From: Plantactinospora alkalitolerans
Lineage (GTDB): Bacteria > Actinomycetota > Actinomycetes > Mycobacteriales > Micromonosporaceae
DNA: 42,339 nt
Direction: 5' to 3'
Assembly: GCF_015690345.1 (NCBI RefSeq)
Contig: NZ_JADPUN010000285.1
Location: 1-42,339 of the forward strand
Shown: piece after piece, positions 1 through 42,339 of the stretch
How the letters are laid out: each line of letters begins with the position of its first letter
Position numbering within the stretch: position 1 is the first letter of the stretch
Translations under genes and position numbers: made by a program
The notes under the pieces: generated by a model
Told to the model about the DNA's origin: nothing
The model's input: only the letters and a program-made list of their open reading frames with translations
The model's database searches: none

Positions 1-69
1 GACGACGGTCAGCGACGGCACCAGGAGCAGCAGACCGGCGAGGCGGGCGGATCGGCGGCGGGTCACCAT
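1..69 (-). CDS. Secreted protein, N-terminal fragment (runs off left edge)
   Basis: Only the first 23 codons are in the window, starting at ATG 69-67 on the minus strand. They read MVTRRRSARLAGLLLLVPSL and then TVV: a basic n-region (RRR) followed by a leucine-rich hydrophobic core, which is the start of a Sec or lipoprotein signal peptide. The mature protein and its function are outside the window. It lies downstream of rho, where rpmE is the usual actinobacterial neighbour, so it is either an inserted gene or the local order differs. No clear Shine-Dalgarno sequence is visible. A palindrome lies 23 bp upstream. Confidence 0.55.
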   Translation of the reverse strand, partial: MVTRRRSARLAGLLLLVPSLTVV

Positions 70-91
70 GTCGGCCAGTCAACCCGACGAC

Positions 92-109
92 GTATAGAAG
101 TTTCAATAC
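92..109. promoter_or_regulatory. Operator-like palindrome upstream of the secreted-protein gene
   Basis: On the minus strand the site reads GTATTGAAACTTCTATAC, an 18-bp inverted repeat with 7 of 9 base pairs matched (GTAT.GAA..TTC.ATAC). It is AT-rich in a GC-rich region and ends 23 bp before the ATG. GAA/TTC-centred palindromes occur upstream of secreted polysaccharide-hydrolase genes in actinomycetes (the xylanase-type CGAAA-N-TTTCG operator), so a LacI-type repressor site is one possibility. That link is inference. Confidence 0.35.
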
Positions 110-304
110 CTGGCACCTGAACCGAAGGAAAATTCCAACGCCCTGTCTGCGGCTACCCCTCCGGCCCACCACCGAGGACGATCTGATGGCGCGCCGACTC
201 GCCGACACGGCGACGAGAGCCACACGGGGTTGATCGACCTGCTCGTCCGCTGATCGGCGGGCCTGGCTCGGCGGACCTGCCCGGCTCGGCCCGGCACGGC
301 GACC

Positions 305-336
305 GAGGGGCCCGGCCGATACCGGCCGGGCCCCTC
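305..336 (-). terminator. Intrinsic terminator of rho
   Basis: Perfect 14-bp inverted repeat (305-318 and 323-336) with a 4-nt loop (ATAC), starting 38 nt after the rho stop codon. The stem is almost all G/C. No T-run follows on the minus strand, which is usual for actinobacterial terminators. Confidence 0.8.
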
Positions 337-374
337 GTGGGTTCACTCGAATCGCGCCGCCGCGGCGCTCCGGG

Positions 375-2459
375 TCACTCCCCGGGGGTGGACTTCGCGA
401 TCTGCATCAGGAACTCGATGTTGGTCCGGGACTGCTTGAGCCGGTCCAGCAGCAGGTCAAGTGCGGCCTGCGAGTCCAACGAGTGCAGCACCTTGCGCAA
501 CTTGTGGATGATGGCCAGCTCTTCCGGCGCGAGCAGGATCTCTTCCTTACGCGTGCTGGAGAGGTGGATGTCGATGGCCGGGAAGGTCCGCTTGTCGGCG
601 ATCTTCCGGTCCAGCTTCAACTCCGCGTTGCCGGTGCCCTTGAACTCCTCGAAGATCACCGTGTCCATCACGGACCCGGTCTCCACCAGCGCGGTGGCGA
701 GGATGGTCAGCGAGCCGCCGTTCTCGATGTTCCGCGCCGCGCCGAGGAAACGCTTCGGCGGGTAGAGCGCGGTGGAGTCGATACCGCCGGACATGATCCG
801 ACCACTGGCCGGTGCGGCCAGGTTGTACGACCGACCGAGCCGGGTCACCGAGTCGAGCAGTACGACCACGTCGTGGCCCAGCTCGACCAGGCGCTTGGCC
901 CGCTCGATCGCCAGCTCCGCGACGGTGGTGTGGTCCTGCGGCGGACGGTCGAAGGTGGCCGCGACGACCTCGCCCTTGACCGAGCGCTGCATGTCGGTGA
1001 CCTCTTCGGGCCGCTCGTCGACCAGTACGACCATCAGGTGGCACTCGGGGTTGTTGGTCGTGATCGCGTTGGCGATCGCCTGGAGCACCATCGTCTTACC
1101 CGCCTTCGGCGGAGACATGATGAGCGCCCGCTGGCCCTTGCCGATCGGCGTCACCAGGTCCATCACCCGGGTGGTGAGGATGTGCGGCTCGGTCTCCAAC
1201 CGCAGTCGCTCCTGCGGGTAGAGCGGGGTGAGCTTGTAGAACTCGGGCCGCCGCTTCGCCTCCTCCGGGTCCATTCCGTTGATGGTGTCGAGCCGGACGA
1301 GCGGGTTGTACTTGTCCCGCCGCGCCTCGCCGTCCCGGGAGGCCCGGACCGCACCGGTGACGGCATCACCGCGACGCAGGCCGTACTTCTTGACCTGGGA
1401 CATCGACACGTAGACGTCGTTGGGGCCGGCCAGATAGCCGGTGGTCCGGACGAACGCGTAGTTGTCGAGCACGTCGATGATGCCGGCCACCGGAACGAGC
1501 ACGTCGTCCTCGTTGACCTGCGGCTCGCGGCTGCTGCCGCCGCCGCCACTCTCGCCGTTGTCCGGACGGTCGTTGCGACCCCGACGCCGGTCCCGGAACC
1601 GGCTGCGCCGGCTGCGCCGTCCACTGCTGTCGTCGTCGTCGCCGTCGTTGTCCCGGTCCACCGAACGCTGGCCCCGGTCGCCGCGCGATTCGCCGCGCTC
1701 GCCCCGGTCATTGCCGCGCTCGCCCCGGTCGTTACGGTCCCGGCCGTTGCGGGAGTCGCCACGGTCGGCCCGCTCACCGCGCTCGCCACCCTCGGTTCGC
1801 TCGGCGCTCTCGGCCCGCTCACCACGGTCACCGCGCTCGCCACGCTCGGCCCGCTCGCCACGCTCGGCCCGCTCGCCGCGCTCGGCCCGGTCACCACGCT
1901 CGGCCCGGTCACCACGCTCGGCCCGGTCACCACGCTCGGCCCGCTCGCCGCGCTCCGGGCGCTCGGTCCGCTCGGGACGCTCGATCCGCTCGACCTGAGG
2001 TGCCTCGGTCTCCACCTCGACGGTGGCGGCAGCGGCCCGGCTGGACCGCCGGGACGTGCGCGCCCGCCCTTCGCCGCCAGCGGCGGCGGTGGCCGGTGCC
2101 TGCTCTGCGGCGGCCCGACGCTCACCGTCCGGTCGGTCGCTCTCGCGCACCTCGGCCCGGACCTCTTCGCGAGCCGGTGCGGCCGCCGCCGAGACCTCGG
2201 CGCGGGGGCGTGGCGCACCGCCACTGGCGGCACTGGCAGCACCGGTGGTGCCGGACTGCCGTTCCGAGATCGCGGCAATCAGCTCGCCCTTGCGCATCCG
2301 GGCCGTACCGGAGATGCCGAGCGACGCGGCCAGGCTCTGCAACTCTGGCAGCAGCATCGCCGACAGCCCGGTTCCGGTCCGCCGACGGCGGGTAGAACCT
2401 GCGGTGGCTTCGCCAGCGACGTTGGAAACATCCGACGTCACGTCGGTGGTGTCGCTCAA
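375..2459 (-). CDS. rho: Transcription termination factor Rho
   Basis: Hexameric RNA-dependent ATPase/translocase that ends transcription of untranslated RNA. The 694-aa product has a Rho N-terminal SAP-like helical segment (about residues 30-70), a long disordered insert (about 70-310), the cold-shock-like RNA-binding domain (about 325-385, DVYVSMSQVKKYGLRRGD) and the RecA-like ATPase. Walker A is PPKAGKT near residue 450; Walker B is VVVLLDSVTRLGR. The insert has tandem ERGERAERGD-type repeats (about residues 165-290), seen as an imperfect 18-bp repeat around 1800-1960, and is typical of actinobacterial Rho. The start is TTG at 2459, about 10 nt after GAGGGAAGG; no better start codon is present. 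The product is longer than E. coli Rho (419 aa) because of the insert. Confidence 0.98.
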   Translation of the reverse strand: MSDTTDVTSDVSNVAGEATAGSTRRRRTGTGLSAMLLPELQSLAASLGISGTARMRKGELIAAISERQSGTTGAASAASGGAPRPRAEVSAAAAPAREEVRAEVRESDRPDGERRAAAEQAPATAAAGGEGRARTSRRSSRAAAATVEVETEAPQVERIERPERTERPERGERAERGDRAERGDRAERGDRAERGERAERGERAERGERGDRGERAESAERTEGGERGERADRGDSRNGRDRNDRGERGNDRGERGESRGDRGQRSVDRDNDGDDDDSSGRRSRRSRFRDRRRGRNDRPDNGESGGGGSSREPQVNEDDVLVPVAGIIDVLDNYAFVRTTGYLAGPNDVYVSMSQVKKYGLRRGDAVTGAVRASRDGEARRDKYNPLVRLDTINGMDPEEAKRRPEFYKLTPLYPQERLRLETEPHILTTRVMDLVTPIGKGQRALIMSPPKAGKTMVLQAIANAITTNNPECHLMVVLVDERPEEVTDMQRSVKGEVVAATFDRPPQDHTTVAELAIERAKRLVELGHDVVVLLDSVTRLGRSYNLAAPASGRIMSGGIDSTALYPPKRFLGAARNIENGGSLTILATALVETGSVMDTVIFEEFKGTGNAELKLDRKIADKRTFPAIDIHLSSTRKEEILLAPEELAIIHKLRKVLHSLDSQAALDLLLDRLKQSRTNIEFLMQIAKSTPGE

Positions 2460-2757
2460 TGGATTCCTTCCCTCGTTAAGGCCGGGGCTGCCCGTGGCCT
2501 GAAGAACGAACCGGCCGGGCGGCCTCGGTGCACCCGCCTCGCATGACGCGTCGCGGGAGTCTGTAACACAGCAGCCGGTTGGTTTCCCGACTCACCAACG
2601 TCGGTGAGCAGGTCTCGCCGCCTGCGGCGACCTGTGGAAACTGCGGTGCGGCGTGAACCTAGGCAAGGGTGAGACGGGCTGACCGCCGAAAGCTTCGGGG
2701 GTGCACCGACCCGCAGGAGTCGCATTGCTTTGCGGCTGTGCTAGGTCTAGAGCGTAA
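2460..2757 (-). other. thrB-rho intergenic region / rho leader with two tandem hairpins
   Basis: This 298-bp gap separates thrB from rho. It has two adjacent inverted repeats: CTCACC/GGTGAG (2591-2596 and 2603-2608) and a bulged 10-bp stem, CAGGT..CGCCG/CGGCG.ACCTG (2609-2634, loop CCTG). They lie about 125 nt after the thrB stop and 130-175 nt before the rho TTG, so they could end thrB transcripts or structure a long rho leader. No convincing small ORF is seen. rho probably has its own promoter here, but I cannot place it. Confidence 0.45.
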
Positions 2758-3714
2758 TCAACTCTTCCGACCTGCGGCAACAGGGTCCCGCTCGGCGTGT
2801 CCCAGTCTACCCCCATAGACCCGTGCCCCGGCTACGTCTATCGGCAACCTTTGCGAGGTCCAGCCCATTCCCGGGCTGAATTCCTCGTCGGGGCTGGTCA
2901 GCGCCAGGACCGACGGGCCCGCCCCACTGATCACAGCGGCCACACCGGTCGCACGCAACTCAGCCAGAAGCGCCGCACTATTGGGCATTCCACCCGCGCG
3001 GTAATTCTGGTGCAACCGATCCTCGGTCGCCGCGAGAAGCAGGGTCGGGTCGGCGGTCAGGGCGTGCACCAGCAGAGCCGCCCGGCCGGCGTTGCGGGCC
3101 GCGTCGCCGTGCGGCACCGTCGCCGGCAGCGCCGCCCTCGCCACCGCGGTCAGCCCCCGCTCCCGCGGCACGAAGACGGTGGGTTGGACGTCCGGGGCGA
3201 CCGGCAGCGTCACCGCCCGGGCCGGGTCACCCGACTCCGACCAGGCGATGGTGAACCCGCCGAGCAGGCAGGGCGCGACGTTGTCCGGATGCCCCTCCAA
3301 CTCGGCCGCCAGTCGCAGCACCGCGTCGTCGTCGAGGTCCCGGTCACCGTCGATGACCAGGGCCCGGGCCAGCAGGACCCCGGCGACGATCGCCGCCGAC
3401 GAGGAGCCGAGGCCACGAGCCTGTGGGATCCGGTTGACGCATTCGACGGCCAGCCCGGACGGTTGGCCGCCGAGCGCGTCGAAGCCGGCCCGGATGGCCC
3501 GGACGACCAGATGCTCCTCGCCGTCCGGCAACTCTCCCGCGCCTTCTCCGGTGACCTCGACCCGGCAACCGTCCGAGGTGATCCGAGCGCCGACGTCGTC
3601 GTAGAGCGCCAGGGCCAGGCCGAGCGTGTCGAAGCCGGGGCCGAGGTTGGCGCTGGTCGCCGGCACCCGGACCCGGACCGGCTCGGATACGAAGGAGGGC
3701 CGCATCCGGCTCAT
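2758..3714 (-). CDS. thrB: Homoserine kinase
   Basis: Phosphorylates L-homoserine to O-phosphohomoserine, the ThrC substrate, in threonine synthesis. The 318-aa product is a GHMP-family kinase: [20 protein letters not shown] near the N-terminus, the ATP-binding GLGSSSA motif at residues 101-107, and the C-terminal glycine-rich [12 protein letters not shown]. The reading frame stays open further upstream, but ATG 3714 is preferred: it makes a 4-bp ATGA overlap with the stop of the preceding gene and begins right before the family's conserved N-terminus. thrB usually follows thrC; here the two are about 7.5 kb apart and thrB is coupled to the SPFH/RHH genes instead. Confidence 0.95.
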
Positions 3715-3944
3715 GCTAGGTCCCCGTCCGGCGCGGACTCCGGCGCCTCCCCCGTACCGGTCGCACCGGATTCCGCATCGCCGTCCCGGGCCGACCTCGG
3801 TGGCCTGCCGGCCGAACGCAGGGCCAGCCGCAGCGCGTACTCGATCTGCGCGTTGACGCTGCGGAGATCGTCCGCCGCCCATCTGGCGATCGCGTCGTAG
3901 ACCTGCGGATCGATCCGGAGCAGGAGTTTCTTGCGTTCGGCCAT
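3711..3944 (-). CDS. Small ribbon-helix-helix (Arc/MetJ-type) protein
   Basis: 77-aa protein. Residues 1-48 ([19 protein letters not shown], then [18 protein letters not shown]) have the RHH pattern: a short beta strand of alternating residues, a helix, a turn and a second helix. The tail (49-77) is rich in Asp, Ala and Gly and probably disordered. RHH proteins are usually dimeric DNA-binding regulators. The gene follows the SPFH gene by 13 bp and overlaps thrB by 4 bp. A palindrome before the SPFH gene is a natural candidate for its binding site (inference). No toxin gene is adjacent, so I do not call this a toxin-antitoxin system. Confidence 0.75.
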
Positions 3945-3957
3945 CGGTGTGCAGGCC

Positions 3958-4824
3958 CTAGCTGTAGAGGGATCCGGCGTTCACCACCGGCTGGACGGCC
4001 CGGTCGCCGCAGAGTACGACGAGCAGGTTCGCCACCATCTGGGCCTTCCGTTCCTCGTCCAGTTCCACCACGTGCTCGTCGCGCAGCCGCTCCAGCGCGT
4101 TCGAGACCATACCCACCGCCCCTTCGACGATCTTGAATCGGGCTCCGACGATCGCGCTCGCCTGTTGACGGGCCAGCATCGCCTGGGCGATCTCGGGCGC
4201 GTACGCCAGGTGGGTGGTGCGTGATTCGAGCACCTCGACGCCGGCCAACTGAACCCGTTCGCGCAGCTCGGAGGTCAGCTCCTCGCTGACGACCGCGCTG
4301 TCCCGCAGGCTCGCCCGGCCGGAGTCGTGTGCCTCGTACGGGTAACTGGTGGCCAGGTGCCGGACGGCCGCCTCGGACTGCACGGCAACGTACTCGACGT
4401 GGTCGTCGACGGCGAATTCGGCCTTGGCCGAGTCGACCACCTGCCACACGACGACCGCCGCGATCTCCACGGGGTTGCCGTCGGCGTCGGAGACCTTGAG
4501 CCGGGCGGTCTCGAAGTTGCGCACCCGCAGCGTGACCCGGGACCGGGCGGTGAGCGGCCAGGTCCAGTGCAACCCGGAATCCCGGATGCTGCCCACGTAG
4601 CGGCCGAAGAACTGCACGACCTGAGCCTCGTTCGGGTTGACCACGGTGAACCCGGTGGCCGCCAGCATGGCGAGTACGGCGTATCCGACGCTGACCACGC
4701 CGATCCGGGGATGGACACCGGCTTCGTCGAGAACCGGCAGGACGCTCGCGATCCCGGCGGCGGCCAGGAGCAGCAGAACTCCGATCGGAATGAACCCGGA
4801 GATCCGGAAGGCCCGTCGTTCCAT
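3958..4824 (-). CDS. SPFH/band-7 (stomatin-like) membrane protein
   Basis: 288-aa protein with two N-terminal hydrophobic segments (about 10-30 and 42-59), then a band-7/SPFH domain from about residue 60: [28 protein letters not shown], the long beta-rich core and a helical part with [24 protein letters not shown] proteins assemble into membrane-bound oligomers that organise or protect other membrane proteins; the partner here is not evident. ATG 4824 is preceded by AGGGAG 7 nt away. It is the first gene of a probable SPFH-RHH-thrB operon. Its upstream region carries a perfect palindrome. Confidence 0.85.
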
Positions 4825-4840
4825 GACATCTCCCTGCTAG

Positions 4841-4858
4841 CGATGTGATATCACAACG
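4841..4858. promoter_or_regulatory. Perfect palindrome before the SPFH-RHH operon
   Basis: TGTGATATCACA (4844-4855) is a perfect 12-bp palindrome. It extends to CG-A-TGTGATATCACA-A-CG over 18 bp with one mismatched pair. It ends 19 bp before the SPFH start codon and is the most AT-rich spot in the region, so it probably overlaps the promoter. Best guess: an operator bound by the RHH protein encoded second in the operon. Confidence 0.5.
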
Positions 4859-4941
4859 ATAGCGGATGCTCACCAGCGGAGAAAGACCGGAGGAAGACTC
4901 GCCTACGGACCCGCCAGCGAAGGAGGAGCGGTGTCGTGACG

Positions 4942-5610
4942 TCAGGGCAGCCGGGTCTGGTCGGCAGCGGCGCCCCGACTCCGCTGTGAGAACGCGTAAC
5001 CGGCTCCGCGCAGCCGCTGGATCAGGCCGGTCGGACGCAACGCCGAGCCACGGCAGCCGTCCGGGTCGAAGGCCAGCGCCGCGTCCACCTCGGCGGGCAG
5101 CCGCGCGCCGAAGACGACCCGCCCGAACCGGCGCCACGGGCCGGTTCCGCCGACGGCGAAGAGGTCCAGACAGGCCGCGTCCCGGTCGGCGACCGAGGCC
5201 ACCTCGTCCAGGGTGCGGCCGAGCGGCCGGCTCGAGCGCGCGGCGACGTACACCCGGCGGTTGTCGATCCGGTACCCCACCAGGCTGCCGTACGGGCCGG
5301 CGAAGTCGTACCTGGGAATCGGCACGTGTCGCAGCACCCGCCGCTGACTGCTCGTGGAGAGCAACAGGTCGAACGGGCCGGCACGGCCGTGCAGCCGGAC
5401 GGCGAGACCCAGCACGTCCGGCCAGCCGTCCGGGGTGGGTGTGCCACGGGAGAGCCGTACGGTCCCGGCACAGCGGCCCGCACCGCCCGCCATCCGGACC
5501 GCCAGCGGCCCCCACAGCTCGACCTGACCGGTGAAGGAGAGTCCGCGCGGATGCAGCAGCCGACCGCCGCGCCACCTGGCCAGGCGGCCGGCAACTCGGG
5601 GATCCGGCAC
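4942..5610 (-). CDS. Catalase-fold-like conserved actinobacterial protein
   Basis: 222-aa protein with the pattern of a short actinobacterial family related to catalases: LLHPRGLSFTGQVELWG, then RLSRGTPTPDGWPDVLGLAVRL, then FDLLLSTSSQRRVLRHVP, ending in GLIQRLRGAGYAFSQRSRG. Database names for this family vary, including 'phosphodiesterase', which the sequence does not support. I see no secretion signal and cannot confirm a haem ligand. GTG 5610 is the first usable start, 58 bp after the MFS stop, and has a weak ribosome site, so the true start is uncertain. It may be co-transcribed with the MFS gene. Confidence 0.5.
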   Translation of the reverse strand: MPDPRVAGRLARWRGGRLLHPRGLSFTGQVELWGPLAVRMAGGAGRCAGTVRLSRGTPTPDGWPDVLGLAVRLHGRAGPFDLLLSTSSQRRVLRHVPIPRYDFAGPYGSLVGYRIDNRRVYVAARSSRPLGRTLDEVASVADRDAACLDLFAVGGTGPWRRFGRVVFGARLPAEVDAALAFDPDGCRGSALRPTGLIQRLRGAGYAFSQRSRGAAADQTRLP

Positions 5611-5668
5611 GACGTCGATGGCCCTGAGTACCCCGGTCAGCCCCGGAATATCGGCGTCGCCGGGTTTT

Positions 5669-6925
5669 TCAGCCCGGCTGGCCCGCCGGCTGCGGATTCG
5701 CCTCCGGGCCCTCCTCGCCGGACAGGTCGAGCCGCCGGGTCGCCACCCACCAGCCGACGGCGTAGACCAGGGTGGTCAGCCCGCAGCCGGCCAGCACCAC
5801 CCGCTGGTCGACGTGGTCCACCACCCCGGCCACCGCCAGTTGGCTGACCGCGATGGCCACGGTCGCCAGCATCATGTCGGTGGCGAAGACCCGACCCCGC
5901 AACCGGTCCGGCACCTCGCCCTGCAACGCGTAGTTCGACATCACCCAGTTGCTGCCCCCGGCGAAGTGCGCGACGAAGACCAGCACCAGGACCAGCGGAA
6001 ACCAGTGCGTGAGCGACACACCGAGATAACCCAACCCGTACGTCGACATCGACAGCGCGAGGCCGGGCAGCAGCCAGGACCGGTGGTGCAGCACCCGGCG
6101 CATCAGCAGCGGCCCGATCAGCACACCGGCTCCGCGTACCGCGAAGAGCAGGCCGGTGCCCAGCGCGCCGATCCCGTACAGGCCGGCGAGCAGCGGGAAC
6201 ACGGTCAGTACGCCGTTGCCGAGGCCAACCGCGCTCTTGACGGTCACCAGCGCCAGTACCCGGGGACGCCCGCCGATGTACTGCAACGCCTCCCGGATCG
6301 CCGTCCACGGACGCGGCTCCGGCCCGTCGGGGTCGCGCGGTGCCTGCAACGGCCGGTGGATCAGCCAGGTCAGGCCGGAGGCGCCCGCGAGGCCGATCGA
6401 CGCCACCCAGAAACAGGCGTACGGCCCCACCGCGGCGGTCAGCACCCCGCCGAGGGACGCCCCGACGATGCTCATCGTGCCCCACGCCGAGCCGGCGACC
6501 GCGTTCGCGGCGGGCAGGTCGTCCGGGTCGACCACGTTCGGCAGGGCGGCCTGTGCGGCCGGCGAGTAGAAGGCCTTCGCGATCGCCACCGCCCCGATCG
6601 CGAGCAGCGCCAACCAGGCGGTGCCGGAACTCCGTACGCCGAGCAGCAGGACGATCGCGGCCAGCGCGGTCAGGTTCGACGCGATCAGGATCTTCTTACG
6701 GTCCAGCCGGTCGGCGACGGTCCCGGCGTACGGCAGCAGCAGGGCGAGGATTCCGTTGTCGACGGCGAGCACCAGTGCTCCCCACACACCGCTGCCGGTC
6801 AGCTTCGGAAGCAGCACCAGCAGCGGCACCATGACGAACCAGTCGGCCCCGAACACCACGAGTTCCGCGCCGAGCAGACGGCGGAAGTCACGGTTGTGGG
6901 TAAGGACGGAAAGGGGTGTCGACAC
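5669..6925 (-). CDS. MFS transporter (drug/siderophore exporter type)
   Basis: 418-aa polytopic protein of the major facilitator superfamily, in the group of EntS/DHA3-like exporters. The A-motif-like loop GTVADRLDRKKILIASN lies between TM2 and TM3, and the second-half counterpart is VPDRLRGRVFATDMM. The hydrophobicity pattern fits about 12 membrane helices with a cytoplasmic loop near residues 195-215. The substrate cannot be read from the sequence. The GTG start at 6925 follows GGGGTAAGG at good spacing. The C-terminus is a short hydrophilic tail. It may form a unit with the catalase-like gene downstream. Confidence 0.85.
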   Translation of the reverse strand: MSTPLSVLTHNRDFRRLLGAELVVFGADWFVMVPLLVLLPKLTGSGVWGALVLAVDNGILALLLPYAGTVADRLDRKKILIASNLTALAAIVLLLGVRSSGTAWLALLAIGAVAIAKAFYSPAAQAALPNVVDPDDLPAANAVAGSAWGTMSIVGASLGGVLTAAVGPYACFWVASIGLAGASGLTWLIHRPLQAPRDPDGPEPRPWTAIREALQYIGGRPRVLALVTVKSAVGLGNGVLTVFPLLAGLYGIGALGTGLLFAVRGAGVLIGPLLMRRVLHHRSWLLPGLALSMSTYGLGYLGVSLTHWFPLVLVLVFVAHFAGGSNWVMSNYALQGEVPDRLRGRVFATDMMLATVAIAVSQLAVAGVVDHVDQRVVLAGCGLTTLVYAVGWWVATRRLDLSGEEGPEANPQPAGQPG

Positions 6926-6973
6926 GTACCGGGACCTTACCCCGCCGGTGTCCGGACCCCTGCTGGGGATGAC

Positions 6974-7002
6974 GTCGGGCCGGGCCGGTACTCCGGCCCG
7001 AC
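6974..7002 (-). terminator. Terminator after the RND pump gene
   Basis: A GC-rich inverted repeat lies 30-58 nt past the RND stop. Two alternative folds are possible: a 10-bp stem GTCGGGCCGG/CCGGCCCGAC (6974-6983 with 6993-7002) or a tighter 8-bp stem CGGGCCGG/CCGGCCCG with a TACT loop (6981-7000). No T-run follows. Confidence 0.6.
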
Positions 7003-7031
7003 CCGATCCGCCCAGTTCTCCGTCGGCCCGC

Positions 7032-10000
7032 TCAGTCCTCCGTCGGCGGCAGCGGAGACCGGCGGCTCTTCGGCAGCCGCAGCACCTCGAACTGGTCGGT
7101 ACCGTCGATCAACGCTCCGGACGGCGTCGGACGCCCGCCCAGGGGTCCCGTCGGCCCGGCCGGTACGGCGTGCGCACCCGCCACGCCGGCCGGTACCGGC
7201 GTACCCGCACCAGACCCGGCGCCGTCCCCGCCCGGCTCGTCCGAGCCGGCTCCGTCGGCAGACCCGCCGCGCCGGCGGCGCATCCGCTCCTTGGCGTTCT
7301 CGACCATCGTGTAGAGCGTCGGCACCAGCACCAGGGTGAGCAGCGTCGAGCTGATCAGACCGCCGATCACCACCACCGCCAGCGGCTGCGAGATGAACCC
7401 GCCCTCGCCGGTCAAGCCGAGTGCCATCGGCAGCAGCGCGAAGATGGTCGCGATGGCGGTCATCAGGATCGGCCGCAGCCGGCGCCGGCTGCCCTCGACC
7501 ACCGCCTCGGTCACACCCATCCCCTGGGCCCGGTACTGATTGACCAGGTCCATCAACACGATCGCGTTGGTCACCACGATGCCGACCAGCATCAACACAC
7601 CGATCAGGGCCGGTACGCCCAGCGGCGTGCCGGTGGCCAGCAGCAGCCCGATCGCACCGGTGGCGGCGAACGGGATGGAGACGAGCAGGATCAGCGGCTG
7701 GATCAGGCTACGGAAGGTGGCCACCATGATCACGAAGACGATCGCGATCGCGGCGAGCACCGCGAGTCCCAGGTCGGCGAAGGCCTCCGCCTGGTCGGCG
7801 CTGACCCCGCCCACCGCGAACGTCGCCCCCGGCACCTCGATCGCGTCGAGGCGCTTCTGGAGGGCGGCGGTGGTCGCGCCGAGGTTCGACCCGGTCGACG
7901 TACCGGTGACGGTGGCGCTGCGCTCTCCGTCGATCCGGGTCACCGCCAGCGGACCCTGTACCTCGGTCACGTCGGCGATGTCGTCCAACCTGACCGCACC
8001 GGTCGGCCCCACCGGCAGGGCCCGCAACGCTTCGATGCCGGCCGGCGGCTGCCCCGTACGCAGCACCACGTCCTGCTGCTTCCCGCCGAGCGTGATCTTG
8101 CCGAGCGGGCTGCCCCGGAACTGCTGCGCGACGAGCTGACCGACGGCGGCGTCGGAGAGCCCGAACCGGGCGGCGGCGGCCCGGTCGACCTTGATGTCGA
8201 TCCGGGGCGCGCTCTCCGCCAGGCTGCTCTGCACGTCCGTCACCTTCGGGGTGTCCGACATGGCCTGGCGTACCTGCTCGGTCGCCCGGGCCAGCACGTC
8301 GACATCGGCGGCCCGCACGATCACCTGGAGCTGGTTGACGGATCCGCCACCCGGCCCGCCGGCCTCCCCGAAACTGACCTCGCCGGCGCCGCTGAGTTTG
8401 TCGAACTCCGTCCGCAGCGTCTCCTTCAGTGCCGTGGCGTCGGCGTCCTCGCCGAGCGCGACGGAGAAGTTCGCGCTGTTGACGCTGCCGCCCCCGCCGA
8501 ACGGGTTGGCACCGCCACCCACCGTCACCTGGTACGAGTCGACTCCGTCGGTACGCTCCAGCACCGTCTCGACCTGCTTCGCGGCCGCGTCGGTCGCACC
8601 CAGGCTGCTGCCGACCGGCAGTTCCTGGCTGATGTTGAGGGTGTCCTGCCCGGAGTCGTCGAGGAAGTTGGTCTCCAGCCGGGTGCCGAGCCCGAAGGTG
8701 CCGAAGAGCACGACCAGGCCGAGGGCGACGGTCAGCCAGCGCCGCCGCGTCGCGAACCGGATCACCGGCAGGTAGCCGCGCTGGAGTGGGCTGCGCAACT
8801 CCTTCTCCTCCGCCGCCCGCCGTAGCGCCTCCGCGCTCGCGCCACCGTTCGCCGGCCGGAGGAACCAGTAGGCCAGCACCGGGATGATGGTCAGCGACAC
8901 CAGCAGCGAGGCGAGCAGTGCCACCGTCACGGTGATCGCGAACGGCGCGAAGAGCTGCCCGACGAACCCGCCGACCAGCACGATCGGGGTGAAGACGGCG
9001 ACGGTGGTGAGGGTGGACGCGGTGACCGCACCGGCGACCTCCCGGACGGCGCCGATGATGGCGCCGCGTTTCTCCTCGCCGTACCCGAGATGTCGCTTGA
9101 TGTTCTCCAGGACCACGATCGAGTCGTCGACCACCCGGCCCACCGCGATGGTCAGCGCGCCGAGGGTGAGCAGGTTGAGCGAGTACTTCCCGATCCAGAG
9201 CGCGATCAGCGCCACCAGCACGGAGAGCGGGATGGAGACCGCCGTGACGAGGGTGGACCGGACCGAGAGCAGGAACACCAGGATCACAAGTACCGCCATG
9301 ACCAGGCCGAGCAGACCCTCGGTGGTCAGGCTCTCGATGGACTTCTCGACGAATGGCGCCTGGTCGAAGACCACGCTCAGGGTGGCGCCGGAGGCGGTCG
9401 AGAGGTCGGCCAGCCGGTCCCGGATCTCGTGCGAGATGCCCACCGCGTTGCCGTCCGGTGAGGCGGTGACCATGATGCCGAGGCTGTCGCTGCCGTTGGT
9501 CCGGGTGAACGAGGTCGGCGCGGCGAGTTGCTGCTCGACGGTCGCGATGTCGCCGAGCCGGACCGCCGTGCCGCCCGGCCGGCCCGGCGGGAGATAGATG
9601 CCGGCGAGTTCCTCGGCCGAGGAGATCCGGCCACCGATCTGGACCGTGCGGGTCTGGTCGTTCTCGGTGACCGCACCGGCCGGGATCGTCACGCCGTTGG
9701 CCTGGAGCGCGGTGCCGATCGCGGTCGGTGAGACGCCGGCCGCGACGAGCTTGGCCGGGTTGGGAGTGATCACCACCTGCTGGTCGCGCGCGCCGGTCAC
9801 CTCGACCGTGCGGACCCCGTCGATGGACTCCAGTTCGGGTACGACGGTGTCGGCGAGCCGGTCCGCGAGGGCCCGCTCGTCGCCGCCGCCGGCCGCCGCC
9901 AGCACCACCGCGGGCAGGTCGTCGGTGCTGCCGGCGATCACCTGCGGCTCGACGCCCTCCGGAAGCTGGATCCGGTTCAGCGCGGTCTGCATCTTGTTGA

Positions 10001-10316
10001 CCGCGTCGTCGAGGTCGGTGCCGAACTCGTACTCGACCTGGAGGGTGGCGCTGCCCTCCTGGGAGGTCGAGGTGACCTTGTCCAGCCCGGCGATGCCCTG
10101 GATGCTGTTCTCGATCGGCTCGGCGACCTGCTCCTCGACAACCTCCGGCCCGGCGCCCGGATACGGCGCGATGATGAACGCCGCCGGAAACTCCAACGAG
10201 GGCAGAAGCTGCTGCTTCAGCGACGGCACGGCGTACGCGCCGAATGCCGTGATCACGATCGCGATGAGCGCGACGAGCCCTCGGTTGGCGAGACTGAGTC
10301 TGGCGAGGAACGACAT
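7032..10316 (-). CDS. RND-family efflux pump, AcrB/SwrC-like
   Basis: 1094-aa proton-driven RND transporter. It has an N-terminal TM1 (SLANRGLVALIAIVITAFG), a first large periplasmic-type loop, TM2-6, a second large loop (about 540-840) and TM7-12. TM4 has VGRVVDDSIVVLENI with the paired Asp residues of the proton relay (about 396-397). It resembles Bacillus SwrC/YerP. The C-terminal 80 residues are a low-complexity Gly/Ala/Pro tail not found in AcrB. ATG 10316 is preceded by AGGAG. No membrane-fusion or outer-membrane partner gene is nearby, as is common in Gram-positive bacteria. The substrate is unknown. Confidence 0.9.
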   Translation of the reverse strand: MSFLARLSLANRGLVALIAIVITAFGAYAVPSLKQQLLPSLEFPAAFIIAPYPGAGPEVVEEQVAEPIENSIQGIAGLDKVTSTSQEGSATLQVEYEFGTDLDDAVNKMQTALNRIQLPEGVEPQVIAGSTDDLPAVVLAAAGGGDERALADRLADTVVPELESIDGVRTVEVTGARDQQVVITPNPAKLVAAGVSPTAIGTALQANGVTIPAGAVTENDQTRTVQIGGRISSAEELAGIYLPPGRPGGTAVRLGDIATVEQQLAAPTSFTRTNGSDSLGIMVTASPDGNAVGISHEIRDRLADLSTASGATLSVVFDQAPFVEKSIESLTTEGLLGLVMAVLVILVFLLSVRSTLVTAVSIPLSVLVALIALWIGKYSLNLLTLGALTIAVGRVVDDSIVVLENIKRHLGYGEEKRGAIIGAVREVAGAVTASTLTTVAVFTPIVLVGGFVGQLFAPFAITVTVALLASLLVSLTIIPVLAYWFLRPANGGASAEALRRAAEEKELRSPLQRGYLPVIRFATRRRWLTVALGLVVLFGTFGLGTRLETNFLDDSGQDTLNISQELPVGSSLGATDAAAKQVETVLERTDGVDSYQVTVGGGANPFGGGGSVNSANFSVALGEDADATALKETLRTEFDKLSGAGEVSFGEAGGPGGGSVNQLQVIVRAADVDVLARATEQVRQAMSDTPKVTDVQSSLAESAPRIDIKVDRAAAARFGLSDAAVGQLVAQQFRGSPLGKITLGGKQQDVVLRTGQPPAGIEALRALPVGPTGAVRLDDIADVTEVQGPLAVTRIDGERSATVTGTSTGSNLGATTAALQKRLDAIEVPGATFAVGGVSADQAEAFADLGLAVLAAIAIVFVIMVATFRSLIQPLILLVSIPFAATGAIGLLLATGTPLGVPALIGVLMLVGIVVTNAIVLMDLVNQYRAQGMGVTEAVVEGSRRRLRPILMTAIATIFALLPMALGLTGEGGFISQPLAVVVIGGLISSTLLTLVLVPTLYTMVENAKERMRRRRGGSADGAGSDEPGGDGAGSGAGTPVPAGVAGAHAVPAGPTGPLGGRPTPSGALIDGTDQFEVLRLPKSRRSPLPPTED

Positions 10317-10615
10317 CAGCGGCTCACTCCTGTGTATCGAGTTGGCGCGAGATTTGTGATCGCGCGAGTTCTCACGTCGGCGCGGCAGGAGGAAGTCTGC
10401 CTGACCCGCATCTCCGGTCCGAAATCGGGGCGCTGGGCGCAGCCTGCGGGTCGGCCGGGTCGGCGGGCAACCCCTGCTCAGCAGGCTCTCAGCTCGCCGT
10501 ACCGCCCCGCTGGGCGGTCGGTCGACAGGAGCGGGTACGGGTACCGGACGACGCGGCGGAGAAGGTCGGACGGTTGGCTTATGGTGACCGCTCCAGCACT
10601 CTACAAAGGAGCAAC
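10317..10615. other. Divergent regulatory region between the RND gene and the secreted-protein gene
   Basis: 299 bp with promoters presumably facing both ways. Short dyads are visible: CCTGCT-C-AGCAGG at 10473-10485 and GGTAC-GG-GTACC at 10534-10545. Near the RND start there are two GCGCGAG direct repeats around 10346-10366. For the plus-strand gene, AAAGGAG at 10605-10611 is a strong ribosome site and TTATGGT near 10578 is a possible -10 element. No further gene is supported here. Confidence 0.4.
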
Positions 10616-11212
10616 GTGACCCGATTCCGTTCCGCCCTGATCGTCGCCGGCGCCGCCCTGACCGCGACGGCCCTGCTCCCCTCGGCTCCCGCCTCGGCGG
10701 ACACCGTCACCAAGTACGTCCATATCCTGTTCGAGAGCCAGGACAGCAACGCGGGCATGGACCTCGACGTGACCAGCGCGGCCGGCCGCACCACCATCGA
10801 CGTCGACTGGGCCGACAACCAGTGCCGGGACACCGAGAGCGGCCGTACCTGCGACTTCGTCTTCCGGAACTCGGACGCCGTCCCGGTACGCCGCTTCTCG
10901 TTCTCGTTCGACCAGGGCAGCTTCTCCACCCGGCTGCCCTACCAGGAGACCCGCCGCACCTGCACGTACGCCAACGAGGAGGAGGTGTCCTGCACCGAGG
11001 ACGAGTACGCCAGCGGCGTGACGACCATCGACGTGACGTGGACGGGCAGCAGCGAGCCCACCCGCTCCCGGCGGACCGACGAGGACGGCCGGGTGCACGT
11101 GACCACCTCGGCGAACGCCGCCGTGAGCGGCACCGCGCACGGCCTGACCTACGGCGGCCCGCTGAGCCTCGGCTGGCTCAGCCGGGTCCGGATCATCGAC
11201 CCGCAGTCCTGA
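10616..11212 (+). CDS. Secreted hypothetical protein with cysteine pairs
   Basis: 198-aa protein beginning at GTG 10616, 4 nt after the ribosome site AAAGGAG; an in-frame ATG at 10580 lacks such a site. Residues 1-28 are a Sec signal peptide (TRFRSALIVAGAALTATALL, then an ASA cleavage site). The mature part is acidic and beta-like, with four Cys (QCRDTESGRTC, RTCTY, SCTED) that could form two disulfides, and many Thr/Ser. I do not recognise a family. It is divergent from the RND pump and convergent with thrC, so it is probably monocistronic. Confidence 0.7.
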   Translation: MTRFRSALIVAGAALTATALLPSAPASADTVTKYVHILFESQDSNAGMDLDVTSAAGRTTIDVDWADNQCRDTESGRTCDFVFRNSDAVPVRRFSFSFDQGSFSTRLPYQETRRTCTYANEEEVSCTEDEYASGVTTIDVTWTGSSEPTRSRRTDEDGRVHVTTSANAAVSGTAHGLTYGGPLSLGWLSRVRIIDPQS

Positions 11213-11216
11213 CCGG

Positions 11217-11248
11217 TCCGGCCCGCCGGAGCCGGCTGCCGGCCCGGA
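11217..11248. terminator. Bidirectional terminator between the secreted-protein gene and thrC
   Basis: Stem TCCGG-ccc-GCCGG / CCGGC-CCGGA (11217-11229 with 11239-11248) with a CCC bulge; its loop contains the palindrome AGCCGGCT. It fills the 36-bp gap between two convergent stop codons. Confidence 0.5.
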
Positions 11249-12298
11249 TCAGGCGAGGTCGAGGGCGCGGGCGGCGGTGGGCACGTCGTTCTGGATGGTG
11301 ATCGGCGAGGGCGCGGTCGAGATGGCCCACTCCGGGTCCTTGAGGCCGTGCCCCGTCACCGTGCAGACCACGGTCGATCCGCTGGGCACCATGCCGGCTG
11401 CGGCCTGCTGCAACAGGCCGGCGACACTGGCCGCGCTGGCCAGCTCGACGAAGACGCCCACCTCGCGGGCGAGCAGCCGGTACGCGGACAGGATCTCCCG
11501 GTCGGTCACCGCCTCGATCAGTCCGCCGGAGGAGTCCCGGGCATCCAGCGCCTGCGTCCAACTTGCCGGGTTCCCGATCCGGATCGCGGTGGCGATGGTC
11601 GACGGTTCGCGGACCGCCGTACCGGTGACGATGGGCGCGGCGCCGGAGGCCTGGAAGCCGTACATCTTCGGGCGGCGGGTGGCGTTGCCCTCGTCGGTCT
11701 CCTCCTGGTAGCCCATCCAGTACGCGGTGATGTTGCCGGCGTTGCCGACCGGCAGGCAGTGGATGTCGGGGGCGTCGCCGAGCGCCGCGACGATCTCGAA
11801 CGCCGCCGTCTTCTGGCCGTGCAGCCGGTTGATGTTGACCGAGTTGACAAGCGTCACCGGATAGTCCTGGGCCAGCTTGGCGGCGAGTGCCAGGCAGTCG
11901 TCGAAGTTGCCGTTGATCTGCAGCAGTCGGGCGCCGTGGACCAGCGCCTGGGCCATCTTGCCCAGTGCGATCTTGCCCTGCGGAACGAGTACGGCGCAGG
12001 TGAGTCCGGCCCGGGCCGCGTACGCCGCCGCCGAGGCGCTGGTGTTGCCGGTGGACGCACAGATGATCGCCTTGTTGCCGGCCTCGACCGCCTTGGAGAC
12101 CGCCAGCGTCATGCCCCGGTCCTTGAACGAGCCGGTGGGGTTGGCGCCCTCCACCTTGAGATAGACGTCACAACCGAGTCGCGCGGAGAGCACCGGGGCC
12201 GGCAGCAGCGGAGTGTTCCCCTCGTTGAGGGTGATCACCGGCGTGGCCTCGCTGACCGGCAGCCGGTTCCGGTACGCCTCGATCAAGCCCCGCCACAT
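11249..12298 (-). CDS. thrC: Threonine synthase
   Basis: PLP-dependent conversion of O-phosphohomoserine to L-threonine. The 349-aa product has the fold-type II PLP signature [13 protein letters not shown] with the Schiff-base Lys59, the phosphate-binding [29 protein letters not shown] and the C-terminal [13 protein letters not shown]. Start ATG 12298 follows AGGAG; an upstream extension of the frame has no family similarity. thrC is 167 bp after hom. That gap shows no clear terminator, and I see no leader peptide or attenuator in it. Read-through from argS-lysA-hom is plausible. Confidence 0.96.
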
Positions 12299-12465
12299 AT
12301 CTCTCTCCTCGCACCTGCGGTGCCCGCCCGGTCTGGTCGGCAGCGGCGGGTCAGCTCCACGGTGCCCCAGGGTCGCCGATCGACCGCACCCGCACCACCC
12401 GCTAACCACCTATCGGGACGACCGGCCCACCAGGTGATCAGCGGCGGACCGGCACCGGGCGGCCG

Positions 12466-13827
12466 CTAGCGGCTGCCGCCCTCGACGCGGAGCACGCTGG
12501 CGATCGAGCGGACGATCTCCAGCCTGCGCAGTTCCTCGACCGTCGCGGCGAGCGCGGCGTCCGGTGCGGCATGCGTCACGATCACCAGGATCGCGTCGCC
12601 ACCCCGGCCCACCGGACCGGAACCATCGGCCGGACCGGACGGCGCGGACGCCTGCCGTACGGTCGCGATCGACACGTCGTGCCGGGCGAACACCCCGGCG
12701 ACCGCCGCCAGTACGCCCGGTCGGTCGGCAACGTCGAGGCTGATGTGGTAGCGGGTGACCGCCTCCCCCATCGGCCGGATCGGCAACGCCGCGTACGACG
12801 ACTCGCTCGGGGTACGGACCCCCGCCAGATGGTTGCGGGCCGCCGCGACCACGTCGCCGAGCACCGCGCTCGCGGTCGGCGCACCGCCGGCACCCCGACC
12901 GTAGAACATGAGCTGACCTGCGGCAGCGGCCTCGACGAAGACCGCGTTGAAGGCGTCGCCGACGCTGGCCAGCGGATGGCTGACCGGGATCATCGCCGGA
13001 TGCACCCGGACGCTGACCGACTCCGTTCCGGTGGAGTCCGGGCCCCGGGACGCGATGCAGAGCAGCTTGATGGTGCAGCCCATCGCCTTGGCGCTGGCCA
13101 TGTCGGCCGCGGTGACCTCGGTGATGCCCTCCCGGTGGACGTCGGCGGCGGTCACCCGGGTGTGGAAGGCGAGCGAGGCCAGGATCGCGGCCTTGGCGGC
13201 GGCGTCGAAGCCCTCGACGTCGGCGGTCGGATCCGCTTCCGCGTAACCCAGCTCGGTCGCCTCGTCCAGCGCCTCCGTGAAGCCGGCGCCGGTGGCGTCC
13301 ATCGCGGAGAGGATGAAGTTCGTGGTGCCGTTGACGATGCCGGTGACCCGGCTGATCGTGTCGCCGTGCAGGGACTCGCGCAGCGAGCGGAGCAGCGGGA
13401 TCGCCCCGGCCACCGCCGCCTCGTAGTAGAGGTTGGCACCGCCTTCGGCGGCGGCGTCGTGCAGCGTGCCGCCGTCCTCGGCCAGCAGGGCCTTGTTGGC
13501 GGTCACCACGCCCTTGCCGGCCCGCATCGCCTCGACCAGCCAGGTCCGGGCCGGTTCGATCCCGCCGACCACCTCGATCACCAGGTCGACGTCGTCCCGC
13601 TTGACCAGGCCGAGCGCGTCGGTGGTGAACAGCGACGGGTCGGCGGGCAGCGGTCCCCGCTCGCGGGCGAGCCGGCGTACGGCGATGCCGGCCAGTTCCA
13701 GCGGTGCACCGACCCGGGCGGTCAGGTCGGCGGCCTGCTCGTGCAACAGCCGTACCACCTCGGTGCCGACGGTGCCACAGCCCAGCAGGGCCAGTCGGAC
13801 CGGCCGGATCACCCGCGCACTACTCAT
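12466..13827 (-). CDS. hom: Homoserine dehydrogenase
   Basis: NAD(P)H-dependent reduction of aspartate semialdehyde to homoserine, the branch point to threonine and methionine. The 453-aa product has an N-terminal Rossmann fold (LALLGCGTVGTEVV, Gly16/18/21), VTANKALLAEDG, the catalytic-domain segment GIVNGTTNFILSAM and a C-terminal ACT domain (about 365-450, YHISLDVADRPGVLAAVAGV) for threonine feedback. A Gly/Ser/Pro-rich insert interrupts the ACT region. ATG 13827 overlaps the lysA stop by 4 bp (ATGA), so the two are translationally coupled. Confidence 0.97.
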   Translation of the reverse strand: MSSARVIRPVRLALLGCGTVGTEVVRLLHEQAADLTARVGAPLELAGIAVRRLARERGPLPADPSLFTTDALGLVKRDDVDLVIEVVGGIEPARTWLVEAMRAGKGVVTANKALLAEDGGTLHDAAAEGGANLYYEAAVAGAIPLLRSLRESLHGDTISRVTGIVNGTTNFILSAMDATGAGFTEALDEATELGYAEADPTADVEGFDAAAKAAILASLAFHTRVTAADVHREGITEVTAADMASAKAMGCTIKLLCIASRGPDSTGTESVSVRVHPAMIPVSHPLASVGDAFNAVFVEAAAAGQLMFYGRGAGGAPTASAVLGDVVAAARNHLAGVRTPSESSYAALPIRPMGEAVTRYHISLDVADRPGVLAAVAGVFARHDVSIATVRQASAPSGPADGSGPVGRGGDAILVIVTHAAPDAALAATVEELRRLEIVRSIASVLRVEGGSR

Positions 13828-15209
13828 CCCACATCCAATGCCAGCAGGTCGTCTTCGGTCTCCCGCCGGACGATCACCCGCGCACGGCCGTTCCGGACCG
13901 CCACGACGGGTGGTCGTGGGACATGGTTGTAGTTGCTGGCCATGCTCCGGCAGTAGGCGCCCGTTCCGGGCACGGCGAGAAGATCTCCGGGCTGCACGTC
14001 GGCGGGCAGAAATTCATCCTTCACCACCACGTCCCCGGCTTCGCAATGCTTTCCCACCACCCGGGCGAGAATCGACTCGGCCACGGACGCCCGGGACGCG
14101 ATGGTCGCCGAGTACGACGCGCCGTACAGCGCGGTCCGGATGTTGTCGCTCATCCCGCCGTCGACGCTGACATAGGTGCGGATCCCGTCCACGTCCTTGA
14201 CCGTGCCGACCTCGTAGAGGGTGAACACGGCCGGGCCGATGATCGCCCGGCCCGGCTCGATCGACAGCCTCGGACCGGCCAGTTGCAGCGCGGCACACTC
14301 GTCATCGACGATCTTGTTCAGCCGCTTCGCCAGTTCGTGCGGTGCCGCCGGGTCGTCCTGGGTCGTGTAGGCGATGCCGAACCCGCCGCCCAGGTCCAGT
14401 TCCGGCAACTCGACCCCGCGCGCGTCCCGAATCTGCGCCTGGAGCGCCAGCACCCGCCGGGCGGACACCTCGAACCCGCTGGTGTCGAAGATCTGCGAAC
14501 CGATGTGCGAGTGCAGTCCGCGCAGTTCCAGCACGTCCTCGTCGAGGATCTTGAAAGCGGCGGTCGCCGCCGCGCCTCCGGCGAGCGAGAAGCCGAACTT
14601 CTGGTCCTCGTGCGCGGTCGCGATGAACTCGTGGGTGTGCGCCTCGACGCCGACGGTGACCCGGATCATCACCCGCGGCCGTACGTCGCGTTCCCGGGCC
14701 AGCGCGGTGAGCCGGTCGATCTCCTGGAAGGAGTCGACGACGATCCGGCCGACCCCGGCGTCGAGGGCCCTGGCGAGTTCGGCCGGGGACTTGTTGTTGC
14801 CGTGGAACCCGATCCGTTCGGCCGGCATACCGGCGGACAACGCCACCGCCAGTTCCCCGCCGGAGCAGACGTCGAGGTGCAGGCCCTCCTCGGCGATCAC
14901 CCGAACCACCGCCCGGCAGGTGAACGCCTTTCCGGCGTAGTAGACGTCCTCGTCCGGGAACGCCGCCCGGAACTGGCGGCACCGGTCCCGCAGGTCGTCC
15001 TCGTCCAGGACGTACGCCGGGGTGCCGAACTCCGCCGCCAGTTCGCGGATGCCGAGGCCGGCGACCACGAGCGCACCGTCGGCGTCCCGGGTGACGTTGC
15101 GCGGCCACAGGTGCGGCACGAGGGCGTTGACGTCCTCCGGGGTACGCAGCCACGCCGGTCCTCGGACCCCGAGGTCGCCGTGCAGCGCCCCCGCTTCGTG
15201 AGCCCGCAT
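13824..15209 (-). CDS. lysA: Diaminopimelate decarboxylase
   Basis: PLP enzyme making L-lysine from meso-diaminopimelate. The 461-aa product has a fold-type III barrel with YYAGKAFTCR (Lys94 Schiff base), LDVCSGGELAVAL, GLHSHIGSQIFD, DLGGGFGIAY, the phosphate-binding EPGRAIIGP and the active-site segment PGTGAYCRSMASNYN. Two adjacent start codons are present (GTG 15212, ATG 15209); ATG is favoured because AAGGAG lies 5 nt before it and only 2 nt before the GTG. It sits 88 bp after argS and overlaps hom by 4 bp. The argS-lysA-hom order is a classic actinobacterial arrangement. Confidence 0.97.
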   Translation of the reverse strand: MRAHEAGALHGDLGVRGPAWLRTPEDVNALVPHLWPRNVTRDADGALVVAGLGIRELAAEFGTPAYVLDEDDLRDRCRQFRAAFPDEDVYYAGKAFTCRAVVRVIAEEGLHLDVCSGGELAVALSAGMPAERIGFHGNNKSPAELARALDAGVGRIVVDSFQEIDRLTALARERDVRPRVMIRVTVGVEAHTHEFIATAHEDQKFGFSLAGGAAATAAFKILDEDVLELRGLHSHIGSQIFDTSGFEVSARRVLALQAQIRDARGVELPELDLGGGFGIAYTTQDDPAAPHELAKRLNKIVDDECAALQLAGPRLSIEPGRAIIGPAVFTLYEVGTVKDVDGIRTYVSVDGGMSDNIRTALYGASYSATIASRASVAESILARVVGKHCEAGDVVVKDEFLPADVQPGDLLAVPGTGAYCRSMASNYNHVPRPPVVAVRNGRARVIVRRETEDDLLALDVG

Positions 15210-15297
15210 CACTTCTCCTTCGCCGCGCCCAGGCGCGGTAGCTCGCTCTTCCCGGCGATTCCAGCCGGCGGTACCGTCCCGGTCACGTACGCACCTG

Positions 15298-16956
15298 TCA
15301 CATCCGCTCCGGTGCGGAGACGCCGAGCAGGGCCAGGCCGTTGGCCAGGACGATCCGGGACGCCTCGACCAGCCACAGCCGGGCCCGGGTCAGGTCGGTC
15401 GCCGGCTCGTCGCCCACCGGCAGGACCCGGCACGCGTCGTAGAACCGGTGGTACGTGCCGGCCAGCTCCTCCAGGTAGCGGGCGATCCGGTGCGGCTCGC
15501 GCAGCTCGGCCGCCGTCGCGACCACACCGGGGAACTCGCCGAGCGTCTTGATCAGCTCGTTCTCCTTGGCGTGGCTGAGCAGCCCCGGGTCGAAGTCGTC
15601 CCCCCGGGTCACCCCGAGGTCGACCGCGTAGCGCAGCAGCGAGGCGATCCGGGCGTGCGCGTACCGCACGTAGTGCACCGGGTTGTCGTTCGAGTTCTTG
15701 GTGATCTCGTCGATGTCCAGGGTCAGCGGCGAGTCCGTCGAGGAGCGCGCCAGCGAGTAACGGGCCGCGTCCACGCCGACCGCGTCCACGATGTCGTCGA
15801 GCGTGATGATGTTGCCGGCCCGCTTGGACAGCCGTACCGGCACGCCGTTGCGGACCAGGTTGACCAGTTGGCCGATCAGGATCTCGATGTTGAAGTCCGG
15901 GTCGTCCCCGGCGCAGGCGGCGATCGCCCGGAGCCGGTTCACGTAGCCGTGGTGGTCGGCGCCGAGCAGGTAGACGCACTTGTCGAAGCCGCGCTCCCGC
16001 TTGTTGATGTAGTACGCCGAGTCGGCGGCGAAGTAGGTCAACTCGCCGTTGCTCCGGATCAGCACCCGGTCCTTGTCGTCACCGAAGTCGGTGGTGCGCA
16101 GCCAGATGGCGCCGTCGGCGTCGTACACGTGGCCCTGCTCGCGGAGCCGGCCGAGCGCGTGCTCCACCGCGCCGCTGCTGTGCAGGGTGCGCTCGGAGAA
16201 CCAGACGTCGAAATGCACGCCGAACCGCTCCAGGCTGGCCCGCATCTCGTCCAGCATGAGGTGGTAACCACGGTCCTGGAAGACGATCATGGCCTCGTCG
16301 GCCGGCAGGTCGAACACGTCGGGCCGCTCGGCGACGACCCGGGTGGCGATCTCCGTGACGTACTCGCCCGGGTAGCCGTCCTCCGGGGTCGGCTCGCCCC
16401 GGGCCGCCGCGTACAGCGACCGGCCGAAGCGCTCGATCTGGACACCGGCGTCGTTGACGTAGTGCTCGCTGGTGACCTCGGCGCCGGCCTTGGCGAGAAT
16501 CCGGCGCAGCGAGTCGCCGACCGCCGCCCACCGGGTGTGCCCGAGGTGGATCGGGCCGGTCGGGTTCGCCGAGACGAACTCCAGGTTGACCCGCTGCCCG
16601 GTGAGCCGGTCGCTGCTCCCGTACGCCTGACCGGCCTGGACCACCTCGCGGGCGAGCTGCCCGGCGGCGGCCGGGTCGAGGCGGAGGTTGAGGAAGCCCG
16701 GCCCGGCGATCTCCACCGATTTGACCCCGGGTGTCCGGCCCAGTTCCTCGGCGAGGGCTGCGGCCAGGTCCCGGGGCGGCACGCCGACCCGCTTGCTCAA
16801 CTGGAGGGCGATCGTGGACGCGTAGTCGCCGTGCTCGGGATTGCGCGGTCGCTCCAGCGCCACCGACTCCGGCAGTACGGAGGGATCGAGACCACGCCGG
16901 GCGAAGACGGCGTGGGCGGCAGCGAGGACGGCCTCGGCGAGATTGGCGGGAGTCAC
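15298..16956 (-). CDS. argS: Arginyl-tRNA synthetase
   Basis: Class I synthetase charging tRNA-Arg. The 552-aa product begins with an Arg-specific N-terminal domain ([15 protein letters not shown]), has the HIGH motif as HLGH (residues 137-140, in [15 protein letters not shown]), a KMSKS-region equivalent RLSKRAGN near 375 and the DALR anticodon-binding domain with the C-terminal [18 protein letters not shown]. The start is GTG 16956. There is no Shine-Dalgarno; a TAACAT hexamer ends 6 nt upstream, which fits a leaderless transcript. It is the first gene of the probable argS-lysA-hom(-thrC) operon and is divergent from the DUF3105 gene. Confidence 0.97.
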
Positions 16957-16962
16957 CGAACC

Positions 16963-16968
16963 ATGTTA
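16963..16968 (-). promoter_or_regulatory. Likely -10 element of argS (leaderless)
   Basis: TAACAT on the minus strand ends 6 nt before the argS GTG, which would place the transcription start on the GTG itself. No good -35 hexamer is visible. Confidence 0.4.
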
Positions 16969-17050
16969 CGGGGGTAGACTCGGTCACTCGGTGGCGACCC
17001 TGCGCCTTTACGGCCCGCCATCCCCTGACCGACCGACCTGACGAGGGACC

Positions 17051-17965
17051 ATGAGCATCAGCACCTCGGGCGGCGAACAGCGCCGTCCGTCCGTGGTCAG
17101 CACCGGCAAGAAGTCGCCGGCCGGCGGCAAGCCCGCCGAGGGCGGCAAGGCGGCCGGGGCCAAGCCCACCGAGGACGGCAAGGCGGCCGGGGCCAAGCCC
17201 GCGGGGACGGCTGCCAAGACCTCCTCGGCCGGCCGGGTTCCAGCCAACCGGTCCGGCGGCGGTGGCGGTGGCAAGAAGCCGCAGCAGCGCCGGCCGGTCG
17301 CTCCGGTACGGGTCAGCCAGGGCCGCTCGTGGGGTTCGATCGGCCTCTTCGTGGCCGTTGGTGTGGTCACCGCCGCGATCATCGGATACGGCGCCTACGC
17401 GGTGATCCAGAACGGCAAGAGCTGGGAAGACAAGGCCGCCGCCATCGACGGCATCACCAATTACCGGAAGACCGACCCGTCGTTGGTGGAGCCGTTCCCC
17501 GGCAAGCAGTCGCACGAGGCGGGCCCCCTGACATACAAGATCAGCCCTCCGGTCGGCAGCAGTCACAACAACGCCTGGCAGAACTGCGTGGGTGACGTCT
17601 ACGACGCGCCGATCGCGAACGAGCACGCGGTGCACAGCCTGGAGCACGGGGCGATCTGGATCACGTACAAGTCGGATCTGCCCGCCGAGCAGGTGGAGCA
17701 GCTGGCCAGCAAGGTCCGTGGCAACGAATTCATGCTGATGAGCCCGATCGAGAACCTGGACCGGCCGATCTCGCTGCAGGCCTGGGGCTACCAGCTCAAG
17801 CTCGACAGCGCGAGCGACGGCCGGATCGACGACTTCGTCGCAGCGCTCCGGCAGAACGCCTCCATGGAGCCCGGCGCACCCTGCTCCGGCGGCATCACGG
17901 CCACCGGTACGACTCCCCGGGACAACGTGCAGGGCGACCAGCCGCAGGCCCCGGCGGGCGGCTGA
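17051..17965 (+). CDS. DUF3105 membrane-anchored protein
   Basis: 304-aa protein. Residues 1-90 are a low-complexity, Lys/Gly/Ala-rich cytoplasmic region with a tandem GGKAAGAKP-type repeat (about 31-52). One membrane helix follows (95-119, SIGLFVAVGVVTAAIIGYGAY), then an extracytoplasmic DUF3105 domain with the family's conserved segments HNNAWQNCVGDVYDAPIANE and HAVHSLEHGAIWITY. The conserved His/Cys/Glu residues suggest a metal or redox role, but no function is established. ATG 17051 follows GAGGG. It lies 5 bp before the DUF305 gene; the two families often occur together in actinobacteria. Confidence 0.88.
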   Translation: MSISTSGGEQRRPSVVSTGKKSPAGGKPAEGGKAAGAKPTEDGKAAGAKPAGTAAKTSSAGRVPANRSGGGGGGKKPQQRRPVAPVRVSQGRSWGSIGLFVAVGVVTAAIIGYGAYAVIQNGKSWEDKAAAIDGITNYRKTDPSLVEPFPGKQSHEAGPLTYKISPPVGSSHNNAWQNCVGDVYDAPIANEHAVHSLEHGAIWITYKSDLPAEQVEQLASKVRGNEFMLMSPIENLDRPISLQAWGYQLKLDSASDGRIDDFVAALRQNASMEPGAPCSGGITATGTTPRDNVQGDQPQAPAGG

Positions 17966-17970
17966 TCGAT

Positions 17971-18642
17971 TTGACCATCGGGTCGGGGGCGCTGGCGACC
18001 GCCGGCGCCCCGGAGGACGGGAACATCGAGCGTGGTCCGGGTCGGCGTACCACCGGCACGGTCGCGCTGGCGCTCGCCATCCTGCTGGGGCTGCTGCTCG
18101 GCTTCGCCAGTGGGCTGCTCGCCCCGGGCCTGCTCCGGCCCGGTGACGGTTCCCCGGAGGCCGGGTTCGCCCGGGACATGTCGTCGCACCACGCCCAGGC
18201 CGTGGAGATGTCGATCCTGGCCCACGAGAAGTCCACCGATCCGGACGTACGGACCCTGGCCGCCGACATCGCGCTCACCCAGCAGGCCCAGATCGGCACG
18301 ATGCAGGCCTGGCTGAAGACCTGGAACCTCGGCCCGACCGGCAGCAAGCCGCGAATGGCCTGGATGCCGGACGCCGCCGGTGCGGTGAAGAACGGGCTGA
18401 TGCCCGGGATGGCCACCGACGCCCAGCGGGCCGAGCTGCGCGCCGCCACCGGTCGCGACTTCGACGTCCTCTTCCTGCGACTGATGCGCGACCACCACCT
18501 CGGCGGGATCCACATGGCCGAGGGCATACTCGATCTTTCCGACGACGCGCAGGTGACCGCGCTGGCCAACTCGATGGTCGCCGGGCAGAAGAAGGAGATC
18601 GAGTTGATCCAGTCTCTGCTCGGCAAGTTCGGGGCCCGGTAG
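17971..18642 (+). CDS. DUF305 (ferritin-like) membrane-anchored protein
   Basis: 223-aa protein with a short cytoplasmic N-terminus, one membrane helix (about 29-53) and an extracytoplasmic DUF305 domain. The family's paired His motifs are present: FARDMSSHHAQAVEMSILAH and, in the second repeat, LMRDHHLGGIHMAEGI. These His/Met residues suggest metal binding (copper or similar) in a four-helix bundle. It starts at TTG 17971, 5 bp after the DUF3105 stop; no better start is close. It is probably co-translated with the DUF3105 protein. Confidence 0.88.
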   Translation: MTIGSGALATAGAPEDGNIERGPGRRTTGTVALALAILLGLLLGFASGLLAPGLLRPGDGSPEAGFARDMSSHHAQAVEMSILAHEKSTDPDVRTLAADIALTQQAQIGTMQAWLKTWNLGPTGSKPRMAWMPDAAGAVKNGLMPGMATDAQRAELRAATGRDFDVLFLRLMRDHHLGGIHMAEGILDLSDDAQVTALANSMVAGQKKEIELIQSLLGKFGAR

Positions 18643-18668
18643 CCACGCCCTCCCCTGTACCGCTCTTC

Positions 18669-18697
18669 CGGCGGCCGTCCAGCCCGGACGGCCGCCG
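18669..18697 (+). terminator. Terminator of the DUF3105-DUF305 operon
   Basis: Perfect 12-bp stem CGGCGGCCGTCC/GGACGGCCGCCG (18669-18680 and 18686-18697) with an AGCCC loop, 27 nt after the stop codon and followed by TT. Confidence 0.85.
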
Positions 18698-18795
18698 TTC
18701 CGGTTCCCGCGCCCCCGCGATGACCCACGCGAGGTACTTCCGTTAAGAGCGACTTAGCCTACTTGCCCGGTTTGCCGAGCTTTCTCCACACATAA

Positions 18796-18809
18796 CGTGA
18801 CCAGTCACG
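18796..18809. promoter_or_regulatory. 14-bp perfect dyad upstream of the IS630-like gene
   Basis: CGTGAC-CA-GTCACG, a perfect inverted repeat 22 bp before the ATG at 18832. It may be an operator or a short RNA hairpin in the leader. The surrounding 120 bp are unusually AT-rich for this window and probably hold the promoter. Confidence 0.4.
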
Positions 18810-18831
18810 AACTGTCGTCGTTGTCCTAGAC

Positions 18832-19512
18832 ATGGCGGTTGCTCTTCGGGACGGACGTCGGTCGGTCACCAGTTGGTGCCGTCGACACACCATCGGCGGC
18901 GACGGTGCGGTGGCGGCCGTACGTCGCGGACAACGGTCGGGCGAGGCAGTCATCCTCAGCCGGGACCAGGAACTCGACCTGATCGAGACGATTCGCGGCT
19001 GCTATCCGGACCAGCTCGGACTGGACGACGACCTCTGGACCCGGCAGAGCGTCGCCGTCCTGGCGCAGCGCCGGTACGGCATGCGACTCGAGGACGGCGA
19101 CGTCAGCGCTTACCTGCGAGCCTGGGGTCTCGGCCCACGTGAACCCACCGACCGGGCCTGCGGCCTCTGCGTCGACGCCGTGGTCGACTGGCTGGAACGG
19201 CAGTACCCGGCAATCGTCCGCTCCGCGCAGGAGCACCGGGCGGAGCTGTGCTGGATCGGCCGGACCCGACTGCACGGGGTGGTCCCCGCCGCGGACGTCC
19301 TGTCGGCCGTCTCCGTACGCGGCCGGGTGCGGTTCATCGTCGCCACCCCGAACGTCGACCCGGCACTTCCCCGGGACTTCCTGCTCCGGCTCAGCGGCCC
19401 GGACTGCCGCGCCGTACAGATCGTGGTCGACGGCTCCTGGACCCGGGCCGAGTGGCCCCGGAAGCTACCCCCGCACATCGTGCTGCACCCGCTGCCCAGC
19501 TGCGGCCGGTAA
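18832..19512 (+). CDS. IS630-transposase-like protein, catalytic residues lost
   Basis: 226-aa protein. Residues 43-107 match the winged helix-turn-helix of IS630-family transposases (LSRDQELDLIETIRGCYPDQ, then LWTRQSVAVLAQRRYGMRL, then AYLRAWGLGP). The following WLERQYPAIV...AELCWIG aligns with the start of the DDE domain, but the usual WxDETG is WIGRTR here, so the first catalytic Asp-Glu is missing. A later IVVDGSWTR keeps the place of the second Asp (Asp200). The frame ends at HPLPSCGR, where a transposase would read YSPELNPIE, so the catalytic Glu is gone. The intact frame without these residues suggests a domesticated DNA-binding protein rather than a fresh remnant. No terminal inverted repeats were seen. 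Confidence 0.65.
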   Translation: MAVALRDGRRSVTSWCRRHTIGGDGAVAAVRRGQRSGEAVILSRDQELDLIETIRGCYPDQLGLDDDLWTRQSVAVLAQRRYGMRLEDGDVSAYLRAWGLGPREPTDRACGLCVDAVVDWLERQYPAIVRSAQEHRAELCWIGRTRLHGVVPAADVLSAVSVRGRVRFIVATPNVDPALPRDFLLRLSGPDCRAVQIVVDGSWTRAEWPRKLPPHIVLHPLPSCGR

Positions 19513-19630
19513 CGGAGCCGGGCCGATCGCCGACTCCGCCCGCCCCGGGTCCAGGCCGCCGGTACGCCGACACGACGGATACCGATTCGGTCCCGCGCAC
19601 CCTTGTTTGCTACTCTTTCGTGGTCGCTGA

Positions 19631-19705
19631 GCCCCCGTAGCTCAGGGGATAGAGCACCGCCCTCCGGAGGCGGGGGCGCAGGTTCGAATCCTGCCGGGGG
19701 CACCA
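19631..19705 (+). tRNA. tRNA-Arg (anticodon CCG)
   Basis: Full cloverleaf: acceptor GCCCCCG/CGGGGGC, D arm GCTC-AGGGGATA-GAGC, anticodon arm CCGCC-CTCCGGA-GGCGG with anticodon CCG, a 4-nt variable loop, T arm GCAGG-TTCGAAT-CCTGC, discriminator A and encoded CCA. It reads CGG codons. Confidence 0.97.
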
Positions 19706-19722
19706 TCGCGGACCAGCATAGA

Positions 19723-19759
19723 AACGCCCCAGACCAGGTAAGACCCGGTCGGGGGCGTT
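19723..19759 (+). terminator. Terminator after tRNA-Arg
   Basis: Outer stem AACGCCCC/GGGGCGTT (19723-19730 with 19752-19759) enclosing an inner GACC/GGTC pairing (19732-19735 with 19747-19750), 17 nt past the tRNA 3' end. From here to the gap stop codon (about 210 bp) I see no supported gene. Confidence 0.65.
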
Positions 19760-19967
19760 CTCCGTCCGGCCGGCTGTAACCACCCGCCGGCGGGTGCCTG
19801 TGCCGAACACGTGCCGAGGTTCCGGGCCGGTTGGTCGTGGCCAACGCCCGCCCGCGTCGGCGGTACCCGCCGTCGAGCGCCATCCTCTGACTCGAGAATG
19901 CGTGCCCGATTAACCTGATTCCTCCGCGAATACCGTTCTCGACCGCCGACCGGCGCCAGCCTCTGCG

Positions 19968-21579
<1,612 letters not shown>

Positions 21580-21589
21580 GCCATCAGTC

Positions 21590-21609
21590 TGTACATACCA
21601 GTAGGTACA
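21590..21609. promoter_or_regulatory. Probable TetR operator
   Basis: TGTACATACCAGTAGGTACA is a 20-bp inverted repeat with 8 of 10 pairs matched, in the TACC-N-GGTA style of TetR-family sites. It lies 10 bp before the tetR start, so binding would block the tetR-gap promoter. A second perfect palindrome, GTGAGCTCAC, is at 21633-21642. Confidence 0.6.
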
Positions 21610-21664
21610 GCGCAACCCGTTACGCATACGATGTGAGCTCACGGACCCGTTCACGGAGGCAGAT

Positions 21665-21712
21665 GTCGTGAAGCCCACCCAGAGCGAAGTCGTGAAGCCC
21701 ACCCAGAGCGAG
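21665..21712 (+). repeat. 24-bp tandem direct repeat (two copies)
   Basis: Two adjacent 24-bp units (21665-21688 and 21689-21712) differ by one base; a third partial GTCGTGG follows. In the plus frame starting at 21668 they encode KPTQSEVV twice. Confidence 0.9.
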
Positions 21713-21760
21713 GTCGTGGCGCAGCAGGGGCGTACTCGACGGGTGGGGTTCCGGTGGTGA
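21668..21760 (+). CDS. Possible 30-aa upstream ORF before acVLRF1
   Basis: Short reading frame starting at GTG 21668, 8 nt after a strong GGAGG ribosome site (21655-21659). It encodes VKPTQSEVVKPTQSEVV and then AQQGRTRRVGFRW. Its TGA (21758-21760) overlaps the start of the acVLRF1 gene (GTG 21754 or 21757). The ribosome site and the overlap suggest a leader cistron coupled to acVLRF1; the repeat makes coincidental coding possible. Whether it is translated is unproven. Confidence 0.4.
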   Translation: MKPTQSEVVKPTQSEVVAQQGRTRRVGFRW

Positions 21761-22413
21761 GGGCGCGGCCCGCCGCCGGTGGCGGGCGCTGGGTGGAAAT
21801 CTCGCCCGAGCGGATCCGTGGTTGGATCGACGGCTTCTACGGCCGGCACGAAGGCGCCACCGAGCAGGGCCTCGTGTTGACCGGCCTGAGCAACGGCGAT
21901 ACCGCCACGCTGCATCCGCCACCCGGGCTCGGCGACGTACCGGATGTCGACACGCTGCTGGCCCGCGTCGTCCGACCGCCCCGGATCGCCGTGCTGCTGG
22001 CGCGTAAGGGCGCGGTCGCCGCCGGTGTCGCGGACGGCACGACCATCACCGTCTCGAAGGTCGAGCGCTTCTACGTGCAGGGTCGCACCGCGGCCGGTGG
22101 CTCGTCGCAGCAGCGCTTCGCCCGTCGACGCGCCAACCAGGCCGAGGCTGCCACCCAACGGGCCGCCAACATCGCCGCCCGGGTCCTGCTGCCGTACGCG
22201 CCCGGTGTGCCGGCCGCCCCCGATGACGCGGTCAACGCGCTGGTCTGCGGCGGCGACCGGTCGATGATCGACGCGGTGCTGACCGACCGGCGCCTGTCCG
22301 CACTGGCGCTACTGCGCCATCCACGTCTGCTGGAGTCCGCCGAGCCGCGGCTGGCCGTGCTGGAGGCCGCGGCGATAACCGCCAGACGGATCCGGGTCCA
22401 TCTGCTGCCCTGA
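21754..22413 (+). CDS. acVLRF1-family peptidyl-tRNA hydrolase (Vms1/eRF1-like)
   Basis: 219-aa actinobacterial Vms1-like release factor 1. The family hydrolyses peptidyl-tRNA on stalled large ribosomal subunits, as Vms1/ANKZF1 does in eukaryotic ribosome quality control. The defining loop is VQGRTAAGGSSQQRFARRR (residues 108-126), whose Gln (119 or 120) corresponds to the catalytic Gln. Upstream are the eRF1-like core strands PPRIAVLLARKGAVAAGV and SKVERFYVQG; downstream is CGGDRSMIDAVL. The start is GTG 21754 or, with a GTGA overlap, 21757. It is divergent from tetR. Confidence 0.85.
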   Translation: MVRARPAAGGGRWVEISPERIRGWIDGFYGRHEGATEQGLVLTGLSNGDTATLHPPPGLGDVPDVDTLLARVVRPPRIAVLLARKGAVAAGVADGTTITVSKVERFYVQGRTAAGGSSQQRFARRRANQAEAATQRAANIAARVLLPYAPGVPAAPDDAVNALVCGGDRSMIDAVLTDRRLSALALLRHPRLLESAEPRLAVLEAAAITARRIRVHLLP

Positions 22414-22472
22414 GCTGTGGCGGGATCGCTCGACGTACTGCCGTTACCCGCCTCGGACGGGTTCGACGTCGG

Positions 22473-23318
22473 TCAGGCTCGGCGGATCATGATGTCGCCC
22501 CAGGAGGTGCTCGCCCGTACCTCGACGGTCTCCTCGTTCTCCTCCGGGCTCTCGGTCGTGTCGAGCGCGTTGTGCACCCGACCGTTTCGGGAGCTGACGT
22601 CGAGCCACGCGGCGGTACCGCGCCGGATGCCGACCTCGATGCCGCCGTACGACGTCTGCAGGCCGATCGTTCCGCGTACCGCCTCGCCGATCCGGACGGT
22701 GCCGTAAGCGGTGCGCGCCGTCACCGAGGCCAGCGCCCGGTCGATGGTGACGTCGCCGTACGCGGTCTTGACCTGGACGTCCCCGCCGCTCTGCCCGACC
22801 CAGCAGTCGCCGGAGGAATTCTTGATCTCGATGGTCCCGTCAACCTCGCCGATGCGTACCTTGCCCGAGGAGGCCGTGACCCGGGCCGGGCCGGCGACGC
22901 GTTCCACCACCACCTCACCGTGGCTGCTGTCGATCTCCAGTGGCCCGGTCTGGTCGAGCCGGACCGTACCCCCGGTGTTGAACCGGCATTCGCCGAGTCG
23001 GCCCTCGGCCCGGAACGACGCCCACGACGCCTCGGCCTGCACACTCGACCCGCTCGGCAACTCGATCACGACGTCGAGCGCGGGACCGGTGCCGAAGAAG
23101 CCGTAGCGTCGCCAACTCTTCGGCGCCCTGATCATCAGCCGGCCGGCGACGTATTCGACGGTGGTCTGCTCCGCGGCGTGCACGTCGGACTTGCTCGACT
23201 CGTTGCGGGGCCGCACCTCGACCATGGTGTCGGCGCGGTCGGTCGCGGTGATCCACGCGTCACCGACGGGAAGGTCGACCAGGACGGAGATCGGCTCTGG
23301 TGTATCGAAAACAGGCAT
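22473..23318 (-). CDS. DUF4097 beta-strand-repeat protein
   Basis: 281-aa protein made of short beta repeats, typical of DUF4097: GPLEIDSSHGEVVVERVAGP, ARVTASSGKVRIGEVDGTIE, IKNSSGDCWVGQSGGDVQV, KTAYGDVTIDRALASVTART and AYGTVRIGEAVRG. This pattern predicts a right-handed beta-helix-like solenoid. No signal peptide or membrane segment is present, so it is likely cytoplasmic. ATG 23318 follows GGGAGA. It sits 70 bp downstream of an RHH-regulator gene and is probably co-transcribed with it; the pair recurs in actinobacteria. Its role is unknown. Confidence 0.85.
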   Translation of the reverse strand: MPVFDTPEPISVLVDLPVGDAWITATDRADTMVEVRPRNESSKSDVHAAEQTTVEYVAGRLMIRAPKSWRRYGFFGTGPALDVVIELPSGSSVQAEASWASFRAEGRLGECRFNTGGTVRLDQTGPLEIDSSHGEVVVERVAGPARVTASSGKVRIGEVDGTIEIKNSSGDCWVGQSGGDVQVKTAYGDVTIDRALASVTARTAYGTVRIGEAVRGTIGLQTSYGGIEVGIRRGTAAWLDVSSRNGRVHNALDTTESPEENEETVEVRASTSWGDIMIRRA

Positions 23319-23388
23319 GGTGGTCTCCCGGATTGTGGTCGGGGGCGTTGCTGCGGATGGATGGCGGGAAGCGACGGGGGTACGTCTT

Positions 23389-23913
23389 CTAACGTGCCCA
23401 GCCGGTGAAGTGCTGTCCGGATCTCACTTCGGCACGCCGCGTCGGACGGCGATCGGTGTCGGCGGCCCCCACGGCACTGGCGGCGGCTCGCACGAGCCAG
23501 GCGTTGACCGACAGTCCGGCCCGCCCGGCGGCCTCCTCGACGCTGGCCTTCAGGTGGTCGGGGAGACGGAGATTGATCCGCGAGGTGCCGCCGTCGTCAC
23601 CCTCCGGGGCCAGCAGCGGGGCCGGCGGCGCGATCGGGCCGACATCCGCGTCCGCGTCGTCGACGGGTGGACTGGCGGGGGTCACCACGAAGGCGGGCTC
23701 CCGCCCACGTAGCCGTACGTGAACCGAGCCTGGGGCGAGTTCTCGGGTGATCTCGTCGGCCGCGTCCGACAGGGCGTTGAGCAGCGTGAGCCGGGTTGCC
23801 GCCTCCAACTGTGTGACGAGCCGCTCGGCCAGCGCCCTGCCGTCGGGATCGGCCCCCTCCGCAGCCAGGGCGAACTCGTTGCGCAGGTTCTCGACGTACG
23901 GCCTCAGGTCCAT
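23389..23913 (-). CDS. RHH-domain (HicB-like) regulator paired with DUF4097
   Basis: 174-aa protein. Residues 1-60 are helical (MDLRPYVENLRNEFALAAEG), then VHVRLRGREPAFVVTP, an acidic Pro-rich linker (80-108) and a C-terminal ribbon-helix-helix domain (110-150: TSRINLRLPDHLKASVEEAA, then GRAGLSVNAWLVRAAA) like that of HicB antitoxins. No HicA-type toxin is next to it, so it is more likely a transcriptional regulator of its own operon. ATG 23913 has no Shine-Dalgarno and abuts a 17-bp palindrome. Confidence 0.75.
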   Translation of the reverse strand: MDLRPYVENLRNEFALAAEGADPDGRALAERLVTQLEAATRLTLLNALSDAADEITRELAPGSVHVRLRGREPAFVVTPASPPVDDADADVGPIAPPAPLLAPEGDDGGTSRINLRLPDHLKASVEEAAGRAGLSVNAWLVRAAASAVGAADTDRRPTRRAEVRSGQHFTGWAR

Positions 23914-23930
23914 GGTGCCATCATGGCACC
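23914..23930. promoter_or_regulatory. Perfect palindrome touching the RHH start codon
   Basis: GGTGCCAT-C-ATGGCACC, a perfect 17-bp inverted repeat directly adjacent to the ATG of the RHH gene, inside its predicted 5' leader. Candidate autoregulatory operator; as RNA it would also form a hairpin at the initiation site. Confidence 0.55.
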
Positions 23931-23947
23931 GGTTGGCTCAGCCTGCA

Positions 23948-23977
23948 AACATATCTGGCTCCGGTCGACGCCATCAA
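23948..23977 (-). promoter_or_regulatory. Predicted promoter of the RHH-DUF4097 operon
   Basis: Minus-strand -35 TTGATG (23972-23977) and -10 TATGTT (23948-23953) with an 18-bp spacer. The -35 overlaps the stop codon of the upstream lipoprotein gene. Transcription would start near 23941, giving a leader of about 28 nt that contains the palindrome. Confidence 0.5.
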
Positions 23978-24327
23978 GCGCAGACGGGAGGGGGAATGCC
24001 GTCGTCGGGAAGGAAGTGCAGCACCGTCCCGGACTCATCGGTGTACGTCAGATTCTCTGGCGGCACCTCGATGGCCGTACCGCGCCCGGTCCAGGTGTCG
24101 GGCTTGTTCGTGGCGTCGAACGGCGGCTTCGGCACCTCCCAGGTCCTTCCGTCGAGAACGAGGGGATCCACCCCGCAGTGGTAGAGGCCGACAGTGACCG
24201 AGTACTGCACGGTCGCTGGCAGGGTGGCCACCCGATGCGGGCCGAGGGGCTTCCGTTCGGCGCCCGACCCCGTACAGCCACCCAGGAGAATCACAGCCCC
24301 CAGAGCCGCTGTCGCCGTCCTTCGCAT
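23974..24327 (-). CDS. Small lipoprotein of unknown function
   Basis: 117-aa protein with a lipoprotein signal peptide: MRRTATAALGAVILLGGCTG, lipobox LGGC with acylated Cys18. The mature part (HRVATLPATVQYSVTVGLYH, CGVDPLVLDGRTWEVP, EVPPENLTYTDESGTVLHFL) has two further Cys that may pair and resembles small secreted actinobacterial proteins with a conserved YHCGV segment. The start is ATG 24327 with AAGGG upstream; the frame remains open further upstream without similarity or a ribosome site. The gene lies just downstream of the 446-aa unknown gene (98-bp gap). Confidence 0.7.
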   Translation of the reverse strand: MRRTATAALGAVILLGGCTGSGAERKPLGPHRVATLPATVQYSVTVGLYHCGVDPLVLDGRTWEVPKPPFDATNKPDTWTGRGTAIEVPPENLTYTDESGTVLHFLPDDGIPPPVCA

Positions 24328-24425
24328 GGTCCCTTCGACGCCGTCGACCGGTCGCCGGTTCCCTGACCGGCCTACGGACCCGCTGGTCGCCTCCGCGCCG
24401 CCGTGGCCGTGGCCGGACGGTACGG

Positions 24426-25766
24426 CTACACGTCGAGAACCCGTTCGACGCGCTGGCGGCGGCCGGGCTCCCCCGCGTACCGGTCGAGGACGTACCAGCG
24501 CCGCCGCCACTCGCGATAGCCGTCCGCCCGACCGGCCGCCTCCCGGCAGGCTTCGACGGACGCGACGAAACTCGGCTTCGTCGCACAGCCGATCACGTTC
24601 GCGTCCCATCCCGACCGGCCGTCGCCGACATGCGCCAGCCAACCGGACAGCGCCTCCACCGCGTCGTCGTCGAGCTCGGCCCGCTCGACGCAGGGATCGA
24701 AGGCCAGCGCCGACGGCAGCCGGTACCCGGGAACCAGCAGCGCGAGGTGCAGCCGAAGCTGGATGATCTTTCCCTGGTGTGCGGCCAGCAGCGGCACCGG
24801 TTCACCGCTGACGTCGAGCACCGGCAGTTCGATCCGCCGGTACGTCTCCTCGAAGCGGGCCAGCAGGTCGGCACGCAGCTCCGGCCAGGTCTCGTGGTTG
24901 CCGGGCTTGCGGCCGAGCGCCTCCATCTCCGGAGACATCGACAGCACCAGCAGGATCGCCCGGGCCGTCATGATCCCCGGATTCTGGTACGCCGTGGCGA
25001 GCGCGAGCCGCCGCTCGTCCACCTGGTGGACGAACCCCCACCGCTGCTCGATCCGATCGGCGACGTCGAGCGCCCGGCCGCCGATCGCGGCGCCGTCGGT
25101 CAGCTGGCTGAACATCCGCTGCGTCCACCGGGGACTGTCGTCCTCGGTCCACGGCGGATCATCCTCCTCGATCCCCTCCATCCACCGGCCGACAACCCGT
25201 TCCGCGGTCCGGCACGCGGTCCCGGCCTCGGCGAGAGCGATCTGCAACAGCACCTCGTCGAGGTCCAGCAGGTACCGGTCCCGGTCCGGGCTGCCGGCGT
25301 GGCTGTCGGTGAAGCTGGCGTGCTTCGTCCGCGCCTCCTGGTGCAGGATCCAGGCCTCGTCGTACCCGTTCTCGGTGTCCCGCTTCGACTCCGCCAGCGC
25401 CTGGGCCCGGATCGCTCCGAGCGCCCGGGGCGCGAACTCCGGCCACGGCAACGACCGCGCCGCGTCGGCGGCCCTGGCGATCAGGTCGGCGGCGGTCCGC
25501 GCCGAACTCCGCGCCGCGCCGGTCAACGACTCGAACCCGGCAGTCACCTCCCAGAGCGACATCAGCGACACCTCGTAGAGGAGCCAACCCATCAACGGCA
25601 GCAGCTCCGCGAGCTTCTCCGGCGGCAGTTGCGGCCGGGGGTCGTCGAGAAATTCCCGGTACGCCCGCACGTCCGCCTCGATCCGCCGCAGCAACCGGTC
25701 GTCGACCGGGGTGGCGCCCGTCCGTACGGCCCGGGGAAGCCCGCGCAGCTGCTCGGCACTCATCAT
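24426..25766 (-). CDS. Large helical protein of unknown function, island edge
   Basis: 446-aa soluble protein with no signal peptide or membrane helix. I do not recognise the family. It looks almost entirely alpha-helical (segments PPEKLAELLPLMGWLLYEVS, LLDLDEVLLQIALAEAGTAC, SWAxxL-like GWLAHVGDG near 370), with an acidic Asp/Glu patch around 195-205 (EGIEEDDPPWTEDDSPRW). No nuclease, ATPase or protease motif is visible. It starts at ATG 25766 or the adjacent ATG 25763. It is divergent from the CATRA pair across a 313-bp region and could be an adaptor or effector-side partner of that island (inference). Confidence 0.55.
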   Translation of the reverse strand: MMSAEQLRGLPRAVRTGATPVDDRLLRRIEADVRAYREFLDDPRPQLPPEKLAELLPLMGWLLYEVSLMSLWEVTAGFESLTGAARSSARTAADLIARAADAARSLPWPEFAPRALGAIRAQALAESKRDTENGYDEAWILHQEARTKHASFTDSHAGSPDRDRYLLDLDEVLLQIALAEAGTACRTAERVVGRWMEGIEEDDPPWTEDDSPRWTQRMFSQLTDGAAIGGRALDVADRIEQRWGFVHQVDERRLALATAYQNPGIMTARAILLVLSMSPEMEALGRKPGNHETWPELRADLLARFEETYRRIELPVLDVSGEPVPLLAAHQGKIIQLRLHLALLVPGYRLPSALAFDPCVERAELDDDAVEALSGWLAHVGDGRSGWDANVIGCATKPSFVASVEACREAAGRADGYREWRRRWYVLDRYAGEPGRRQRVERVLDV

Positions 25767-26079
25767 CTCGACGCATCCCCTCGACAGACGGCGACCCGGA
25801 AAGACGCCGGCGGCACGACCGCTTCGACTAGTACCGGCCGATGATCGGAAATGTCATCATCCGAACGGCGTGCGTCACGGCTCGGACGGCCCCGGCCGAT
25901 GGACGGTCCGGTGCCGGAGTTCGCGCGACCCTACTTCGGATGCGGACCTCCAGAGCCTGGACGATGAACGCCCTCCGCCATAGGTTGGCGACGCCAAGGC
26001 GACAACATGGACAACTCCGCTTCCGACCCCGCCCGGGGTACCACCGCACGGAAGCGGGTCCGTCCGGAAGGGATCGAAC
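25767..26079. other. Divergent intergenic region between the 446-aa gene and the CATRA pair
   Basis: 313 bp without a supported gene. It contains an inverted repeat GATGAT-N10-ATCATC at 25840-25861, 74 bp before the minus-strand gene, and lies in a relatively AT-rich stretch up to about 26020. Promoters for both directions presumably lie here, but I cannot assign hexamers with confidence. Confidence 0.4.
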
Positions 26080-26409
26080 GTGCGGAACCGTCTGGACCGG
26101 GATCTGGCCGCGCTGCAGGACGACCTCGGCGAACCCGGTGAGCTGCGGCTCCCACCGGAGCAGTGGGCGCCCTTCATGAGCCACCTGGAGGAGCTGGTCG
26201 AGGCGCTCGGCGAGCGGGACCAGAGCCGGATCGGCGAACTGCTCCAGCGGCTCGGGGCCAGCGGTGCCCGCCGGGTCAGGGCCCGGATCGACGATCCCCG
26301 CGACGTCGACGCGCCGGAGCCGTTCCGGGCCCGGCTGGCCGAGCTGGTCCCGGTGATCGCCGACCACGCGCGTACCGCCACGAAGCCCCGCGTCGAGCCG
26401 AAGCGGTAA
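26080..26409 (+). CDS. CATRA-system small protein (CATRA-N-like)
   Basis: 109-aa protein predicted to be two or three amphipathic helices: NRLDRDLAALQDDLGEPGEL, RLPPEQWAPFMSHLEELVEA, LGERDQSRIGELLQRLGASG. The RLPPEQW start, the length and the position directly before the membrane partner match what I recall of the small CATRA (CHAT and TPR associated) protein of actinobacterial conflict systems. GTG 26080 follows GGAAGGG. A 3-bp gap separates it from the next gene. The family call rests on recalled patterns, not an alignment. Confidence 0.55.
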   Translation: MRNRLDRDLAALQDDLGEPGELRLPPEQWAPFMSHLEELVEALGERDQSRIGELLQRLGASGARRVRARIDDPRDVDAPEPFRARLAELVPVIADHARTATKPRVEPKR

Positions 26410-26412
26410 CGG

Positions 26413-27999
26413 ATGCTTCTCAGGCCGGCGCTCCTGATCCACGAGTTCGCCAGACTCGACCAGAGCGGCGACGACGGTCCGGGCGTACCCGGCCGGCTCC
26501 GGGAACTGTGGCACCGGAGTTTCCTCGACAAGCAGGTCGGACCGCCGGATGCCGACGTCGCGACGATCCGGGTTCCGCCTGGTACGTCCGCCCGGGGGTT
26601 CGACGTGCTCGCCACCCGTCGGGGCCGCCACGAAGACGATCGGGTCTACGAGGCGGTGCTCTCCGCCGCCAGCGACTCGATGTGCCTCACCGTCCTGCTG
26701 GCGCCCAACCTCCAGACGTCCACCTGGGCCGACCTCGACGCTCGGTGGCAACATGCGACGGCCACCGGGCCGGGACGGCGGACCGGTGCCGAACCGGGCA
26801 CCGGGGCCGGCGGTGACCTGGGCACGGTGCGGATCTACGTGGCCTATGTCGACTCGCCACTGGACGAGGAGACGGTCGGACGGGTCGCGGCGGCGGTCGG
26901 CGACGCCCTACCGGACCCGGGCGGCGCCTCGGCCTGGATCCGAAACTGGTCGAGGACCGCACAGGACTTCCTCCTCTGGGAGCCACCGGCACGCCACCCC
27001 GACGAGCGACGGCTGGTCCTGATCGGCCCGGAGTCCGCAGAGGACGAGCTGGACGCGTTCGCCTGGACCAGTGGCGGCCGGGTGCTCGGCCCGCTCGTCT
27101 ACTACCTGCTGGACAGCGAGAAGCTGCGCTACGAGATGGCCGTGCACAACGCGGACTTCCCCCGGATCCGGCAACTGTGCCTCGACATCGACGACGCCGT
27201 CGACCGGCTCCTGGCGCTGCACCGGTCCGCGTCGACGGCCCCGGCCGACCTGGTCCGGGCGGACGACGCACTGACCCAGCTCCAGACCGACGCCACCGGG
27301 CTGATCACCACACTCGCGCGGCTGCGCAAGGTCGCCTGGACCGTCGGAGTCGCGAAGGCGAACATGACCGCGGCGGTTCCGGCCCTGCCGTCCGCCCGGG
27401 GACCGCTCGCCGCCGACCAGGCGATGGCGAAGGTGTTGTCCGAACGGCTCGGGGACGACATCGCGTACCTGGACATCTCGCGGGAGCGGGCCGACCGGGT
27501 CTCCGCGTTGACCGCCACCGCCGTCCAGCGCGGCCTCGGTGCGTTCCAGCAGCAGCTACTGCTCGTCCAGACCTCGGTCGTCGGAGCGATCGTGATGATC
27601 CTGGCCGGCGTGCAGGCGTTCGAGACCAAGGTCGACATGCCGGCCCTGTTGCAGGCACCCCTCATCGCGGTGCTCGGCAGCCTCGCGCTCGCCCTGCCGA
27701 CCGCCGCCATGCGCTGGTCGAGCAACATCTCCCGGGACATGCCGCTGCGTACCGTCGACTATCTCGCGACGTTCGTGCTGGGTACGAGTCTGGGCTGGCT
27801 CGCCGGCGAGGTCGTGTCGTACGCCATCGACGGCCATCCGCTCGACAAGCTGCCGACCTGGCTGCTCAGCCTCGTCGCCGGTCTCGTCGCGTGCGCCCTG
27901 GCCCGGCTGCGGTCCCGCCAGCTCGACCGACCGGCCGGTACGGACCCGCCGCCCCGACCCACCGGCGACCGCCGCCGGGCACCCGTCGACCGGCCCTGA
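26413..27999 (+). CDS. CATRA-C-like membrane protein (caspase/TPR-associated)
   Basis: 528-aa protein. The soluble N-terminal 300 residues include LLRPALLIHEFARLD, TVLLAPNLQTSTWADLDARW, GTVRIYVAYVDSP, the DFLLWEPP and ERRLVLIGP segments, and YYLLDSEKLRYEM. A helical coiled region (about 280-380) leads to four membrane helices (385-403, 415-433, 449-470, 482-498) and a short basic, Pro-rich tail. This fits the CATRA-conflict protein associated with CHAT/caspase-TPR proteins. Anchoring in the membrane suits a role as a membrane-disrupting or sensing partner. Its stop codon directly abuts that of the convergent CHAT gene (TGA|TCA). Confidence 0.6.
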   Translation: MLLRPALLIHEFARLDQSGDDGPGVPGRLRELWHRSFLDKQVGPPDADVATIRVPPGTSARGFDVLATRRGRHEDDRVYEAVLSAASDSMCLTVLLAPNLQTSTWADLDARWQHATATGPGRRTGAEPGTGAGGDLGTVRIYVAYVDSPLDEETVGRVAAAVGDALPDPGGASAWIRNWSRTAQDFLLWEPPARHPDERRLVLIGPESAEDELDAFAWTSGGRVLGPLVYYLLDSEKLRYEMAVHNADFPRIRQLCLDIDDAVDRLLALHRSASTAPADLVRADDALTQLQTDATGLITTLARLRKVAWTVGVAKANMTAAVPALPSARGPLAADQAMAKVLSERLGDDIAYLDISRERADRVSALTATAVQRGLGAFQQQLLLVQTSVVGAIVMILAGVQAFETKVDMPALLQAPLIAVLGSLALALPTAAMRWSSNISRDMPLRTVDYLATFVLGTSLGWLAGEVVSYAIDGHPLDKLPTWLLSLVAGLVACALARLRSRQLDRPAGTDPPPRPTGDRRRAPVDRP

Positions 28000-30363
28000 T
28001 CAGCGGACGTACGCGCTCAGCAGCGCCCAGCCCAGTTCCGGGCCCCGATGCCGCACGGCGTCCAACTGGGCTCGCCGGAGCGCCACGTCGAGCCGGACGG
28101 CACCGTCCCTGATCTCGTCCACGATCCGGCTCGCCGCGGCTCCGGTGAGCCGGTCCGGTATCTCGTCGATCCCGGCGACGACGCACCGGGAGCCGCCGGT
28201 GAGCAGCGCCATGACGAAGCTCAGCGGCTCGGCGTGCGCGGGGTTCACCAACTGCCCGACGTGGCAGGAGGCCATCAGCACCGACGGCGGCCAGCGCAGG
28301 CCGAGCGCCGCCCCGGCGGCCAGCGGCTCCGGCAGCCGCAGGCACTGGCCCAGTCCCTCGCCGTCGCCGTGCGCGGCGATGTGCACGAACCGCCAACCGG
28401 CCGACTCGTCCGCCAACGCGTCGACGAGCGGACCGTCGAGCCCGACCGGGGCCGAGTCGGGGCCGACGTCGCAGCGGTGCAGCGGCAGGACCTCCGCCTC
28501 GTTGTCCAGATCCCAGGCCATCCGCTCCTGCCGGATGTTGACGCCTCCCTCGGCCCGGGACACGAGCCGGACCAGCGCCGGTCCGGTCACCGGCGGCGGC
28601 TCCTCGTACGACAGGCAGGTCAGCACCGGGCACTGGGCGGTCACCGCCCGTTCGACCAGCCGGGTACCCGCGTCGTCGATCCGCACCGCCGCCCACGGCA
28701 GCAGGCTCAGCGCGGAATGCGCGGAGATCAGCAACTCGATCGGATCCTCGCGGGTGTGTGCCCCCAACACCGCCAGCAACCGGGCCGGCAGCAGTTCGCG
28801 GGCCAGGCCGTACCAGTCCGGCCCGGCTTCGCCGTCGGCGTCGGCGAGCCGGCCGAGCCACTTCTCCGCGTCGTCCGTGCCGTGGAAGAACGCCGTGTAC
28901 GCCGCTCCGGGCGTGAACCGCTCGAAACCGACCGACCGCCGTGGCTCGACCAACGCGCGGAACCAGTTGGTGCCGTCGCCGAGCGTGTCCGGAAGCGCGA
29001 CGTAGTCCAGGGCGTACCGGGTGCCGATGACGTCGACCAGCTGCGCCAGGTCCGCCGGCGCCGGCAGCACCGTGTCGGCCAGCATCGGCGACACCGCCTC
29101 CTCGAGCTGCCAGTGCAGGTCCGTCAACTCCCGCTGCCGGGACGCCTCGTCGCCGACCAGGGGCTCCGCCGGCTGGTCCTCGGCCCGGACGATCTCGTCC
29201 ACCAGGCCACTGACGTGTGGACTCAACAGCAGCCGGCCCGCGCGCATCCGGCTGGCGAACCCGGTCTGCTTGGCGGAGAGCGCGACCCGGAGTCCGAGTT
29301 CGGCCGCGTCCGTACCCGGCAGCGCGGCGGCCAGCAGGGCGATGTCGCCGTAGACCCGCCGGAAGGCGACCGCCAGCGGCGCCCGGGACCGGGCGACCAC
29401 CCGCCAGCGCCCCCGGACCCGTTCGGCTGCGTCGAGGGCCCGGCGGCCCAGCTCCACCGCCTGCCCGACGGCCTCGCCGGTCCGCTCGCCGGTCGCCAGG
29501 CACTCGGCGAGGGCCAGCGCCGCCGACAGCTCCAGCACGCCCCGGTCCTCGTCGGGATCCGGCGCCGGGCCGCCGGACTGGCTGGGCACCGGCACCGGCC
29601 CGCCGACCCGGTCCAGCGCGACGCGCATCCCCCGGACCGCCTCGGCGTGGTCGCCCTGCTCCCAGGCGGCCAGCCCGAGAACGAGGTCGTATCGGTGCCG
29701 GGTCGAGTAGCCGGCGGCCCGGGTGGAGTTCCAGTACTCCTCCTCCAGCTCACCGAGGGTGTCCCGGACCTGCATCGCCTGCCCCATCGAGATCAGCGAC
29801 GCGCCGTGCTCGTAGAGGAAGTGCCCCCGGTGCGGCTCCGCCCCGGTCCCGTGGAAGAAGGTGGCCGGGCAGACGACCAGGCGGAGCGCCTCGGCGTACT
29901 CGCCATGCAACCGGAGGCTGCGGGCCGCGAGATATCTGCTGCCCACCCCGAGCGTCAGGTCCCGGTAGAGCCGGTCGGTGTCCTCCGCCAACTCCGTCAG
30001 GGCCCGCCCGTACAGGTCCGCCGGGGTGTGGGCGGTGTCGATCGGAATGCCGACGAGGCCGCAGAAGTGCACGATCGTCCCCGCGTACGCCCAGGCCTGT
30101 GCCCGGACCGCCCAGGAGTCGGCGCTCCGCGCCGCGACCAGGTGGTGCCGCAGCGCGACCGCGAAGAGGTTCGGCTCGTCCCTGGCCTTCCGGGCGAGGC
30201 TCTCCCGCTGCCGGACGATGCCGACGGCCAGGTCGGCGTCCGCGGCCAGCAGGAGCAGCGCGTCGCGCGCCAGCACCCGGCGAACGGGTACGGACGGCCC
30301 GCCGGCACCGGTCGGCGGGCCGCTCCCCGGCCCGGTCGTCGAACTGCTCCCCGGCCCGGTCAC
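28000..30363 (-). CDS. TPR-CHAT domain protease
   Basis: 787-aa protein. A Pro/Gly/Ser-rich stretch (1-30) and helical repeats of TPR type (about 40-480, including LFAVALRHHLVAARSADSWA and LRLHGEYAEALRLV) precede a C-terminal caspase-like CHAT domain (about 570-787). The catalytic dyad is visible: His665 in FVHIAAHGDGEG and Cys700 in VLMASCHVGQLV. CHAT proteases are effectors in bacterial conflict systems, cutting partners or themselves when triggered. Start GTG 30363 overlaps the VWA stop (GTGA). It is the last gene of the moxR-VWA-CHAT operon. Confidence 0.85.
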   Translation of the reverse strand: MTGPGSSSTTGPGSGPPTGAGGPSVPVRRVLARDALLLLAADADLAVGIVRQRESLARKARDEPNLFAVALRHHLVAARSADSWAVRAQAWAYAGTIVHFCGLVGIPIDTAHTPADLYGRALTELAEDTDRLYRDLTLGVGSRYLAARSLRLHGEYAEALRLVVCPATFFHGTGAEPHRGHFLYEHGASLISMGQAMQVRDTLGELEEEYWNSTRAAGYSTRHRYDLVLGLAAWEQGDHAEAVRGMRVALDRVGGPVPVPSQSGGPAPDPDEDRGVLELSAALALAECLATGERTGEAVGQAVELGRRALDAAERVRGRWRVVARSRAPLAVAFRRVYGDIALLAAALPGTDAAELGLRVALSAKQTGFASRMRAGRLLLSPHVSGLVDEIVRAEDQPAEPLVGDEASRQRELTDLHWQLEEAVSPMLADTVLPAPADLAQLVDVIGTRYALDYVALPDTLGDGTNWFRALVEPRRSVGFERFTPGAAYTAFFHGTDDAEKWLGRLADADGEAGPDWYGLARELLPARLLAVLGAHTREDPIELLISAHSALSLLPWAAVRIDDAGTRLVERAVTAQCPVLTCLSYEEPPPVTGPALVRLVSRAEGGVNIRQERMAWDLDNEAEVLPLHRCDVGPDSAPVGLDGPLVDALADESAGWRFVHIAAHGDGEGLGQCLRLPEPLAAGAALGLRWPPSVLMASCHVGQLVNPAHAEPLSFVMALLTGGSRCVVAGIDEIPDRLTGAAASRIVDEIRDGAVRLDVALRRAQLDAVRHRGPELGWALLSAYVR

Positions 30364-31553
30364 CGGGAGATCACCTCCGCCAGCTTCCGGAGCGCGTCGA
30401 GGCTGTGCCCCGGCAGCGGCCGGTCGACGTACGGCAGGCTGTCGACGAGTCCGGGTGCCGACGGCTCGAATCCCGGCCAACCCTGCTGCGGATTGACCCA
30501 GACCAGTAGATGTGCGAGCCGGGAGAGCCGCGCCACCTGGCGGGCCAGCAGCGCGGGAGCGCCGAACTCGCAACCGTCGGACGCGATGACCACGATCGCG
30601 GACCTGACCGTGCCGGTGCCGCCCCAGCCGCGCAGGAACTCCCGCAGGGTGGGGCCGAGGCGGGTGCCGCCACCCCAGTCGGCGCCGAGCCGGGCCGCCG
30701 TACGGAGGGCCAGGTCGGGGTTCCGGGCCCGCAGCGCCGACGTGATCCGTGTACACCGGGTGCCCAGGGTGAACACCTCCGTCGCAGCGGGATCGGCCCG
30801 GACGGCCGCGTGCGCGAACCGGAGCAGGGCGTCGCGGTACAGCCGCATCGACCCGCTGACGTCGAGCAGGAGGAGGAGCCGTCGGGGCTGCTCGGTGCGG
30901 CGTCGACGGTGGAGGCGTACCGGCTCTCCGCCGCCCCGGACCATCGCCGCGGCCGTACGGCCGACGTCGATCCGGTTCCGCCCACCCGGAACCCGGCGCA
31001 TCGACCGACGGGATCGGTGCGTCGCGCCGAGCAGGGCGATCAGGGCGAGGACCTCGGCGCGTTCCGTCTCGGTCAGCGTCCTCAGGTCCCGGGAACCGAG
31101 CCGTTCCACACCGGCCACACCGGCCGCCCCGACCCCCGGTACCCGTTGCGGGTCCACGCCGGACGCGGCGCCGCCGGGTTCGTCCGCCGGTCCTCCCGCG
31201 AACCCGCCGGCGGTCTCCGCCACGGTGATCGCGCTCGCCACTACCGGCGCGGCCGGCGCCCCCGGGTCCGGCACCCCGGAGTCCGGCGCCGCTGCCGGGC
31301 GGCCGAACCGGGCCGCGAACGCGGCGTCGAACAGCGGCAGGTCGGCCTTCCGGGAGCAGAGCGTCAGCCTCGTTCCCCAGTAGATCGCGTCCGGCCCGGT
31401 CGCCGGGAACTCGGTGAGCGCGGCTGCCGCCACGGCGATCCGGGCCGGATCGACGGCGACCCCCGCGAACCGCAACTCGGCCGCGAACCCGGCGAGCTCA
31501 GACGCCAGGTCCGCGCCGGTCGTCCACGGCCCGCTCGGCTTCGCGCCCGTCAT
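30360..31553 (-). CDS. CoxE-like VWA-domain protein
   Basis: 397-aa protein with a helical N-terminus (1-85), a Pro/Gly/Ala-rich linker (88-150) and a C-terminal von Willebrand A domain from about 225. The MIDAS metal site is intact: DVSGSM (231-236), Thr297 in GGGTRLG and Asp326 in VVIASDG. VWA proteins of this class are partners of MoxR AAA+ ATPases and act as metal-dependent adaptors for the client. ATG 31553 overlaps the moxR stop (ATGA). It is the middle gene of the operon. Confidence 0.88.
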   Translation of the reverse strand: MTGAKPSGPWTTGADLASELAGFAAELRFAGVAVDPARIAVAAAALTEFPATGPDAIYWGTRLTLCSRKADLPLFDAAFAARFGRPAAAPDSGVPDPGAPAAPVVASAITVAETAGGFAGGPADEPGGAASGVDPQRVPGVGAAGVAGVERLGSRDLRTLTETERAEVLALIALLGATHRSRRSMRRVPGGRNRIDVGRTAAAMVRGGGEPVRLHRRRRTEQPRRLLLLLDVSGSMRLYRDALLRFAHAAVRADPAATEVFTLGTRCTRITSALRARNPDLALRTAARLGADWGGGTRLGPTLREFLRGWGGTGTVRSAIVVIASDGCEFGAPALLARQVARLSRLAHLLVWVNPQQGWPGFEPSAPGLVDSLPYVDRPLPGHSLDALRKLAEVISR

Positions 31554-32551
31554 GATCGGGGACGGTCCGGCAGGTCGACGCGGTCCGGCAGGTCGACGCG
31601 GTTGGGCAGATCAGGCAGGTCGACGCGGTCCGGCAGGTCGACGCGGTCCGGCAGGTCCGGGCCGGCTGAGGATCCGGATGCCACGAGCGGTGCCGGCGCC
31701 AGCAGCCGGCGTACCTCGGCGCGGTCGTCGTGGTGCTTCGCGACCGTACCGAGCGCGGCGTCGGCCAGCGTGTCGGTCAGCGAACGCTCGCCGAGTTCCA
31801 CTGCCGCGCGGGCCAGGTCGATCGCCTCGGCCACACCGGGCGGCTTGACCAGGTTCGCGGAGCGGAGGCGTCGCATCGCCGCGGCGACCTGTCCCGCCAG
31901 CTCGTCCGGCAGCCCGTCGACCCGGCGGCGCAGGATCTCGACCTCGCGCGGAAGATCCGGATGGTCGATCCAGTGGTACAGGCACCGCCGCTTGAGCGCG
32001 TCATGGACCTCGCGGGTCCGGTTCGACGTCAGGACCACCAGCGGCGGAACGGCGCCGCCGATGGTGCCGAGTTCGGGAATGCTCACCGAATTGTTCTCGA
32101 ACACCTCCAGCAGCAACGCCTCGAATTCGTCGTCGGCGCGATCTATCTCGTCGACGAGAAGGACGGAGGGACTGGTCTCGACGGCCTTCAGGATCGGGCG
32201 CCGGACGAGGAACTCCCGGGTGTAGAGAGACGTGACGTCGGGCGTTCCGCCGGCCGCCTCGCGGGCAGCGCGCAATTCGAGAATCTGGCGGGGAAAGTTC
32301 CAGTCGTACAGGGCCTGGCTGGCGTCGATGCCGCCATAACACTGCAGGCGGATCAGCTCCGCGTCCAGTACGTCCGCCATCGCCTGCGCGAACGCGGTCT
32401 TGCCCACTCCGGGATCGCCTTCGAGGAAGAGTGGACGACGCAGGCGCAGTGCCAGAAAGGCGGCGGCCGCAAGCCCGGTGTCCGGGAGGTATCCGACGCT
32501 GTCCAGCGCGGCGGCGAGTTCGGCGGGACCTCCGAACCGTGGTGTCGTCAC
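31550..32551 (-). CDS. MoxR-type AAA+ ATPase
   Basis: 333-aa ATPase: Walker A GDPGVGKT (45-52), Walker B LLVDEID (Asp134-Glu135), sensor region TSNRTREVHDALKRRC and a C-terminal helical lid. MoxR ATPases remodel protein complexes together with VWA partners. The C-terminal 30 residues are a tandem DLPDRV repeat of likely disordered, acidic character. GTG 32551 is chosen over upstream ATGs because a good -10/-35 pair places the transcription start on it, giving a leaderless mRNA, and because VTTPRFGG is the usual start of this family. First gene of moxR-VWA-CHAT. Confidence 0.88.
   Translation of the reverse strand: MTTPRFGGPAELAAALDSVGYLPDTGLAAAAFLALRLRRPLFLEGDPGVGKTAFAQAMADVLDAELIRLQCYGGIDASQALYDWNFPRQILELRAAREAAGGTPDVTSLYTREFLVRRPILKAVETSPSVLLVDEIDRADDEFEALLLEVFENNSVSIPELGTIGGAVPPLVVLTSNRTREVHDALKRRCLYHWIDHPDLPREVEILRRRVDGLPDELAGQVAAAMRRLRSANLVKPPGVAEAIDLARAAVELGERSLTDTLADAALGTVAKHHDDRAEVRRLLAPAPLVASGSSAGPDLPDRVDLPDRVDLPDLPNRVDLPDRVDLPDRPRS
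31564..31660 (-). repeat. 18-bp tandem repeats at the 3' end of moxR
   Basis: An 18-bp unit (plus strand GGTCCGGCAGGTCGACGC) recurs about five times with one degenerate spacer unit. It encodes the DLPDRV hexapeptide repeats of the ATPase tail. Confidence 0.85.
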
Positions 32552-32557
32552 CGGCAG

Positions 32558-32587
32558 AGTATCGGTCGGCGGTCCAAGATCTGTCGA
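32558..32587 (-). promoter_or_regulatory. Leaderless promoter of the moxR-VWA-CHAT operon
   Basis: Minus-strand -35 TCGACA (32582-32587), an 18-bp spacer and -10 GATACT (32558-32563). Six nt after the -10 comes the GTG at 32551. Confidence 0.5.
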
Positions 32588-32621
32588 TCCTACGACCTGC
32601 CGGTACGGCATCGGCGAATCG

Positions 32622-32651
32622 TTGAGGAGATCAACTGCCGCCCGGTACTGT
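32622..32651 (+). promoter_or_regulatory. Leaderless promoter of the YdcF-like gene
   Basis: Plus-strand -35 TTGAGG (32622-32627), an 18-bp spacer and -10 TACTGT (32646-32651), with the GTG start 7 nt later at 32659. The moxR and YdcF-like start codons are only 107 bp apart, so the two promoters sit back to back. Confidence 0.5.
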
Positions 32652-32658
32652 GCTGGGC

Positions 32659-33825
32659 GTGACGGCGGACGCGGCCATACCTCAAGCTCCAGCGGCAGCG
32701 CAGGAGGTCGATCGGGCGACACACGCATTCGCCTTGGTCGAGAGCTGGTTGTTCAGCGAACCGATGACGGAACTGCTCGACATCTTCGACGGACACGCCG
32801 ACCGGAGCGACTGGCTCCATCTGGACGAGGACCTGCCGGAATGGCTCGGCTCGCTCCTGCGGCAGGCCGACCCCGCCGTCAAGGGTCTGTCCGAGGAGCA
32901 GACGGACGTCCTCCGCCGGACCCTCGCGATCGAGCAGACGGCCGCCACGCACTTCAACTTCCGTACCCGGGACGGGTCCAGCTACCGGGAGCGCTCGCAG
33001 GCGGTACACGCGGACTTCAGCCCGGAGACCCGAGCCGTTGTCCTGCGGCTGACCGACGCGCTCGGCCTGGTGAGCCCGCATCCGCCACGATCGCGCGAGT
33101 ACGGGAAGACCCTCGTGCTCGGCGGCGGCTACCGGTCGCCGCTGCTGCGTGCCCGGTACGCGGCGCAGCTACAGGCGTCCGGGGTCGCCCTCGGCGAGGT
33201 CAGCTTCCTCGGCAGTCCCCGCCCCCTCATCGACGAGCCACCCGAGCGCCCGGCCGCCGAGCGGTACGCGCCAGGTGCCAGCGACGAGTTCGACCTGATG
33301 GTCGGGGCGGTCCGGGCGGAGTTCGGGCTGGAGCCGGCCGAGCTGACCTTCCTGTGCGGCTGTCCCTCGGCCGACAACGCGTGCCCGAACTGGCCCGCCC
33401 GGAACCTGCCGCGCGCGAATCAGACGCCACCGGCCTTCACCCACGAACGCCGGGCCGCGCTCGTCGGCGCCGACGGGCAGGCGATCGGCTCGGTGCTCTC
33501 CGCGAACACCGGACGCCCGCCGTTGCGACCGGACACGGCCGACACCCTGCGGCTGTGGGCCCGGTGCGCACGGCCGCGCCTCGGGGAGCGGGTACTCGTG
33601 GTGACGACGCAGGTGTTCGTACCGTTCCAGGCGTTCGACGGGCTCCGGCAGCTCTACCTGCCGTTCGGGGTCGACCTCGACACCGTCGGGTACGGAGCGG
33701 AGTGGCACGACCGGCCGCAGACCGCCGAGTACCTGCTCCAGGAGACCCTGTCGGCGATCCGGTCCGCGCGCCGGCTGCTGGTCGACGCCGCCGAGACGCT
33801 CGCCGGGGAGAGGTCCGTGGCCTGA
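32659..33825 (+). CDS. YdcF/DUF218-like protein in the conflict island
   Basis: 388-aa soluble protein. The N-terminal 150 residues are helical with no recognised domain. From about 150 it follows the DUF218 (YdcF/ElyC) pattern: KTLVLGGGYRSPLLRARYAA, then SANTGRPPLRPDTADTLRLW, then VLVVTTQVFVPFQAFDGLRQ and LPFGVDLDTVGYG. Four Cys lie in FLCGCPSADNACPNW and WARCARP. DUF218 proteins are Rossmann-like and may bind nucleotides or act on envelope precursors; a role here is unknown. Start GTG 32659 fits a leaderless transcript; GTG 32650 is an alternative. Confidence 0.5.
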   Translation: MTADAAIPQAPAAAQEVDRATHAFALVESWLFSEPMTELLDIFDGHADRSDWLHLDEDLPEWLGSLLRQADPAVKGLSEEQTDVLRRTLAIEQTAATHFNFRTRDGSSYRERSQAVHADFSPETRAVVLRLTDALGLVSPHPPRSREYGKTLVLGGGYRSPLLRARYAAQLQASGVALGEVSFLGSPRPLIDEPPERPAAERYAPGASDEFDLMVGAVRAEFGLEPAELTFLCGCPSADNACPNWPARNLPRANQTPPAFTHERRAALVGADGQAIGSVLSANTGRPPLRPDTADTLRLWARCARPRLGERVLVVTTQVFVPFQAFDGLRQLYLPFGVDLDTVGYGAEWHDRPQTAEYLLQETLSAIRSARRLLVDAAETLAGERSVA

Positions 33826-33844
33826 CGACCCCCGGTCCGCCCGG

Positions 33845-34600
33845 CTACCGGAGGAGTACGGCGAGAGTCGCGTCGTCGTGGCGCTTGACCGTACGCCCGG
33901 AGCTGGCGAGCTGCCCGGGGTGCTCGACCTCACGGGCCCGGACCGCCTCGATCACCGCACGGGGCCCGCCCGCCTCGGCCAGCCGGAACACCTCGGCCCA
34001 GCCCAGCCCGAAGATGTCGACCAGCCGGGACACTCCGTCGGTGCACAGCAACAGCCGGAACAGCCCGTTCCGGTCGACGCTGCCGGTGATCGCCTCGGCC
34101 GCCGCGGCCGGCTCGGTCGACGCCACCCAGAAGCCGCCCGGCCGGTTACGGAGCCGGGCGACGGTGTCGCGGTCGTAGCCGGGCAGTCCCCCGGTACGGT
34201 CGTCGCTGACCACGACGATGCCCCGGGCGTCCTCGAACACCACCGACGAGTCGCACAACACGAGATAGTCGAGCCGCTGGCCGCGTTCGCGCACGATCGC
34301 CACGGTCGACGACGGGCTGTTCGGGTTCGTCAGGTCACAGGTGTGGGCGTGCAGCCGTCCGACCGCCTCGATGGCGCCGGCCAGCACCTGGTCGAGCCCG
34401 GTCGTCCGGTCGGCCGACAGGGCCGCCGCGAGGTGCGCGCCGAGCATCCGGACGAGCCACCCCGGACCGTGCCGGCAGCCCGTGTCCGACCCCGGAAGTT
34501 CGGTGACCCCGTCGAGCAGGATCGCGAACCCGGCCGACACGACGAGATGGTCCTCGTTGGGTCGGCCCGGCGCCGGCTCGGTCGCGAAGGCGAAATCCAT
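33845..34600 (-). CDS. PP2C-type Ser/Thr protein phosphatase
   Basis: 251-aa PP2C (PPM) phosphatase. Metal-binding motifs are in place: RPNEDHLVV near the N-terminus, ILLDGVTE, LLLCTDGVSRL and the C-terminal KRHDDATLAVLLR. It is compact and cytoplasmic with no membrane or sensor domain. Its start ATG 34600 lies in a 79-bp gap divergent from murB. It ends 19 bp from the YdcF-like gene in convergent orientation. Its position next to a VWA/MoxR/CHAT system suggests phosphorylation control, although no kinase gene is in the window. Confidence 0.85.
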   Translation of the reverse strand: MDFAFATEPAPGRPNEDHLVVSAGFAILLDGVTELPGSDTGCRHGPGWLVRMLGAHLAAALSADRTTGLDQVLAGAIEAVGRLHAHTCDLTNPNSPSSTVAIVRERGQRLDYLVLCDSSVVFEDARGIVVVSDDRTGGLPGYDRDTVARLRNRPGGFWVASTEPAAAAEAITGSVDRNGLFRLLLCTDGVSRLVDIFGLGWAEVFRLAEAGGPRAVIEAVRAREVEHPGQLASSGRTVKRHDDATLAVLLR

Positions 34601-34679
34601 GCCGAGGATTCTTCCGGTTCCGTCGCCGTCCCCCCGATGCCCGGCACCGCGCCCGGCCCGCTCGGTAAGCTTCCCAGCC

Positions 34680-35693
34680 GTGACCATCACGTTTGCTGAC
34701 CTGACCACCATGCGGATCGGCGGGCCGGTCGGGGCGCTGCACGTCGCCACCACCACCCCGGACGCCGTTGAGCTGCTGAGGAGCACCGACAGCGCGGAAG
34801 AGCCGCTGCTGGTGATGGGCGGCGGCTCCAACCTCGTGGTCGGCGACGTGGGCTGGCCGGGCACGGTGGTCAAGATGGCGTCGACCGAGTTCGAGATCGT
34901 CGGCGACCGGCTCACCGTCGCCGCCGGTGTCGAATGGGACACGGTGGTCCAGACCGCCGTGGCGGAGGGACTCGCCGGGATAGAGACCCTGTCCGGGATT
35001 CCGGGCTCGGCGGGGGGCACACCGGTACAGAACGTCGGGGCGTACGGCACGCTGACCTCCGACGTACTGGAGTCGCTCTCGGTCTACGACCGGGAAACCG
35101 GCCAGGTGGAACGCTGGCTTCCCGAGCAGTGCGGGTTCGGCAGCCACCGGCAGTCGGTCTTCAAGCACAGCGACCGCTGGGTCGTTCTCGACGTGACGAT
35201 GCGGCTGCGCCGGAGCGGTCAGTCGAATCCGGTCAATTTTCCGGCGGTCGCGCAGCGGCTGGGCATCGAGGTCGGTGGCACGGCGGCCCCGGCGGACGTA
35301 CGCGAGACGGTGATCGCACTGCGTCGGGAGAAGCGGATGGTGCTGGACCCCGACGACCACGACACCTGGAGCGTCGGCTCGTTCTTCATCAACCCGGTGC
35401 TCGAAGAGGTGCCCGAGCGGGCCCGGGAGTGCCCCAGCCAGCCGGACGTCAAGGGGACCAAGCTGCACGCGGCGTGGCTGATCGAGCACTCCGGTTTCCG
35501 TCGCGGCTACGGCACGGACTGGGGCAACGGGACCGTCGCCCTGTCCAGCCGGCACACGCTGGCGCTGACCAACCGGGGTGGCGCCACGGCGGCCGACGTG
35601 ATGAAATTCGCCGCGCACATCCGCGATGGCGTCGAGGCCCGCTTCGACGTCCGGCTCAACCCGGAGTGCAACCTCGTCAACTGTTCATACTGA
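34680..35693 (+). CDS. murB: UDP-N-acetylenolpyruvoylglucosamine reductase
   Basis: FAD-dependent, NADPH-requiring enzyme that completes UDP-N-acetylmuramic acid synthesis for peptidoglycan. 337 aa. FAD-binding: MGGGSNLVVGDVGW; GIPGSAGGTPVQNVGAYG; substrate-binding Arg in FGSHRQSVFK; catalytic Ser in WSVGSFFINPVL; and the C-terminal Glu region LNPECNLVNCSY. This is the E. coli-like type I form. GTG 34680 follows TAAGCT by 8 nt without a clear Shine-Dalgarno, so a leaderless start is likely. It is divergent from the phosphatase gene. Confidence 0.96.
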   Translation: MTITFADLTTMRIGGPVGALHVATTTPDAVELLRSTDSAEEPLLVMGGGSNLVVGDVGWPGTVVKMASTEFEIVGDRLTVAAGVEWDTVVQTAVAEGLAGIETLSGIPGSAGGTPVQNVGAYGTLTSDVLESLSVYDRETGQVERWLPEQCGFGSHRQSVFKHSDRWVVLDVTMRLRRSGQSNPVNFPAVAQRLGIEVGGTAAPADVRETVIALRREKRMVLDPDDHDTWSVGSFFINPVLEEVPERARECPSQPDVKGTKLHAAWLIEHSGFRRGYGTDWGNGTVALSSRHTLALTNRGGATAADVMKFAAHIRDGVEARFDVRLNPECNLVNCSY

Positions 35694-35731
35694 GCAGCGG
35701 ACCGACCGCCGAGCACCGGGAGCCGCCGAGC

Positions 35732-36436
35732 ATGCGTCAGCCGCTGACCGTCGCCGTCGCCCAGCCATCCTGCGTACCGTACGACGTCGCCGCGAACGCG
35801 TTGACCCACGCCGCGACGGTCCGGTCGGCCGGTGCCCGGGTGGTGGTCTTTCCCGAACTGTCGCTGACCGGGTACGAGTTGGACGCTCCGGCGATCACCG
35901 CCGAGGATCGCCGGCTCGGTCCGCTCGTGGCGGCCTGCGCCGAATCGGACTCGGTCGCGCTGGTCGGGGCCCCGGTGCCGGATGACACCGGCCGGTCGAA
36001 CATCGCAGTACTGGCCGTCGACGCCGCCGGAGCGCGCGTCGCGTACCGGAAGATCTGGCTGGGCGGTGCCGAACCCGAGTGGTTCGTCCCCGGCACGACG
36101 CCGGTCGCGCTCGACGTGGACGGCTGGCGGCTCGGTCTCGCCGTCTGCAAGGACACCGGTGTGCCCCGGCACGCCGCCGACACCGCCGCGCTCGGCATCG
36201 ACGCCTACCTGGCCGGGATGACGGACTCGGCCGCGGATTCGGGGATCCAGGACGAGCGGGCCCGCCGGATCGTCGCCGACCACGGGATCTGGGTGGCGAT
36301 CGCCAGCTTCGCGGGCCCGACCGGCGGAGGGTTCACCGAGACCGCCGGCCGGTCGCGGATCTGGAGCCCGGACGGCAGCGTGGTGGCCGAGGCGGGCCCG
36401 GAACCCGGCGAGGTCGTCCGGGCGACCCTGACCTGA
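35732..36436 (+). CDS. Nitrilase-superfamily carbon-nitrogen hydrolase
   Basis: 234-aa enzyme with the intact Glu-Lys-Cys triad: Glu42 in VVVFPELSLTGYE, Lys107 in AYRKIWLGGAEP and Cys139 in GLAVCKDTGVP. It is an amidase or hydrolase of unknown substrate. It lies 38 bp after murB, possibly co-transcribed, and converges with the thiopeptide genes 13 bp away. I see no reason to place it in the thiopeptide pathway. Confidence 0.85.
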   Translation: MRQPLTVAVAQPSCVPYDVAANALTHAATVRSAGARVVVFPELSLTGYELDAPAITAEDRRLGPLVAACAESDSVALVGAPVPDDTGRSNIAVLAVDAAGARVAYRKIWLGGAEPEWFVPGTTPVALDVDGWRLGLAVCKDTGVPRHAADTAALGIDAYLAGMTDSAADSGIQDERARRIVADHGIWVAIASFAGPTGGGFTETAGRSRIWSPDGSVVAEAGPEPGEVVRATLT

Positions 36437-36449
36437 TCCGCCGGCGGGG

Positions 36450-37535
36450 CTACGGCGCCGGGGTGACGATGCGCCGGACGAGGTCCACCGCCGAGACGCC
36501 GTACACCGCCTCGACCGCGTTGGCCAGCAGGTGCCCGGCCCGGAACCGCTCGATCGGCACCAGCCCGAGCCGGGTCAGGTGCAGGTAGGTGTAGTTCAGC
36601 GCCACCCGGTAGTGCAGGAACTCGGGCCGGGAGAAGACCCGTTCCCGGTACGACTCGTTGCCGAGCATGAGTTGGTGCAGTTCACTGTGCGCGACGCCGG
36701 GCGAACTGCGGGGCGGCGGCGGTGGACCCACCAGCCCGTCATCCGAGATCAACGACGTGAAACGCGGAGCGTACCGGTCCAGCAGCGCGGCCCACTCCCG
36801 GACGAACGGCACCGACGGGGCGTCCGGATCGTCCAGTGCCCGGACCACCGCGCTGACCCGGTCGGCCAGTTCGCCCGCCCGGCTGCGGTACGCCGCGTCG
36901 AAGGCGGGACGGACGTGTGCGGCCCCGGTGTGCGCGCAGACCCCGAGGAAGCCCTCGGCGTGTGCGCGGAACGCGACGAACCCACTGGTCAACGGGCCGG
37001 GCGCGGTGTGCGCCGCGACCAGCATGAGGTGCATCGCCACGCCGTCGCGCCGGTCCCGGCCGGCTCGCACGTGCCCGAGCATGTCGAACAGTGCCCCGGT
37101 GGCGTCCCGGTAGAAGTCGGTCAGCAGTTCGACCGCCTCGTCACTGCCCAGCACGTGCCGGCGCGAGTCGAATTCCTCGGCCACGATGGAGTTGTTCGGA
37201 TACCAGGGGGTGAGTGGGCCGCGTTCGTGCTCCTGGAGGGCGAGCACCCGGTGCCGCTCCAGCGCCGCATCCTGGTCCAGCACGGTGCGGGACGGATGCG
37301 ACCGCAGGTAGGCGCCGACCGTGGTCTCGATTGCGGGCCACACCCGCGACCGCCAGGTCTCCTCGTCGGTACGGACGTTGAGCCGCAGATGCGGGCCGCG
37401 CCGCCAGTGCCGGACGACGTACGACTCGGCGGCGTCGGCACCCAACCCGGCCAGCACCGGCCGGACGGCGTCGAGCAGCAGCCCGTCCTTGTCGGCATCG
37501 TGGTAGGCGATGTGGACCGTGTGCCACCGACGCAT
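36450..37535 (-). CDS. Thiopeptide pyridine synthase (TbtD/TclM-like)
   Basis: 361-aa SpaB_C-type (lantibiotic dehydratase C-terminal-like) protein. In thiopeptide pathways this enzyme carries out the formal [4+2] cycloaddition of two dehydroalanines and ejects the leader. N-terminal RRWHTVHIAYHDADKDGLLL, then RHWRRGPHLRLNVRT, the segment PLTPWYPNNSIVAEEFDSRR and C-terminal LHYRVALNYTYLHLTRLGLV. No ATPase, LanC or other fused domain is present. ATG 37535 is 1 nt after the stop of the preceding gene. It is the last gene of the cluster as seen here. Confidence 0.8.
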   Translation of the reverse strand: MRRWHTVHIAYHDADKDGLLLDAVRPVLAGLGADAAESYVVRHWRRGPHLRLNVRTDEETWRSRVWPAIETTVGAYLRSHPSRTVLDQDAALERHRVLALQEHERGPLTPWYPNNSIVAEEFDSRRHVLGSDEAVELLTDFYRDATGALFDMLGHVRAGRDRRDGVAMHLMLVAAHTAPGPLTSGFVAFRAHAEGFLGVCAHTGAAHVRPAFDAAYRSRAGELADRVSAVVRALDDPDAPSVPFVREWAALLDRYAPRFTSLISDDGLVGPPPPPRSSPGVAHSELHQLMLGNESYRERVFSRPEFLHYRVALNYTYLHLTRLGLVPIERFRAGHLLANAVEAVYGVSAVDLVRRIVTPAP

Positions 37536-37536
37536 C

Positions 37537-38559
37537 TCAACGCTCCGTTTCGGACAGCGAGGCCAGGGTACGCGCGACGATCAGACCGACCTGGGCCTCG
37601 GTCTCCAGTCCCAGTCCCAGTCGGTTGTTCAGCAGATGGGCGCAGCGCAGCAGGATCAGGGCCAGGGTGCGCCGCTCGGAGCGGGCCACGGCGGCCAGCG
37701 GTCCCATCGGGGAACCCGGGTCGGGCGGGGCGTGCCGACCCGACGCCCACAACGTGGTCAGGCTGTCGTGCAGGGTCCGGATGGAACGGTTCCAGGTCGC
37801 CAGCGCCCCCCGGGTGGCCGCCGTACCACGGGTGGCCGGCGGGGCCTCCGTCGCCGCCTCGGCCCAGCAGCTCCGGGCCTGGCGTCGCAGCCCGGCCCGG
37901 TCCCGGACGAAGGCCGCCTGACTGGCCGCCCAGAGCGGCCCGGTGCCCGCCGGCTCCCGATGCAGGGTCTCCGCGACCCGGGCCGCCGCCCCGGGCAGGT
38001 CCGGTTCGCAGACCGCCAGTGTCGACATGGTGGCGGCGAGCGCGACGGCTGCCCGGCGGTCCGCCGGTACGCCCGCCGCCAGCACCCGCAGCGCGAGGTC
38101 GCTGGACTCGGTGAAGTGCCGCTCCACCGCCGTCATCGCCTCGTCGTCGCCGTAGGCGTGGTGCTCCGGCCGGTACGCGACGAACTGCACCGAGTCGTTG
38201 GGGCGCAGCTCCGACTCGTACCGGTCCAGCCGCTCCCCCCGGGCGAGCCCCGCGGCGAACTCCCGGTACGCCTCCGCGCTGATCCTGGGAGTGGAGGGGT
38301 GGCGCCGGAGGTGTTCGCCGGCACGCTCGCGGATCCGTTCCCGCAGCGGCTCGGCGTACTCCGGTCGGGCCGGTCGGAGGCGGAACCGGATGTGCAGCCC
38401 GCCCTCCCAGTAGCGTAGGAAGAAGTGGCCGGTGGTCAGTCCGGCATCCGTCGCCTCGGCGACCACCGGCGCGACGGCGCCCGTGACAAGGGCGTCGAGA
38501 TCGCCCTGGTGGAACAGATGGGCACTCACCCACCCCCGGTCAGCGGGCGTCGACACCAT
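37537..38559 (-). CDS. Thiopeptide dehydratase, elimination domain (TbtC-like SpaB_C)
   Basis: 340-aa SpaB_C-type protein expected to remove glutamate from glutamylated Ser/Thr to form Dha/Dhb. Start region WVSAHLFHQGDLDALVTGAV and the family hallmark FFLRYWEGGLHIRFRLRP. It is the split-off C-terminal half of a LanB dehydratase; its N-terminal half is the next gene upstream, with a 20-bp overlap (38540-38559). An alternative start would be GTG 38529 (VSAHLF), which removes the overlap. Confidence 0.8.
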   Translation of the reverse strand: MVSTPADRGWVSAHLFHQGDLDALVTGAVAPVVAEATDAGLTTGHFFLRYWEGGLHIRFRLRPARPEYAEPLRERIRERAGEHLRRHPSTPRISAEAYREFAAGLARGERLDRYESELRPNDSVQFVAYRPEHHAYGDDEAMTAVERHFTESSDLALRVLAAGVPADRRAAVALAATMSTLAVCEPDLPGAAARVAETLHREPAGTGPLWAASQAAFVRDRAGLRRQARSCWAEAATEAPPATRGTAATRGALATWNRSIRTLHDSLTTLWASGRHAPPDPGSPMGPLAAVARSERRTLALILLRCAHLLNNRLGLGLETEAQVGLIVARTLASLSETER

Positions 38560-41206
38560 CGCCCCCGCCCGTACCGCCGTCTCTGGCCGTCGCCGAGACC
38601 TGCACGACGTACTCGGTGACCCGTACGCCGTGCCGGCCGTACGTCGGTGCGTCCGCCGGGTCGGGCAGCACCTCCTCCAGCACCATCAGCGCGTCCGGGT
38701 CGGTGGCGATCGTCCTGGTGAACCCGGTCAGCAGGAAGGCGTTCGTGACGTCCACGTAGAACGGCTTCCGGGCCTTGCCGAGCAGGCCGTCGACCAACGG
38801 CTCCCGCTGCGGGTTGACCACCCGGGCGAAGAACCTGCGCGGAATTCCGTGCCCGGCGAGCCAGTCGGCCAGCCGGGGCAGATAGGCCGGGTCGCTCTCG
38901 CCCTTCGCGGGGATCGGGAACTCACCGGACCGCAGTCGCCAGCAGGCGCGGGCGAGGGTGACCCGGCCGATGTCCATCCGGGGATGGGATTCCACGGCCG
39001 GCGGCACCCGGCTGCCCCGGAACACCCAGCCCGGCGCCATCGCGGTGCCCGGCTCACCGAAGACCCGGACCAGGAACCGCAGTGCCGACGGCAGGTAGTA
39101 CTCGGCGAGCAACCCGAGATGCACCGGCAGTACCGCCCGACTGTCCGGCCCGGTCAGGACCAGCCGGTCCCGCTCGTGGTCGTACCGGACCCGCAGGTCC
39201 GTCAGCGGCAGCGCGGGCAGTTCGCCGCCGCCGGTGGCGTACGGGTACTCCAGTTCCACGTCGCCGGTTGCCGGACGCAGGTTCACGCTGCTGTGCAGCG
39301 CCGCCCGGCATTCCGCCAGCACCTGGTCGCCGGCCGGCGCGCGAAGGTCGGCGACGGGCGGCACCTCGGCGCCGACGAGGTCCATCAGCCGCCAGAGCCG
39401 GGTCAGGCCGCGCCCGTACCCCGCGGTGGCGGTGTTGATCACCACGCCGAGGCCGTCCGGGGTGTCCGTGGGTTGCAGATAGACGCAGACCGAGCCGGGG
39501 GCGACGACGGACCGGGGCCAGGTGTCGATCAACTTCGCCACCAGCTCCGGGTCGGCCCGGCTGACCCCGCCCGGCCCGTCCGGTGGGCCGGTGATCGCCT
39601 CCCACGCCTGGGCCCGGTGCGCCGCGAGTTCGCGCAGCCGGCTCAGCGGACTGCGGCGCAGCGTGCCGAGATGCGGCGCCAGCCGGTCACGCAGCAGGGT
39701 GAGCAGTACGTCCCGCTCGTCGCCGGCCACCCCGTCGGTGTGTACCTGCCGGTAGAACTCCAGCACCGGCACCGCCGCCTCCGCGCCGTAGCGGGACAGG
39801 AAGTACGTGGTAGCGGCGAGCTTGACCGGCAGGTCCAGGTCGAAGATGGCGAGGAACCGCCGGACCAGGTCCAGGTCGTCGAGGGCCGGCCGCCACTGCC
39901 CGGCTCCGGCCTGTACCGGGGGGTGGGTCAGCAGTGCGCTGTCGAGACAGAGGTTCAGGTCGGGCAGCCTCGGATCGACGCCGTCGAGGGCGAGGAAGGT
40001 GTCGGTGACGTTCCGCCGGATCTCGGCGAGCCGGGTTCCGTGATCGTCGGCGCCGAGGACGCCCCGGTCGGGCCGGACCACGGCACGCAGCCCGCGTACC
40101 GCGGCGACGACACTTCCCGCGACCGGCCCGGCGTCGCCGGTGCCGTCGTCGCCGGTGCCGTCGTCGCCCGGCCGGGCCAGCCAGTCCGCCAGGTCGCCGA
40201 GCGGGTCGGTGGACTGGTCGGCGAAGGGCGCCGGCAGCTCCAGCAGGCCCGCCCGGACCAGCGCCTCGACCGCACCGCCCTGCCCGGACGGCAGCCGGGC
40301 GAGCAGGGTTCCCATGGTCAGCTCGGGCTCGGCCCGGACCGCCGCCAGCAGCCGGCGCAGCGAATCGGTGGCGGCCAGGTTGGCGAGCGGCTCGTCCAGG
40401 CCGGCGCCGCAGAACCAGATCCGGCTGCCGTCGTCGGTCGCGCTCGGATTCACCCGTACGGCGGCCCGGCCGCGTACGTCGGGCCGGCGGGACAGCACCG
40501 TCCAGAGGTACTCGATGACGCGCCGGTCCAGCTCGATCAGCACCTGGAAGTCGAGCCGCTCCGAGGGCACCACCGCCGGCCCGGACTCCGTCCACCGGCC
40601 GAATCCACTGTGGGCGAACGTGGCGTACGGGCTGGGTTTGACGGCGGCACGGGCCAGGTACTTCGCCAGCCGGAGCAGTACCTGGCGGGGCGGGGCGGCG
40701 ACCTCGGCGGCGGCCAGCCACACCTCCAACTGGGTGGAGAGCACCCGGCTGCCCTGCGCCAGGCCCCTGCGGAACACCTCGGCGCGTACCGCCGTCCGCA
40801 GCGCCGTCACCCGCTGCGCCGTCTCGGCGGCGAGGACCCGGGACAGCTCGGCCCGCATCGCGGCCACGTCGTCCAGCCGCAGTTGCCAGTCGGTGACCCG
40901 TCCGGCCAGGTCACCGGGGAGCGCCGCCAGCACCTCGGCGGAGCCGGCCCGCGCCCCGGGCCGCCGGCCGGTGAAGAGCGCCCGACGCAACGCCACCAGC
41001 AGCGGTTTGTGTTCCGGGGTGGCGCCGGTGCCGATCACCTCGTACATCCGGTCGGCCAGTTGGGCGCCCTCCTCCGACAGCCAACGTGTCACCGTACCGA
41101 TCCGGTCGACGAGTTCCCAGGTGGCGGTGAAGCGCAGGTCGTCCAGGACCGTGGCCGGCAGGCCGGTCACCCGGACTCCGAAGCTCGGGGAGATGCGGTA
41201 CGACAT
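38540..41206 (-). CDS. Thiopeptide dehydratase, glutamylation domain (TbtB-like LanB)
   Basis: 888-aa LanB N-terminal-type protein that uses glutamyl-tRNA to glutamylate Ser/Thr of the precursor. Visible features are an N-terminal VRVTGLPATVLDDLRF, LAKYLARAAVKPSPYATFAH (the LanB R-x-TPFG-F-type segment), long helical/beta stretches and a C-terminal VTNAFLLTGFTRTIATDPDA. No SpaB_C domain is fused, so it is the 'split' LanB of thiopeptides. ATG 41206 follows AAGGAGCG. It lies downstream of the precursor gene, behind a strong hairpin. A Gly/Asp-rich GDDGTGDDGTGDAG repeat sits near the middle. Confidence 0.85.
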   Translation of the reverse strand: MSYRISPSFGVRVTGLPATVLDDLRFTATWELVDRIGTVTRWLSEEGAQLADRMYEVIGTGATPEHKPLLVALRRALFTGRRPGARAGSAEVLAALPGDLAGRVTDWQLRLDDVAAMRAELSRVLAAETAQRVTALRTAVRAEVFRRGLAQGSRVLSTQLEVWLAAAEVAAPPRQVLLRLAKYLARAAVKPSPYATFAHSGFGRWTESGPAVVPSERLDFQVLIELDRRVIEYLWTVLSRRPDVRGRAAVRVNPSATDDGSRIWFCGAGLDEPLANLAATDSLRRLLAAVRAEPELTMGTLLARLPSGQGGAVEALVRAGLLELPAPFADQSTDPLGDLADWLARPGDDGTGDDGTGDAGPVAGSVVAAVRGLRAVVRPDRGVLGADDHGTRLAEIRRNVTDTFLALDGVDPRLPDLNLCLDSALLTHPPVQAGAGQWRPALDDLDLVRRFLAIFDLDLPVKLAATTYFLSRYGAEAAVPVLEFYRQVHTDGVAGDERDVLLTLLRDRLAPHLGTLRRSPLSRLRELAAHRAQAWEAITGPPDGPGGVSRADPELVAKLIDTWPRSVVAPGSVCVYLQPTDTPDGLGVVINTATAGYGRGLTRLWRLMDLVGAEVPPVADLRAPAGDQVLAECRAALHSSVNLRPATGDVELEYPYATGGGELPALPLTDLRVRYDHERDRLVLTGPDSRAVLPVHLGLLAEYYLPSALRFLVRVFGEPGTAMAPGWVFRGSRVPPAVESHPRMDIGRVTLARACWRLRSGEFPIPAKGESDPAYLPRLADWLAGHGIPRRFFARVVNPQREPLVDGLLGKARKPFYVDVTNAFLLTGFTRTIATDPDALMVLEEVLPDPADAPTYGRHGVRVTEYVVQVSATARDGGTGGGDGVDAR

Positions 41207-41274
41207 GTCGCTACGCTCCTTGCGGGCCGTCGGGGGCGGGGCCGGGACGGTGTCCGCCCTGCGGCCCAAGGTGG

Positions 41275-41306
41275 CCGGGGCGTCCGGGTGTTCCCGGACG
41301 CCCCGG
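41275..41306 (-). terminator. Strong hairpin between the precursor and LanB genes
   Basis: Perfect 14-bp stem (41275-41288 with 41293-41306) and a TGTT loop, 15 nt after the precursor stop codon and 68 nt before the next start. Best read as a partial terminator or 3' stabiliser that gives more precursor than enzyme mRNA. Confidence 0.8.
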
Positions 41307-41321
41307 GTCAAACGGTTGTCG

Positions 41322-41546
41322 CTACGCGACGCCCCGCGCGTCCTCGTCCCCGGGGGACTCGGGCGCGAAGCAGCTGGTGCCGGTGGTGTAGCAGGAGCAG
41401 TAGGCACAACTGGTGCACGAGGTGGCGCAGGAGGCACCGGTTTCCACGGTGCCGTGGCCCTCGGCCATCAGGGAGTCGGCGGACAGGATGCTGATGGTGT
41501 CGACCTCGAGGCCATCGAGGTCGAGGTCGAGCTCTGGACGAGACAT
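41322..41546 (-). CDS. Thiopeptide precursor peptide
   Basis: 74-aa peptide. The leader (1-38) is acidic and ends LMAEGHGTVETGA, very like the AGHGMTEVGA leader end of thiomuracin-type precursors. The core starts at Ser39: SCATSCTSCAYCSC, then YTTGTSC. The tail FAPESPGDEDARGVA follows. The core has 7 Cys among many Ser/Thr, as expected for thiazoles and dehydroamino acids. ATG 41546 is preferred over GTG 41555 because AAAGGTGA is properly spaced from it. The GTG overlaps the upstream dehydrogenase stop. Confidence 0.88.
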   Translation of the reverse strand: MSRPELDLDLDGLEVDTISILSADSLMAEGHGTVETGASCATSCTSCAYCSCYTTGTSCFAPESPGDEDARGVA

Positions 41547-41551
41547 CTGGG

Positions 41552-42339
41552 TCACCTTTCGAATCGGGACGGTTGGTCGTGTGCCGTCGGGGACGGCGCG
41601 GCGGTCAGGGCGACATGGCCACCTCCTTGCGGTTGTTCGAGGGCCGGAAGGTCGGGAACCCGCCGCGTGAGCTTCCGGGCGCGGGCGCCCACAGCCAGGA
41701 AGCCCAGGCTCTGCCGACGCGTCGGGTCGAGTCCCAGGGCGGCGTCGGTGCCGCCGTTGGTTCCTTCCGAATGGATCCGGGAGGCCAGCCCCAGTACCGC
41801 CGCGGCCAGGGTGGCGCGGTGGACGACGAGGCCGACCTCGGCCTGTTGGAGGCGGTACCAGTCGGCTCCGTACCGCCGCACCGGGGACAGCGGATCGCCG
41901 ACCGGGATCAGGACGGCCGCCGCCCCGCGCAACGCGAGGCGGGTGTTGGGCAGCAGGGGGCCGCCGACGATCGCCGCCACCGTCGGCTCACCGCCGAGCG
42001 GGACCAGCCGGTGCCGGTGCCGGTCGTACCGGTAGCCGCCCCGGGACAGGCCGTCGACCCGCAACACCACCGCGCAGAGCTCGACCGTCGCCGGCCCGGC
42101 GTCGGCACCGGGCAGGTCGCCCGGGTACCCGTCAGAAGCGGCGGCGAGGATCGCCGCGAGCTGCCCGGTGGTGATCGCCACCGGCGGGTAGCCGGCGAAC
42201 GGCGAGGCGCGGTGCGGTACGCCGTCGGCCAGTCGCACCGGCGGAACGACGGGCAACGGAAACGCCCCGGCACGCGACACCGGCGGACGCGGCCCGGCAG
42301 GCGACACCGGCGGACGCGGCTCGGCGGTTTCCGGGGCGG
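41552..42339 (-). CDS. SagB-type azoline dehydrogenase, C-terminal part (runs off right edge)
   Basis: FMN-dependent nitroreductase-fold enzyme that oxidises thiazolines to thiazoles in thiopeptide and linear azol(in)e pathways (TbtE-like). About 262 residues are in the window; the reading frame is still open at the right edge, so the N-terminal half is missing. Pattern: YPPVAITTGQLAAILAAASD, then VVLRVDGLSRGGYRYDRHRH, then GADWYRLQQAEVGLVVHRAT and LASRIHSEG. A 27-bp tandem repeat at 42274-42327 encodes PRPPVSxAG and looks like a linker between domains. GTG 42307 could start a shorter protein. The gene ends 5 bp before the precursor ATG. Confidence 0.75.
   Translation of the reverse strand, partial: APETAEPRPPVSPAGPRPPVSRAGAFPLPVVPPVRLADGVPHRASPFAGYPPVAITTGQLAAILAAASDGYPGDLPGADAGPATVELCAVVLRVDGLSRGGYRYDRHRHRLVPLGGEPTVAAIVGGPLLPNTRLALRGAAAVLIPVGDPLSPVRRYGADWYRLQQAEVGLVVHRATLAAAVLGLASRIHSEGTNGGTDAALGLDPTRRQSLGFLAVGARARKLTRRVPDLPALEQPQGGGHVALTAAPSPTAHDQPSRFER
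42274..42327 (-). repeat. 27-bp tandem repeat in the dehydrogenase gene
   Basis: Two adjacent 27-bp units (42274-42300 and 42301-42327) differ at two positions and encode a Pro-Arg-rich nonapeptide twice (PRPPVSRAG and PRPPVSPAG). Confidence 0.85.

Follow-up and report, generated by a model that had tools for sequence, protein, structure and literature searches.

A thiopeptide gene cassette of Plantactinospora alkalitolerans, probably cut by a contig end, with a predicted 56-membered ring

The five genes at one end of the DNA analysed here (the window, 42339 bases, the whole of contig G000:C385 of Plantactinospora alkalitolerans) raise the question of whether they belong to a complete thiopeptide pathway and, if so, which two serines of its precursor would be joined in the pyridine. 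All five, namely E (its C-terminal part), A, B, C and D, lie open on the minus strand within 36450-42339, as the SagB dehydrogenase, precursor, split LanB, elimination protein and pyridine synthase that an earlier, sequence-only reading had described there (Table 1). Because the window spans the whole contig, its right edge is an assembly break. We think it likely that the locus is part of a complete minimal seven-gene cassette, F-G-E-A-B-C-D, lying on two contigs with the break inside E, in which the second Dha comes from Ser20, marked by the tail, and the ring has 56 members.

Table 1. Features of the putative thiopeptide cassette (window positions unless another contig is named)
Feature	Position	Strand	Basis
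D: TbtD/PbtD-type pyridine synthase, 361 aa	36450-37535	minus	NF045556; PbtD
C: separate glutamate-elimination protein (SpaB_C fold), 340 aa	37537-38559	minus	PF14028 9.7e-36; TIGR03891
B: TbtB-like Glu-tRNA-dependent Ser/Thr glutamylating LanB N-terminal protein, 888 aa	38540-41206	minus	PF04738; 6ec7
Perfect 14-bp hairpin, 4-nt loop, between A and B	41275-41306	minus	
A: precursor peptide, 74 aa	41322-41546	minus	NF033399; alignment to the 17 precursors of sister clusters
Core peptide SCATSCTSCAYCSCYTTGTSCFAPESPGDEDARGVA, 36 residues	41325-41432	minus	sequence; homologous to SSx3YCSSYx4SCWxPE of sister clusters
Codon of Ser20, predicted second pyridine-forming Ser (S-C-F-A-P-E)	41373-41375	minus	homologous to Ser15 of 17 sister cores; inference
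E: C-terminal SagB-type domain, tandem flavin azoline dehydrogenase, cut by contig end	about 41552-42339	minus	TIGR03605
E: N-terminal domain	L007 (G000:C160) 11958-12905		TIGR03605 SagB 99.8 bits, over cut-off

B, C and D all find their best matches, by family and by structure, among thiopeptide enzymes, which bears out the thiopeptide cluster first proposed and answers its check of thiopeptide against lanthipeptide affinity. The [4+2] pyridine synthase gene expected of such a cluster is present: D scores 464 bits on the TbtD/PbtD model (cut-off 325) and its nearest solved structure is PbtD (2.9e-61). So is the split LanB, with glutamylation and elimination on separate proteins. B matches Lant_dehydr_N at 1.3e-23, and its nearest solved structure is 6ec7 (3e-103), deposited as 'Lantibiotic dehydratase domain protein', which we take to be TbtB; the goadsporin protein lies far behind, at only 9e-12. 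C scores 84.8 bits on TIGR03891 (cut-off 48). The Cys/Ser/Thr-rich precursor A, whose most plausible start codon is the ATG at 41546, preceded by GAAAGG, has Ser at core position 1 and further Ser after it, and its leader ends in ...EGHGTVETGA. It falls 0.3 bits under the cut-off of the thiomuracin/GE37468 precursor model (28.7 against 29).

The YcaO and its partner had been expected just past the right edge. Contig C160 of the same assembly ends with an Ocin-ThiF-like gene (F), a SagD-type YcaO (G) and the first half of the dehydrogenase E, and would thereby supply the YcaO, leader-binding partner and azoline dehydrogenase of a thiopeptide cluster if, as we infer, C160 and C385 adjoin with the break inside E. 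G scores 317 bits on TIGR03604 (cut-off 219), F only 85.5 bits on TIGR03693 (cut-off 562, N-terminal match only), and a TIGR03882 match on C160 reaches 115 bits, over cut-off; the C-terminal part of E scores 41.9 bits on the SagB model, under the cut-off of 78.4. The compared end sequences of the two contigs hold no exact overlap, as would be the case if they were not joined, the window carrying a second, partnerless cluster and C160 belonging elsewhere. We regard this as very improbable: the genome holds two SagB matches, one at each of these contig ends, and the two pieces tile a single frame in five of six sister frames compared (the sixth, in L157, being a wrongly picked frame), covering for example residues 64-342 and 339-578 of 583 in L158. 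Moreover, F-G-E-A-B-C-D is unbroken in 15 of 19 sister loci, and the only other YcaO found in the genome (C249:39207-40235) is closer to the thioamidation type. That second YcaO was rejected as the partner, since among NCBIfam models it scores best on McrA-type thioamidation (263 bits, short of the cut-off of 365) and reaches just 138.5 bits on the SagD-type model, where the cut-off is 219; its scanned neighbours include a methyltransferase and transporter parts.

Given the putative join, the order of the window cluster would be F-G-E-A-B-C-D. The sequence-only reading had called the arrangement different, and the contrast with GE2270/thiomuracin holds, the Planobispora rosea locus L084 running A-B-C-D-E-F-G. 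It is not new, however: F-G-E-B-C-D occurs in 21 of the 97 loci tallied, which rules out an arrangement unique to the window cluster. In a comparison covering up to 6 kb behind D and a shorter stretch before F, no frame of at least 120 aa in the window flanks matched (1e-15) the flanks of 14 sister loci, where tailoring, transport and resistance genes were sought; the most widely matched sister frame reached two other loci.

About nineteen gene sets of other actinobacteria resemble the window cluster and are related to it. In the tree of D, the window sequence is sister (99/87) to 19 rows inside a 30-row clade (100/99), on a long end branch (0.56). Precursors were recovered for 17 of the 19 sister rows, with the common core SSx3YCSSYx4SCWxPE (SCWATE in one). 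Adding the window gives 18 precursors, whose cores take 12 different forms; each of them combines Y-C-S-[SC]-Y and S-C-[WF]-x-[PT]-E at a distance of seven residues. We name this group the SCWAPE sister family, by its core (Y-C-S-[SC]-Y-x4-S-C-[WF]-x-[PT]-E), the order F-G-E-A-B-C-D and a hairpin between A and B; the window has all three, the order by way of the putative join. Its own core reads as a longer version of the sister core, SCATSCTSCA-YCSCY-TTGT-SCFAPE with an acidic tail. This homology, like the predicted ring size, goes beyond the first reading. The YCSSY...SCW core, common to the 17 recovered sister precursors, in a Catenulispora MAG and in family f31, suggests that selection acts on a product not yet characterised. 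A search of the main text of papers returned none with SCWAPE (published mining tables may list such precursors), and the seven containing YCSSY look unrelated; no description of the sister sets' product was found. A genome scan with B alone and a viral scan with D likewise gave no relatives.

The third family feature is the hairpin, which in the window scores z = -4.39 against dinucleotide shuffles, a stem as long being held by none of 299 random windows of the same length. A long hairpin is drawn in the A-B gap of all 18 loci folded (z against simple shuffles from -1.3 to -4.7), with a perfect stem of at least 11 in 15 of them; in L039, L168 and L169 the stems are interrupted, with perfect stretches of 6, 5 and 3. 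Among about 295 random windows, the observed stem was reached by 2 in L160, 9 in L166, 1 in L167 and 3 in L170. The hairpin would probably lead to more precursor than enzyme messenger.

We suggest that F, together with G and its own leader-binding domain, would cyclise the core Cys and perhaps some Ser/Thr, and that the tandem SagB protein E would oxidise the rings to azoles. B would glutamylate selected Ser/Thr and C eliminate the glutamate to give Dha/Dhb, after which D would join Dha1 and a second Dha in the pyridine and expel the leader. The activity of D is not to be taken for granted, because position 188, a Ser in 87 of 92 rows, is Ala in the window protein, and position 334, a Cys in 89 of the 92, is Gly. 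These departures, S188A and C334G, at two nearly invariant residues would fit a linear peptide with azoles and Dha, made with D inactive or altered. Such a product would resemble goadsporin, which is linear and is not known to involve a pyridine synthase, and whose LanB-type dehydration and azoles are shared with the window. We consider it improbable, however, as D scores 464 bits on the pyridine-synthase equivalog and keeps 27 of the 29 columns that are 95% conserved, and there is no sign of decay in B, C or G (departures at 2/103, 0/54 and 2/148 near-invariant columns, respectively, among 27 chosen rows, window included).

If D does form a pyridine, as we favour, the ring depends on the second serine (3n-4 atoms for n residues). 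The GE2270/thiomuracin systems (pbt, tbt) have the same kinds of enzymes and precursor as the window, whose D belongs to their equivalog and whose leader end, GHG..E.GA-S, matches that of L084. Their 29-membered ring is formed from Ser1 and Ser11, which fits the L084 core, SCNCVCGFCCSCSPSA; the 36-residue window core, in contrast, has Ser at positions 1, 5, 8, 13, 20 and 26 and none at 11, leaving Ser20 (or Ser13) as candidates. The main rival to Ser1-Ser20 is a pyridine made by the same cassette from Ser1 and Ser13 (C12-S13-C14), giving a 35-membered, berninamycin-size ring with a long tail partly modified or trimmed. Cys-Ser-Cys, which we take to be the pyridine site of GE2270-type cores, is present in L084, and the likeness of Ser13 to this classical site speaks against Ser20. 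So does the conservation of Y-C-S among the sisters, which equals that of S-C-W, Y-C-S-[SC]-Y being kept in all 18 cores compared; 35 is also a natural ring size according to the available text of PMC7210931. Nevertheless, we find Ser13 rather unlikely: the equivalent site in the 17 sisters would give a 20-membered ring, followed by Ser instead of Cys, and relatives with just two candidate serines have the second at an S-C site closer to the C-terminus. There are seven of these, more distant than the sisters, with Ser1 and one other Ser only up to the S-C site, at n = 10 (L194 and L195, counted by eye), 12 (L041, L042 and L192), 14 (L040) and 17 (L193), a spacing that fits 26-, 32-, 38- and 47-membered rings. 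That site continues as S-C-x-A in six of the seven, and among the five S-C sites of the window Ser20 alone does so. Against Ser20, S-C-x-A is not universal beyond the sister group: of 11 other cores in which an S-C site follows Ser1, six have it (L040, L041, L042, L193, L194 and L195) and five lack it (S-C-D-C in L191 and L192, S-C-H-V in L197, S-C-[IL]-K-A in two of L043); the 30-row clade also includes L176, where S-C sites are absent altogether.

We therefore propose Ser20 as the second pyridine serine and predict that the window encodes a Ser1-Ser20 thiopeptide, with a 20-residue ring of 56 atoms and the tail Thz-Phe-Ala-Pro-Glu.... The sister precursor SSYTGYCSSYLSATSCWAPEA is predicted to give a 41-membered ring and L193, with Ser1 and Ser17 only, a 47-membered one. 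Parallels exist in other systems. The lactazole (laz) gene set is compact, as in the window, and the LazA core likewise has S-C followed by a polar tail; LazF, however, fuses elimination domain and dehydrogenase, whereas in the window the 340-aa C stands alone and E is a separate, tandem SagB protein. The pyritide cluster (mro) has the same B/C/D enzyme set but no azole genes, and Cys is absent from its precursors, unlike the window with F, G, E and a Cys-rich core. In the available text of PMC9247985, pyritide enzymes read the leader and a C-terminal tripeptide, such that leader and C-terminal motif define the second Ser and ring size varies freely, from 14 to 68 members in vitro. The S-C-F-A-P-E tail with the leader could form a similar second recognition site in the window precursor; ring length would therefore be free to vary.

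Extending this to the clade of actinobacterial pyridine synthases, we lean towards the view that thiopeptide ring size is not fixed there: the leader and a tail starting S-C (often S-C-x-A-P) would mark the two serines and leave the stretch between them free. Natural rings would then span some 20 to 56 atoms, with 41 for the SCWAPE family and 38 and 47 for two of the two-serine relatives, and that of the window would be the largest at 56. The available text of PMC7210931 (2020) gives 26-35 members for known natural thiopeptide rings, and up to 62 in vitro for the lactazole enzymes, which tolerate large rings. If the clade does make 38-, 41-, 47- and 56-membered rings naturally, evolution would be exploiting a flexibility known in vitro (62 and 68 with engineered substrates), and its compact cassettes would be a ready chassis for large pyridine macrocycles.

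The right end of the window, which is an entire contig (C385, 42339 bases), carries on its minus strand the gene order E-A-B-C-D, namely a tandem SagB-type dehydrogenase, the precursor, a LanB glutamylation protein, an elimination protein and a pyridine synthase, and the thiopeptide enzyme set proposed by the sequence-only reading is borne out by database matches. D scores 464 bits against a curated cut-off of 325 for the TbtD/PbtD pyridine synthase equivalog, with PbtD as its closest solved structure (2.9e-61), C falls in TIGR03891, a thiopeptide-type family, at 84.8 bits (cut-off 48), and the structure closest to B is 6ec7 (3e-103), which we take to be TbtB. The precursor just misses the thiomuracin/GE37468 model (28.7, cut-off 29).

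The same reading had placed the YcaO and its partner beyond the right edge; both were located on another contig of this genome, C160, beside the other half of E. In a PF02624 profile search the genome gave two YcaO genes, one each on C160 and C249. The C160 gene (G) is SagD-type (TIGR03604, 317 bits), includes a leader-binding domain (TIGR03882, 115 bits), and is preceded by an Ocin-ThiF-like gene (F) matching TIGR03693 in its N-terminal part only (85.5 bits, below the 562-bit cut-off). Behind G a SagB protein, present here as its N-terminal half, runs off the contig end. Two SagB matches exist in the genome (TIGR03605 search), one at each contig end, C160 and C385. Among the sisters (the 19 loci nearest in D), the two halves map side by side onto a single frame in five of the six compared (L158, L159, L162, L163, L166), covering residues 64-342 and 339-578 of 583 in L158; the sixth, L157, was the wrong frame of that locus. 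The contig break therefore lies within the linker of a single tandem dehydrogenase. The stretches of contig end compared share no exact overlap; we infer a C160-C385 join giving F-G-E-A-B-C-D. At near-invariant columns drawn from 27 chosen rows including the window, the window departs at 2/103 in B, 0/54 in C and 2/148 in G. In D it departs at two of 29 conserved columns, with Ala188 where 87 of 92 rows have Ser and three Thr, and Gly334 where 89 of 92 have Cys.

Additional features at the C160 and C249 loci of the window's genome and at two related loci
Feature	Locus	Coordinates	Observation
MmyB-like helix-turn-helix regulator	L007 (G000:C160)	6706-7536	on the same strand as F, ~0.4 kb upstream; no match in sister flanks compared
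Second YcaO of the genome	L008 (G000:C249:39207-40235)	11108-12433	closest to thioamidation type, below cut-off; methyltransferase and transporter parts nearby
Five consecutive precursor-like frames	L031 (G079:C78)	3366-4410	upstream of F; very Cys-rich cores, e.g. SCGPCSCSCCVVCCCCCCS
Five consecutive precursor-like frames	L032 (G047:C18)	15499-16657	as for L031

In a 92-row D tree (L191-L201 are absent, some being duplicates of loci present), window D, on a long branch (0.56), is sister to 19 rows with support 99/87, comprising one Catenulispora MAG and 18 loci of genome family f31. All nest in a 30-row clade (100/99), the intermediate 23-row fork being weak (84/37). One genome (G708) holds three pyridine-synthase paralogues (L175, L176, L177). 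The order F-G-E-A-B-C-D recurs in 15 of the 19 sister loci; L164 and L169 begin at a contig end, and C-D alone was detected in L172 and L173 (G620, G619), whose close relatives L171 and L174 have the whole cluster, which looks like reduction through deletion. More widely, a B search of 201 genomes (own included) gave a match in 27 at 1e-10, the best other reaching 39%. A first D alignment yielded 77 loci in named genomes, some weak, and a second matched 9/394 class genomes at 1e-50 and 2/397 order genomes at 1e-100 (own genome counted in both), with 26/341 f31 and 11/390 family f15 genomes at 1e-110. Across 97 loci (77 + 28, minus 7 duplicates and L115, which lacks a D match) and ignoring A, F-G-E-B-C-D and B-C-D-E-F-G each occur 21 times, 12 loci have the former plus an extra E or E-G behind, and the remainder show other orders or are incomplete. 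In two F-G-E-B-C-D loci (L043, L063) the precursor lies before F, not between E and B; in a third, L090, none was found.

The window A-B gap holds a perfect 14-bp hairpin (z -4.39), its stem equalled in none of 299 random windows. Run on this gap in 18 loci, RNAfold gave a long hairpin in each, with z between -1.3 and -4.7 relative to simple shuffles; 15 of them have a perfect stem of at least 11. Similar stem-loops are known behind precursor genes in other RiPP operons.

Precursors were found, via the leader ending, for 17 of the 19 sister rows, and their cores share the motifs Y-C-S-S-Y (Ser8) and S-C-W-x-[PT]-E (Ser15), which define the SCWAPE family. The motif SCWAPE appears in no paper in a literature text search, supplements and most subscription papers being outside its scope, and the family is unnamed in titles and abstract starts among the matches listed; given that scope, the evidence that it is new to the literature is weak. 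Aligned to the sisters, the window core reads SCATSCTSCA-YCSCY-TTGT-SCFAPE, with five extra residues ahead of YCS and an 11-residue tail after, so that the homologous serines are Ser13 and Ser20.

Which of these serves as the second pyridine-forming Ser can be approached through seven relatives with Ser1 and a single other Ser (position n) up to the S-C site. The rule 3n-4, which yields 14 and 17 for the Ser6/Ser7 pyritides (PMC9247985), predicts 26-membered rings for L194 and L195 (n=10, counted by eye), 32 for L041, L042 and L192 (n=12), 38 for L040 (n=14) and 47 for L193 (n=17). Known thiopeptide rings are put at 26-35, the lactazole system makes rings of 14-62 in vitro (PMC7210931), and the pyritide system spans 14-68 atoms (PMC9247985). 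S-C-x-A follows the second Ser in six of the seven, the exception being L192 (S-C-D-C), and in none of four cores with more serines: L191 (S-C-D-C, n=14), L197 (S-C-H-V, n=13) and two in L043 (S-C-I-K-A, n=8; S-C-L-K-A, n=9). It thus marks 6/11 S-C cores outside the sister group; the L176 core, SNCFCGTCATCNSAPSFIEDEVL, has no S-C site. The window core has S-C sites at 1, 5, 8, 13 and 20. Ser13, itself an S-C site and homologous to a sister serine, is a possible second Ser; Ser20 is preferred because it is the sole site continuing S-C-x-A, a choice suggested by a small count of relatives.

Three family f15 loci (L196, L199, L200) have D alone or C-D detected. Precursor-like frames near L196 and L199 are without Ser1, and near L200 the second Ser is gone (GGC in place of GSC), as if the serines were lost along with other cluster genes.

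In pyritides, the leader and a C-terminal tripeptide are bound jointly by MroB and MroD, and the tripeptide steers the choice of second Ser (PMC9247985). By analogy, the S-C-x-A-P-E tail may act as a second recognition site.
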